Of a DNA stretch of 64,000 bases, positions 1-64,000 are shown piece by piece. The stretch comes from Mytilus galloprovincialis (lineage: Eukaryota; Mollusca; Bivalvia; Mytilida; Mytilidae): NCBI RefSeq assembly GCF_965363235.1, contig NC_134844.1, forward strand, positions 21,372,646 to 21,436,645, read 5' to 3'. The position numbers and the translations under genes were made by a program. Position 1 is the first letter of the stretch, and each line of letters begins with the position of its first letter. A model generated the notes under the pieces. It was not told where the DNA came from and did no database searches. It was given only the letters and a program-made list of their open reading frames with translations.

Positions 1-435
1 ACTTCAATTAAACTGACTGAAAGATTATGATTTCATCATATGAACATCAGGCACAATCCTTCCCGTAAGGGGTTTAGTATCATACCATCATAACATATAT
101 GAGAAGAACATAACCCGTGTCATGCCAACAACTGTTTTTAGAATAAATGTGTTTAGTTCCGACGCAAAGACCTTATCAGTGACTCAATATTAACGCCAAA
201 ATATGCAATCTTTAATGACTTGACAACAGTATCGTAATTATATCCCTTCTTAATAAGTCTATTCAAAGGTTTTGTAAGTTTATGAGGTGAATACTGACAC
301 CTTTGTGCTTTATAAAGAATATTTCCATAAAAAATTGGATGTGAAATACCTGAACGTATAAAAAGTCTGCATGTTGAGCTATATTTACGAATGATGTCTT
401 TATACCGATGATAAAATTTAGTAAATGTTTTGACT
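1..435 (-). mobile_element. Retroelement fossil, C-terminal part of a bivalve RT-like protein family
   Basis: Minus-strand translation gives stretches such as KFYHRYKDIIRKYSS and SGISHPIFYGNILYK. These match the C-terminal part of a high-copy reverse-transcriptase-like protein family I remember from mussel genomes. The element class (Penelope-like, DIRS-like or other) cannot be decided here. It runs off the left edge and is an old, broken, partial copy. It probably lies in an intron of gene A, between the last MAM exon and the missing membrane exon. Confidence 0.5.
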
Positions 436-611
436 AGTTATGAATACCATAATTTGCTATTGAAAGAAAAATCTAGAGAAGAAGTTTGTCTTATAAACCC
501 AACACAGTCGATGACTTCATAAAGTAAAGACGTCATGGCATCACAAATGAATCGACGCACGACTTTTTAACAACCTTTTAGCTTTTTCTTTTTTGACATA
601 TGAGTTTCTTT

Positions 612-715
612 TTATAGTGATTATGCGACTGTCATACAAGTGAAAGGTTCAGCTAGTTTTAAAACAAGGTTTTAACAACCATTTTCTAAATAAGAAAATG
701 CCTAGACCAAGTCTC
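612..715 (-). repeat. Fragment of mussel interspersed repeat family C
   Basis: Contains 'GCGACTGTCATACAAGTGA' and 'AAAACAAGG' in the order seen at 3690-3960, and inverted in the copies at 15205, 20668 and 37008. It is a short truncated copy. The rest of 440-917 shows only AT-rich sequence with no supported exon. Confidence 0.5.
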
Positions 716-917
716 TGCACTTAATAATAAAAGATGTGTTAACATAAGAGGAGCTTGTAATTTTTACACAGGGCATTTGTCATAGCAGTGAACTGACAGT
801 TACTGTTGCAACAGTATTGCAATTTTTAGACAGGATATCTAATTGATTATAAAATAAAGGTAATTATAATACTTTTATTGACCTAATGCAAGATTGGTAA
901 TCAATTGTAAAACGTAC

Positions 918-999
918 CGTCTGAACAGTTGTACAGTTTAGGATCATCTACAGAAATATCACTCCAGTAACTTTTTAACTTAGTACCTTCAATTATAAA
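918..999 (-). CDS. Gene A exon 7, MAM domain end
   Basis: 82 bp, identical in length and phase (0 to 1) to the gene B exon. It encodes FIIEGTKLKSYWSDISVDD and LYNCSDG, the MAM closing block with the last cysteine. Donor g|gtacgt leads out of the window to the left. Confidence 0.8.
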
Positions 1000-3900
1000 C
1001 TGAAAATGCAAATACAATATTAAGTCATTTGTGAAGATTGTAATGAAAGAAGCATTTATCTATAAAGATTTGATGTTACAGAACACATGCTTTTTAAACT
1101 TTTTGTTGCATTTTCTTTTAAATCGAATTCACCTTGGCTTAAATGAACTGTTTAATACTAGTTAATAAAAATAATTTACATAAATGCATTAAAAACCAAA
1201 AGGTACTTTGATTTACTAATCTCAAGAACGTTTTAAACGTTGAAAGTAAAGGATATTTAAGAAATCATAAAACCAATGTGTTTTGTTAAACAAGTATAAG
1301 GCGAAAAGTTTCTATTTTTCATTTTTCTACTGGGATTCACCTAATGTGCCATTTTAAATTGTGTGATAATGGAAGACAAATTTACATAAATGCATTGATT
1401 GATACATTTAACCAAGGAACTTTATATTTAACAAAACCATATAAGGTAAAGGTAAACTTGTTCCGTCATGTTCTCTTCATTTCATAAAATATAGAGATGA
1501 AGACCTTCTATATAAACGTGTGTAACAAACCATGACCAAATACAAAAAAAGGCTGCTAGGTCGTTTGTATAAACAGATTAAATTGTACTGCAATCAAATG
1601 AACCACAAAATTGAAACATTCTTTGATAATAAAAAGAGTTATAGAAATCAAACCACTGACCTGAATTTTGCAACTCACAATTTTGTTAAAAAAAAAACGT
1701 TACGTCAACAAGAACAAGGAACAATTAATTCTCTTTTCGGTCTGCGTTTAAACGTTGCCAAATTCGTTGTTGAATCATAAGAGGCAGTGATTCCGATAAC
1801 TTAAGTTTCAACTGTTTGGTATATTTTTTTCCGGATAAAACAATACATGTACGTTGTCAGAAAATATAAAATTCAATTGTACTCGCTACGAAATAGGATA
1901 ACAGCTCGGCTAGCCTCGTTTCCCGTCCTGTTTCCAAGTTTCATTCAATAATATTTTCCGACAATGTAAATGGGGAATGTGTCAAAGAGACAACAACCCG
2001 ACCAAAGAGCAAACAGCAGCCGAATGAAACATAGAAATTCACTAGAATAATGTTCATGATTTTTTTTTAGGAAATTTTACAAATCAAATGGCCGCCGTCT
2101 TTAAAATGGCCGCATTTCCCGCAAAGTTTGAATTTCAGAGTGGATTCATAGCTGAACATGGTCTCAATGACATAAACTACACTTATGCCAAATTTCATGC
2201 TTTTACCACAATCTTCCAAAACTCTGCACAAAGTGACTGGACTGTGTCACTCTTACGTGCTTACATTATGCAGAACTTATTAACCGGGTTCTTCTTACAA
2301 AATATTGCTCAAACATAAGAATAGCAAAAAGGAATAAAATTGACTCTTTCTGAGTTTTACAATTACCATCATGAATTGATTGATCGACACGAGCTATTCG
2401 TGTTAAACTCGCTGACAATAAGATTTTGCGTTGTTAGATCTTAATATATCAGAATAGTTGTCTGATTTGTATTTTACCCACTGCTACACTATGAATTAGT
2501 GAGATTTCGCATTGAAGTAATGCATGTAATGCAGAAGATAGCATTGTATTGAGGCGGAACACACGATAATCTCATTTAAATTTATAATCTAGAAGTAAGT
2601 TACCTATCACATGCATAGTTACCCTAAAAGACGTTTTTCGTTTTCCAACTGGAAATTGTCCTTTTATCCATTCTTCCCCTTGATTCCCTGAAACTTCAAA
2701 CTTTGCTGTTTGTGATAACGTGTCAGTTTGTCCCATGTCTTCAATATATATCTTTAATTTTCCAACTTCTGTTTAAAAAATTAATAAATATGAATTTCTT
2801 GCTTTTTTATGAATATTAGTAATACATCATGTCAATGTGATTAAAAGGTCAACGAAGCCCGGTTATTTAATTTCACATTCAGATATATTGATTTCCCATT
2901 AACAATTCGATCTTTTCTGGTTTGCTTCCATCAATATATCCACCAGAACTAGATCATAAAGAAACAACAGTCAAGGCTTCCCTCACCTCATTTTAAGACT
3001 TATACCTCGAATTTGACATAAACAATCATCTCAGTACTGGAATCTATGACAAGCGAGACGATTTCAATTTGGAAATATTCAATTTCCTCCACCTAAATTA
3101 CAATATACCTACTCACCTGCATATGGGATATATATATTCCAAATTATTTGGTAATCAAGAGCTTTGAAGCTCCTACTCAGATTTTGTAAAACGTCCCCAG
3201 TGTCTGAGCAGAAAATTGATGAAAGAGGAGTATGTCAAGAACTTCTCATCCTTTTTCTATAAAAGTTCATCGGTACCAAGACCTTGTTGATAAATATTCC
3301 ATATCAACTTCACAAATAATACACGATGGTCTTGAATTATAGATTATTGGTACTGACGTAGTTTATTGTCTCAATAACGTGTTGTAATATTCTTTTATTT
3401 GTCTTTATGAATACTACTTGTATGGTTGAGTCCGTTTATGTGATATCCATTAGACGTGACTCTGTACCTATTTATCCCATCATCGTGCTATTCTTTTATG
3501 CTATTTTTTGTATTTTTGTCTTTCATTTTAACTAATGTGCGTTTTCTATGTCTTTTGTGCTTCTTTGTTACATATTTCTTTGTTTTTTATAGTGATTAAG
3601 ATTATAACACAATGTTGACTACTGTACCCCTATTTTTTACATTGTTACCTATTATGTCTGTTTGTTTTGTTCACATATCGTTTTCAATATAATAGAATTT
3701 GATGCGACTGTCATACAAGTGAGTGGTTTAGCTAGTTATAAAACAAGGTTCAATTAACCATTTTCTACATAAGAAAATGCATGAACCAAATCAAGGAATA
3801 TGACAGTTGTTATCCATTTGTTTGGTGTGTTGGAGCTTTTGATTTTTTCATTTGATTAGGGACTTTCCGTTTTGAATTTTCTTCGGAGTTCAGTTTTTTG

Positions 3901-6900
3901 GTCATTTTACTGATGAAAATTTTAAGGTTTGACACAGAAGTCTATATTGTGGGTCAATCGCATGAAAAAAGGATGGATTCTTTTTTTAAGATTGTATTAA
4001 AACATGTTTATCTGTACAAGGTTATTTAAGGAATGACTGTATAGTAATATCTTTTCTGTATATGAACGAATAACATAAAAAATGTGGTGCACACTAGATA
4101 ACCGGCGTATTCTGATAAGGAGTAAATTTTGATGACGTCGCGGTCACTTGACAAAATTGTGTCTATGAGCTGATATACAAAACACCTTCAGCCAATCAGG
4201 GGATGTGTTACATCCAAAATTAAATTATTGAAATATATGTTATAATTTCAAAAAAGATATTATGTTATTTTTCTAAAATTGTATTCTACATTTTTGTAAA
4301 TTATTTTAAAATCAATAAATTAGGTTTTAATTCGATTCCGTTAAAATTGTCACAAATATCAGTCTTTTACTCAAAAACGTTGAAAAGTTCCTTGGGTTTG
4401 ATTTTGTAGACAACGCTGTATATGCAATATGCCAAGACGTAAATAGAGTCCAAACCGGCCCATAAAGAATTTTCAGTTGATTGATGAAACAGGACAATTG
4501 TTTTTTTTTTTTTTTTTTAATTTACAGTCTTTGTAATGTTAAAATATTACCAATGTTCATGATTGTATTGAAACTCGTACAATTTAAACCAAAAAACAGG
4601 TTTTATTTAATAAATTCTTTATATACTATCTTAAAAAATTTTAATATTTTTTACGAAAATTTGCAGAAAAAAGTCAGAAGAAACAAATGGAAACATTTGC
4701 ATTGAAAAATAAAGACTGAGTAACAGGAATCTTACTTAAACTGGGATTGATACCAGGTGCTCCGGTAGGGGTATACCGATCCCGGTCATAAAATTGCATA
4801 TCGAGGAAAACAGCATCTTTCATAGATTTGATTTTAATACAAAGGAAATATAATCTCATTTTGGTGAAGCCATAATTACAATATTGCAACAAAAAGGACC
4901 AACAATAACAAAAACTTGATTAGAAGTAGTAATTCAATCAGTTTAAGTGATACCTTTTCTGAGATCATTGACATTTACCTAACAAGAGATCAAATAAAAT
5001 ATATGCACAATACCTTTTTATCAAAATTTGATTTGAAAAATTCAGGCATGGAATATTTGTTGGGCTGTTTTCTGCTTTTTGGTCGGTTTGTTGTCTCTTC
5101 GACACATTTCCCGTTTTCATTCTCAATTTTTTTTGTTGGAAAACACTACAATAGTTTCTAGACATATGAGCGATGCAGATGTGAAAATAATGACTTTATT
5201 AGTGTCCAAACTAAAAAGTCGAAGCAAAACTTGAACATGTGGTAACACTAAATTCCATACAGTATAACAAGCGATTACAAGCTATGACTAATATATTTGA
5301 AACCGCAAGTCTTTCATGGAATGGTAATTATAATGTGTTGAGCAATGCTTACGGTTTAATCCAACTACTCCCCACATATGATACCATATCTCAAAACATA
5401 GACCGCCAGTTGTAGCAGGATAGTTCCGAGATAATAGTCTGGCTTTGTCGTATATTTTTATAGGAGATGAAGATTCCATAAACATATAATGCCCTGAAAT
5501 AAACAAGAAATCCGATTCACATAGCCGTCATATGATGCAGTTATCAGTTCAGATAAACACATTACTTTATATGTTTGAAATACATGTATGTGTATTTTCT
5601 TTCTTATTTGCGCCTAATGCACAAGGAAAATGATTCTTCGTTTGAGTATACTTTATAACATTTATTCGGTAACGTATTCCTTTTTTTAATTTAAAAAAAA
5701 AAACATTTTAAAATTCATCGCCTTCGAAAAAAAAGTACTTCCATTTTCCTACCGTTTCCACCTTTCCCCAGGGTATGGTCATATTTCGGACCTGTGCGTA
5801 GACTAGGTGTAGTACCAGAATTCAATTTCCATTCAAAGTTTGCTTGTTTATCATGTTGCCAGCCACAAATATTTTCATCTTCAAAATCACAATAATTTTC
5901 TGGTTCTACATCTGCTTACAAAATAAAAGCAAAGAACTGCATAAGATAATTTACAAAATAACATTGAAATGCTTTATTCCAAATGTGTTACACACAAAAG
6001 CATGTACCATAGTATCAACTCTGCGATTAGTTTTCTTTTATAAATGTATTATTTCACTCAAATATTTTGCTTTATATAAAAAGTGATTTTTCAGTCTGCT
6101 GTCGAATGACACATAGAGGCGCTTGTCACATGAGCCGATTAATATTGTCAAACAGTTATATTTTTTTTGTTTTAAATTATGTGTTATATTTTAGACATTG
6201 CTCCAAATCTATCTGTCTTTTTTTTGTAATTGTCTGTCTTTTTTAAGTGGTATGTTTTATATGTTTTATTTGTTTTGTTTCGTTTTTCATATTAAATTAA
6301 ATGCTTACTAGATCTTATTTTTACATATGTGTTTTTCTATGAAGAATAAATATAAGATTTCTATTTATCAATATATCGAAATGTCAAACAGTAACGCCTC
6401 CATAGCTAGCTGTTGTATGGTGCCGGCATTTAAAATTCTTGTTGAAAACTCTCATGAAAACTAACAGTAATTTAAGTTAAGTCACAAGTAAATCTTCAAT
6501 ATATCTTTCTTGCTTTAAATTAAATATATCAATTTTGTTTTTGAAAGAATCAATTTAAAAAAAAGTTTGAATTCGGATGAACATCAAAGCATACGTACAT
6601 TTACAGGAAGGGACAGGGGCACTCCAAGCTGTACCATCACAAGTGATCAATGTCTCGCCTATTAATTTGAGTGTTGGAGCACATTTGAATTCTAGTACAG
6701 CACCTCCTTGATCTTTAGTGACTGTAAGATTTTCTGAAGACTGAATTTCATCACAACCGTTTCCTAAAAATAAGTAGTTTTCTGGGTTATACTTGTTTGT
6801 TTTAGGATATTTTGTCTGCCTTTAGAGATGATTATTCATAAAAACAAAACATTTTGATTTTTGATTATTTAGGCTTGATTTTATTTAGATCTCTTGTTTA

Positions 6901-7085
6901 TGATTGGATTTATTGGCTAAACATAGTGGGTGTATATTGTGCAGTTGTCGTATTTGTGGTTAGAATTGACAATAAAGTTGTTTTTAGTTTGAATATTTTT
7001 TTACTACATTTCATGAAACAGCTTTAACGTAAAATATATCAAAAATAGTTTTCTATCCCTATATTTTTGGCGATCAACTGAACTG

Positions 7086-7119
<34 letters not shown>

Positions 7120-7871
7120 CAGTTTATTATAGTGTCACGATCCAATATACATCATCATATACAATATAAAAATCTTTAAAACCATATTAGAATCCTGCCT
7201 TTAAGACATATGAGACACTTTCATCCTTTACAAACTAAAAAAAATTATACTATAATGTAAAAGAAATATAGTCACTTAGAACAGTTATCTATCTGAAAGT
7301 ATACTAGTACACAAACATTTCAGTAAATATCAATATTAAACATTTCTGCTAATGAATAAAGTGATTGAATGAATTCGAAAATATAAAAATGCATTAAAAC
7401 TGGACAGAAGAAACATCTTTATTATAAAAAAAAATAGTGTATCTATTGAAAAAAAGCCAGACTTTATTTTCCAAATTTCTTTATTTCATTGGCTATTTTC
7501 TATCAAATCATCATAGATAGAGAAAACGGTTCACAGCTTATTTATCCAAAAAATCCGATTCAGATATTTTAAAGTCAACATAACCGTAATAAGCAATCGA
7601 CAGTTGCCATTAATCTAAATGTTGTGCTTTTGACAGTTCTCATTGATTTAGATTTTGCGCTTTTGGATATTATTTAAAACAATAATAAACAGAGAGAAAC
7701 TACAAACAGCAAAATGTTATTAAGAAGACAAAGTTACAAAGAATTCAACAGATGAAAATCTGAAACTGTCTCCTTAAATGAGTTAAAAACCCATAGGTAA
7801 CTTGACGAATATTTTTGTCAGATATTCGGATTAAATCTGGTAGATGGCGAAATATTGATGAAAGTGTTGTA

Positions 7872-7914
<43 letters not shown>

Positions 7915-10900
7915 TTTCTATTTTACATTTTTTAACAAGTAAGCCACTTTTGAGTCTCTAGTGTATTTATCCTGAAATAAATTTCTTATTTTTAGATGGA
8001 CACTGCATGTTGTATAATGTTGCTCAAAGCACTTATTTTCAATAAAAGATATGTTGCCAATGTCGTCTTTATTATCAATTTGTATATAGCACAACTATTC
8101 GCTTTTATTTTAATATTATGATTGTTCAGACCGTGCATATGATTGGTTTACCGTTCACAACATTCTAGGGTTTTAATTCGAACTAACAAAATAGTTTGAA
8201 GTGTGTCTCCATTGCATTGCTGATTAACATTGTTGAATCATACATTTATGCTATTCAGTTATGTTGGTTTAAATAATTATAATGATAATAATAATAATAA
8301 TAATAATTTATTTTATTAAAGTGTTTCATTCTTGTCTACAGATTTTTATACAGATTATATAATATACATTGCACAATAATAGAATAAGACAAATACCCAG
8401 CCTAGATAGGCTTATGAGACACTATATATACAAATATATATATATATCTATTTAACAAATACAAATTGAAAAATATAGTAAAATGTTAAAAATGTTTAAA
8501 ATTATCCGGATATTTCACATCATAAAAAAAAATTAAAATAAGTAATTAAAAAAACATGTCTTTTAAAAATGAAAATGACAAAATTAAGTATGACGTAAAA
8601 TATTTATGATATGTGATAAAAAGAATATATTTTAAAGAGGTTATATAAACAGAATGTGAAGAATAAAATAAAGTAATCTTGTTGTTTTATTAAAAACCTT
8701 TTAGTAAAATAGTAAATAAATACAACATGAATGAAATGAATTAAAAAAATAAATAAAAAATGTAACTTTGACTTTTACGGAAATATACAATCAAGAGTGT
8801 AAATTGCTTTTCAGTGCGCGACGTCTTCTTATCATATTATGCACCAAGATAGATAACTCGTATTGTAATTCAGCATTCTGAATTAAAAATACAAATTGAT
8901 TAAAATCTGACTTTGTACAAACAGAATTATCCATGACCATAGCTCTGTGAAACAAATTAAACCTTAAGTCACTGTAAATGTCACAATTAATCAAAAAGTG
9001 TATCTCATCTTCTACAACATTATTACAAAAATGGACAAATTCTTTCTTCTAACGGTATTGGTGGTTTTGTATAACTAGCCGTCTCGACAGACAGAGGTAA
9101 AGTTCCACATCTAAGTTTACATAAATTACTTCGCAAGTGGCATGGCATTGCGTTAATAACATAGTGTTCAGGTTGAAGGTCCTAATTATAACGTCTATAT
9201 AGCCTCAACTTGTTTCCATTCACATTCGAATTGTCATTCCAAAGTTTGGTAAACCACAACTAAAATTGAGAATGGAAATGGGGAATGTGCCAAAGAGACA
9301 ACAACCCGACCATAGAAAAAAAAAAAACAACAGCAGAAGGTCATCAACAGGTCTTCAATGTAGCGAGAAATAACTTAATCACATTACAGTTCCAAGATCT
9401 ACGTTTTCGTTTCGACCATAAATGTATCGTATAGAAAGTACGAGAACTATCTGAATTTTCAAGTTTATAAAAGAATCTCAAAACTTCCAGGCTTTGTTTA
9501 GCATGACATGACAGCCATCCTAAATCACCCTGTATTGCAGTATTGCTAGTCAATTTAATCACTCCAAGGAATATTTTACTAGGCTAGCCCTGTTTTTGAA
9601 CGTTATTAATGAGTCTATGTTCAGTAAGTCCCCATATCGATGCACCATATAACAATATTGGTTGTACCAAACTTTCATACAACTTTTTCATTTCAACTTT
9701 GATACGTCATACCACCATAAGCGTAAAATTTCACAGTCAAATAGCTCAAAGCTCGACTGGCAAATTTAGAGAGTTCTTTGAAGGCTTTATTCCACGTTAC
9801 ATGTTCACTGAACCAAATACCTAAATATTTGTATGAATCTACATATACTAAACTATGACTTCCACAGAAAAAATGACTGTAGAACGTTCAACAGAGCTAG
9901 GCCTAAAATGTTTGACATTTGATTTACTACAATTAATACTTAATCTCAATTTATGGCACCATGCATTAACACAATCAAGCATACATTGTAAACTAGCCTC
10001 AGTTGGACCTAGTAAGACGATATCGTCTGCATATAGTAAGATGCTTACATTTATACTATCAATATCAATACCTTAATTAAAGACTTAATTTCTGTAGCTA
10101 AATCATTAATATACAGAGCAAATAGCGTCGGAGAAATCAAACACCCTTGTTTCACACCACATGAAACCGGAAACATTGACGTAAAGACGTTGTTAACACG
10201 TACAGAACATGTTGTGTTGTCATACAAAGATTTAACAGCATTTCAGATTTTTCCGTTAACACCAAAAGTTTGTAATTTAAACCATAAACAGTCCCGATTC
10301 ACATTGTCGAACGCCTTCCTCAGGTCAATAAAGCAGGCAAATGTTGGAAGACGTGAAAATTTACGGTCATTGATGATAGAGTACAGACTATATATTTGAT
10401 CTAGGCAGTTTCGCTTTCTACGAAATCCACATTGTTCATCAACCAATACACCCGAATCTTCAATCCAATCTCCAAATCTAGAATTAAGAATGTCACAGTA
10501 AACTTTACATGGCACTGACAAAAGTGTTATCCCACGATATGACAAAGGAAGCCGAACGTCTGTACTATTTGGTTTCACTATTGGATTTATAATTCCTTGT
10601 TTCCACTCAAGTGGCAAAACACCGTTTTCAAAACAAAATTTATTATCTTTTGTAACATATCGATACAGGTTTTGTTTTTTAGAACTTCTGCTGGGATATT
10701 GTCCATACCAGCTGCCTTTCTAATTCTAATCTGCTCACCGCTTTCTCAACTTCACAACGAGTGATGGGTTCGTTCAAACAAGATGTATCAACCAGTTCCG
10801 TGTCTGATGAAATTTCCCCCTTCTTTATTCTGTCTAGGTGACATTCATCATATAACATGCTGTCAGTTTGATCGTTGAACAATGTTTGATAGTCCGTTTT

Positions 10901-13900
10901 CCACCTTTGTAATACACATTCTTTGTCCGTAATAACTTCCCCAATATCATCAATAACTTCCCACGGTATTTGATCCCGCCTGTCATTCGAAATTCCAATT
11001 TTGCCAATTTGTTTCAAAAAATATCGAGAGTTCGGTTTTTCAAGTTCAGTCAGCAAATCCATTTGAAGTGTATTTTGATAAGTTCGTTTTGCTTTCCGTA
11101 AATGTTTGTCAAAATCGTTTCGGTCAAAACAATACTCTTGTTTTAATTTACGTTTAATGTTTGTGTGGTCACTACATTTAAGCCATAACTTTTCCTGTTT
11201 GCTTGCTGAGTCCCACTCCGTTTTGTAGTAAGTCACTCCAATAAGTCTTAAAGAAAGTCTTTGCCTTACTTTGCTTCGATTTACATTCATAATTGATAGG
11301 ACTGGTTACAGTAAGGCCGGCTTGATCCATTTCGTTCATTAAAAAGTTAGTGAAGGCCCCATATGCTTCGTTGATACATCTATTTGATGAAAGTTCATTT
11401 TCAATGCGGTTGACAGTTTCTCTGGTTCTTTTAACACAATCTTCCGAATTCAAGAATTATGTTGTTAACTTTGACGTATCATATCTTTTATTTCCCTTGA
11501 AATGTGTTTCAAATGCTGGTTCATCATTCGGACCTTCGTTCATAACAACAAATTTCTATTCAAAAATCGAATGATCCGGTGTTTTATCGGGCACGTCCAT
11601 ATAGTATCGGTCGGTTTAAATTTACTAGTGTTTATACTTTTTTAAACACACTCTTAAGAATCAGCACTAGGGTTAAACACTTCAGTCTGTCCAAAAAAAA
11701 ATCAAACTCGTTTTGCTTCTTGAAAGTTTTCAAAATGGGTTTGGATAAGATCTTCGATAGTTGGGATATATAAAACTTACTTACGTATACAAACAGGTGG
11801 TGGAAAATTCCATTTGTTGTCTGAACAGATGATAATTTTTTTTCCAAATAACTTGTATTTACGAAAGCATCTGAACCTTGCAATTTTGCCTCTATTTCGC
11901 AGTCTTACTCGACCGTGTGCTGGAATATCAACGTTTGTACAATTGTGTCCAAAAACTGAAAACAAAAATATAAAGAGATATACAAAATAGTATCTTATTG
12001 TTCCCATATTTGAGGTTCGTGTTTATAATACCATACTAGTAATCATTCATATTTATTAGCATCTAAAAATATACAAAAAATGTCGAGATAATAGTCAAAC
12101 ATCTTTGTTACGAGAGTACTGACTCGCTGGATGAAATGATACTGTTTCCAATAACTATTTTCACCAGCCCAGTAGTTAGCACTTCGGTATTGACAGGAAT
12201 ATCAATTATATCGTCATTTTTATAAATTTACAGTTTGCAAAATAATGAATTATTCGATATACTAAGGATCATTTTATACCAGATATAGATTACCTTAGCC
12301 CTATTTGGCACAACTTTTTGAAATATTTGGTCTTCAATGCTTTTCAACTCTATACTTGTTTGGCTTTTTTAACAATTTTGATCTTAGCGTCATTGATGAG
12401 TCTTATGTAGATGAAATGCGCGCCTGGCGTATCAAATTATAAGCCTGGTACCTTTGATAACTTTTTTGAATTCACGCCTGAAAGGTTTACACCATCAAAA
12501 TTAAAAAAAAAAGAACATCAAAGTACCAGTATATATTCTGAATAACAGCTATAATCAATATATACTGATTTTCAGAATACTTTTCAGATTTTACTGCATC
12601 AGTACAATATATATGGTCATTTGTTTTATTACAATTTTACTGTATACTTTTAAAATCCTTTAATTTTTTGTATATAATATTTTCCTACCACGTAACTGAT
12701 TTCGATAATTGTGATATGTGACCTACACACTGAAATCGGTATAACCATTATTGTCTAACAATATTAGCAGGGAAATTCGTGCATAATTTGGCAGGGAAAT
12801 CTAGAACAGAAGTCCCTTTTCCTACCGATAAATGAATTTATCATATAAGCGACAGGTGAATGATGAAGAGCACTTAAAATACATTTAAATTTCTATCACT
12901 GAAAAGTCATTTTTAGCAGATCTGAATGATTTTTCATTTTTCATTTTGTGGCGTCTTATATCTGACTATGTGGTATAGGCTTTGCTCATTGTTGAAAGTC
13001 GTACAGTGGCCTATAGTTGTTAAAATTTCTATGTCATTTGGTCTCTTGTGAAGAGTTGTCTCATTGGCAATCATACTACACCTTGTTTTTTGTACATATC
13101 ACCAAATAAGTATAAGAAATGCATACACAGTCTAGAAAAGCAAGACCTTTTGTCATGTTAAAAGCACAGAGTGTCTGTTTGGCCATTAGTGTTTATATGT
13201 GAGATGTCTAATGATCAGACATTGTTGTTTTGAAAAAGTAATTATCAAAGTCAAACGACAATGATTTAAGTTTTTTTTTCATGCAATACAATTTGTGAAT
13301 ATGGCCGGATCCAAGATATTTGAAAGAGGGTGTAGTTCCAGATAATTCGATATTTGCTGACGATTATACGGTAAAAAATTATATAGATATTGTAGAAAAC
13401 ATGAGATTTTCAAATTTATTTAGCGATCGAAAGAGGGTGTTCATCCTCTACCCCTGTATCCTCGAATGCACGGTTAGGTATACAAGGACAAAAATATCGT
13501 CCCATACATGAGTATAAGTAACGACGAAAAAGTACTATTTGATAAATATATCAATAATATGAATATCTGCCCACATCGAATTATTTCTAATTAAATTATA
13601 GAAAAAAAATATTGAAAAATGGTCGAGTACACCTTTTACATTCGGGTGCGTTCGAATCTACTTTAAACTTTAAAACTTGTAAACACCAAAAAAAAAGACA
13701 ACCTTTTCGCTTCGGATTTCATTATTTTAATATTTTCATGCTAAATGTTGTCTTCGTAGTTTTTAAAATTCTTTGAGAAGAACTAAAATATGGGTCAAGT
13801 GAAATGACAAGAAATGATGGGTGTATTTGATTACAAGTTGCTAACTTACTTATTCCATTATAATATTTGTGTTAATAATATCATTCAAAGTTTAATGACA

Positions 13901-16310
13901 AAATATTCAAAGATTAAAACAAATATTTTGGGTTGATTTTTACATAAAGTTTATTTCAGCAAAAAAATGCGTGTTCAAAGAGCAAAACATGTATGCAGTA
14001 TATTCTCCCCTCAGTCATGCTTCAATGCAGTAGGACGAAATACGTCGAGTTAGGTCGGTTATGTCGAGTAAAGTCATTTGATTGGAAATCTCTAATATTA
14101 GAACATAAAACTGTTGTATTATTGCTGTTTAAAACTAATTCAATATCAGAAAAAGTGACAGTATTTAACCCCAACACATAAAAATATCTTGACCAGCATT
14201 CCTTAAATCACGCCATTTTCAGTAATTTTGTGAAATTTCGTGACTGATACTTGTTATTGGTTGAGGTTATATAAGTTAATCGGAATAGGTTGATTTAACT
14301 GTTACATTAATCGTGGAAGTAATATTTAAATTCAACATTACTTCCATGCATTAAGGGAGCAACCATTTAATTTCAGGGTGTGGGGGTATGTTTTTTTTTC
14401 CTAAGTCAAAAATTTTTTTTGTTATCTGCTTGACCAGAATATTCTTTTTCATCAAATTGGGGATCAGAATTTTTTTCAGAAAAAAACAACCCTCACTGAA
14501 GGTAAATGGTCGTTCCCTAAGAGAGATTACAAACGTTTCAACAATTCAAAATTCGTAAACGTCATAGAGAATTTAGTATTTTATAACACACTTGTTTATA
14601 TTTGTTGTGTAAGTCCTTTTCGTAATATAGCCTTTATCATGTTTAATTACTAATGAGTCCTTCATTTTTCAAAGCTTTGTTGACGAAGGCTGATACAGAA
14701 AGAGCTTCGGACGTACAATATTTAAACTTGAAAAATGTTCTGTCATTTTTATGGCACTGTGTGAATACCGCTGCATGTGGTAGTAGTCCTCGAGGATATC
14801 ATCAATCAGTCCATGTAGTCCATGATTTGGAAATGACTTGATTTATAAAAACAGTTCTTTCTTAATCCGTTATTAAAAAAGAATGTATCGAGAAGTTAAA
14901 ATTTAACTCACTCAATAAGTTGATTCTATGTTGGTTTAGCTTTTATTTTAGATTCCTGTTTCGTAAACTCGCTTTGCACCTGTTTCAGTACTTTATACAT
15001 CCTCGGCTTTCAAATATTTCAACCTAGATTCATGTAGATGAATATTTAATAATGGTTGAAACGCACTTCGTGGTTTTATAAAAACAGTTTTATGACTTAT
15101 TCATTTCACACTCCCAAACACTTGATATAGAATATCTTAAAAATGACAAAATCAAACAAAAAGAGTTACATGCAGTCAATATTTGCTCTAGAAATAGGCT
15201 GTTTTTCTATTCTAAACAGTAAAATCACAAAAATACTGAATTCAGAGGAAAATCCAATCGGAAAGTCCATAATCACATGGCAAAATCAAATGACAAAACA
15301 CATCAAAAACGAATGGACAAGAACTGTCATATTCCTGACTTGGTACAGGCATTTTCAAATGTAGAAAATGGTGGATTAAACCTGGTTTTAAAGCGCTAAA
15401 CCTCTCACTTTGATGACAGTCTCATCAAATTCCGTTATATTTACAATGATGCGTGAACTAAACAGGCAAAATAAATAAAATAGTCAAAATATGGGTACAG
15501 CAGTCATCATCGTGTAACCATTTTCTAAATGAAGTATAAAATCCCTTCGTATATCCTCAATGTTATATTTTACAAACGCAAATGTAAAACATGGTCTACA
15601 TCAAACAGCTTTATTCATCACACAATTTCATAAGTGTTCTTGACTTCTGCTTATTAACGTTAAAATTAGCCTTATTATTGAAACAAGGAAATAATTAGTT
15701 TATCTGTGAGTATCATAAATGTGTAAAACTATAAACATAATTTATCCTTTTTTGTCTCTATTTTTAAAACATAAAGTCATTTTTCAACCCACCATTGTTT
15801 TTAAAATATCCTATACCAAGTCAGGAAAATGGCCATTGCTATATTGTAATTCATTTCTGTATGTGTTACATTTTAATGTTGTGTTTCTTTTGTATCGTAG
15901 TTCTCCTCTGATATTTGATGTTTTCCTCAGTTTTAATTTGTAACACGGATTATTTTTTTCTCAATCGATTTATGAATTGCGAACAGCAGTATACTACTGC
16001 TGCCTTTATTAAACACCTTTTTGCTCACTCTGGGGTTTTGATTGACAAAATGTCTCAAATGACCTGACTTTGTTCCAAGGAATGATTATGAAATGATTTT
16101 AATCAAAAAATTGAATTATTAACTAAACATGTCATCTTGTCAAAGATCTTTGCTCATTTTAACGCAATTTTTTGCAAAAGATTTCTGTCAAGTATAACGC
16201 AAAGAAAACAAAGTGTTTACTCACTTGTCAATGATGCAATCATGCTACTTACCGTGCCGAATATCCAAAGCTATTATTAGAAAAACAAATTGCAAAATTA
16301 CAGTCGGCAT
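918..16310 (-). CDS. Gene A: sushi-sushi-MAM receptor-like protein (3' end outside window)
   Basis: Seven exons, spliced on the minus strand: 16253-16310, 11785-11955, 6599-6763, 5753-5911, 5353-5493, 2623-2768 and 918-999. They total 922 nt, or 307 codons, with all intron phases compatible. The product has a signal peptide (MPTVILQFVFLIIALDIRH), two four-cysteine sushi domains and one MAM domain (NYCDFEDENICGWQHD, GHYMFMESS, CFEIWYHM, final NC). Exon lengths and phases mirror gene B, so the two are tandem duplicates and A should also end in a stalk and a membrane helix. The donor at 917 is intact, so at least one more exon lies left of position 1. The likely role is an extracellular adhesion or recognition receptor, inferred from the domains only; no named orthologue is recognised. 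Introns are large and full of repeats. Confidence 0.8.
1000..2622. other. Gene A intron 6: AT-rich, two repeat pieces
   Basis: Mostly unstructured AT-rich DNA. At 1960-2050 is a copy of the repeat carrying 'GAGACAACAACCCGACC'. At 2085-2330 is a stretch with 'AAATGGCCGCC' and 'AAAATGGCCGC' motifs that is open for 76 codons but looks like repeat DNA. No exon is supported. Confidence 0.5.
2623..2768 (-). CDS. Gene A exon 6, MAM domain part 3
   Basis: 146 bp, phase 1 in and phase 0 out. It encodes VGKLKIYIEDMGQ and GNQGEEWIKGQ, matching the L.I......GNQG.EW beta-strand block of gene B. The acceptor is ttaaacag and the donor is agg|gtaact. Confidence 0.8.
2769..5352. other. Gene A intron 5: several repeats
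   Basis: Holds a minus copy of repeat family C (3690-3960), a poly-T run (4500-4519), a small repeat with 'CAGGTGCTCCGG' (4735-4790, also present at 42750) and a minus copy of the 'GGTCGG...TTGTTGTCTCTTCGACA' repeat (5050-5135). No further exon of gene A is seen. Confidence 0.5.
3690..3960 (-). repeat. Mussel interspersed repeat family C
   Basis: Reverse-oriented copy of the repeat seen at 15205-15520, 20668-20930 and 37008-37310. Shared blocks include 'CGACTGTCATACAAGTGAG' and 'GGACTTTCCGTTTTGAATTTT'. It is non-coding, probably SINE- or MITE-like. Confidence 0.6.
5353..5493 (-). CDS. Gene A exon 5, MAM domain part 2
   Basis: 141 bp, the same length as in gene B. It encodes GHYMFMESSSP, ARLLSRNYP and LCFEIWYHMWG, the canonical MAM middle. 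Phase 1-1, donor c|gtaagc. Confidence 0.84.
5753..5911 (-). CDS. Gene A exon 4, MAM domain part 1
   Basis: 159 bp, phase 1-1. It encodes YCDFEDENICGWQHD and RTGPKYDHTLGKGGN, the MAM opening with CxFE, CGW and the GPxxDHT block. The acceptor is gtaagcag and the donor is g|gtagga. Confidence 0.82.
6599..6763 (-). CDS. Gene A exon 3, sushi domain 2
   Basis: 165 bp, phase 1-1, with acceptor tatttttag and donor t|gtacgt. It encodes NGCDEIQ...FKCAP...LITCDGTAWSAPVPSC, the four-Cys, one-Trp sushi signature. Confidence 0.82.
7085..7420 (-). repeat. LINE 3' end fragment with GTAA microsatellite tail
   Basis: A (GTAA)n run at 7085-7118 is followed by 'CAGTTTATTATAGTGTC' and then 'CATATGAGACAC'. The same arrangement occurs at the 3' end of the LINE at 8281 ('TTATTAAAGTGTTTC', 'CTTATGAGACAC'). 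This suggests a second, short, related LINE tail in the same orientation. From 7420 to 7870 the sequence is AT-rich without recognised content. Confidence 0.4.
7874..7911. repeat. (TA)n microsatellite
   Basis: About 19 TA units without interruption, inside gene A intron 2. Confidence 0.95.
8281..11620 (-). mobile_element. Non-LTR retrotransposon (LINE), 5'-truncated
   Basis: Minus-strand reading runs from the end of an endonuclease region (VMNEGPNDEPAFETHFKG near 11500) through a linker to reverse transcriptase. RT blocks include NPIVKPNS, YRGITLLSVPCKVYCDIL, QCGFRRKRNCLDQI, FACFIDLRKAFDNV and YADDIVLL near 10030. The C-terminal region near 8790-9000 gives INCDIYSDLRFNLFH. The 3' end is an AT-rich UTR ending in an (AAT)n tail at 8281-8308. 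The copy is decayed: the reading frame is interrupted several times and a SINE-like repeat sits in it at 9262-9365. It lies in gene A intron 2, in the gene's orientation, only about 165 bp from sushi exon 2. Clade is not certain (RT-only evidence; CR1- or Jockey-like). Confidence 0.85.
9262..9365 (+). repeat. SINE-like mussel repeat inserted in the LINE
   Basis: Contains 'AATGGGGAATGTGCCAAAG' followed by 'AGACAACAACCCGACC' and an A-rich stretch. It interrupts the LINE C-terminal coding region, so it is younger than the LINE. Related copies lie at 1960-2050 (+), 5050-5135 (-) and 26640-26690 (-). Confidence 0.65.
11785..11955 (-). CDS. Gene A exon 2, sushi domain 1
   Basis: The acceptor ttgttttcag and donor c|gtaagt bound 171 bp (57 codons, phase 1-1). 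Four cysteines (HNC, FRC, IIC, PVC) and a W before the last C give the sushi pattern, with a very basic middle (RVRLRNRGKIARFRCFRKYK). The polypyrimidine tract upstream is also open in frame to an ATG at 12007 and reads as a hydrophobic leader; see findings. Confidence 0.8.
12380..12500. repeat. Mussel interspersed repeat ('gcgcCTGGCGTA' family)
   Basis: The blocks 'GATGAGTCTTATGTAGATGA' and 'GCGCGCCTGGCGTA', then 'CCTGGTACCTTTGATAAC', are ones I recognise as a frequent short repeat in Mytilus DNA. It is non-coding. Confidence 0.5.
12940..13105 (-). repeat. SINE-like repeat, 'TTGGCAATCATACYACA' family
   Basis: Reads 'GTCTCTTGTGAAGAGTTGTC' then 'TCATTGGCAATCATACTACA'. Other copies: 34575-35020 (+), 38290-38430 (-), 43160-43265 (-), 45355-45720 (+), 53660-53775 (+), 56636-56740 (+), and fragments at 26275-26325 and 54505-54550. 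Confidence 0.65.
14355..14517. mobile_element. MITE, GGGA-type ends, TAA target duplication
   Basis: The left end GGGAGCAACCATTTAATTTC is inverted at the right as GAAGGTAAATGGTCGTTCCC. The flanking TAA is duplicated. The 163-bp interior is A/T-run rich and non-coding. Ends resemble the MITE at 34224-34506 (GGGAGCTACCATTTGATTTT). The 3-bp TAA duplication suggests PIF/Harbinger mobilisation. Confidence 0.65.
15205..15520 (+). repeat. Mussel interspersed repeat family C
   Basis: Shares with 20668-20930 and 37008-37310 the blocks 'AAATCACAAAAATACTGAA', 'GACTTGGTACAGGCATTTTC' and 'GGATTAAACCTGGTTT'. Short frames inside are repeat sequence, not genes. Related sequence continues at 15815-15995. Confidence 0.65.
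16253..16310 (-). CDS. Gene A exon 1, signal peptide
   Basis: ATG at 16310 opens 19 codons plus one base, ending in the donor G|gtaagt. The peptide has a hydrophobic core (VILQFVFLIIAL). The phase-1 exit joins exactly to the sushi exon at 11955 and matches exon 1 of gene B (61 bp, phase 1). The intervening intron is about 4.3 kb. Confidence 0.75.
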
Positions 16311-18017
16311 TTTTTCAATTGAATTCTGCAAACGTTCTTTCCAATAATGTCTTCAAGGCATTTTTCTTCCGCATCAGTCAGAAGACATAAGTACTTGAAG
16401 CAGGATGTTGGTTTTTATTGGCTTACTGTAGTTACGGTATAATATATAGGTATATAATTTCATATGTTACTGCACCCAATGAACGACAACTACCACATAA
16501 TTTTCTATCATAGAGCATACCACAGGTACAGAATGGACAAGTATTGTTAGTTCAAATGGTCTCGTTTATCATAGATTTTAGTCTGAAGTTGTCCATCTGT
16601 GTCAATACAGAGAAAAGGGGGATACTATATGTTTACTAATGTCGTTACAGTTGACAATAAATTTTATAAAGAAACCAGACAACAGATTGAATTAAATTGA
16701 ATAAATAAATATTAGAAAAACAGGTTAATGTTAACTGTGTTTAACAGAATGTCAAAATATATCCGTTTTAATTTTGTAGATAGCCTTTTTCCCTTTAGTC
16801 ATTAGATTTTGAAATGAAAACTACAAGTTCAGTAATATAAGTAAGTATGACAGATCTTTTTTTTTTTTTTATTTTATATATATATTAAACATATCAGATG
16901 AAGTAGTCTTAGATTAGTATCATAATGCACATAAAAATTCAAGTTTAGCGATAAGAAATACTGCACCAGGAATACGATAACGTGATTAAGTTTAAGAAAG
17001 ATATTATAAACCGGATCTTCAGAATAGATATTGGGGTTGTACACTTAAAGAAAACTTTTCTTACGGACAAATTAGGAACCGCTCATCGGTTATAAAAAAA
17101 TTATTTTAAAGGTTATTAATGATTGAAGCAACTATAGGATCCATATTATCTTTGTTTTGTTTTGTCATATATTTTGCATTGGGCCAGTAAAATGAGTATG
17201 ACGTTGGCCAAGCTACAAACTAAAAGCTTTCAAAATGCTTGGTCATGTTTGTTTAAAAATTGTTTAGTTTTTCATTGGGTTATTTTCAATTACAATAATA
17301 CATAGTATGCAGTGTTAGTTTCGAGACAGTTTAATAGATGGTAATGTATTCGTTAACTCGATAATAGTTGGTAAGGATATTTTTCTATGTTTCAAACACC
17401 ATGAACAGTTAAATGTATTATATAATATCGGAAATAGTTTAAATAACGATGTAATACTACTTGAAAAGAAATTTCTGCTTCCGGAAAATAATTGATCCTT
17501 GGACTTTGAGATTGACGGTGTCACTACATAAAATCCCTTGAGCAAATATTGCAATCTTTTTTGTAGGTACACTTAACCACGCTAGTATACCTATTTAATT
17601 TGTTTGTCTAGTTCATACTGTCCAAAACATTTAATATTCCTCAACTACTTTATTCTTCAATGTCTTGTTTTTTTGTTCAGCGTGACATGCATAAAAGTAA
17701 TGTGGTGTTAAAGTCAACGAGGCAGCGGCCCAACCACACACACACACATACAAACAAAACAAAGCAATTAAAAGACATTTAGAGGCCAACATTCAGTCTT
17801 TCACAACAAACCACTGTTTACACAGGATTTCAAAATTCTTCACGCTCACCAGTCAAGAAATAAAATGCATGAATAAGGATCCTTCGATTGTGTTTTCCTT
17901 AATTTTTTAAAGTTATTTTTCGTTATTCCTTGTAATTTCTGCCTATTTTTCTCTGTTCGTTCTTTATATTACCATAGTACTTTTGTCTTTTTTTCTATTC
18001 TTAAATTTTAGTTAGAA
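16311..18017. other. Intergenic region between genes A and B
   Basis: Should contain the gene A promoter just right of 16310 (AT-rich with CCAATAAAAACC on the minus strand, no clear core motif) and sequence downstream of gene B. A 19-bp T run lies near 16857, an (AT) stretch near 16880 and a short (CA)n near 17736. No gene is supported; the frames at 15719-15943 and 17315-17572 lack any domain. Confidence 0.45.
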
Positions 18018-18023
18018 TTTTAT
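18018..18023 (-). terminator. Candidate poly(A) signal of gene B
   Basis: AATAAA on the minus strand, about 520 bp downstream of the gene B stop at 18543. It is the first exact hexamer I see in that direction. Confidence 0.35.
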
Positions 18024-18542
18024 TCTGCGGTAATTGGCCATATTCTCACTCCTGTAGACCCCATCCAGATCCTCACATATTTTAACGGTGATTACCAGGG
18101 AACCAGCATTGACAAACGCATGACGAGATGTCCATGCAAAGACAACAATTGAACATGAATTAGGATAAGCATGTCTATGAAACAATTGAATATCAAATTT
18201 CGTTTTATGTTTACAAAAGTATAAAATCAACAAATAATAACTATCAAACAAAATAAATGTAACTCTTGTCAGTGGTCATATTAGACATGTTAGAATTTAA
18301 AAAACATAATAAAAAACAGTCATGATATGAATTAAATACGGTGACAGCGTTTGGCTAACGGAAATAAAGCCAATTAAAGTTGCAGGTGTCCAGTATTTTC
18401 ATACGCATAAATCACAACTTTAAATGGAATGTTTTTGATAAACGGAACTTGTCGACGCAATCGTCAATCCTCGGCTGAATCCGCTACCTTTGGAAGATGA
18501 AGGTACGGAATTGGCCGAGTTGTGACGAATGTTACCGAACGA

Positions 18543-19312
18543 TCACACACTTTGTTGAACATTCTTAGTGTAAAGTACTTGACCTTGATCATCAGAAGAT
18601 TTTCGTCCCCAAATGTTCCTCCTCTTGTAGATAAGAATGGAAATAAGAACAACGCCTAGGGTAATAATCAAACCTACCCCTGCGATACCTGCTATAAATT
18701 CAGGTCTAAATAGCAGTGTTTGATCAGCTCTAGTCTGCAGAGATGAAGACGTTGTAAAAACAGATTTTTTAAGAGGAGAAATAAGATTTCGTTTAGTGAC
18801 AACCACATTTTGAAACGAATTTCCCTCGTCTGCTGGATATATAACAAAACTCTCCGTTGATTTTTCAATATTTTCTGTAATTGGCTTTACATGTATGTCA
18901 GATGATAACTCAACGCCTTCATGCTTGGGTATCATAACCAAGACTTCTGAACTTGCGGGTAACGGGATTGCTTCAACTGTAGTCAAAGAACCTTTGATAT
19001 GCACATGGATGTCACGTGTCGATGTAGGGATGGTGTTTTCTATTGGAACAATTGTTTTCATAATATTCAAAATGTGCCGCTCTGGTTTAGCTTCTTTATT
19101 TGAAGGTAATTTCGTATCCGATTTATTAGGAGTATGAACCTTGTCGTCACTTAGTCTGGTTATTTCACTACCATTATCTACGCTGACTTTAATGGCATCG
19201 TTAAACAGGACATCTTTAGAAGAACTGTTGTTCATGGGTTTATCTGTTACGGTATTGTTCTCTTGAGATAAAGTTGTTGTTACATAATCGACTTCACTCT
19301 CAAGATCTGTAT
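18543..19312 (-). CDS. Gene B exon 8: stalk, membrane helix, cytoplasmic tail
   Basis: 770 bp from acceptor attttcag to TGA at 18543. It opens DTDLESEVDYVTTTLSQE, then a Ser/Thr-rich extracellular stalk of about 200 residues with Asn-X-Ser/Thr sites (NNT, NNS, NGS, NKS). The helix is FIAGIAGVGLIITLGVVLIS plus ILIY, and the stop-transfer is KRR. The short tail contains one tyrosine (VLYTKN). Confidence 0.85.
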
Positions 19313-22300
19313 CTGAAAATTAAATAAAAAGATTTAAATCAGTGTACTTCCCTAACTTTCTGTGGGGAATATTATAATGCTATGCAATAAAATCTGATAT
19401 CAAATGAACAGCGATTTAAAGATTTTATCTTGAAAACTGCATAGATATCAAATATTGTCATAACGAACCAAAATCCATTTTTTTTTAGTTTAAAACGAGT
19501 ACCGAGAAAAATCATTTGGTGTGAGGATGTCTTACGGTTGAAAACGGTTTCATGAAAAATGAACAATTATTTTATGTATAAGTACAGTGATTATTGTAAT
19601 TTTAAATGGAGAAGTCATAGTCATCTGTGTAATCAAGGAAGGCGGTCATCCTGTGTGTTGGAAAGCTTAAATTTTCAACTTTCGTATATGGTTTTTCTTT
19701 ACACAACTTCTTCAAGTAAAGGCTTGGTTTTTTTTTAATAATCAAGCATTATCAGATTATAAAGGCTACAACGTGCATTGAACGTAAAATATTTCACAAT
19801 GTCGTGCATGCGTGATCAGCTTTCTTCTTCAGTTTTAATGTGTATTTAAATTATTATTTTTTTTTTTTAGTTTTGTTTAGTTAAAAATTAGACTGACAAG
19901 TTAAGGGACGACATCAAAAGATCGATGTAGGATAAAAAAAAACTTAAATCAAATAGTTTGGTTTTTTTTTGGAGGGGGGGTTTAAAATTCAACAAGTTTT
20001 GTGTATCTAAAATCGATTACATATATTCCTATTGGTAAATCAATTTTTCCCAAATTAAGTTAAGAGGGGGGTGGGGTGTCAGTGAAAAAACTATGTGAAT
20101 TAAGTTTTTTATCCTACATTGAACTTTTGATGTCGTCCCTAACTCTACTAGGTAGGATGCAAATATAGAAAAAAAGAATTTCATTTTGGATAGTGCAGGT
20201 TATTAAGTTTAAAAACTCAAATTAATCTACTAGTCTTATACTAAGTTTTATACAGAAAAAAAAAACAATAGAGAGCTGATGAGTGGAATGAAATATTCAA
20301 TTCAAACTTAATTCCAAATAATAATGTCTAATTAAACCTACCATTTGTACATCTGTAAAACTTGAAATCATCGACGGCTATGTCAGCTGTATGACTACGC
20401 CCTCTTGTGGCTTGTACAACAATCTATAATGATAAAAACGTGACGGTTAGATTCACAAATCATTTCAAATATTACAATATAGATATTTTGTACAAATACA
20501 GATGTTATATTTCCCTAAGTTTTAGTTTGTTACCCGGATTTGTTTTTCTCAATCGATTTATGAATATCGAACAGCGGTATACTACTGTTGCCTTTATTTA
20601 TAGTTACAACTGCATACCTACATGTAATTTTTAAAATAAGTTACTGAAGAATTACATACAAAAAAAAGTAAAATCACAAAAATACTGAACTCCAAGGAAA
20701 ATTCAAAAAGGAAAGTCCTCAATCAAATGGCAAAATCAAAAGAACAAACACATCAAACGAATGGACAACAACTGTCATATTCCTGACTTGGTACATGCAT
20801 TTTCTAATGTAGAAAATGGTGGATTGAACCTGGTTTTATAGCTAGCTAAACCTCTCACTTGTATGACAGTCGCATCAAATTCCATTATATTGTCGCCGAT
20901 GCGTGAACAAACAAACAGACACAAATACATTGCATATACACAATTCATTAAACATGTAAGAAGAAATGTAACTCTTGGATCTTACTTTAATTTCGTTTTA
21001 TTATTTTTTAAATCATAATCATGACTTACGATAAAGAATCTTCTCAATCGATTTAAAATATTTTAACATCTGTTAAATGTGTAAATAATAGACTATCATA
21101 ATTCTATATGAATGGTTTTTTACATATTATGTAATTTCCTTTAATCAATGTGTTGTGTATTGCTTTGTAAAAGGTGAGACATTAACTAAATATTGTATCT
21201 GTTGTTTTGCTTTGTAAAAGATGAGACGTTGATAAAATGTTTTATTCTACTGCATTATTTCGCCTTTTTGCTAAAATTCAAATAATTTGGATAGGCAAAA
21301 TCAAAATAGAATATTTGTTAGAAATGTCAATTATTTTACATTAGTTTGAAAGCTATTTACATTCAAAATTGTCTGAAATCCTAATTATGAATTATCGCTA
21401 ATTCAAGAACCATACTCCGGAAATAGCATGAACAGAAAATCAAGGACATAACAGGTGAAATTTCATATCCGCAAGACTTTACTAAGGCTCTAAAATGCAT
21501 ATGTCGCTCACCGTGCATATTCAACATTCATATCATTTTGTTCCCGTAAGATTTCCCCAAAAGATAATGGTTTTCAAAATAATAGACAAAACTTTTTACC
21601 ATATGTTCTATTTTTACAATGGCGGCCATATTGAATTGGTTAGCAATCGGGTCATAGGACACATTTTTAAACTAGATACCCTAATTATGATTTTGTGACA
21701 AAGTTTCGTTAAATTTGGCCCATTAGTTTCAGAGGAGAAAAATTGTGCAAACGGACAACGGACGCCAAGTAATGAGAAGAGCTCACTTGTCCCATTAAAT
21801 TAGGGCCAGGGCCCTCTTATTTTGTAGGAAAAATTGGTTGATTATATAGGAAATCACTGAAGCATGACTGGAGCACCCCCTTCTTTAAGGGCAGTCATCC
21901 CCTCCCTTTCTAAAAAGTTCTGGATCTGCCATTTTCAGATAGCGCATGACAAATAAATAACCCTATAGTTAACAAAAACAGTGCGAGAAAAAAAATATCA
22001 ACTTCTTATTTTTTTTCAAAATTAGTTTTCTTTCAAAGAACTGCTTTATATTTGAATATCTCACTTGAAAATCTCCTTTCTGTCTTTCAATAAACACGTC
22101 GGCTTTGAGCCACTCGTTTCCTTGGTTACCACCAATGAGAAAGAGTTGACTTTCCACGTGATCTTGCCCTGATGGTATTCGCAGGAGAATCTCTAGGTTA
22201 CCCATATCTACAAAACAAATAAATAGGATATATATATATATACATATATATATTGTTCGTTAAGAGATTAAGAGATGAATAATAAAAAATATGGAAAATA

Positions 22301-25300
22301 ACACTGATTTATTTTCATGTGTATCCACTGTGCCTATCCAAGCTATAGAAACTAGTTATGGCTTTTGTAAAAATGCCTGACTTGTTTATAATATTCGTTA
22401 ACAAGTGAATCTGTGAGCTACAGTGACTGCTCTCTAATAATGCCCCCGCCCGCCAAGAGTATACGATAAACAGGAAGTTGTTGAGTGATCAATCTGAAAA
22501 CGCATCACACGGTATAACTGACTTATATAAACCCTGAAACCAAATTTCAGAAATTATTATGATGTAGTTCCTGAGAAAGATGCGACGATAACTATTTATG
22601 GAACGGACAGACGGACTGATGGATGGATTGATTGGCGGATGAATGAATGAACTAACGGATGGATGGACGGACGGACGGACAGAGGTAAAACAGTATACCC
22701 CACTTTTAAAGCGGGGGTCTGAATAATCTTTTTATTTCTTGTATGGTCAGTCGCAATGATGTTTGCAAAGAAGTGAAGTGCTTATATAATATGTTAGGGT
22801 TGTGCAATTTATACGTCTTTGACGCCTTTGACGCTAATCACCAAGTTTCTAATGTTATGATAATGTAGTAGCAAACATGTCTAAGTGACCATTCCATCAA
22901 GATATATTCATATGCAAGCAATAGCAGCGTTAAGTAAACCACACAGCCAGTTACAATACGGTTCTAAGATATTGTAAGAGGAGTGGCTCGTTTAATTGTC
23001 TGGTTTAACAATGTTCTTTAACAGAAGTAACACCAAATAAAGACCGTTGGTAAAATAGCGAGTCATTTTAGTAGATTGAGATGTATATTGCATGATATAT
23101 AAGCAAGGTCGAGTGTATCGGATTGATTGCGTTCGGGACGAGTCAGTACATATATGTTACAGGCATTTTCTAAATTTAGGCATTTTGTAAAATGACTGAA
23201 TTTTTAGGCATTTTCTAAAATGCCTAAAGTTGACAGGCATTTTATAAAATGCCTAAAAAAAACCTAGTCATTTTGTAAAATGCCTGAAATTTTTAATGAA
23301 AATTTTACAAATTGCCTGGTCTGTTTCAGGCAAATTGTGTAAATATGAAATACATGAAATAGATGATAAAACGATATTGTAATGCTACAAAAAGGGTTGA
23401 GTAAAAACAATTTAAGATTATTCTTTAAAAATGTAACAAGCGTTAATACGTAAATCTGTAGGCTTCTAGGAGCCTGAATTGCTTATCTTGCAAAATATTG
23501 AAAATAAAAGTATGATACACTCAAGGAATATTTTAAAAATTGATTAAGTAAAATAAAGGACAAAATCACATATTAAGATTGAGTTGACGACTTCTGTTGC
23601 CATTAAGTTGCCTCATAGGCCTATTGAATATGCATGGAATATTTGCCACTTGAAAAGCATGCATCATTCAATATCTCATACTATTACTTGTTATCTGTGT
23701 TCAAATGAAGAGGTTATCAAAAATGAAAGAAGGCATGCATCAGACTCAATGACAAAACAAGCTGTCAGCTTGGAAATCTGTCGGAAAGAGTTTTGACAGA
23801 GGCAGATATTGGAGCGAATGTATTAGTTGCATTTCCCCATGTGGATCAACTGTTGTTACTGGAACGGAAGAGCATGGTTATCAACTGGAAATTAAAGATG
23901 GAATACTACGTGGACCTTACACTAGGAATCACTTTGAACAGTCTGTCAGTAACTTTATTGCTATTCAATCTGTAAATTATGATAATGAAATATCCTTCAG
24001 TAAAGCTCTCAGTTAAGTTTCTTTGTGTGATGGTCAGGGTTACACAAATTGTGGCTGTAGTGCTAATGGTGAGACTAAATGTAACACTAAACGTCTTTGC
24101 AAAAACTCAGAAAAAATGTATAACAGTTGCCGTCATCCAATCATTACATGTAGCAAAAATAATTGTCATCTTCAATGTTAATGTAAATTAAATTGCATGC
24201 TATATTTAATGATAGAATAAAATAATCTGTTTGATATTTCCAGTCGTTAAATTTTGAGCACATTCCATTCAGTTTTAGTCTTTTAGGCATTTTCTAAAAT
24301 GCCTTACAATTTTTTCAGGCATTTTATAAAATGCCTGAAAAATATAGTCAATTTGTAAAATGCCTAAATCATGCAGGCATTTTAGAAAATGCCTAAAAAT
24401 TTCAGTCATTTTACAAAATGCCTAAATTTAGAAATTGCCTGTAACATATACATATGGTGATATATGAATTTTTAAAATTCAGTTACATGTAATATGCAAT
24501 TACAAGTTTAATTTGCACAGAAGAGAAACTTCACTTCCAACCAGCTTCTTCTGGTCCTAACAAGTAAATGTATATATTGATCGGTCATATTGAATTTTAA
24601 TTATTTTTGTTAATATGTAGTTACAAGTTTAATTTACACAGAAGAGAGACATCACTTACATCCAGCTTCTTCTGGTCCTAACATGTGATACCAGAGCTGA
24701 AAACATCGACGACTTTTATACCATGGATAGACAGGAGATAACAACCTACTGTAGTGTCCATATCGACTAGGTGTGGACGATTCCATATAGATATAATGAC
24801 CTGTCAAAGAACAATATGGTTTAGTTATTACTCTCATACATACAGATTCTACTGTAGTGTCCATGTCGACTAGGTGTGGACGATTCCATATAGATATAAT
24901 GACCTGTTAAAGAACAATATGGTTTAGTTATTACTCTCATACAAACAGATTCTACTGTAGTGTCCATGTCGACTAGGTGTGGACGATTCCATATAGATAT
25001 AGTGACCTGTCAAAGAACAATATGGTTTAGTTATTACTCTCATACAAACAGATTCTACTGTAGTGTCCATGTCGACTAGGTGTGGACGATTCCATATAGA
25101 TATAATGACCTGTCAAAGAACAATATGGTTTAGTTATTACTCTCATACATACAGATTCTACTGTAGTGTCCATGTCGACTAGGTGTGGACGATTCCATAT
25201 AGATATAATGACCTGTCAAAGAACAACTTTGTACAGTTAGAATTACTCTCACTGAAACTTCACAATATACATTTCATATCTCAAACGCTCCTTTTAGATT

Positions 25301-28300
25301 GGTAAATACATATGTACAAATGTTTAATAAAGGGAACCAATAGTTAAAATAACAGCATGAGCTAGCAAGCAAACCAACGATACCAGCTAATCACATTAAG
25401 CATTTCAATCTGACAACAATTGGTGAAGATGAACTAAACTTATCATAAAATTTATATACTTATATAGTGTAATATCAAAAGCTTTAAATTTTCTCGAGTA
25501 ATATAATTTTATAACTATGAATTGGGACGTATATATGATTCTGATAGGCAATGCGCAATCACTTTAAACGGTTGATTTCGGGATGATAAAAAATGGAAAC
25601 AACACGTTATTTATTTTATGCGACCGAAGCCGGTGCTTTTGTGGATTTTCTTTCCTCGTCGAATATTTGAAAGCTGAGGATGTATAACAAACAAACAAAA
25701 ATAACTGTTTTCCCCCGACTTGGAGCAGAAATACTAAGAAAATTATGTGTTAAATCTGCCATACACAAAACACACAAAAAAATTACTTCATACTAAAATA
25801 TGAACTTGCCACAATTACACATAATTATACTGTCAAGATTGAAAAAAATATTGGCGTGGCTTTATTTAAACCTGATGCCTAGTAATGTTGCATTAATTAA
25901 GTGATCATACTTATATAAGGTGAATCTTATCGAATACTAATCTTTTTAAATTTGATATACTGGTTTAACAAATGAGGCCAATAAACATTTGCAAAGTTAC
26001 AAAAAAAAAATGATAAACATAGTACCATAGATAAGTGTAACGTCTTCATTTGAAACGTTTCGTGCAAGACTAACCGTTATTGTTTTCCGAACCCAACGTG
26101 TGGTCAAACTTGGGACCAGTTCGTTTAGTATCTGTTTCTCTAATGTTAATCAGCCAATCAGATTGATGACCTATGTCCTGTGTCCATCCACATAAAGAAT
26201 GTTGTTCAAAATTACAACTAACAATATCAACTGCAGCTACAAGAAAGCATATAAAATATAATCAAGTCTGTGTGTTCTAACAAAGAGTTGTCTCATTGGT
26301 AATCATACCATATCTTCTTGTTTATATATTATATTAAATCATGATACGGATATAGTACAAAACATAATACTTTTATATTTGATTTTATAAGGCACTGTCA
26401 TTTATTTTCATTACACAACGGCTTTAAAGAAGGTGGTTTCATTCATCTTGCAATCCAACACTGCCATCTTAAAAGATTAAGATAAATATCTTCGGTCCAA
26501 CAAGGACTAAGATTAGTTGCCATATTTATTGAATTAATATGTATTTGTTTAAGCCCTCCGTTTGTGTAATCTTGGACATGATACGGTAATCCTCATCCCA
26601 GATGTAAGATAGTATTATAGACACATATCTGCTCTTTCATCGGGTTGTCGTCTCTTTGATATAATCCCCATTTCCATTCTCACATTTTATGTACGATCCT
26701 TATCTTTCTGATACTTACATGGTAAAAAAAACACAATTCAGTTGTAATATAACAATACAATAAAAAAAAGTTTAAGAGTGGTTCAAACCTAACTTACAGT
26801 GGCAGTTTGGGAGTGGTTCAAACCTAACTTACAGTGGCAGTTTGGGAGTGGTTCAGACCTAACTTACAGTGGCAGTTTGGGAGTGGTTCAAACATAACTT
26901 ACAATGACAGTTTGGGAGTGGTTCAGACCAGTGTTGTCCGTCACAGCTGATCGTACTCTCACCATCCATTATATACCCAGGATCACATGTCACAAGTACA
27001 AGAGAAGATTCAGATAATACATCGATTTCTCCATTTTCTACAGATGTGAAGTCGTTTTGGTTGCATCCTTTAGCTAAAACATATGAATGAATAGTTAATA
27101 GCGTATGATCTAAAAATAGATATTATTAAGCAAATCTAATTATGATTGCAGATACAAATTTTAATAAGTGTGGTTAATTATTCTGAAACTCGAGCAGGAC
27201 GTATCAGTTCTGCAGTCTCATCTTTTTAGATAAACTTTCCTTAGGTTATATCACAAAGACATTGTACTAATTAAATCTTTAAAAAGATAGTTTGATGTCG
27301 AAAAAGTATCGAGGAACTATTATTGTATCAAAAATAAAAATGCAAGTTCATTGTGTAGGTTCAAACTCTTTGATGTTTCATAAAAAAAAAGGGGGGACCT
27401 TAAAATTGTGACTTGGACTAGTACTGAGAGTTGCCTTTATTAGCACTCATACCACATCTTACATCTATAAATAAGCAATCCAGAACTTTTGTATATGTCC
27501 GCGACTATGTTGTGTTAAAGGTATCGGTTCTCTCTATGGACAAACGAGTTCATGCATTTATTGGCGTATTACATTTCAGTATATCTTGTGACAAAAAAAA
27601 AATAACAAATGTAAAAAAAGTTCTGTGACCAAATCAGTGGAGGATATAGAAATTTGCATTATGTGGGGGAGGGGGGGGGGAACCCTCTACATCCGCCTCT
27701 GGTAGTAGAACTTACCATGACATATTGGAATTGGTGTTGTCCATGTGTCAGCAAAACAATAGGCTTCATTTGAACCGAACAGATCAAATCCGTCGTCACA
27801 CTCATACTGTATAGAATTATAGGGCTGACTTTTTAATGTCGCTGTCCCATGAAGTAAATATTCTTGAACGCAATTAGAGTACACTGAAAAATGTATGATA
27901 TGTGAAATAATTGTATTTCGTTTGTTACTAACAAGGTGAATTTCTGCTTAGTTAGAACATAGAAGTTAAATATTTAAATATTACTGCAATGGTCAGAAGA
28001 ACAATCAGACTGTGACAGAACAGAAAAATATTTATCAAATCTTTAACTAAAGAATCCGTACAATATGTAAATGTAAATTTTTGCCTGTTGAAAAAGTATT
28101 GATAGAAAATCCATTTCATTTGATTTGGACGTCATGAATATTAATTCTGCATTTGTACCAAAAACAGAACGTAATAAACATGATAAATATCACCAATTCC
28201 ATAGGATTTCCTAATTGTTTTCGTACTACTTGGAAAATCCATCGCCTTTCGTTTTTTTAATTACCAAAAAGTTAGTTTAAAAAGATCTAATTAAACTAAA

Positions 28301-28541
28301 ATGAATATTTTAAATTATTATATTTCCCAATTTTGATGGCAAAATTCTTTAAAATTAACTTTTAATTCACATCATAATATTATATTTATTTCAATATGAT
28401 TTATGATGTTTGCTGTTGAAAAAACTAAAAACCCTTTAAGGTCAAGTTTTAATATGAAATAATAAAATAAATCAGCTTACCTCGTATTGTTAATACCGAA
28501 ATTAAATAATAACAAAAATACAGCTGTATTAAAATCTCCAT
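18543..28541 (-). CDS. Gene B: sushi-sushi-MAM type I membrane protein, complete
   Basis: Eight exons on the minus strand: 28481-28541, 27716-27883, 26903-27073, 26075-26236, 24660-24800, 22065-22207, 20342-20423 and 18543-19312. They sum to 1698 nt (565 residues) and every phase matches. Order: signal peptide (1-20), sushi 1 (about 21-76), sushi 2 (77-133), MAM (134-309), Ser/Thr/charged stalk with N-glycosylation sites (310-514), one membrane helix (about 515-538) and a 27-residue tail starting KRR. The likely place is the plasma membrane, with sushi and MAM outside. The role (adhesion or recognition) is inferred from domains; I recognise no named orthologue. It is the upstream neighbour and tandem duplicate of gene A. 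Unusual features are the three tandem duplications around its splice junctions. Confidence 0.87.
19905..20139. mobile_element. MITE, GGGACGACATCAAAAG ends, TAA target duplication
   Basis: Left GGGACGACATCAAAAGATCG and right AACTTTTGATGTCGTCCC are inverted, and the match continues inward through ATGTAGGATAAAAAA. The flanks are TAA on both sides. The 235-bp interior has T and G runs and is non-coding. It sits in gene B intron 7; probably PIF/Harbinger-type by TSD. Confidence 0.75.
20342..20423 (-). CDS. Gene B exon 7, MAM domain end
   Basis: 82 bp, phase 0 to 1. It encodes IVVQATRGRSHTADIAVDD and FKFYRCTNG, the closing MAM strands (ADIAVDD) and last cysteine. Confidence 0.85.
20668..20930 (+). 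repeat. Mussel interspersed repeat family C
   Basis: Same blocks as 15205-15520: 'AAATCACAAAAATACTGAA', 'TGACTTGGTACATGCATTTTC', 'ACCTGGTTTTATAGCTAGC'. A companion stretch at 20495-20600 resembles 15925-16010. Confidence 0.65.
21480..21815 (+). repeat. Bivalve interspersed repeat ('AGCTCACTTGTCCC' family)
   Basis: Carries 'GCAAACGGACAACGGACGCC' and 'AGAGCTCACTTGTCCCATT', ending 'AGGGCCAGGGCCC'. These are hallmarks of a widespread bivalve repeat ending CTCACTTGGCCC. The following 21820-22060 has a G/C-poor tail with 'CTGGATCTGCCATT', a possible diverged end of the GGCGGATCCAG MITE. Confidence 0.5.
22065..22207 (-). CDS. Gene B exon 6, MAM domain part 3
   Basis: 143 bp, phase 1 to 0. It encodes YMGNLEILLRIPSGQD, LFLIGGNQGNEWLKADVFI and ERQKGDFQ. 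The acceptor is gttttgtag and the donor is caa|gtgaga. Confidence 0.85.
22500..22725 (+). repeat. Bivalve repeat with GGAC/GGAT tetranucleotide run
   Basis: Blocks 'CCTGAAACCAAATTTCAG', 'GATGTAGTTCCTGAGAAAG', a GGAC/GGAT-rich run at 22615-22683 and an end 'CAGTATACCCC...GCGGGGGTCT'. I know this layout from many mussel introns. It is non-coding. Confidence 0.55.
23151..24450 (+). mobile_element. DNA transposon remnant with palindrome-array ends and KRBA2-like C-terminus
   Basis: The ends are inverted repeats starting TATATGTTACAGGCA. Each end holds an array of palindromes of the form AGGCATTTTNTAAAATGCCT. Between them are pieces of a protein tail: NERRHASDSMTKQA, EADIGANVLVAFPHVD, YQLEIKDGILRGPYTRNHFE, then a Cys-rich stretch (NCGCSANGETKC, RLCKNSEKMYNSC, PIITCSKNNC). 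These match the C-terminal region of KRBA2-like integrase-type transposases common in bivalves (Ginger-type DDE proteins), from memory. The catalytic core is absent and the frame is broken more than once. It is a non-autonomous, decayed copy in gene B intron 5. Confidence 0.7.
24490..24563 (-). repeat. Duplicate of the exon 5 donor region
   Basis: About 74 bp matching 24611-24684, including CCAGCTTCTTCTGGTCCTAA. In this copy the donor (acttac on plus) reads acttcc, so the splice site is lost. Confidence 0.85.
24660..24800 (-). CDS. Gene B exon 5, MAM domain part 2
   Basis: 141 bp, phase 1-1. It encodes GHYIYMESSTPSRYGHYS, LLSPVYPWYKSRRCFQLWYHM and LGPEEAG. Its acceptor side is copied four more times to the right (103-bp units to about 25245). 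Its donor side is copied once to the left (24490-24563). Confidence 0.85.
24748..25245 (-). repeat. Five-copy 103-bp tandem repeat of an acceptor plus exon 5 start
   Basis: Copies begin at 24748, 24851, 24954, 25057 and 25160, an exact 103-bp spacing. Each carries tctttgacag|GTCATTATATC and about 50 bp of the MAM exon. Only the leftmost copy continues into the full exon. Read from a distal acceptor, the copied exon piece soon meets TAA in frame. Confidence 0.92.
25246..26074. other. Gene B intron 4, remainder
   Basis: AT-rich sequence with no recognised repeat, exon or palindrome beyond short A runs. Confidence 0.4.
26075..26236 (-). CDS. Gene B exon 4, MAM domain part 1
   Basis: 162 bp, phase 1-1. 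It encodes CNFEQHSLCGWTQD, SDWLINIRE and RTGPKFDHTLGSENNN. The acceptor is tttcttgtag and the donor is g|gttagt. Confidence 0.85.
26768..26936 (-). repeat. Four-copy 35-bp tandem repeat of an exon 3 end plus splice donor
   Basis: Each copy, read on the minus strand, contains GAACCACTCCCAAACTG then CCACT|gtaagtta. The first copy is the true exon end (donor at 26902). Extra donors lie at 26867, 26832 and 26797. The 35-bp period is not a multiple of three, so use of an extra donor would shift the frame. Confidence 0.9.
26903..27073 (-). CDS. Gene B exon 3, sushi domain 2
   Basis: 171 bp, phase 1-1. It encodes KGCNQNDF, VLVTCDPGYIMDGE and SCDGQHWSEPLPNCH. The donor t|gtaagtt, together with the last bases of the exon, is repeated three more times downstream (see the repeat at 26768-26936). 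Confidence 0.85.
27716..27883 (-). CDS. Gene B exon 2, sushi domain 1
   Basis: 168 bp, phase 1-1. It encodes YSNCVQEYLLHG, IQYECDDGFDLFG, AYCFADTWTTPIPICH: four cysteines plus W, the sushi pattern. The acceptor is catttttcag and the donor is g|gtaag. Confidence 0.85.
27884..28480. other. Gene B intron 1
   Basis: About 600 bp of AT-rich sequence. No repeat family or exon is recognised. Confidence 0.45.
28481..28541 (-). CDS. Gene B exon 1, signal peptide
   Basis: ATG at 28541. The peptide MEILIQLYFCYYLISVLTIR has a hydrophobic core and precedes the donor g|gtaag. The phase-1 exit fits the sushi exon. Sequence upstream to about 28700 would hold the promoter; no clear core motif is visible. 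Confidence 0.82.
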
Positions 28542-29950
28542 GTCTGAATAAAATTCTTCTACATCAAAATTCCATCTAAAAAATTCTTCAAATTTTGAAA
28601 AGAGGGGAAGTAGGCTGAACTGTCAGTGTGTTATTAATTATATAAACAATAGGAGTCTGTATGTATTGATCAGTTACCATTTCCGCCGCGGACAATTCAC
28701 GACATAGAAACAACACGGGGTTGTTAATCTAATTAGAATTAGTATACCTCATCGTGCTCTGAATGAATGAATAACCCATGGGAGTGCCTCTGAGAATGAT
28801 TCGGAAATAACAAACACATTGAAAACCGTGAATAATCACAACAAATATGCATGTGTCAAGTGCGGTAAGGAATATTTGGAAAGTTGCTCATACAGCTCAT
28901 CATCAAACGATATAGGTTTTCAACAGCAACTATAACTGTTACATTCACTATAATCATCATCATTGATCATTACGTAATACTGATCTACATAACATTTTAC
29001 TTTTTACAAATTAGAGGTAAAAGCCAGAGAAAAGTACATAGACAAGTTAATCCCAATAAGTTGTTAATTAGGATTTGGATAAATCTTAATTTGTCTGATT
29101 CACTCGGAAAATAATATTTGTTAGAACTTCGAGCTTTGTATCCCCCCCCCCCCCAACCCCACCCCAAAAAAAAAAAATTGTGAATTGTGATTTTTTTTCA
29201 TAGTTTCGTTTAATTATCTCATTTTTTGCTGATATACTTATAAATTTCAGCATTCCTTAAAATGAACATTAATAAGCATAAAAATACTTTTAAAAGTATT
29301 AAATGAACTTGTTCTTTTAAAATATGGGAAAAATGCAAATACACACGCTTAATCACGGATATGATCGTATCATATAATTCTTAATTAAAAGCACTTGACA
29401 GTTAATATAATTGTACTTGCTGTCACTTTGTATTCAGTACTTTCTTATAACCGCAAACTATATACTAACGAAAAGAATATGTGGCAAATGAAGTTAATAT
29501 TAACAAAACCCTCTTTCATTACTATTGCATTGGGTTTTACTATATGATATTATATTAGAAGGCTGTGACTATCGTCATTGATTAAGTGGTGTGAAATGAA
29601 ACTATTTTCAAACTCGGTTGGACAAAAAGACCCTCCTCCCCATCCAGAAAAAAATAATAGATAAATTAAAAAAAATATATACACAAAAATTTATTTCAGA
29701 TTTTTTTCAAATTGACCTACATGTATATTTAGTTTTTAGTTGCCTGTGGACATGATATTTGGCATATCTGAACAGAACCAAAATTGTTTTCTAGAAGACT
29801 ATATATAAATATATTTACATCTCTCATATTGACTATTTCTTCCAGAATTTTATTTCTGTAATGTTGACAACTTTTTATTTTAAGTTTCACCATTGTTGTA
29901 ACAAAGCATTATAAAAGTATGGTTATGGTTGTGTTTTATAACCAATATAA
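28542..29950. other. Upstream region of gene B
   Basis: Contains the presumed gene B promoter and otherwise AT-rich DNA. A poly-C/poly-A low-complexity block lies at 29142-29178. No coding exon is supported; the frame at 28884-29114 has no splice context. Confidence 0.4.
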
Positions 29951-29951
29951 T

Positions 29952-30104
29952 AGAAGAAGAAGAAGAAGAAGAAGAAGAAGAAGAAGAAGGAAGAAGAAGG
30001 AAGAAGAAGGAAGAAGAAGAAGAAGAAGAAGAAGAAGAAGAAGAAGAAGAAGAAGAAGAAGAAGAAGAAGAAGAAGAAGAAGAAGAAGAAGAAGAAGAAG
30101 AAGA
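29952..30104 (+). repeat. (GAA)n triplet tract, about 150 bp
   Basis: Polypurine on plus, with three 'GGAA' interruptions near 29990-30012. About 1.4 kb upstream of gene B. Frames through it encode poly-Arg, poly-Glu, poly-Phe or poly-Leu and are not genes. Confidence 0.97.
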
Positions 30105-30619
30105 TAATCACTATATGATATTATTTTTAACAAATAAAACAATACAGTTTACATAGTTACAACCCCAAATATGAAGCAACAGTTTTCATATATTACACCT
30201 CTATAGAAAGTAACAAAAAAGAATTCTGTGAGTAGGCTAAATATATCTAGCTGAACTACAGGAGGCATTAAAGGACGGTTCTATATGACATGGTGGGTGC
30301 ATATTAAAATGTGGGTCGGAACATTAATGATATGGTAAGATATTGTAAGAAGTTGCACATAACTGTTATGTCATCCTCGTGCCTGATGCAGAGGAGTCAG
30401 TACTATTTAAAGTGACACAACTGCAAGAGTCAATTAAAGAGGAAATAGAACTTATACGATGTGCCCTGAACCCCACCATGCCAACCTCTTGCTTACTGCA
30501 GAAAGCCTGATTTAAACATTTATCTTTATAAAGTTATATTTTGTCTTCATCAACTTAATCACAGACAGATATCAAGATATCAAGATTCTCTACATTAGGA
30601 GGCATATCAGTTTTTGGCT

Positions 30620-31190
30620 AGGAATCAAACGCGTAAAGTTTAGGCATAGTGATTGAATAGTGGAATCAGTAAAACAATTTCTCTTATCTTGAGATGATTT
30701 ACACGAGAATAAAAAATGTTTTTCATCATCAACTTCATTTGAGGTGCACCTGAGACATATATATGATGTCTTGTCTGATAGTACCCTGATAGAGAGTCAA
30801 TTCTTAGTCTGTGAGAAGAAATACGCAATCGAGTGAAATTTCTCCTCTGCTCAGGTGAGGCATTTGGTTTCTCCACTGTATTTCATAGTGCTGATACAAA
30901 AACTGTTTAATTAAAATTTTGAATCTAAAGTTGCTTGCAAAGGCTAGACTGTCAACCCCATTAATTTTTTTCAAATAGATTAAAGATCCATACCAAGAGG
31001 AAATTTTTTATTCAAATAATAGCTTTGACTCTAAATATGCATCTTTTAGTAAGGGAAAGGATGTACCCAAAATTTCAAGCCGGTGCCAGTATCTGATCAT
31101 AGACATGGTGATATCAAAATGTAAAGGAAATCTCCCAAGTTCTGAAAGAGCGGCAAAGTTTGTTGCTCTTTTCCCCACACCTAGTAATAG
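30620..31190 (-). mobile_element. LINE 3' coding fragment
   Basis: Minus frames read LLGVGKRATNFAALSELGRF, then TMSMIRYWHRLEILG, then RRNFTRLRISSHRLRI, then SNEVDDEKHFLFSCK. These are the post-RT C-terminal region of a LINE, including the zinc-knuckle-like EDE.HFL..C block. It is truncated at both ends and broken. Confidence 0.65.
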
Positions 31191-31640
31191 TTAACAAAAT
31201 TGCATATGTATATATATAATAGTTTGTACATAAGTAAAAGGATAAATAACCTCTATGCAACTGTTATAAAAAAGAACGTGACAACAGTCATATATATATA
31301 GGTCGTACATTGTGTTGTAGCTGTATTCGTGTATTTTAAGAAAGAAAATGTTATTCAAATATTTGCAACAATACCAAATTAACTCCCCCCTGTTTCTGTA
31401 TATAACAGTCCAACTACTAAATAACTTTCTTTTCATCGTGAGCGGAAGATCTTCAGAGTTAGCATGCATTTGTATTTTCCGATACTCCTGTGGTTATGGA
31501 CTGTTATCTTTTTCACATATGAAAATATATTGATCGTTTTACACTGAAACTCAATGGATTTTATATATATGAATACGTGGACAATCACCGCAAACAAAAC
31601 TGGAAGGTGAAAATCAATTAGTTCGTCGATGTTTTCTGTA
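31191..31640. other. No feature seen
   Basis: AT-rich sequence between the LINE fragment and the Harbinger-like element. Short frames on both strands lack domains. Confidence 0.4.
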
Positions 31641-31641
31641 A

Positions 31642-33321
31642 TGCCCGCGTCACACTGTCCCGATTTTTATATACGATGGACACCCGAATGCGAAAATTGT
31701 AAGTTCGTACGAAGTTGGTCCCGATCTCGTTAAAATCCCCAAAAGTGACCGAAGCAAGTACGATGAATAACGAAGTCTATACGATGGTGCCGAAAGTATA
31801 TACGATAGCAAAAGATGGACAAACGAAGGTTAACCGAAGACGGTATTTAAGCTTCATATCTCAGCCGAAGCCTACAAGATGGATCACGAAGGCTACACGA
31901 TGGATTACGATGATGGCGCGATGGCCATACGATGTCTAAAAGACGTCGTGTACAGCTTACGATGCATTTAAATTATATGCCGAAGGCATCACGCGTTTTA
32001 AATTGTTTGATCAATATTGAATATATATTATATTGTACATTTAATTTTTGGTTTAATCATAAGACGGAAGACCGTGGGTATTTCCAGTTACTGAATAATT
32101 TGGTTGATTTCTTAAAAAATAGTTTATGTATCAAATATGCGTATTCAATTTACCATTTTCTGCATGTGTCATATACAAATATAGTGTCCATATTTGTCCC
32201 CAATATGTTACATACGAGGGGATGCCACGCTCGGCATTGCCTTGTTTGAACTGTAAAATGTGTACACTAGAATAATCACCCATAATTATGCCCATGTTTA
32301 CTGATCTATCTTAAAGGTAAGGTAATGGGTTCGTTGATCCCTTTTATTCAAAAAGAGCTCTTTCCAGGAGAATATCATAATAATATAGACTAAAGGAAGG
32401 ATGTGGAGAAAGCAACAAATGCGGCAAAATATGAAATATAGAAAACAAAATGTTTATGGAGTAAACATTCGTGTGACAACAACTCAGACGATACATAAAA
32501 AATCAGAATAATGAAGTAAAAGTTGGTTTCCCTATATACGTGTACCTGCAGTGTTGGTATACGAGGCGCGTTTATGATTTTTATTATGTTATTTGATATG
32601 AAAAATTGACAAAAAATAATATTTATTTGTAAAAGTAATTCCTGAGCCTGTAATACCTGCTCTTCTTGTTCCATTTGAATTAATAGAAACAACGCTGTCG
32701 CCTTTCTTGTTCTCATAGAATCATATGATATGAGGTCCATGTTTTGTGAACGTCTTTCTTAACTGTCGTATTAGACTGACCAGTGCATATCGCGCATGGC
32801 ACTTTAAATGTATTTAAGCGCTAAAATTAACTTACATTTAGCTGGATTTATTGCCGTCGTAGTTCCATCTTGTCACCTTCGTACTTTTATTCGATGGCAT
32901 CACGACGGGATTACGAGGTCTTCACGAAGTCGTGTTGCCATCGTAAGACCTTCGGTTAGCTTCGTGATTCATTCGTGTAGACATCGTAATGTCAAAACTG
33001 CCCGATGGAAACGATGGAAACACTAATGCAATACGATGTTCAAAGATGCATTCCCGGTGACATTACGATGGTGAGGATGGTGATACGAACTCAATACGAA
33101 CCCTAAACATCGGACGCACCTTCGGGGATTTTTTAACATGTTAAAAAATTTAGAACCCTTCCCGAAGTTGTCTCCGAAGGCTAGAAAAAGTGGCCGATGG
33201 TTCTACGAAGGTTAAAGATGGCACTACGAACAGCCCGATCTGGATACGATCAGTCCCGATTTGAAAATTTCCATAATCGTGTTGCCATCGGCGTAAAAAT
33301 CGGGACAGTGTGACGCAGGCA
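31642..33321. mobile_element. Harbinger-like DNA element, 1.68 kb, TAA target duplication
   Basis: Inverted ends TGCCCGCGTCACACTGTCCC (left) and TGCCTGCGTCACACTGTCCC (right, inverted) continue to CGATTTTTA. TAA is duplicated at both sides. Subterminal arms of about 330 bp (left) and about 440 bp (right) are dense in short motifs such as TACGATGG and CGAAG, in opposite orientation. The AT-rich middle has frames at 31932-32249 (+) and 32390-32740 (-) without a recognisable transposase. It is probably non-autonomous; superfamily is inferred from the TSD only. Confidence 0.7.
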
Positions 33322-33324
33322 TAA

Positions 33325-34220
33325 CGAAAGAAGAGGGGATGCAAAATACTTCAATTAAGTTTGCCTATCCTACAAGGTGTTACGAAATTTAGACAATTTC
33401 ATTGGTTATTTATTATGTCAATGATGATTTCAAAGGTCACATTAATTTCTTCTTGACTATGGAGATTTGTGATTTCTTTAGATAGAATACAAATCACTAG
33501 CATGTTTTACCTAAACGTCCTCGGTCTGTCCAATTTGATTGGATTCTGAAGCGTACAAAAAAACTTGAAATCAGTTGTGTGGGTTCCTGACACTGTATTT
33601 AGAATACCGTAGGTGGACATATATTAATTTTGAAGTAAAGCGTAATTTATATGATACCATACGGTTAAGATATCATTCAGATATGTCATGCATGTCTCGC
33701 TGAGAGCTGGAACATATATGAAAGGATTATGATTTGCCTATGAAATATGTTTATGCCGGTAGTGATTTTCCTTAAAAATATATGAGTGGAAGGTTGGCAG
33801 AGTGACGTCAATCCCAAAATTTATATGTTGAGACACCCGCCCTATGTGTTGAGACCCCCGCCCCATGTGTTGAGACCCCCCTGCACTTTACAATTGATGT
33901 CAAAATGGCATAAGCAAGGGGAAAGAATTGATGAGGGAGTTTATTATAAAAGGAAGGAATCTAACTTTAAAGAATAAGGCAATCGAACATTTACTTTATT
34001 TTCGTCGCAGTAGATACTAATTATTTTTGTGGCGCAACTAACGATTTTCGCAAATGAGTTCTGGCGCAAAAGGACGCATTATTGGCACAAACGGATACCT
34101 CTGAATAATTATTGGAAGGTTATTATTGGTTAACAGTTTCATTTATACAAGATTTATGATATCCTGTTAATACATCTGTTACCGTTCACTGGTTTAAAAG
34201 GACGTAGTGCTAATGTTTGG
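33325..34220. other. Spacer with small G/C-rich tandem repeat
   Basis: At 33826-33883 a unit like 'TGTTGAGACCCCCGCCC' occurs three times. Otherwise no feature is seen. Confidence 0.5.
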
Positions 34221-34223
34221 TAA

Positions 34224-34506
34224 GGGAGCTACCATTTGATTTTTATGGGGGGGGGGGGGCTAGGATGAAATTTGAAAAAAATAGGCAGGACAGGAGTTTT
34301 GAGTAAAAAAAAAAGGCAGGATGAGACACTTGCAAAAAAAAAAAGTCAGGATGACAATTTATGTAAAAAAAGTCAGGATAAACAGAAAAAAAAACAGGAC
34401 CGAATAGAGTGAAAAATAAAAAGGCAGGACAGAGATTACAACTAAAAAAAATGCAGGACAAATTTTTTCATCCTAGCCCCCCCATAAAAATCAAATGGTA
34501 GCTCCC
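34224..34506. mobile_element. MITE, GGGAGCTACCATTTGA ends, TAA target duplication
   Basis: Left GGGAGCTACCATTTGATTTT is matched by an inverted right end, through the G-run and 'GCTAGGATGAA'. TAA lies on both sides. The interior repeats 'AAAAAGGCAGGA'/'AAAGTCAGGAT' about every 30 bp. Ends are related to 14355-14517. Confidence 0.8.
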
Positions 34507-34574
34507 TAAATAATAATAATAAATTTTTCACTGAACTATCACCGACATAATTCAATTTGATTTGACCTGTCGAT

Positions 34575-35020
34575 ATAAAAAAGAAGATGTGGTATGATTG
34601 CCAATGAGACAATTATCCACAAAAGACCAAAATGAAAAAGACATTAACAACTATAGATCACCGTACGGCCTTCAACAATGAGCAAAGCCTTTACCGCATA
34701 GTCAGATATAAAAGGCCCCGATAAAACAATGTTAAACAATTCAAACGAGAAAACTAACGGCCTTATTTATGTAAAAAAAATGAACGAAAAACAAATATGT
34801 AACACATAAACAAACGACAACCACTGAATTACAGGCTCCTGACTTGGGACAGGCACATACATAAATAATGTAGCGGGGTTAAACATGTTAGCGGGATCCT
34901 AACCCTCCCCCTAACCTGGGACAGTGGTATAACAGTACAACATAAGAACGAACTATAAAAATCAGTTGAAAAAGGCTTAACTCATCAGATGGACAAAAAT
35001 ACAAGTGACGTGGCCGGTAC
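34575..35020 (+). repeat. Long copy of the 'GGTATGATTGCCAATGAGAC' repeat
   Basis: Begins 'AGATGTGGTATGATTGCCAA' and includes 'CGTACGGCCTTCAACAATGA' and 'GGCTCCTGACTTGGGACAGG'. It is the fullest copy of this SINE-like family in the window, collinear with 45355-45720. Confidence 0.65.
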
Positions 35021-35372
35021 ATGTTTGATTTTAGTTTTCGTTTGACTACAAAAAAAAACTTAAATCAAGATGAGGCCACTTTTTGAACATTCTTTCTTTT
35101 TTTTATTTTCTATTGTTGGGTGCTCTCATCCCATAACAAGATCGATTGGGTATAAGAACCATTTAAGCTCCAATTAATGCTATACAACTTCATTCGAAAT
35201 CTTATTTAAAAATTATCCAGTATGCCTCATTGGTTGAACTATTAATTAACCAAAAGGAGACTATCTTATATGATCTCTTACATTTCAATTTGATGCCGTT
35301 TATCAACCCAATAAACTAACAATAAAGCTTTCGTTTATCAATTAAATTCGATCAGAATCACTTATCTTCTCC

Positions 35373-35555
35373 ATGTCATATTGTTCAGTTCCGAGTACAG
35401 ACGATTGTCTTCCTGATATGAACGTCAGGCAAGTCACAATACGGTTTCTGGAGAAATACAAAGAACGGATAAAACGAGATACTCTGGTTAATCACATTTC
35501 AATCGCAGTAAAATATAGAAAAGTATTAGATTCCAGGGCATACCGTATTAATTAA
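35373..35555 (+). other. Orphan reading frame, possible degenerate exon
   Basis: Sixty codons starting MSYCSVPSTDDCLPDMN, then VTIRFLEKYKERIKRDTL and ending in TAA. Its composition is amphipathic and charged, unlike the surrounding AT repeats. A possible donor (gca|gtaaaa) occurs inside. The pattern is loosely like the start of a CARD or death-fold helix bundle, but this is weak. No partner exon is seen on either side. Confidence 0.25.
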
Positions 35556-36480
35556 AGCCTAATAGCTGTTTATGAAGATGATGTATAAAGTCCTTAGAAT
35601 GCCAAAGATCTTTATTCTGAGCGGCAAATCTCATTAAAAGATACAGATTTCTGAAGAAGCAAACTAATTGAAGAATAAGATTCTTTGATCTTAAAGATTA
35701 TTAAGAACTTCTGTAAAAAAGAACTGAAACCTTTGACAACAACCTAAGACTAACAAGATCTTAAAGAATAAGTGATAACGCTTGTTAATTTAGTCAGATC
35801 CATACACACAGGAAAAGTACTTACAACTTCAAATCAACATTGCGAATGTTAGAATTAATTAAACACTTTTGTTTCACAGTTGTTCAATGATTTTTTCTCT
35901 GTTATAGAACAAAAAAATTATTGATGCATAATTAAAAGCCATGGAACCGTTTATACAGACTGCCTAAATGAAATGCTTACATTTTCAACAATAAAACTAA
36001 TCGTAAAATCTATTTTACTTTATGGAATAAGAGAACGTTTGCAGGATTTATCGTTTTTCGATGGTGATTATTTCGCCTAATGTTTTATTAAAAGCTTGAT
36101 ACCTGAAATTTCCATATACAATGTAGGATTTATAAACAACTTTTTATAAATAATGGTAAGTACATATATTATTCACTGAACATTTTAAATCCTTTAAAGA
36201 TTACTTTGTATTCATCAAGTATAGTTATGTTTTTCTTTGTATATCTAATATGATCTAAATAAACAACCAACAGAGTGAACAACATACATGTATGACGCGA
36301 AGTGTCATTTTATCCCCGGAAAATAAGACCGCACAAATTACCCTTGTACTCGATGGAAAGTTTATGTCTATGTTTCTTCACAGAAGATTTCATATTTGAT
36401 GAAATCCATCAACAAAAGAGGGTAACTCTTTTAGTTTTCACTTATCTTTCTTCCGTCATAAAGTAGGTACAGAAAAAGTT
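35556..36480. other. No feature seen
   Basis: AT-rich DNA with no recognised repeat or exon. Confidence 0.4.
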
Positions 36481-36484
36481 TAGT

Positions 36485-36740
36485 ACCCAAATTACTTTGA
36501 AAGAGGAGCGAAAGATACCAAAGGAACAAACTCATAAATCGAAAATAAACTGACAACGTCATGGCTAAAAGACAAACATACAAATAAAAATGTATGTATA
36601 GAAGCAGCCAGCATATAAAACATATAGGGATACGGCTTAATGTTTCGATAATAAACTTGGTATAAAAAATCAAAAGGCTTTGATTTGTAGTTGCTGAGAA
36701 AATGGACAGATAATGCAACATACATGTTTGGAATTTTGGA
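36485..36740 (+). repeat. Repeat related to 42575-42865
   Basis: Shares 'GCGAAAGATACCAAAGGAAC' and 'AAAATAAACTGACAACGTCA' with the copy at 42580. The minus-strand frames across it are not genes. Confidence 0.5.
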
Positions 36741-37007
36741 TCCCCCAAAAACCTTAAGACTTTAATATTGTATGCTTGAATGTATGTCTTTATTTACATG
36801 GGTATCCAAATGTATATACAAGATGATTTTCTATTTTAACAGGTATACTGGTTCAGATGTAGCATAGCATATATGTACATCCTTGTATACCTATCTACAA
36901 TAATAGGTAAGTCACAGTTTTAAAAATAGCACAGGATATACCCATCTGTATACATATGTACAATAAGTAATAGTTCCAAATATGTTCCCAATTTACATGT
37001 TTCAAGT

Positions 37008-37310
37008 AAAATCACAAAAATACTGAACTCCAAGGTAAATTTCAAAACGGAAAGTCCCTATAATCAAGTGGCAAAATCGAAAGCTCAAACACCCCAAACC
37101 AATGGACAAAAACTGTCATATTTCTAACTTGGTACAGGCATTTTCTTAAGTAGAAAACAGTGGATTAAACCTGGTTTCATATAGCTAGCTAAACCTCTAA
37201 CTTAACAGTGGTATACAACTCCATTATTTTGACAACTATGTGTGAAGCAAAAACCCAGACATAATAGGTAAAAATGTAAAAGATAGAGAAACAGCAGTCA
37301 ACATTGTGTT
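37008..37310 (+). repeat. Mussel interspersed repeat family C
   Basis: Same blocks as 15205 and 20668 ('AAATCACAAAAATACTGAAC', 'AACTTGGTACAGGCATTTTC'). A (TA)n run follows at 37383-37410. 37430-37680 has an open minus frame without recognised domain. Confidence 0.65.
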
Positions 37311-37382
37311 ATTATCTTAATAATATAAAATCAACCAAGTATGTAAACAATTTAAACATTGGTACAATATCACAATGACGGG

Positions 37383-37413
<31 letters not shown>

Positions 37414-38289
37414 CTCATATGACTCAAAGAAACACATCACATAATACCGGAGTGCTCTCTGCTGGTTTCGGTCTTTATGCTGTTTTGAACCATCTGTTAA
37501 ATCCCTACCCCCTATATTGAAGTCAAGAGAGTTAAACTTTGTATCAGACAAAGAGTAAATGAATGTCAGATTTTGTCTGTAGATGATAAATCTGTCAAGG
37601 AGACGACTTCTAATCAATTTTCTTCGAGTATTTAAGGTAGTAAAGAAATACGTTTTCACAACAACATAATTTCCCATGAGAGGTCAGAAAATTGAATTAA
37701 TTTTCTCGATTGTTAGAAATCATTACATTTTATTATTTCTGATCACAATAAGATTTCGTATACATTGACTTGATAAAGTGTTGAAATAATGTGTTACTGT
37801 AATTAGTATCGATTAGGTATCAACTTTTGAAGCTGTAATTTGATATCAGTCAAATTTCATATGCTTCAGCTAAATAAATTCTTGAATAAACCAATTAAAA
37901 AACTAAAAATACAATAAAAAGGTCATTTCAGTACTTTAGTACTAAACTATATGTTAAGTTAGAAAGTGAATATTATTTTTTTTGTTATATGTACACGAAC
38001 TCGCTAATTCTCGAATTTAATTCAGAAGAAAGGGTCATCATTCTGTAACATATACTTTAGACCCCTCCTGGTTTATGAGTGAGAGGAAATATATGCCTAG
38101 GTAGGGACAATGTCGTTGTTTATGAGTCTGCTATACATCTGATCTGAGGATTTGCGACACTTGAACTATTGTCATCATAGACTTACAACAATCACTTTTC
38201 CTTTGTTGCATCCGGCAATTTTTATTGTGATGTCAAAATGTTACGGGAACCTGTGTGATGTTCAGTGTATTGGCGGGCAAATAGGGATA

Positions 38290-38430
38290 ATGTGTATGTT
38301 TAGCTGTTCGGCTGAGCCAAAGCTCCGTGTTGAAGACCGTACTTTTGACCTTTAACTGTTGACTTTTACAAATTTTGATTTGGAAGAAAAGTTGTCTCAT
38401 TGGCACTCATACCACATCTTCTTATCTATT
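38290..38430 (-). repeat. SINE-like repeat, minus copy
   Basis: 'CAAAGCTCCGTGTTGAAG' to 'TTGTCTCATTGGCACTCATA', the reverse of the family seen at 45355. Confidence 0.6.
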
Positions 38431-38732
38431 TAGAAACAGACAACAACTAGTACAGTAGCGCACGGCTTAATGTTTATATTAAACTTGGTATAATAAATCA
38501 AGAAGATTTTCATGAAAGCTCCCGCTCTGATATGCCGCTTATAATTGGAGTAATTTAAGAATTTTTATTAGATTTCAAGAAGCGATGATTTGTAGTTACT
38601 GAGAAAATGCATTTAACTGTTTCAGCCGATTTTTCTTTCCCTGACCTGTACAATTTGTTTATGGTTTTAGAATCAACCAGTGGTTCAGTGGTTCTGTTTC
38701 AGTTTACATTGGTCAAAATATAATTTTGACGT

Positions 38733-39330
38733 TAAGGTAGATCATAAGTATATATTTTTTGAGACAGAATTTTCTTATAATTTGCCAAAATGAAGATTTT
38801 TCTATGCTTTTTTCAAAAATGCAATAAAAAGTATAGGTCACCGTGCTATTTTTCAAGCTATGAGTGGTTGAAAATTGACTAAGTTTGGTTAGTTTGTTCA
38901 TGAAAAAACACATAAGGGTGCATAAAAAAAATTCTATGAGATAGAATTTTGAAATAAATTGTGAGAAGATAGGTTTCATAATATGTTTTAAGAAAATAAA
39001 AAGAAAACATAGTGTCACCGACCTTGTTTTCTTGCTACAAGTAAAAAAAAAAAAATTCCCTATTAGCCCAGTATAAATTTTGTACTGAAAGAGTTATCTT
39101 CCCTTAAAAGGCTCATTTGAAAACAATGATTTTAAAAACCAAAATATTTGATATTTGTTAAAATGTTTTAAATAAAACAATAAATTAACAAGTTTTCTTT
39201 ATATAAATAAACAGTCTAACCATTAAATTGCAAATCTGTCTCCAAATTTGCAGATTTAGTCATATAACTAGACCGATTTTGTACTGTGATTGTACAATCC
39301 AAGATGGCGGTATACCATAAATCTACCTTA
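38733..39330. mobile_element. Possible TTAA-flanked inverted-repeat element
   Basis: Left TTAAGGTAGATCATAAGTATA and right (inverted) TTAAGGTAGATTTATGGTATA match over about 20 bases with a few differences. TTAA lies at each outer end, as in piggyBac-type insertions. The interior is A/T rich and non-coding. Only the short end match supports it. Confidence 0.4.
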
Positions 39331-40290
39331 AACTAACTTGCTCTTTTCTTGTTTTGCTGTTGTGACTTCACGAAAAAGGCCAGGGATAATGTCACATAGA
39401 AAGAACGCATCTTTAGGCAAGTCATTGATAAAGAAAGATAAAACGTGCACGCCGTTTGTCTAATTAAACAATGTTTTATTTCTAGAAACATATTCCATCA
39501 CCAAATATCGTATAATACGATCTTCTGCTCTCGACTTTTGAAAATCTGAATATCTCGCCAAGCCTCGCGATAAAATTAAAAATTAAGCTGACTAGAGGCT
39601 GCATGCTTTTTAACCGGTTCTGATTAGTTTGAGAATTTTTTTTTTTTTGAACTCCGTTAATAAATTTATCTCTTGTGAATGATCTAACCATTATACATTC
39701 GAAACATTGCATGCACTCATTCATTCCATTTAAATTAATCATTAGATAAATATTTACTACCACTCAGTGATACGTTGACTTCAATATTTATTCAATCTCT
39801 CCATAGTTTAATATTCAATTTGTTTAAGTTTGAAAATTGAAATGTATCAATTGCAAAATTATCATGATCAACGGGGGAGTTTATTGGCAAACAGAAAAAA
39901 TATATATACAGTGAGCGTCGACGTCACTGATCTATATAAAATGTGACATGATATATTTAGTTTGACAATACAAAGTGCGTCATTTAAAAAAATAACATCT
40001 ATGTGGAAAATGTTTTGTAGATTTTTTACAGAAATAAACATTTGTCAAACAGTCAAGTTTCCCAATATAAAGCTTCGTATCAAATATAAATAAAACAAGT
40101 TTAATTTGAAAATGTATCTGGTGACTTGAAAAAAAAGCGTCGAACATTTCTTGTACATGTTGTACCAAGTAGGTCATATAACCTGTTTAAAATGTACGGA
40201 TATTAATATTCGGCGCAAAGGAAGTAGATAAGTGGCCACTTGTATTGACGCTATGCACAAAGTGAACTTGCCAGTCTACCTATCTTGACA
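39331..40290. other. No feature seen
   Basis: AT-rich intergenic DNA. The minus frames at 39482-39763 and 39980-40177 have no domain or splice support. Confidence 0.4.
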
Positions 40291-40450
40291 GTGGCGGATG
40301 CAGGAATTTTCGAAAGGGGGGGTGCTAGCCCAGGGCAAAGGGGGGGGTGCAGGGGGGGTGCAAACATATGTCCCGATTCAAATGCATTGATCGGCCAAAA
40401 TAAAGGGGGGGTGCGGACCCCCGGAACCCCCCCTCTGGATCCGCCACTGC
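40291..40450. mobile_element. MITE with CAGTGGCGGATCCAG-type ends
   Basis: Left CAGTGGCGGATGCAGG and right CTGGATCCGCCACTG are inverted. 'CTTGA' borders both ends (possible 5-bp duplication). The interior has G-runs mirrored by C-runs. This end sequence is familiar from many animal genomes. Overlapping frames on both strands are artefacts of the inverted structure. Confidence 0.75.
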
Positions 40451-40464
40451 TTGAGGAGACACAA

Positions 40465-40695
40465 TTTTTCAAGAAAATATCTACCGTGGAAACGAATATG
40501 GTGGTCCTCTTTTTTTCAAATATCGACAAAGGCATGTGGGTAGTTAAATAGGCGTCTCAATTTTCTACACACAAATTGTAGCACATAGACAATTTCTCAA
40601 AAAAAATATCTACCGTGGAAACTATTATGTTGATCCTATTTTTTTTCTTCAAATATTGATAAAGGCATGTGGGTAGTTAAATACGCGTCTCAAGT
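40465..40695 (+). repeat. Two-copy tandem repeat, 129-bp period
   Basis: 'ATATCTACCGTGGAAAC' through 'AAAGGCATGTGGGTAGTTAA' occurs at 40479 and again 129 bp later, with some divergence. The MITE lies just left of the first copy. Confidence 0.8.
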
Positions 40696-42204
40696 TTCTC
40701 CGTCGTTAGTCTCCCCTTTTAGACCTGTTCATTTTATTTTGATTATATTTTTTGTGATAAGCGGGAGAACTTATCGAGGGAGTACATTAGAAATGAAAAA
40801 AATAGATGCGAATGATTTGTTTAATCAAAGTACTGAAGTACTGATCATCGGATGACCCCAAGTTCTTGTGGATGGTCAAAAGCACTTGCTTCAGAAAAAA
40901 AATCACGTATCTCTTTACCTGAAACGGAGGTTAATGTACAGAGATATATTTTTTCTGAGACAAGTTCGTACGTGGATGATGAATAAATGACATGAAATGC
41001 AACTTCACCGCAAAAACAATTATATTGTAGTGATACAAATCAGTATACACTGATTTGCTGTTATATATTATATCAAAATAACAGTTACATGTACATGTAT
41101 ACATGTATATGATTTCCATTTGTATATCATTTTTTTTCTACTATTCTAATAATAGTGCTAAGCAAGTGCATGGTGGACACTTTTCTGTAAAAAATCGATT
41201 TTTCTAAAAATTGGATATGAGTAGGCATTCATATTTTCCCGCAAAAAACAATTACAGAGTTACCGGTCCTTATCGATATTGTCTCAAAACGTTCTTTTAG
41301 ATATTCTTCCGCATGCTTTAACACAATTTTTCGGTACGTGTGCATTGATATTACCAATGATTTTTTACTTAAATTAACTACCAAACATTTCCATATCATT
41401 AATTTATGTTGTAAACAAAAATATTTTTATCAGTATAGTATTCATTGAAGAGATGTACTTATATCAAACGATAAGTAATGTCATTTTGCACTCGTTTATG
41501 TGCGCTTATATATTATGTTTATAGATCGGTTACAAACCAAAAACTAATTTAAATAATGGAAATCTAGGCGATAGCAATAAAACGAAATGACCCCGAGGTC
41601 ATCGCGATGTTATAAAAACACCACTAGGGAACTGTAAGGGTAGATGTGCATTTGCAGATATATTGTAATGCAAGTGCATGCAGAGTTGAAATTTTCATTT
41701 ACAATAATGTTTTGCCAGTACATACAATTAAACAATAAAACGTTTAGATTATTAGATTATTTCAAGTCTGCAAACGTAGTTCGTTTGTTCGCGTTTAGTC
41801 CCCAGCGATCTTTACTATATCATGGAAGTCTGGTTTAACTAGTTGTTGGATTCGGGAGTTAATAATTCACTGCCATAATTTAAACCTATATACTTCTCAT
41901 CTTCGTATTATTTTTTGTTAAATTATTGCATAAGTAAATATAAAAGCGGATGTCATTTCAACTTTGACGTCCAGTCATTCATATTGTAAAAGAACTTGCA
42001 TGTACCAATGGATTAATATAATGATAAAGTTCGAAAGACGTATGCAAATCTTTTACTGTATAATAGTACAAGGCATTCCTATGGAGATGTTAACATTGGA
42101 ATATAATACCATTCAGGAGCACCTCATATCATCCCTGCTTTGTTTAGTTTGTATTGAATGTCGAATAACATGTTATTTGAAACATATTCTTTTATTTATT
42201 TTAG
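40696..42204. other. Upstream region of gene C; first exon not located
   Basis: Should hold the promoter and signal-peptide exon of gene C unless these lie further left. An open frame (41964 to the exon at 42205) runs through the acceptor but does not look like a clean signal peptide. No convincing ATG-hydrophobic-GT exon was found. Confidence 0.35.
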
Positions 42205-42376
42205 AGTGCAAATTTAACTGTTCCATATCACCCTACCTCCGAGATCGTTGGTATTTAGTCAATCAACCAAGAACAATACTTAGGGTCAGAAGGAAAAGTG
42301 TGGTGTTCAAAGAACCTGGCAAAGAAACGTTGAGATATAAGTGTGCTGAGAGCAAAGGAAATACTTTTCTTCTAAG
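42205..42376 (+). CDS. Gene C exon (module 1, part 1)
   Basis: 172 bp, acceptor tttattttag, donor ag|gtaata, phase 1 to 2. Cysteines in CKFNC and YKC. Length is close to the matching exon at 47063 (166 bp). Confidence 0.68.
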
Positions 42377-45300
42377 GTAATACCATTATATGATTTATTC
42401 CATTTTAATTTGTTTTAAATGTGACAGTACAAATTGAAGAAACAACCCAACAACACACAATGAAAAAAAAATGTGATATGAAGGTCAACATATAGCATGA
42501 ACAGTGGTTAATACAATATGTGAAGCTCTTAATTGACCATAGTCGATACAAATAGATATAACAGAGCCTACCAAAGATGTGACATCAAAAGAGGGACGAA
42601 AGATACCAAAGGGACAGTCAAACTAAAAAATATAAAACAAACTGACAACGCCATGGCTAAAAATGAAAAGGACAAACAAACAACAGCACACACGACACAA
42701 CATAGAAAACTAAAGAATAAACAACACGAACCCCACCAAAAAACTAGGGGTGATCTCAGGTGCTCCGGAAGGGTAAGCAGATCCTGCTCCATATGTGGCA
42801 ATCGTCGTGTTGCTTATGTGATAAAAAATCCGGTAAATAGTCAAATTCGGTAGGTCACATTCATGAAAGGGAAGGGGATTGTAGTTACGACGTAAGGAAC
42901 ATATCAGATATCATTTGTGAAACGGTTATTCCATAACGGTCAACCAACTCGTGATGGCGTCCGTAAAATTTACGAAGGGATGATTTCAACTTCACCATTT
43001 GGAACTCTTGGTTTAATAGCTTCCTTGTGAGCAGCAACCCTCTATCAAGAAAATCATGATAGGAAATGCAAGCACGGGAATATCGCAACACACCATTCCA
43101 TTTAGGACAAAGGCAACTATATTATACTGATTTGGAACATGTGCATTAACATGTGGCGAAGAATGTTCTCGTTCTCATCGTTAAAGGTCGTACGGTAAAA
43201 TGTAGTCATACCTTGGTCAAAGATGAATAAATGTATCATTTGCAATCATACTATACATCTCAGTATTTTCAGTAAAACTTAATGAAAACATACAAGTTCA
43301 AATGTTGTATATGTATTTTCAAATCAACGTATTGTTGATATTTATACATGCTGTAGCTGTCATAAGTTTTGAGAAGATACTTTGCAATGATTATAACATT
43401 TCCCATTGTGTTTCCTGTTCAAATAATTAATTCCTAACATCTGGATAAGTTTGATTTTATTAAAATTACATGTAATTATTTCGTGCAGACTTAAAACGCA
43501 TTGGATGATAGGAGATTCACTTCGTAATTAATTTACAGGCAACTAGTTAGCACTTGAAATTCTTCTTTGTCAAGTAGTTTCTACCTTAAGTTTGTTATAA
43601 TCACTTATATATTAGAAAACCAATACTGTTTTAAATAGAAAACCTTTTAACATGCTTGAGAACATTACTTTTGAATACTCCTAAATCTAGTTGAGCACAT
43701 CATTAACGTAAACGGTATGAACTTTCAATTGCTACGATATTACCACGATTTCTGCATGACCACGAGTTTCTTCCTTTAGTCTGGTGCTTCATGTTTTGTT
43801 AATCTGCCAGTAATGCTATGCTATAATCGTAAAGAAAAGAGTTTCAAATGAAACCATTTTTTTCTCATTTTAAATCTAAAATGTAAAGAAAGAACTTTTC
43901 TTCAGTCGGAGTTAAATTTCTATGTAAATATGGGACATAATTCTGAGTGTAAATCAAAATTTCACAATTCGTGAATTAATTGATTTGTTTTTTGTGCAAA
44001 TAAAACTTATGATGATAATGTTAATATAACAATACTACAGCGATGCATAAACCGACCCAAACCGACAAACTTGGAACAAAAACAATTACAAATTAAGGAA
44101 TTACAAATTTCGCTGCATTTGCGAGGCTGTTTTTTGAAAAATGATTCAGCCAAAGATTGTATATTGCAATGCATAATACATAATGTTGCTGAAGTTTATT
44201 AATGATTTAGTAAGAGTTTTACAGTATAATAGTTACTGGAAGGATTTTCTATGATATTAATATGCAAGAATGTTTTTTATTTGAGAGCTTCATATACACT
44301 ATGTCCTCACATATCTATACGAATTTCTATACATTAACATATTTTCTTTTTAATTTCAGAATTCGAGACTATAGGCCTGGTTATCATGGTTACTTATGTA
44401 TCGGATTTGCTTACATCGCATATCATGCGCGTGCAGAATACAGCCTCGTTCGGCTAAATGGCAAGTCGTAATTCTAAAATTTCTGCTGTTTATGGTCTTT
44501 TATATATATATATATGTTACACAGAAAGCCAAATATTAATCATTCATTGATCATTACATTATCGAAAGGGGAGTAAACGAACAGAAAAAAAAGACATATA
44601 AAACACCAGAAATTGTATATTGATTAAATCAAAATTTAATTTGACATGTAAGTTTTCAATAAATCCATCCAGTTCCTTAGATCAAAGAATTCCAATGATA
44701 TGCACAGTTATATGTTTATCAGAACATAAATCATGGCTGGCACAATTTGTTGATCAGGAATATAGATAGACGGAATTAAAAAATAGCTATTTTCAATTAT
44801 AAATCTGCATATTGAATTCTGTTAACAATGAATAAGAAAACAGAGTAACAAGAAATGATATGAAACAGTAAATAACAGGTACTCTGGAAAATTTTGCAAT
44901 TTATTAGTTACAAATATGACACAATCGTCAAATTTACAAAAACAAAAAAAGATGTCCAGTGTTCTGTCACTGTCTTTAAAGGAAACAGACTGAGAATCGG
45001 CAACGAGGATAAAATCATAGTTCATTTAAAGCAGGAAAACCGTAGAAAATATCGTAATATAAGGACTACGAAATAAATTACCACAGGACATTAACTAAGG
45101 AACAGTTACCATAGAGTAGATAGTATCATACAGTTTAAAGTACAACCAACCAGGAGTTATTTGGTGAAGTTATTTGTAGAGAAGTCTGTCTATGAGTCCG
45201 AAATATTATTTATAGACATTGAATGAAATATAGGATTTTAACATGATCGATATAAAATTTGGCTATTTTGATTCCATTAAAAAACTAGCAAACCAGCCTC

Positions 45301-47374
45301 TGTGAATATAACACACAGAATGTCGGAAAACAGCAAAGCAAAATCCTGCAATTAGATATAGGAAGATGTGGTATGAGTGCCCATGAGACAACTCTCCATC
45401 CAAGTAACAATTTATAAAAGTAAACCATTATAGGTCAAGGTACGGCCTTCAACACGGAGCTTTGGCTAACACCGAACAGCAAGCTATGAAGGGCCCCAAA
45501 AATTACTTGTGTAAAACCATTCAAACGGGAAAAACAATGGTCTAATTTATATGAAAATGAAAAAAGAGAAACACTTATGAACAACATAAACAGGCAACAA
45601 CCACTGAACATCAGACTCCTTACTTAGGACAAATGCAAACAATTGCAACGGAATTAAACGTTTTAATGGTACCAAACCTTCTCACTTTTCTGAAACAATA
45701 GTATACGTCACAAAATAGAAAGACACACTATAAAATATCAAAAACATGAATTGTTCGAGTTTATAATTTATGATTGGTTATTTCTATCTTTTAAACAGAT
45801 CCGTCTATTGGTCACAGCTTGATGGGTCCATTATTGTACAGAGGAGATTTTGGTCCCATGTCATTAAACGATGTGTGTCTTGGATCATCAGTGCCTGTCT
45901 ATTCATATCTCCAAAGAACGAGTAAGTCAGTATGTGTCGGCTAGAATGCAATAACAAAAGTATATATGCAATGTATACAAAACTCTTGCTTACAATATGC
46001 TTCTTCGCGCTTGTATCAATCTAATTAAAAACCGATCTCTCATCGCTCCTGTTTCTGATATGTCGCGTGGGAGATCTAACGAAACCGGCTTTGAGGTCAC
46101 ATGTGAGTGAACTAAAAGTCATGAATTTATAAAGATATGCAAATGAGTTGACGACCTATTAATAAGCCAATCAAAAAAGTTTATGAATTATTATGACTGA
46201 CGATTTCGTCGTAAATAAAATGAGTTACATCCCTTTGCCTTACGTTAAACTTCCAAGATCGTGGAAGACTCAATTTCATTGGTCAAAAAAGACACACCTA
46301 CGAGGTCACTCACATGTGACCTCAAAGCGGGTTTCGTTAGATCTCCCACGCGACATATCAGAAACAGGAGCGATGAGAGATCGGTTTTTAATTAGATTGC
46401 GCTTGTATGAAGATATGTTGTTTTTTTTTTTAAACTGTCTGGTTCTAGATCTAGAGCTTGTCACATTTCAGAACAAACAAACAATAAATTATTGTAACAG
46501 ATACATGCATAAGTGTCAAAAGAGGTATTTTTTTCTGTATTATGATTGCATGAATGTATTCCTAGCATATGATACAAATGAGGACAATTCGGCAAATTTG
46601 AAATAGTGCATTTTAAGGATAAGCAATTATTTTTGCCCTTTTGACACAGTGTCGACCTGTTGACACCAGCATTAAATACCTTCCATGAAAACGATGAACA
46701 AAGGACACGAAAATTACTATCACAAACCATTCATATCTATGCATGGTCATTTGTTACTCCCGTATTCGATAAATGTCAAATGTCATGATGATGAGTAAAA
46801 TACTCAAAATGATGATTTCAGTTGTTGAAGACTGCGATAAAAGTCTGCACTCCGTTTAAAATGAACATCTTTGATGTGTTTTTAGATAACGAATAAAAAG
46901 TAAATGGGGTATACATTAATGAAACTACAAAGGACGATTTCATCGATTTTCTGTTTCCAATATTCAACGATATACAAATTTTAACACGTTATAACAAGCT
47001 CAAAATCGCCACCTAGTCTAGATTCATTTGCATAAAAACACTTTGTTTTTTCTTTTGCTTAGGTCCTGGATGTAAGTTTCCGAAGGTACTTCGTCATTCC
47101 TGGAGTACCTCTATAAAGATTGCATGGAGAGTGTCCTTTACAAAATCTGATTTCACTCTGACATTAATGAATGGGACAGATGTTTTATTCAGATGTGAAA
47201 AAAGAGATAAACATATTTTTCAACTGCGGTAAGTATGAACATTAGGAATTATTACAAATATTTTTTGATACCATTTCCTAATCACGAGTACATGCATGAC
47301 TTTACAAAGTTTAATTATAGTACTAGAACACACCCGCGAAATCGTGGGCATATACAGCTTGAGAACTGTGTTGG

Positions 47375-47415
<41 letters not shown>

Positions 47416-49370
47416 ATTATGTATGGAGAATTTCATAAAAGGTATCAAAAGCCCTCTCCCTTTTTCAAAAGTCCGATATGTGTTTCCTTTCTGTTTAATT
47501 CAATTATTTTCCTGTTTCTGGCCTCAGACCACAATTATTCTCCTTTGCTACAATACATCTTTTTGTAAATGTCAAATTATATTAAAAAAATTGCACCGCT
47601 TCAAACATGAAATAAATGTAACTGCTTATAAATAATAAAATATGCTTCTAGGACAATCCATCAGTGCTTTTTCTTTGAAGAGCCTTATTGACATGCAAAT
47701 GGTAGGATATGAATCTTGTATAAATGACTAAGACCGACTAAGGCTAATTTGAGGGGTGGTCGGAGGGATCCCGGAATCCCGGCTAATGACATGACATCCC
47801 AAGATGCAGAATTTAAAGAAATTCATATCCCGAAATCCTGAAATCTAAAAATATAATACCGGATGATCGGGATCCCGTTAGGACCAATCCCCAAATGCCG
47901 AGCTTAAAAACACCCAATCCCGACGTCCCGAAAAAGGTCCTGCCCCCTCTAATCTCTACCTTACTTTCATTTTTGCCAAATCCTTACTTTCACTTTCAAC
48001 AATAGATTTCCATGTCCCATTAATTGGCATTATGTTTTCTAGTCTGTGCATCCGTGCGTTCGTTCGTTCGTCCGTCTGTCCTGCTTTAGCTTAAAGTTTT
48101 TGGTCGAGGTAGTTTTTGATGAAGTTGACGTCCAATCAACTCGAAACTTAGTAAATATAGTGCCGATGTGGCATCCGTATACTATGGACACATTATTGTT
48201 TCCACATGTTTTACTTATTTTAAATGCAACTGGTATGACACCTTAATTAGTAAACACTTCAAAGAAAACAGTAGACAGAATACAGAGAGTCTCTATATAT
48301 TAAATTAGTATAATCGTAGTTTACATGTAGATAAACGCAAAAATAATGGTCCACTCTAAGGAGGTATAATAGTTGTGGTTCTTGCGATCTAAACACCATG
48401 ATATGGAGAAAGCTCTGATTGGCTTATTTATTTTTCATTTTTGTTATCTATCATACGATTGGTTGTACTTGTGCATGTTTCAAACCGGAAGTCTTATCTA
48501 TGACTAAAAGTCAGTCTGATGACGGAATCAATATCCGGACTTCTTTTTTGTCGTTTTTCTCACAAAATAATTCAATCTGAATAATCATAAGAATGGATGA
48601 CAAATGCGACTATGCATGTTACCTACAGAACACAGAGGCATGACGATTAATTTATCGTGGAAGGAAGAGAAGCGACACACAAAATGAGGTCTTCTCGTTT
48701 AATAGTATAGATATGTTTTCTGAAGTTACTGAATCATGAATTTTTAATCGAGGACTAGCTACTTCAAGTAAATGACTAAGTAATACAAATGTTCATACTA
48801 TTTGCTCTATACAATATTTGTACCTTGTCGAGTCTTGCGGGTCTGTTTTATTGTTTTATTTCTAAATGGATCAATTTATTTTACCATTATATCGTGGACT
48901 CTTATTATTTCAGAGCTAGTTCCATAACATCAGGTCAGGATGGAATATTGTGCCTTCGTATTAAATCAATACGTAACGATCCTTTCTATGATTTTGAAAT
49001 CGCCCGGATGAATAGTAAGTACATTTAGAACATAGGATTACTTATTTTAACGAAACAAATAAATTTATCACCAAAAGTCCATAGAAATTCACAAGTGTTA
49101 AAATGAAGTTATGAATAACGTATTTTTAGTTCCAAGAGCTAACTCTATATATGAAAGTTATATTGCCTTTAAAAGTAAGAAAGGATGGCCATGTGCTCAT
49201 ACGTATTCAGCTTAGATGTATTATTGTGTTGTAAAATTGTAGGTGGCAGTACAGAAATGGGAATGATTATGACAATACCACGTGGCAAACCTTTTCACAT
49301 GCACGAAGATTGTGATTGGATAGACAGTCCTGCTCGTTCGGAGTTTCTTTACACTCTTCCTAAAGCATGA
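42205..49370 (+). CDS. Gene C: secreted Cys-rich protein with two repeated modules (5' end not found)
   Basis: Six exons: 42205-42376, 44360-44460, 45799-45921, 47063-47228, 48914-49014 and 49243-49370 (TGA). They give about 263 residues in one frame. Exons 1-3 form one module (CKFNCSISPYLRDRWYLV, LRYKCAESKGNTFLLRIRDY, GYHGYLCIGFAYIAYHARAEY). Exons 4-6 form a second (GCKFPKVLRHSWSTSIKIAW, VLFRCEKRDKHIFQLRA, DGILCLRIKSIRNDPFYDFE). The phase pattern is the same (2 then 1). The C-F-P...W opening and spaced cysteines resemble invertebrate secreted proteins with DUF7042-DUF7045 domains; this is from memory. Function is unknown. The donor after exon 2 is GC rather than GT. It lies 2 kb upstream of gene D, on the same strand. 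Confidence 0.7.
42575..42865 (+). repeat. Mussel repeat with 'CAGGTGCTCCGGAAGGGTAA'
   Basis: Blocks 'GGGACGAAAGATACCAAAGG', 'ACACAACATAGAAAACTAAAG' and 'GTTGCTTATGTGATAA'. It abuts the RT-like fossil and is probably its 3' non-coding part (that fossil reads on minus). Frames in both directions here are repeat sequence. Confidence 0.6.
42870..43110 (-). mobile_element. Retroelement fossil, same RT-like family as the left edge
   Basis: Minus reading contains YSRACISYHDFLDRG, LLTRKLLNQEF, KFYGRHHELVDRYG. This is a characteristic C-terminal block of the high-copy mussel RT-like family. It is a short, partial, old copy in gene C intron 1. Confidence 0.6.
43115..44359. other. Gene C intron, remainder
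   Basis: A minus SINE-like fragment lies at 43160-43265; the rest is AT-rich with nothing recognised. Confidence 0.4.
44360..44460 (+). CDS. Gene C exon (module 1, part 2), GC donor
   Basis: 101 bp, phase 2 to 1, acceptor taatttcag. It encodes RIRDYRPGYHGYLCIGFAYI. The donor reads aaatg|gcaagt, the usual context of a GC-AG intron. The matching exon at 48914 is also 101 bp. Confidence 0.7.
45355..45720 (+). repeat. SINE-like repeat, long copy
   Basis: 'GATGTGGTATGAGTGCCCAT' to 'ACTCCTTACTTAGGACAAA', collinear with 34575-35020. It lies in the gene C intron before the exon at 45799. Confidence 0.65.
45799..45921 (+). CDS. Gene C exon (end of module 1)
   Basis: 123 bp, phase 1-1, acceptor cttttaaacag, donor a|gtaagt. 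It encodes DPSIGHSLMGPLLYRGDFG and LNDVCLGSSVPVYSYLQRT. Confidence 0.7.
46017..46399. mobile_element. Foldback MITE with about 90-bp inverted ends and 9-bp target duplication
   Basis: Left CAATCTAATTAAAAACCGAT runs inward through CTCTCATCGCTCCTGTTTC and GAGATCTAACGAAACC. The right arm is nearly its exact reverse complement. CGCTTGTAT flanks both sides (46008-46016 and 46400-46408). A 9-bp duplication with long inverted ends is typical of Mutator-like non-autonomous elements. The frame across it is not a gene. Confidence 0.85.
47063..47228 (+). CDS. Gene C exon (module 2, part 1)
   Basis: 166 bp, phase 1 to 2, acceptor ttttgcttag, donor cg|gtaagt. It encodes PGCKFPKVLRHSWSTSIK, LMNGTDVLFRCEKRD. 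Confidence 0.75.
47379..47411 (+). repeat. Poly-T run
   Basis: About 33 consecutive T in the gene C intron, possibly the tail of a minus-strand retroposon. Confidence 0.9.
47751..47950. mobile_element. MITE-like repeat, GAGGGG-type ends
   Basis: Left GAGGGGTGGTCGGAGGGATC and right AAAAGGTCCTGCCCCCTC are roughly inverted. The interior alternates 'ATCCCGA' and 'CCCGAAAT' motifs. A sister copy lies at 51735-51917. Confidence 0.55.
48030..48240 (+). repeat. Bivalve repeat with CGTTCGTTCGTC run
   Basis: 'GTGCATCCGTGCGTTCGTTC' then 'GACGTCCAATCAACTCGAAA', a layout typical of mussel repeats. The frame through it is not a gene. Confidence 0.5.
48914..49014 (+). CDS. Gene C exon (module 2, part 2)
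   Basis: 101 bp, phase 2 to 1, acceptor tattatttcag, donor a|gtaagt. It encodes ASSITSGQDGILCLRIKSIR. Confidence 0.75.
49243..49370 (+). CDS. Gene C last exon
   Basis: 128 bp from acceptor aattgtag to TGA. It encodes GGSTEMGMIMTIPRGKPFH and ends EDCDWIDSPARSEFLYTLPK plus A. No membrane helix or anchor signal is present, so the product is probably secreted. Confidence 0.75.
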
Positions 49371-49669
49371 TGATGAGAAGCGTAAACTGTTTTATTCAAA
49401 ATATATCTGTATATATTCATAAATTCACAATGATGTAGTTTTTATTATTACTGACTTATTGTTTTGATGTTATATTTTTTTAATTCTGTGTTTACTAGTG
49501 TTTGTTTATCTTGAAAATCTAATTATTTGTAAAGTTGTGTCTTTTGGCTAGCATCAACTACCAACAAGCTCTACCTTAAACAACTAAATGATGAAACAAA
49601 GAACCAGCAATTTCAAAGCATTGATATTGATATATTATATAATTTTGAGAACCGAATGTCATTTGTTTT

Positions 49670-49701
49670 AATAAATACTCTCGGAAAACAGATTTAATAA
49701 A
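49670..49701 (+). terminator. Two poly(A) signals of gene C
   Basis: AATAAA at 49670 and again at 49696, about 300 bp after the stop, in an AT-rich 3' UTR. Confidence 0.5.
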
Positions 49702-51357
49702 GCAGATTTTGATGTTTTATCTTATTGCATATTTTACAATTCATAAACTGAAATTATTCAAAATTTTGCTGGATATTTTCATTAAAAAGTAGTAAAACGC
49801 ATTATGATAACTGCCTGTATACTATTATATATAACCTGAACTTCAATAACACTATGTTGTTCATGTTTGATCCTAATGAATATCAACTATGATTCAGTCC
49901 CACCGTTTGTTTACCTGTTTGTATATAGGATGCACAATCGTACCGGGTCCTTTAAAGAATATCATACATATCACAGTCAAATCTTTTTAATAAGGGTACC
50001 AGTAAGAGGAAAATATATGACCTTTATAATCAGGAATCTCTAATACAACTAGATGAGGTATTATGCGCTGCCTTTTGATATCAATTTGCTATTTAGAATG
50101 TATATAAAGGCGAGTTGGACTGAATATCACATAATTCTGAGATTGGTGACGTCGACAATCATATGAAAGTAAACGAACAGTAAATACATTCCTCTTGCTC
50201 TTTCTTCCATTGTAACTTTAATAGCCATAACATCTAGAGCTTCCATTGGATACCTCACTCTTAAGATGGTGTTTCTTAATGAGAAGTCGTGACTGAAAGA
50301 GTGCTTCTGAAATCAACTTTTTTTGTAATGGAACATTTACTTTAGAGCTTAAGATGACACCAACATTTATTCCTTTAGATGAAAAAAAAGGGACAGGAAA
50401 ATCAATGATTCAGACAAATGCGGAGCTCAAACTTGATCCTTTCAACATTGGAGTTTTAACGTAAAATAATAGTTATGGTCAATTTTATTCTCCATATCAG
50501 CTATTCGGAGGCCTACCTTTCAAATTGTTACCAATTAAGAGTTGTTCCTTAACAAAATAAGACTTCTAGGCTTTATAAATCTAATCACAATTTAAAAGCA
50601 ATTATCTGTAATGACCAAAATTAGCTGGAAATGCATGGTTGCATATTTTTTAAATTTCAACATAAATTTGAAGGACCTCCTAATATATGTTGAAAAACAT
50701 AACTTTGATTCATTGAAATGTTTTGGTTACCATGGTTACGGCATGCAAATTTTCCTTACTCCACATTTCCTGTGAAAATATAGCTAACATACTACAAAGA
50801 TGTATTTTGATGCTTTCTCTAATAAATAAATCTCCATGACTGGTTCCATTTATCAGAGTGATACCCAAATAATTCTTAAATTTGGAGAAAGAAAATTTTA
50901 TGCAAAAAAAAATTAAGTTTGTTGTCCCATGAAACTTAGTAATATGACCTAGATTCGGTCCAGCTCACCTATTTTTGAACACAAAAAAAAAATATTTTGT
51001 CAAAATCAGAAGATTTAATTCTTTTTCCCATTTGGAAGAAAAAATATAAAACTACATATTTCAAAACAAAAATTGGTGGGGTCTATGCTTATTTAGAAAC
51101 ATTGGCCTATTGAACTCCCCCAATTTCCCTCATTTTCAACAAGAGTTATTTCCCCTTGCAGAACTCTTCAGTGTAAAAGTCAGTAAGGAGTGTGTGTCTG
51201 GCAGACACAATCTGAACACTATTTTTTAAAGTAAAACATATTATCCATACTTAATGTCTTGGAATATTTGTTAATTTTCAAAAGAGATCCTAGTTAAAAG
51301 CCATATGAGGAGATGTTGAAACAAAAGTAGAAAAACATTGATTTGTAAGTGACTGGC
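49702..51357. other. Intergenic region between genes C and D
   Basis: AT-rich with no recognised repeat family. The gene D promoter should lie near its right end; no clear core motif is seen. Confidence 0.4.
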
Positions 51358-51688
51358 ATGAGTTGTAAATTTAAAGCTAGTAAATATTCAGGTGTAGGGT
51401 GTGATGGACAAATTATTCTACTAGCATCTGTACAGTCGGACGATTCAGATCTACTGTTATCTGAAATCGGTCTGTTAAACACCTACAAAACAGAGGAGTA
51501 CACCATTTGTGGTGAACATTTCAAGTATATAAAAGAAGAAAATCGTCTTTCATGGGTCAGGAGAAAGTGCTGCATTCCATCCTCAATTTCAGCACACAAA
51601 AGTGTGGCTAAAGGAGACAGAAAAATAACAAAAGATGTCATGTATAAAATTCTTACTACAACTGGACTTGTAGTGCCTATTGGTGCAC
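51358..51688 (+). CDS. Gene D exon 1
   Basis: 331 bp, ATG to donor c|gtaagt, phase 1 out. It encodes MSCKFKASKYSGVGCDGQII, TICGEHFKYIKEENRLSWVR and RKCCIPSSISAHK, Cys-rich with possible metal-binding pairs (CGEH, RRKCC). Confidence 0.7.
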
Positions 51689-54600
51689 GTAAGTAGTTTT
51701 ATATTTATAATTTATAACATATACTTCATTTCAAGAGGGTGGTCGGAGGGGTCCTGATCCAGAAATCCCGGGCGTAAAAACATGAAATCCTGAGGTGATG
51801 AATTTAAAGAAATTTAAATCCCGACATCCTGAACTTTAAAAAGAAAGGGTCAATCCCGAAATTACAAGCTTAAAAAGACCTGATCCCGATGTCCCTAAAA
51901 AGGTCATGCCGCCCCTCTTTCAAGAACATATTAATTTATAGTTACAATTCTTTAGTTTAACAATTTCCTAATTTTTGTTAATAAGAGGCCAGGCTTTTTT
52001 TTTAAATTTTATACAAGAGGGAGGGTTGCAGTTTTTCGTCTCTTTTTTTTTTGTCCCCCTAAAATTATTTGAAGGGGAAAAAATAATTTTAGAAAAAAGG
52101 GGGATCCAGTAATGTTTTCCTTGACACGAAGAAAAAAAAGTGAAATCTAGTATCTACTAAATCAGATACACATCTAGTAATGTAGTCTTACTCTTTCAAT
52201 TTTACAGATACATTAATTGTGAATATGCTTAAAAAATAAACAAATGAAAAAATACTTTATGTTTTTGACACCTTTAAAACCTTTCATAATTTCACATGAC
52301 TGTCAAGGCTACATGTAGCTATAATGAGAGATGAGAAGTTGGATTCAAAGTTCAAAATTTTATATATTATAGTTTATCAACATGATCAAAGTATGGAAGT
52401 CTGTTTAATACTTTTGCCTCTTTTCTGTGTAAACTGTTGGCTGTTTTTGTTCATTGTAAAGAACTAGGAGAAAAAACTTCAACCTAGGGAAGGTTTTTTG
52501 TTATTTGTGAAATATTGGTGCAAGTTTACTTTTTACTATTGTACTGTAACATGTGTGATGACAATATGTTTAACAGCCGACCAACAATTTTGGATGAGAC
52601 ACAGACACCACACATACTCTAAATTCTCAAATGCACAATGTCATATATGAATGGAACAAAACAGATACTAATACAGAGGTGTATTGTAACAAAATAAATT
52701 GATAGGACCTAAGAGCTATACCAACTTATCTTAATCTTACACATTATGACTTTTTCTTATTTCCTAGTACTAAATGTATTCACAAATGATTAATATATAT
52801 ATACATAATCATGTAAACTGTATTTTTTCCCCAGCAATTTGCACAAACTGCAGAAAAGAGTTGTCAGTTAAACCAGTAGAGACTATTTGCCATGAATCTT
52901 ATGCAGTAAGTTATTTACAAAATGTATTGTTTACAAAAATTATACCAGTTGCACATTTTACTTGTTTCGGTCTCATATTTGTTGTTCATAAATTATTTTG
53001 TTATAAATTAAGTAGGCTGTCAGTTTTCTTATGTTTTCACAGTTGTCAGGATGAAACCTTTTATTTGTTCAACAATGTTCAACTACATGTACCTGTATAT
53101 GGTATGGGTGTTTTACAAATTGTAAACAGTACTATGTTTTATTACATAATTATTTAATATAATATATTCATTTTATTATATAGATTTAGTAGTTTCATTT
53201 GCAGTAATAACACACTTATTTTATGCAAAAATATTAAAAAAAGGAACATAGTTTATAAGAAGAAAGATGTTTCTCTTGTTTAAACAATTTGAATATATAG
53301 TTGTGGATATATATAAGCATACATGTTTATTTTTTTTATTAATTGTACATGTTCATCTTAGAGTCAACAATTTAAAAGTGATATTATAAAACTTATACAA
53401 TCATATGCAAATGTGAAATAGCAAAACTGTTCATTTATTTTAGGATACTAGTACATAGGTGTATTTGGGCCATTTTTCTCTAAATAATATTTTTATTTAT
53501 TTTTGTAGGAGGGTGCCACATCATGCATTGCTGAGGAAAAACGAGAACGTCACACTATTGTTGAGGTTAATATAAATTTAGCTACAAATAAGCATTTGAA
53601 TCACAGCCTGAACAGTAAATAATGCTTGTAATTGGAACTTGTGTATATATATGTACATTTAAAAAAGATGTGGTATGATTGTCAATGAGGCAACTCTTCA
53701 CAAGACAAGAAAACAAAGTTAACAACTATAGGTCACTGTATGGCCTTCAACAATGAGCAAAGACCATACTGCAATATATTTATGTAGAAATATCCACTAT
53801 ATGATATATTAAGATTGATCTTTTTCACCTACACGAAAATAGCACTGACCTAAGTTTGTTCCCACAATGCAATAAGTTTCTATTTGTTTGTTAGGATATT
53901 TAACAAATAGTCTTAAAGAAACAGAAAACCAACATAAAGGTAAATAATGACCTAACTTAAATATTAGTGAGCTTCTAACACAATTGATTAAGACATCCAT
54001 TTCTTTCATATAGACAAGTTGTCAAGTTTTCTATCACTTTTACAGGTAAATTGTTTTTCTGATGCTGATAGTGAAAGCCAGCCAATATTCAGCCAAGACT
54101 CTGAGGCTTCTGTGTGTGGCATTGGAAAACTTGAGAAGCTTAATGCTTATCTTGAAATAACAAATGTTTCTCCAATAAAAGAAAAGACAACACCATTAAG
54201 TACTTCCTGTGAGAAAACAAGAAAAAAGTGTGTATCCAAAGCATTGGAGTGCCTTACTGCTATTTGCAGCACAATATGCCCAGGTGAAGGGGAAGAATTG
54301 GAAACCATGGTTTTACAGGCAAAACAAACTCTTCTTAATGGAAAGGTAAGAATTTAAATTGCATATATGGCAGTTAAACATGATAAACTAAAATCTATAG
54401 TTAAAACAATAATGACAATTGTCCCTGAATATAGAACAAATCAATTGGAAATTAGCCTTTTTAAAAATACCTATAATTGCTTACATCTACTATGTTTGAA
54501 ATTTGGTGGATAGTTGTCTAATTGGCAATTATGCCACATGTCTTTTTTATATTTTTGAATTGTATTAATGATGTATGACCCCATTACTCTGATGATATCT

Positions 54601-57600
54601 ATATACGTCTGTACATGTACATTACAATTAAAATATTGTTTTTCTAGAACTCTTTATTATATATCTAACTGATCCTGTAATAACATAATTATTGTGTTTT
54701 GATGTGTCATAGATTTAGTGTTGATATTGCCTTTATTGACCTAGACTCAGTCTCAGTCAGTGTTGGTTCTTTATGTGGAATCTCACCATATATGTATGTA
54801 CATATATATAATATTGACTCACGTTTCTAAAAATTTTCTATTGTTACTATTATAGATTACAACATTAGATCAAACTAGCTTTATACTGAAGGAAGTGTAT
54901 TTACAAGCTGAGTCTTGGACTTTACAGAGGCAAATACTGTCTATTATTTGCAAGGACAGAACTTTTGGAGAGATTAAGGAAGTAAGATCATTTAATTATA
55001 GAAATAATAAAAAAATGATACTAGCTGCTTTGTGTAAAATATTATCCTGATTTAGAGTAATTTCTTGCAATTTGCTTGGCTGATATTGTCCTAATAAATT
55101 TCAGTACAATTTTTAATTAAGTCAATTGGAATTATCTCCCTTATACTATTGACCTAATAAAATTTAAAAAAAAATTAATTGCTTTATAGTCCTTATATTT
55201 TAAATTTTTCACGGTTTTAGATAAAATATTAAAAAGGACCATTTAAGTGTATTTTCAGGAATTTGAAGAGTATCACCAGAATGCCAATCAATAACTTTGT
55301 GGAAAGGCATGTGATATAAGTCGAAGCATGTGATAAACTTTTCATATCAGCTCGCTAAGCGCCAATTTGAAAAATACGGATTTTACGTGAATTAAATGAT
55401 AACAATCATACAGTAAAAACCATATGTTATTTAGTCTAAGTATAGGATAAATATATATATATGTATAGGCATCTATTACTACAGTTATGTGTATGCCATA
55501 AAAGACTATTTATATTCTCAAATATTTAGAGGGTTATTGTTCATGATTAATTTCCAAAAATAATTCATTTTATGGGTTTAATAATAGTCAAAGAATAGAT
55601 CTTTATTTAGAATTTTGGGGGATTTTTGCCAATAAAAAAAATGCAGTTATCAGATCCTAATTCAGATGTTATATTATTGACAGGAAATAATTTACTTTCT
55701 AGACTTACAGACAGTTATATTAAAACATAAATTTCCTGGCAAAATATTAAAAATATTTTACTTTATCACTTTTTTTCAGTTATTACCAAATGTGTCAGCC
55801 TGGAAGTTCAATAAAGCCAAGCACCATACAAACGATGGTGGATGTGGTATGCCAGTTGCACTTGACAAAAAATGTAGGAACAGGGTAGACAATGAAAAAC
55901 TTGAACATTTTATTGACTACATACTGTCATCTAACATTATAAAGGATTTGCCTTATGGGACAAAGACCATGAAACTTTCTTCAGGAGAGGTTGTTGAAGT
56001 CCCAAACCTGATAAGAAGCCTAGCACCATCTTCACTGATAACACAGTACACACAATACTGTGAAGCAGAAGATATCAAACCATTAGGTATAATAGAATAT
56101 TAGAGTTTGCATATTTTTTCTTTGAAATGTTTTAATTTTGCTAATCAGAGATATAACGACACATAATAAAAATTAAGTTGAACCTCTATATAATAACTAC
56201 ATTAATATTAATTTTATCTTCCTCCAACTCAAAATTGGATCTTTACGATTCACAATTTATACTTCCTTTTACAGGATCCTCAACATTATACAAGATTTTA
56301 AATGATTGTTCTGCATCTGTACGAAAATGTATAGAGGGATTAGACTACTATGTGGCTGAGGGGGGAAGATCTTTCCTAGACCTGGAAAACATTATAGAAA
56401 AATTAGAGATCACTGATGAGAGAAAGAAAGAGATGATTTCATGTCTTCTTAGTGGTAAAAGCTATCTAAAGTCAGACTTTAAGGTAATATATATAGAGTA
56501 TGCACATATAAACCAGAATATTTAGATCTATATTCACTTTGAGTCTGATGGATTGAGAGTATGGAAAGCGTACAAAATAGAAAAAGGTAAAGGGTTCTGT
56601 GAATTACATAAAGATACTTTCTCATATACCAGTATAAATAAAAAGATATGGTATCAGTGTCAATGAGACAACTACAAAAAATGTATCCATCTAAGCCGCA
56701 ATGTATAAAAAGTTAACAATTATAGACCTGTCAAGGTATATCATGCTTTATCAGTAATGTTTTAAGAAGTATTTATAATTCAACCCAATAATTTGATCAC
56801 TTTAACCTTGAAACAACTCAAGCTTTTGTGGCCATATATTGTCCATCCATCTGTCCCTCACTAAGCCATTACCAGTCATAAAAGTAATAACTGTAAGCAT
56901 ATATAGTGTGTCCAATATTTTCTGTATGAATGACTTGATGACTTTGCTAAGTGTTTCATTTACATTTATGTTATCATTTAGCTCCTATTTGTAGAAAACA
57001 TATTTGTTTCATTTATTTTAGGACAACTTATTCCTTGGAAATCACTTGGGTCTCCACCAAAGCCAGCTGAACTTCTCATAAAATTGAACTGGACAAATGA
57101 GGAAACTGTCAGCAGATCTTTGAGTACTGAAGGTAAGGAACCCTAAATTATAATGTTGCATTCAGCTGGCAGTATGTTATAATTAAGAAAATATTAAATC
57201 AGATAGGGAAAATATTTCCTACTGGATGAAATAAGCATTGCACTAATGTTGTGATTATTATACTGAATGTCAGTGGCTAAATTTTAAATAGATCTAAAAT
57301 GAAACCTCAGTGCATTTACCAACTTTATTAAGTTTGTAACATGACCCTAGAACTAAGACATAGAGGAAAGATACAGATGACTTGTTAATGTGATTCATAA
57401 AAGCAGACAAAGTTGCCTAAAAACAACTTTGAGTGGGCCTTCAAAATGTTCAATACTTTGACAACCTAAAGAAAAAGACAGATACAAGCACACAGGAACA
57501 CATAAAGACATGCACATATATACACAAATATGAAAACTAAAGCTTTGACACTATTAACATAAAGCGATAATGCTCCTGGACAGGAAGGTAATTTCTGCTC

Positions 57601-57976
57601 AGCCTGTGATAACACTCATTTTAATAAATCGCCTAATTAATTGTAGGCTTGAGTAATGTATTTGACAGTTTTATCCTTTTTTTTTAAAGATTAAGATCTA
57701 CACCCTAAACCAAAGAGAAGGAAAATTTCGTATGATTGTCCTAAAGATGGCTGCATCAAATCATTTAGCTCTAATGAGACATTGGATAACCACCTTCTGC
57801 TGGGAGATTGTAACTATGTACAAGTCATTTCTGTTCATGACAAGGCTAAAATTATGTATGGCACAAAAGTAAACAGCCTTTTCATTAATACCCAGTCAGT
57901 GTCAATACCATCAGACTCAGTTGTAGGAGAAAGTGGGCTGCGTCAGGGATGGGCTCTGAAAACCAAGAAAAAAAGA
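51358..57976 (+). CDS. Gene D: multicopy cnidarian/mollusc family protein, central domain missing (3' end not found)
   Basis: Ten exons: 51358-51688, 52835-52905, 53509-53565, 54046-54345, 54856-54981, 55780-56086, 56275-56483, 56526-56586, 57022-57132 and 57696-57976. All phases agree, giving 618 codons. The start is the first ATG after an in-frame TAA. Motifs: ICTNCRKEL zinc-knuckle-like pair; MKLSSGEVVEVPNLIRSLAP; CIEGLDYYVAEGGRSFLDLE; LRVWKAYKIEKGQLIPWKSL; CPKDGCIKSFSSNETLDNHL (C2H-type finger); GLRQGWALK. From memory these blocks occur in this order in large uncharacterised proteins present in many copies in corals, anemones and bivalves. That family has about 300 residues between the SDFK and VWKAY blocks, absent here. 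Function is unknown. It may continue past 57976, may be a domain-deleted paralogue, or may be a pseudogene. Confidence 0.65.
51735..51917. mobile_element. MITE-like repeat, GAGGGT-type ends, possible TTTCAA duplication
   Basis: Sister of 47751-47950. Left GAGGGTGGTCGGAGGGGTCC, right AAAAGGTCATGCCGCCCCTC; TTTCAA on both sides. It lies in gene D intron 1. Confidence 0.6.
51918..52834. other. Gene D intron 1, remainder
   Basis: AT-rich with T and A runs near 52000-52140. No further feature is recognised. Confidence 0.4.
52835..52905 (+). CDS. Gene D exon 2
   Basis: 71 bp, acceptor ttttccccag, donor gca|gtaagt, phase 1 to 0. It encodes ICTNCRKELSVKPVETICHE, a C..C...C pattern. Confidence 0.65.
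53509..53565 (+). CDS. Gene D exon 3
   Basis: 57 bp, phase 0-0, acceptor atttttgtag, donor gag|gttaat. It encodes EGATSCIAEEKRERHTIVE. It is the shortest and least certain of the early exons. Confidence 0.5.
53660..53775 (+). repeat. SINE-like repeat copy in gene D intron 3
   Basis: 'AAGATGTGGTATGATTGTCA' and 'GGCCTTCAACAATGAGCAAA'. Truncated copy of the 34575 family. Confidence 0.6.
54046..54345 (+). CDS. Gene D exon 4
   Basis: 300 bp, phase 0-0, acceptor cacttttacag, donor aag|gtaaga. It encodes an acidic Ser-rich start (SDADSESQPIFSQDSEAS), then KCVSKALECLTAICSTICPG and GEELETMVLQAKQTLLNGK. Confidence 0.72.
54856..54981 (+). CDS. Gene D exon 5
   Basis: 126 bp, phase 0-0. It encodes FILKEVYLQAESWTLQRQIL and SIICKDRTFGEIKE. 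The W..QRQILS block matches the family's W..KQQILSL, from memory. Confidence 0.7.
54982..55779. other. Gene D intron 5
   Basis: About 800 bp of AT-rich DNA; nothing recognised. Confidence 0.4.
55780..56086 (+). CDS. Gene D exon 6
   Basis: 307 bp, phase 0 to 1. It encodes AWKFNKAKHHTNDGGCGMPV, LEHFIDYILSSNIIKDLPYG and TKTMKLSSGEVVEVPNLIRS, a block that I recall as highly conserved in the family. Confidence 0.78.
56275..56483 (+). CDS. Gene D exon 7
   Basis: 209 bp, phase 1 to 0. It encodes STLYKILNDCSASVRKCIEG, LDYYVAEGGRSFLDLENIIE and SGKSYLKSDFK. The donor aag|gtaata opens an interval of only 42 bp before the next supported exon. Confidence 0.75.
56526..56586 (+). CDS. Gene D exon 8, short remnant exon
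   Basis: 61 bp, phase 0 to 1, acceptor aatatttag, donor g|gtaaag. It encodes IYIHFESDGLRVWKAYKIEK and joins in frame to GQLIPWKSL. Family members have a much longer exon run before this block. Confidence 0.6.
56636..56740 (+). repeat. SINE-like repeat copy in gene D intron 8
   Basis: 'AGATATGGTATCAGTGTCAA' then 'TATAGACCTGTCAAGGTAT'. Diverged copy. Confidence 0.5.
57022..57132 (+). CDS. Gene D exon 9
   Basis: 111 bp, phase 1-1, acceptor atttattttag, donor g|gtaagg. It encodes QLIPWKSLGSPPKPAELLIK and LNWTNEETVSRSLSTE. Confidence 0.68.
57696..57976 (+). CDS. Gene D exon 10, C2H-type zinc finger
   Basis: 281 bp, phase 1 to 0, acceptor agattaag (the upstream aaag site would bring in TAA). It encodes LHPKPKRRKISYDCPKDGCI, KSFSSNETLDNHLLLGDC and ESGLRQGWALKTKKKR. 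The donor aga|gtaatt is assumed because family members continue after this block. Read through instead, it stops at 58018. Confidence 0.65.
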
Positions 57977-58143
57977 GTAATTTTTCCAATTTTTTTTTCT
58001 TGCAGTAATGTTATATGATGAGATGAATCATTTGACAAAGTATGACTGAATTCTAAGATCATTCATTTCCAAGCTCCTATTTAAATAGTATGGTCCTTAC
58101 AGAGAATTGGTATTAATAAATCACTTCACCACCAAAGATTTTT

Positions 58144-58425
58144 AGGTCTTTCCACTTTTCCGTGGAAAGACCTATTGGTTTTCTTCTGATTATTAAGGTC
58201 TTTCCTTTTACTAAAGGGAAAGACCTTACTGTATTTCTTCTGATTATTAAGGTCTTTCCTTTTACAAAAGGGAAAGACCTTACTGTATTTCTTTTGTTTA
58301 TTATTATTATTATTATTAAGGTCTTTCCTTTTACAAAAGGGAAAGACCTTACTGTATTTCTTCTGTTTATTATTATTAAGGTCTTTCCTTTTACAAAAGG
58401 GAAAGACCTTACTGTATTTCTTCTG

Positions 58426-58465
<40 letters not shown>

Positions 58466-61400
58466 TTCCGTTAAACTTTGACAAATTTAGCCGCGTTAAC
58501 CGTAAGACGTGTCGCTTTCATATTCACACTTTGTATAGATGTCATGAATACCTATCTGGAACTCACCCTGTGAGTCGAAATATTTTGTCGGTTCGGAGTA
58601 ATCCCTCCGAAACCAAAAAACCTTGTTATCGTTCCAACACCGTAACCATAATAGGTAGAAAAAAAACAAAGGGTGAAATTTGTTCAGGACCAGACCCCGG
58701 TTCTTCGTTACATTTGGATCGAAAAGATTCAACGACTCATTGGTAGGGTTATGCCCCTATGAAAATTAACCGGTGTCGGTGGACCACCAAAACTCAGAAA
58801 CCGTAAGTCGTAGAGACCTAGGATCTTCACCATTCATCATCAATTCATGTATCTTCGAAAAATATCTCAAGGTCAAATTTGTATGTTGACCTTGACCTTT
58901 GACCTTACACCTTGTTATGGAATAATCTCAGCAACCATTATACTTACAGAAGTTTTAAATAGTGGAAAATGTTTGGGTCATTACCGTGCATTTTTGTTAC
59001 ATTTTGACCGAAGAGATTTGACCTTTTTTTAAGGGGCATCAAGCCTGTTTTAGGTTTCTGAAAACACAAAATCAGCTTTTATTATATAACCAAAGGTCCT
59101 AGACCCTTGGGGTCTTCAGTAATGGCATTGGGGATTAATGACCTTGCCAAAGGTCAAAAGGTCAAAGGTCAAGGTTATGTCCCAGAGTGCGAATTTAGTG
59201 TTTTTAACCTTATATAAAGGATTTTTAGTGTGTTTTCGAGCCTTTTATGGTTGACCTTGACCTTTTCAATACATTCTACGTCTGTTGGAACATGTATTTT
59301 ACATTACAAAAGGAAAGACCTCTCAATTGTTCAAGAACAATTGACAGTTTATTAAGGTCTTTCCTTTTACTAAAGGGAAAGACCTTACTGTATTTCTTCT
59401 GATTATTAAGGTCTTTCCTTTTTCTATAAGGAAAGACCTTACTGTATTTCTTCTGTTTATTATTATTCTTTTTCCGCCAAACTTTGACGAAGTTAGCAGC
59501 CTAAACCGTAAGACGTGTCGCTTTCATGTTCTCACTTTGTATCGGTGTCATGAATACCTATCCGGAACTCACCCTGTTAGTCGAAATATTTTGTCGGTTC
59601 GGAGTAATCCCTCCGAAACCAAAAAACCTTGTTATCGTTCCAACACCGTAACCGTAATAGATAGAAAAAAAACGAAGGGTGAAATTTGTTCAGGACCAGA
59701 CCCCGGTTCTTCGTTACATTTGATTCGAAAAGATTCAACGACTCATTGGTAGGGTTATGCCCCTTTGAAAATTAACCGGTGTCGGTGGACCACCAAAACT
59801 CAGAAACCGTAAATCGTAGAGACCTAGGATCTTCACCATTCATCAAAAATTCATGAGACTTTCAAAAATACCTCAAGGTCAAATGTGTATGTTGACCTTG
59901 ACCTTTGACCTAACACCTTGTTATCAGAACAACTCAAAAACCATTATACTTACAGAAGTTTTAAATAGTGGAAAATGTTTGGGTCATTACGGCGCAACTT
60001 TGTTATATTTTGACAGAAGAGATTTGACCTTTTTTTAAGGGGCATAAATCCTGTTTTAGGTTTCTGAAAAGACAAAATCAGCTTTTACTATATAACCAAA
60101 GGTCCTAGACCCTTGGGGTCTTCTGTAATGGCATTGGGGACTAATGACCTTGACAAAGGTCAAAAGGTCAAAGGTCAAGGTCATGTCCCAGATAGCGAAT
60201 TTAGTGTTTTTAACCTTATATAAAGGATTTTTAGTGTGTTTTCGAGCGTTTTAAGGTTGACGTTGACCTTTTCAATACATTCTACGTCTGTTGGAACATG
60301 TATTTTACATTACAAAAGGAAAGACCTCTCAATTGTTCAAGAACAATTGACAGTTTAATTATTATTATTATTCTTTTTCCGCCAAACTTTGACAAATTTA
60401 GCCGCGTTAACCGTAAGACGTGTCGCTTTCACGTTCACACTTTGTATCGGTGTCATGAATACCTATCTGGAACTCACCCTGTTAGTCGAAATATTTTGTC
60501 GGTTCGGAGTAATCCCTCCGAAACCCAAAAACCTTGTTATCGTTCCAACACTGTAACCGTAATAGGTAGAAAAAAAACAAAGTGTGAAATTTGTTCAGGA
60601 CCAGACCCCGGTTCTTCGTTACATTTGGATCGAAAAGATTCAACGACTCATTGGTAGGGTTATGCCCCTATGAAAATTAACCGGTGTCGGTTGACCACCA
60701 AAACTCAGAAACCGTAAGTCGTAGACACCTAGGATCTTCACCAATCATCATCAATTCATGTATCTTTGTAAAATACCTCAAGGCCATATTTGTATCTTGA
60801 CCTTGACCTTTGACCTAACACCTTGTTATGGGATAATCTCAGGAACGATTATACTTACAGAAGTTTTAAATAGTGGAAAATGTTTGGGTCATTATGGCGC
60901 AACTTTGTTACATTTTGACTAAAAAGATTTGACCTTTTTTTAAGGGGCATAACCCCTGTTTTAGGTTTCTGAAAAGACAAAATCAGGTTTTACTATATAA
61001 CCAAAGGTCCTAGACCCTTGGGGTTTTCAGTAATGGCATTGGGGACTCATGACCTTGACAAAGGTCAAAAGGTCAAAGGTCAAGGTCATGTCCCAGATAG
61101 CGAATTTAGTGTTTTTAACCTTATATAAAGGATTGTTAGTGTTTTTTCGAGCTTTTTAAGGTTGACTTTGACCTTTTCAATACATTTTACGTCTGTTTGA
61201 ACATGTATTTTACATTACAAAAGGAAAGACCTCTCAATTGTTCAAGAACAATTGACAGTTTAATTATTATTATTATTCTTCCGCCAAACTTTGACGAAGT
61301 TAGCAGCCTAAACCGTAAGACGTGTCGCTTTCATGTTCACACTTTGTATCGGTGTCATAAATACCTATCTGGAACTCACCCTATTAGTCGAAATATTTTG

Positions 61401-62351
61401 TCGGTTCGGAGTAATCCCTCCGAAACCAAAAAACCTTGTTATCGTTCCAACACCGTAACCGTAATAGGTAGAAAAAAACCGAAGGGTGAAATTTGTTCAG
61501 GACCAGACCCCGGTTCTTCGTTACATTTGGATCGAAAAAATTCAACGACTCATTGGTAGGGTTATGCCCTATTAAAATTAACCGGTGTCGGTTGGCCACC
61601 AAAACTCAGAAACCGTAAGTCGTAGACACCTAGGATCTTCACCAATCATCATCAATTCATGTATCTTTGAAAAATACCTCAAGGTCAAATTTGTATGTTG
61701 ACCTTGACCTTTGACCTAGCACCTTGTTATGGGATAATCTCAGAAACCGTTATACTTACAGAAGTTTTAGATAGTGGAAAATGTTTGGGTCATTACGGCG
61801 CAACTTTGTTACATTTTGACCGAAGAGATTTGACCTTTTTGTAAGGGGCATAACCCCTGTTTTAGGTTTCTGAAAAGACAAAATCAGCTTTTACTACATA
61901 ACTAAAGGTCCTAGACCCATGGGGTCTTCAGCAATGACATTGGGGACTAATGACCTTGACAAAGGTCATAAGGTCAAATGTCAAGGTCATGTCCCAGATA
62001 GCGAATTTAGTGTTTTTAACCTTATTTAAAGGATTTTAAGTGTGTTTTCAAGCTTTTTAAGGTTGACCTTGACCTTTGACCTTTCACTTTTTATTGGATA
62101 TCTCAAAAACTATTATACTTACAGAAATAGTAAATAGTGCAAAATGTTCAGGACATTGGGGACTTTTGACTTTGATAAAGGTCAAAAGGTCAAAGGTCAA
62201 GGTCATGTCCCAAATAGCGGATTATGTGTTTTTGACCTTATTTAAAGGGTTTTTAGTGTGTAATAAAGCTTTTTAATACATTATAAGTCTATTGGAACAT
62301 GTATTTTACGTTACAAAAGGAAAGACCTCTCAATTGTTCAAGAACAATTGA
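58144..62351 (+). mobile_element. Nested cluster of a hairpin-ended element
   Basis: Head hairpins (AGGTCTTTCCTTTT facing AAAAGGGAAAGACCT) start near 58144, 58195, 58249, 58318, 58378, 59353 and 59408. Four cores of about 0.9 kb lie at about 58465-59344, 59465-60350, 60370-61255 and 61275-62351. Each core ends AAAAGGAAAGACCT, then the palindrome CAATTGTTCAAGAACAATTG. Head and tail ends are thus inverted repeats. TTA/ATT trinucleotide runs sit between head and core, which suggests copies inserted in one another's triplet run. Each core has a conserved open frame of about 90 codons (LYRCHEYLSGTHPVSRN) that looks like by-product of high nucleotide identity rather than a gene. Superfamily not recognised. 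Confidence 0.75.
58426..58465 (+). repeat. (TTA)n microsatellite in the element cluster
   Basis: About 13 TTA units between the fifth head hairpin and core 1. Shorter runs occur before cores 2, 3 and 4. Confidence 0.9.
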
Positions 62352-62358
62352 CAGTTTA

Positions 62359-63000
62359 ATATTGTTCTTACATCTCTTCTGAAAAAAAAAATCCACATCC
62401 TTGTTATCAGTTGAACTCGGACACTACAAGTCCAATCGACCCCAAAATTTGCAGTCAGCAGGGCATACATGTACTTAAGGTTCATAAAACAACGTGGTGC
62501 AGATATCTCTCAAGACTTTTCCTAGAGAAAAAAAATTGCAATGCCGTATAAATTGCTTGCTAGGTCCGTAAATCTCAGTGAAATGCTACAATAAAATGTC
62601 CGCTCCTAGATTGAAATACTTATCTGTGTTACAAACTGGTGCTGAAAAATGTACATTATCAGAAAATAATCCTTAAATGTGTTTTAAAGTTACATCGAAT
62701 CAATTAAATCCAAAACATGCACTGCTGGTGAACTGTGATCAAAATGTCAATTTCCTACAATGACAAAAGAAATTACATTGTGTACATTCCGTCTCTATAC
62801 ATGTTGTCTGTTCAACATCCCGACCTAAAGAGAAATAAAAAGACTAAGTTTTCGTTATTATAAACCCAAGTCACGTGGTGTCTCCTCAATCTGGCGCGCG
62901 CGCTGGACCTAAAATAAAATAAAAACTTTCCAAACTAAACATGAAACTTCCCCGGAATAATATAGACCCCTTACAGAAACAAACAAACAAACAAACAAAC

Positions 63001-63069
<69 letters not shown>

Positions 63070-63951
63070 ATGTTTCAAAGGGGGGAAAGACCGTTTACAA
63101 TTGCTTTTTAAAAGCAATTGATTTATATTGTAAAACGGCAATTTTAACCATTCTGTTCCGTTTATATAAAAAAAAAAAAAAAATTCCCTGGGACCCCCTT
63201 TTGGCCCCCCCCCCTTTTTTTTTTTACCTTCCACTTACAAATGAATGTAGCTTGTGTGCTATATATCCCATCAACGGATAAGAACGACAACTCCAGTTTT
63301 TTTCCCTATTATATTGTTCTTACATCTCTTCTGAAAAAAAAAATCCACATCCTTGTTATCAGTTGAACTCGGACACTACAAGTCCAATCGACCCCAAAAT
63401 TTGCAGTCAGCAGGGCATACATGTACTTAAGGTTCATAAAACAACGTGGTGCAGATATCTCTCAAGACTTTTCCTAGAGAAAAAAAATTGCAATGCCGTA
63501 TAAATTGCTTGCTAGGTCCGTAAATCTCAGTGAAATGCTACAATAAAATGTCCGCTCCTAGATTGAAATACTTATCTGTGTTACAAACTGGTGCTGAAAA
63601 ATGTACATTATCAGAAAATAATCCTTAAATGTGTTTTAAAGTTACATCGAATCAATTAAATCCAAAACATGCACTGCTGGTGAACTGTGATCAAAATGTC
63701 AATTTCCTACAATGACAAAAGAAATTACATTGTGTACATTCCGTCTCTATACATGTTGTCTGTTCAACATCCCGACCTAAAGAGAAATAAAAAGACTAAG
63801 TTTTCGTTATTATAAACCCAAGTCACGTGGTGTCTCCTCAATCTGGCGCGCGCGCTGGACCTAAAATAAAATAAAAACTTTCCAAACTAAACATGAAACT
63901 TCCCCGGAATAATATAGACCCCTTACAGAAACAAACAAACAAACAAACAAA

Positions 63952-64000
<49 letters not shown>
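62359..64000 (+). repeat. Direct duplication, 952-bp period, at least 690 bp identical
   Basis: 62359-63048 recurs from 63311 to the window end without a visible difference until the AAAC/CA microsatellites. These microsatellites are at 62978-63066 and from 63927. The 63067-63310 linker has homopolymer blocks (A, C, G and T runs). No gene is seen in either copy. Confidence 0.85.

Follow-up and report, generated by a model that had tools for sequence, protein, structure and literature searches.

Tandem duplications across three exon-intron junctions of a sushi-MAM gene in Mytilus galloprovincialis

Introduction

In a human interferon-induced transcript, a minisatellite reportedly provides multiple splice donors; the gene is 6-16/IFI6/G1P3, which fits the citing paper. 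As in the gene studied here (gene B), that minisatellite lies over a splice junction and multiplies donors; the human donors are provided in a transcript, whereas gene B is known here from its DNA. For human genes located in segmental duplications, De Grassi and Ciccarelli (2009, PMC2812944) likewise reported internal tandem repeats at exon-intron boundaries; they give 162 exon alignments with such repeats prior to manual filtering and, once this was done, 27 intron modifications. A further relative is found in the dual-specific splice-site arrays described for UBC and VCX3A (PMC10809524), whose tandem repeats carry splice signals, as those of gene B do; there, the intron lies inside the array and measures a multiple of the unit length. 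Other queries of the open-licence literature gave no direct match beyond the relatives named in this text.

Our study concerns a window of 64,000 nucleotides (C7:21372646-21436645) from a genome of 1,384,861,812 bases. Positions below are those of the window.

Gene model and domain composition

Gene B was modelled on the minus strand with eight exons, whose phases are consistent and which together form an open frame of 565 aa with 0 internal stops. Its features are as follows.

18543..28541, minus strand: gene B, with a signal peptide (by eye), two sushi exons, and a MAM domain over four exons
C-terminal part of gene B: a stalk, one transmembrane stretch (by eye), and a short tail
28541-28481, 27883-27716, 27073-26903, 26236-26075, minus strand: exons 1-4, from phases and open frame
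24800-24660, 22207-22065, 20423-20342, 19312-18543, minus strand: exons 5-8, from phases and open frame
Introns, in order: 597, 642, 666, 1274, 2452, 1641, and 1029 nt

A Pfam scan of the open frames around the exons assigned Sushi to exons 2 and 3, and MAM to exons 4 and 5, above the curated cut-off; exon 6 has a MAM match below the cut-off (20.3 vs 26.4 bits), and no convincing Pfam match was obtained for exon 8 in these frames. Exon 7 matches paralogs by tblastn, the Pfam scan having covered the other exons. When the whole window was compared with Rfam, no family reached its gathering score.

Anatomy of the three duplications

The initial annotation placed three tandem duplications over exon-intron junctions of gene B, and all three are real: a 35-bp unit with four donors, a 103-bp unit with five acceptors, and a 121-bp unit present twice. 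They are listed here together with the exons that they touch and with two further arrays.

26903..27073, minus strand: sushi 2 exon, with the outermost (productive) donor at its end
26769..26929, minus strand: 35-bp tandem array, four copies and a partial fifth (TRF, 4.6 copies, 92% matches)
24746..25251, minus strand: 103-bp tandem array (TRF, 24746-25226, 4.7 copies, 98%); similarity continues to 25251-25258
24660..24800, minus strand: MAM2 exon proper, from the outermost (productive) acceptor onwards
24490..24686, minus strand: 121-bp unit present twice across the MAM2 donor, 89% over 76 bp
24281..24429, minus strand: intronic 29-bp palindromic repeat array, spanning no junction of the model
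23175..23293, minus strand: another intronic array of this 29-bp palindromic type, spanning no junction of the model

The 35-bp unit comprises about 23 nt of the sushi-2 exon end, the donor GTAAGT, and about 6 nt of intron. Its four GTAAGT donors follow bases 26903, 26868, 26833, and 26798, the last three being extra; the positions first given for them (26902, 26867, 26832, and 26797) are correct and denote the first intron bases. The five AG acceptors of the 103-bp array precede 25212, 25109, 25006, 24903, and 24800, of which the first four are extra. Every copy of this array has a pyrimidine tract and the AG, followed by ~60 nt from the start of the MAM2 exon; the branch-point-like TAACTAAAC is found in copies 2-5, with other sequence at that place in copy 1, and the acceptors of the unit read AGGT. 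The third duplication is twofold, as had been described, with a unit that measures 121 bp from start to start and of which about 104 nt can still be aligned; copy 1 (24611-24686) contains the real donor, and copy 2 (24490-24565) has GG instead.

The extra sites had all been considered intact. This is correct for the 35-bp donors and the 103-bp acceptors, seven extra sites that look as strong as the real ones, but not for the third array, whose extra donor (GG) is dead. A consensus splice site and an exon edge lie together inside the tandem unit in the 35-bp and 103-bp arrays, the third being simply twofold. Around the donors of the 35-bp array the copies are 0.89-0.92 identical, those of the 103-bp array match at about 98%, and the third array has 89% over 76 bp; because copy divergence differs in this way, the three arrays are taken as separate events. 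Another duplication of the window, at 40461-40699, has no junction visible by eye.

Coding consequences and splice-site choice

The 565-aa protein results from just one of the 20 donor-by-acceptor combinations, the outermost pair (26903, 24800), and with these productive sites the exons are at their shortest and the introns at their longest. Use of an inner site would disrupt the reading frame, as the initial annotation had anticipated: each of the 19 remaining combinations leads to an early stop, after 147, 166, or 214 residues and 389-1004 nt upstream of the last junction. Comparison with other loci agrees with the outermost pair, given that the sushi exon of paralog L032 ends in the same phase as the productive donor of gene B (by eye) and that MAM2-type exons at other MAM loci begin at the corresponding residue after AG, with a search motif that itself requires a start right after AG. 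This motif search yielded 32 sites, 20 of them with a closed upstream frame, which represent 18 distinct acceptors including that of gene B. Two other arrangements were considered and rejected. First, an in-frame 60-nt cassette inside the 103-bp unit (from the acceptor to GTATGT/GTTTGT) is open but needs a 43-nt intron between neighbouring copies. Second, NAGNAG or other short tandem splice sites do not apply to competing sites that are 35, 103, and 121 nt apart.

We consider it probable that these are tolerated minisatellite duplications, largely silent, with the outermost sites still delimiting the original exons. Three independent local tandem duplications, produced by replication slippage or unequal crossing-over and followed by growth in copy number, would have happened to cover junctions of one gene. 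The intron side would absorb the extra copies, so that the outermost donor and acceptor would keep the original exons; flanking introns of 642-2452 nt would lead to exon definition, favouring the sites closest across the exon, which are the productive ones. The duplications would then be largely silent and drifting, with part of the extra sites intact and part dead. In this account, it is the mutational mechanism, the splice choice, and the neutrality that we infer; the anatomy, the effects on the coding frame, the presence of similar arrays elsewhere, the dead extra donors of some copies, and the failure to detect such arrays in paralogs are observations.

The splice choice can be compared with an exon-centric rule (Carranza, Shenasa, and Hertel 2022, PMC9225289), according to which splicing in the context of long introns prefers the sites nearest to each other across the exon; minigenes that combined 365-nt introns with a pair of identical 5' sites are reported there to use the upstream site exclusively. 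In gene B, the introns flanking sushi 2 measure 642 and 666 nt and those flanking MAM2 measure 1274 and 2452 nt, and with introns of this length the rule predicts the productive donor. The prediction for the acceptor is weaker, because for 3' splice sites in long-intron events the same paper reports an upstream preference that is reduced and not clearly reversed; the intron-side acceptors of gene B could be used.

Paralogs and arrays of the same kind elsewhere in the genome

Five paralogous regions were compared with gene B, namely gene A in the window and L032-L035, and no array was detected in them across a matched exon edge; in L035, the edge of sushi 2 could not be located, and a satellite flanks the MAM1 acceptor. 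Copy number at the same exon edge thus varies between paralogs, with arrays in gene B and none detected across a matched edge in the five regions. The idea of an old regulatory array common to the gene family was rejected, since no such array was detected in the paralogs.

Two samples of exon edges were analysed for arrays. The sushi sample consists of 80 exons, taken together with 350 bp of sequence to either side (69,167 bases) and picked from 150 PF00084 places; a 2821-aa intronless ORF and most near-identical neighbours were omitted, the near-identical pair L111/L123 was kept, and every exon was taken to have a splice junction at both of its edges. This set contains 12 arrays. Three of them span a donor by script (L059, L085, and L100), and a fourth (L107), intronic by script, was added to them on inspection by eye. 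Across the acceptors of the 80 exons, no array was detected. L085, L100, and L107 belong to one family with a common 68-bp donor-spanning unit, which a DNA search located at six places, with about 4, 3, 2-3, 2, 2, and 1 copies in L085, L100, L107, L174, L175, and L176, respectively (the last three read by eye).

The MAM/paralog set, chosen by likeness to gene B, comprises 30 loci, 93 exon pieces, and 140,820 bases, with 27 arrays, one of which was seen twice in overlapping loci; the placement simulation covered 29-30 loci. Two arrays are called spanning by script, L036 and L038, and the addition of L027 gives 3 in 30 loci. L036 has a 56-bp spanning array whose second donor is dead, and L038 has an array of about 29 bp at the MAM2 acceptor with six intact AGs including the real one. 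L027 has a decayed 45-bp array that runs into the MAM2 acceptor; it is intronic by script and was counted from the alignment of its unit with the real acceptor, which beats 500/500 shuffles, with part of the score coming from the array's own end. Inspection by eye was limited to arrays near exon edges (four sushi loci and five MAM loci). L018 and L020 were inspected and left uncounted; the L020 unit has an acceptor-like stretch.

Since gene B, L038, and L027 all have arrays at the MAM2 acceptor, fresh acceptors of this type were tested. The first set of 19, composed of the 18 distinct acceptors (gene B and L038 included) and L027 added by hand, with 12 of the 32 motif sites left out for their open upstream frame, contained 3 spanning arrays; none was found at 40 new MAM2-type acceptors (0/40), and the MAM2 acceptor was rejected as a special site. 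Outside gene B, spanning arrays are present at 7 of ~380 sampled junctions (160 edges in the sushi set, about 180 in the MAM set derived from 90 tblastn pieces, and the 40 acceptors), and they represent five independent origins.

Fate of the extra sites

Extra donors are dead in the third array of gene B, in L036, in L059, and in one of two cases in L107; they are intact in L085 (3/3), in L100 (2/2), and, by eye, in L174 and L175. In the L085 family, 8 of the 9 extra donors keep GT, and the stretches around the extra donors of L085, L100, and L107 are just 0.50-0.84 identical to the real site. The GT kept in this family leans towards retention, but these cases are few and related to one another. 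The mixture of dead and intact extra sites fits drift, and the dead extra donors speak for drift as opposed to the splice-regulating arrangement that the initial annotation had proposed.

Such an arrangement would act as a dimmer through unproductive splicing: inner sites would be used in part of the transcripts, leading to early stops and decay, and copy number would tune the protein level. It is in agreement with the early stops of 19/20 combinations, 389-1004 nt upstream of the last junction, and with the extra donors and acceptors that are intact in the 35-bp and 103-bp arrays, and a human minisatellite with multiple splice donors is said to be on record. Against it, the exon-centric rule as reported in PMC9225289 predicts little inner-donor use, the third array has a dead extra donor, and the five paralogous regions examined showed no such arrays; we regard it as rather unlikely. 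In a broader version, minisatellites over junctions would be frequent in this genome (at about 2% of the junctions sampled) and variable in copy number, and some would be heritable dimmers in which the number of intron-side decoys would set the share of transcripts lost through early stops, with decoys for both donor and acceptor combined in a single gene; this we find improbable.

Placement by chance or at a mutational hot spot

It had been argued that three duplications over splice junctions of one gene are hard to expect by chance. This holds weakly: with the five arrays of gene B randomly placed, at least three fall on junctions with P=0.096 for whole arrays or P=0.0047 for single units. 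The argument loses part of its force from the junction-spanning arrays that are also present at other genes of the genome. Three in one gene is unusual, but it is not strong evidence of a special cause, because the gene was picked for its arrays out of a 1.38-Gb genome.

The initial annotation had also proposed a mutational hot spot at exon edges. In such a hot spot, some property of splice junctions or of transcription would promote the start of tandem duplication there. The sushi set does not demonstrate it, with 3 spanning arrays by script (4 by eye) vs 4.7 expected under whole-array placement and 1.4 under single-unit placement. Under the single-unit null, the sushi counts give P=0.039 for 4 loci and P=0.41 for 2 origins; for the pooled sushi and MAM sets (mean 2.4), the probabilities of at least 4, 5, 6, and 7 are 0.21, 0.087, 0.032, and 0.009, so that five origins correspond to P=0.087 and seven loci to P=0.009. 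This null keeps the three related sushi arrays as three. The locus count overstates the excess because three loci are one family, and the origin count, set against a null that includes every array, is a cautious one. The locus counts and the single-unit placement of gene B (3/5 arrays) argue for a hot spot; the origin counts, the whole-array expectation, the 0/40 fresh MAM2 acceptors, and the selection of gene B for its arrays argue against it. A modest excess of junction-spanning arrays is possible at most, a strong hot spot is not demonstrated, and we consider this explanation quite improbable. Expansion or invention of the repeats by the assembler is very improbable indeed, since, although a single assembly was examined and the 103-bp locus has one match in the genome, the copies have private variants (GTATGT/GTTTGT, GACAG/AACAG, and CAT/CAC), the arrays are short (160-510 bp), and comparable arrays occur at other loci and are common to paralogs.

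Discussion

Whether or not its probably tolerated duplications are silent, gene B presents in nature what experiments with duplicated splice sites construct, with four equal donors, five nearly equal acceptors, and a protein that comes from the outermost sites only. It has the architecture of the exon-centric rule, that is, equal competing sites and introns over 250 nt; the rule as published was derived from a human database and minigenes (PMC9225289), whereas gene B belongs to a mussel. RNA of gene B would show directly whether the exons of this animal obey the proximity rule, and, with arrays at about 2% of the junctions sampled, one genome may offer many such natural tests. In addition, gene predictors may choose the wrong copy of a duplicated splice site.

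Unlike the human minisatellite, gene B has both donors and acceptors duplicated in one gene, and its inner sites break the frame. The set described in PMC2812944 has minisatellite-type units (average 30 bp, 4 copies) whose copy number varies between paralogs, as here; that set was built on transcript evidence, gene B on genomic DNA. The 103-bp unit with AGGT at its acceptor resembles the UBC/VCX3A arrays as described in PMC10809524, and the introns of gene B differ from theirs, since lengths of 666 and 1274 nt are not multiples of the 35-bp and 103-bp units. Junction-spanning minisatellites are therefore a kind already known, to which our study adds three in one gene, the duplication of both donor and acceptor, and a rough rate for a genome.

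Paralogs of gene B and related sushi exons

The sushi-sushi-MAM gene model, gene B, has a paralog within the window (gene A, 46-49% identity over the first two MAM exons), and additional paralogs were identified elsewhere in the genome at L032-L035. In L035, the 40-bp satellite reaches 88.6 copies, counted as far as the end of the examined piece, and the 26-bp and 40-bp satellite ends approximately 15 nt ahead of the first MAM exon, which by eye has 33 nt missing in frame with respect to that of L032.

Window 1-12000, same strand as gene B: gene A, sushi-MAM paralog
L035:4360-8000 (L035 = C7:27312001-27320000): 26-bp and 40-bp intronic satellite in a gene B paralog

A 68-bp donor-spanning array is common to a family of sushi exons at six places (L085, L100, L107, L174, L175, and L176), with 1 to ~4 copies of the unit among them. 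Sushi exons are also repeated at near-constant spacing at two places on C8 and one on C11; these are probably whole-exon tandem duplications. The two long open frames listed below adjoin multi-exon relatives.

C8:19686017-19690440: sushi exons, spacing 1064 bp
C8:59083179-59087046: sushi exons, spacing ~925 bp
C11:21971554-21975636: sushi exons, spacing ~783 bp
C1:110309607-110317967: 2821-aa open frame, repeated sushi and MAM domains
C7:25760086-25770339: 3519-aa open frame, repeated sushi and MAM domains

Other repeats in the window

Palindromic repeats occur at two places in gene B introns, where AGGCATTTTATAAAATGCCT is similar read in either orientation. Palindromic AAGGTCTTTCC motifs occur in a tandem array towards the far end of the window, whose units are 91-94% alike; the copies of a direct duplication, 99.9% identical, contain ACAC microsatellites, and the second reaches the window end.

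Window 23175-23293: 29-bp AGGCATTTTATAAAATGCCT repeats
Window 24281-24429: 29-bp AGGCATTTTATAAAATGCCT repeats
Window 58141-62370: tandem array, units ~905-1036 bp
Window 62359-63049 and 63311-64000: 691-bp direct duplication
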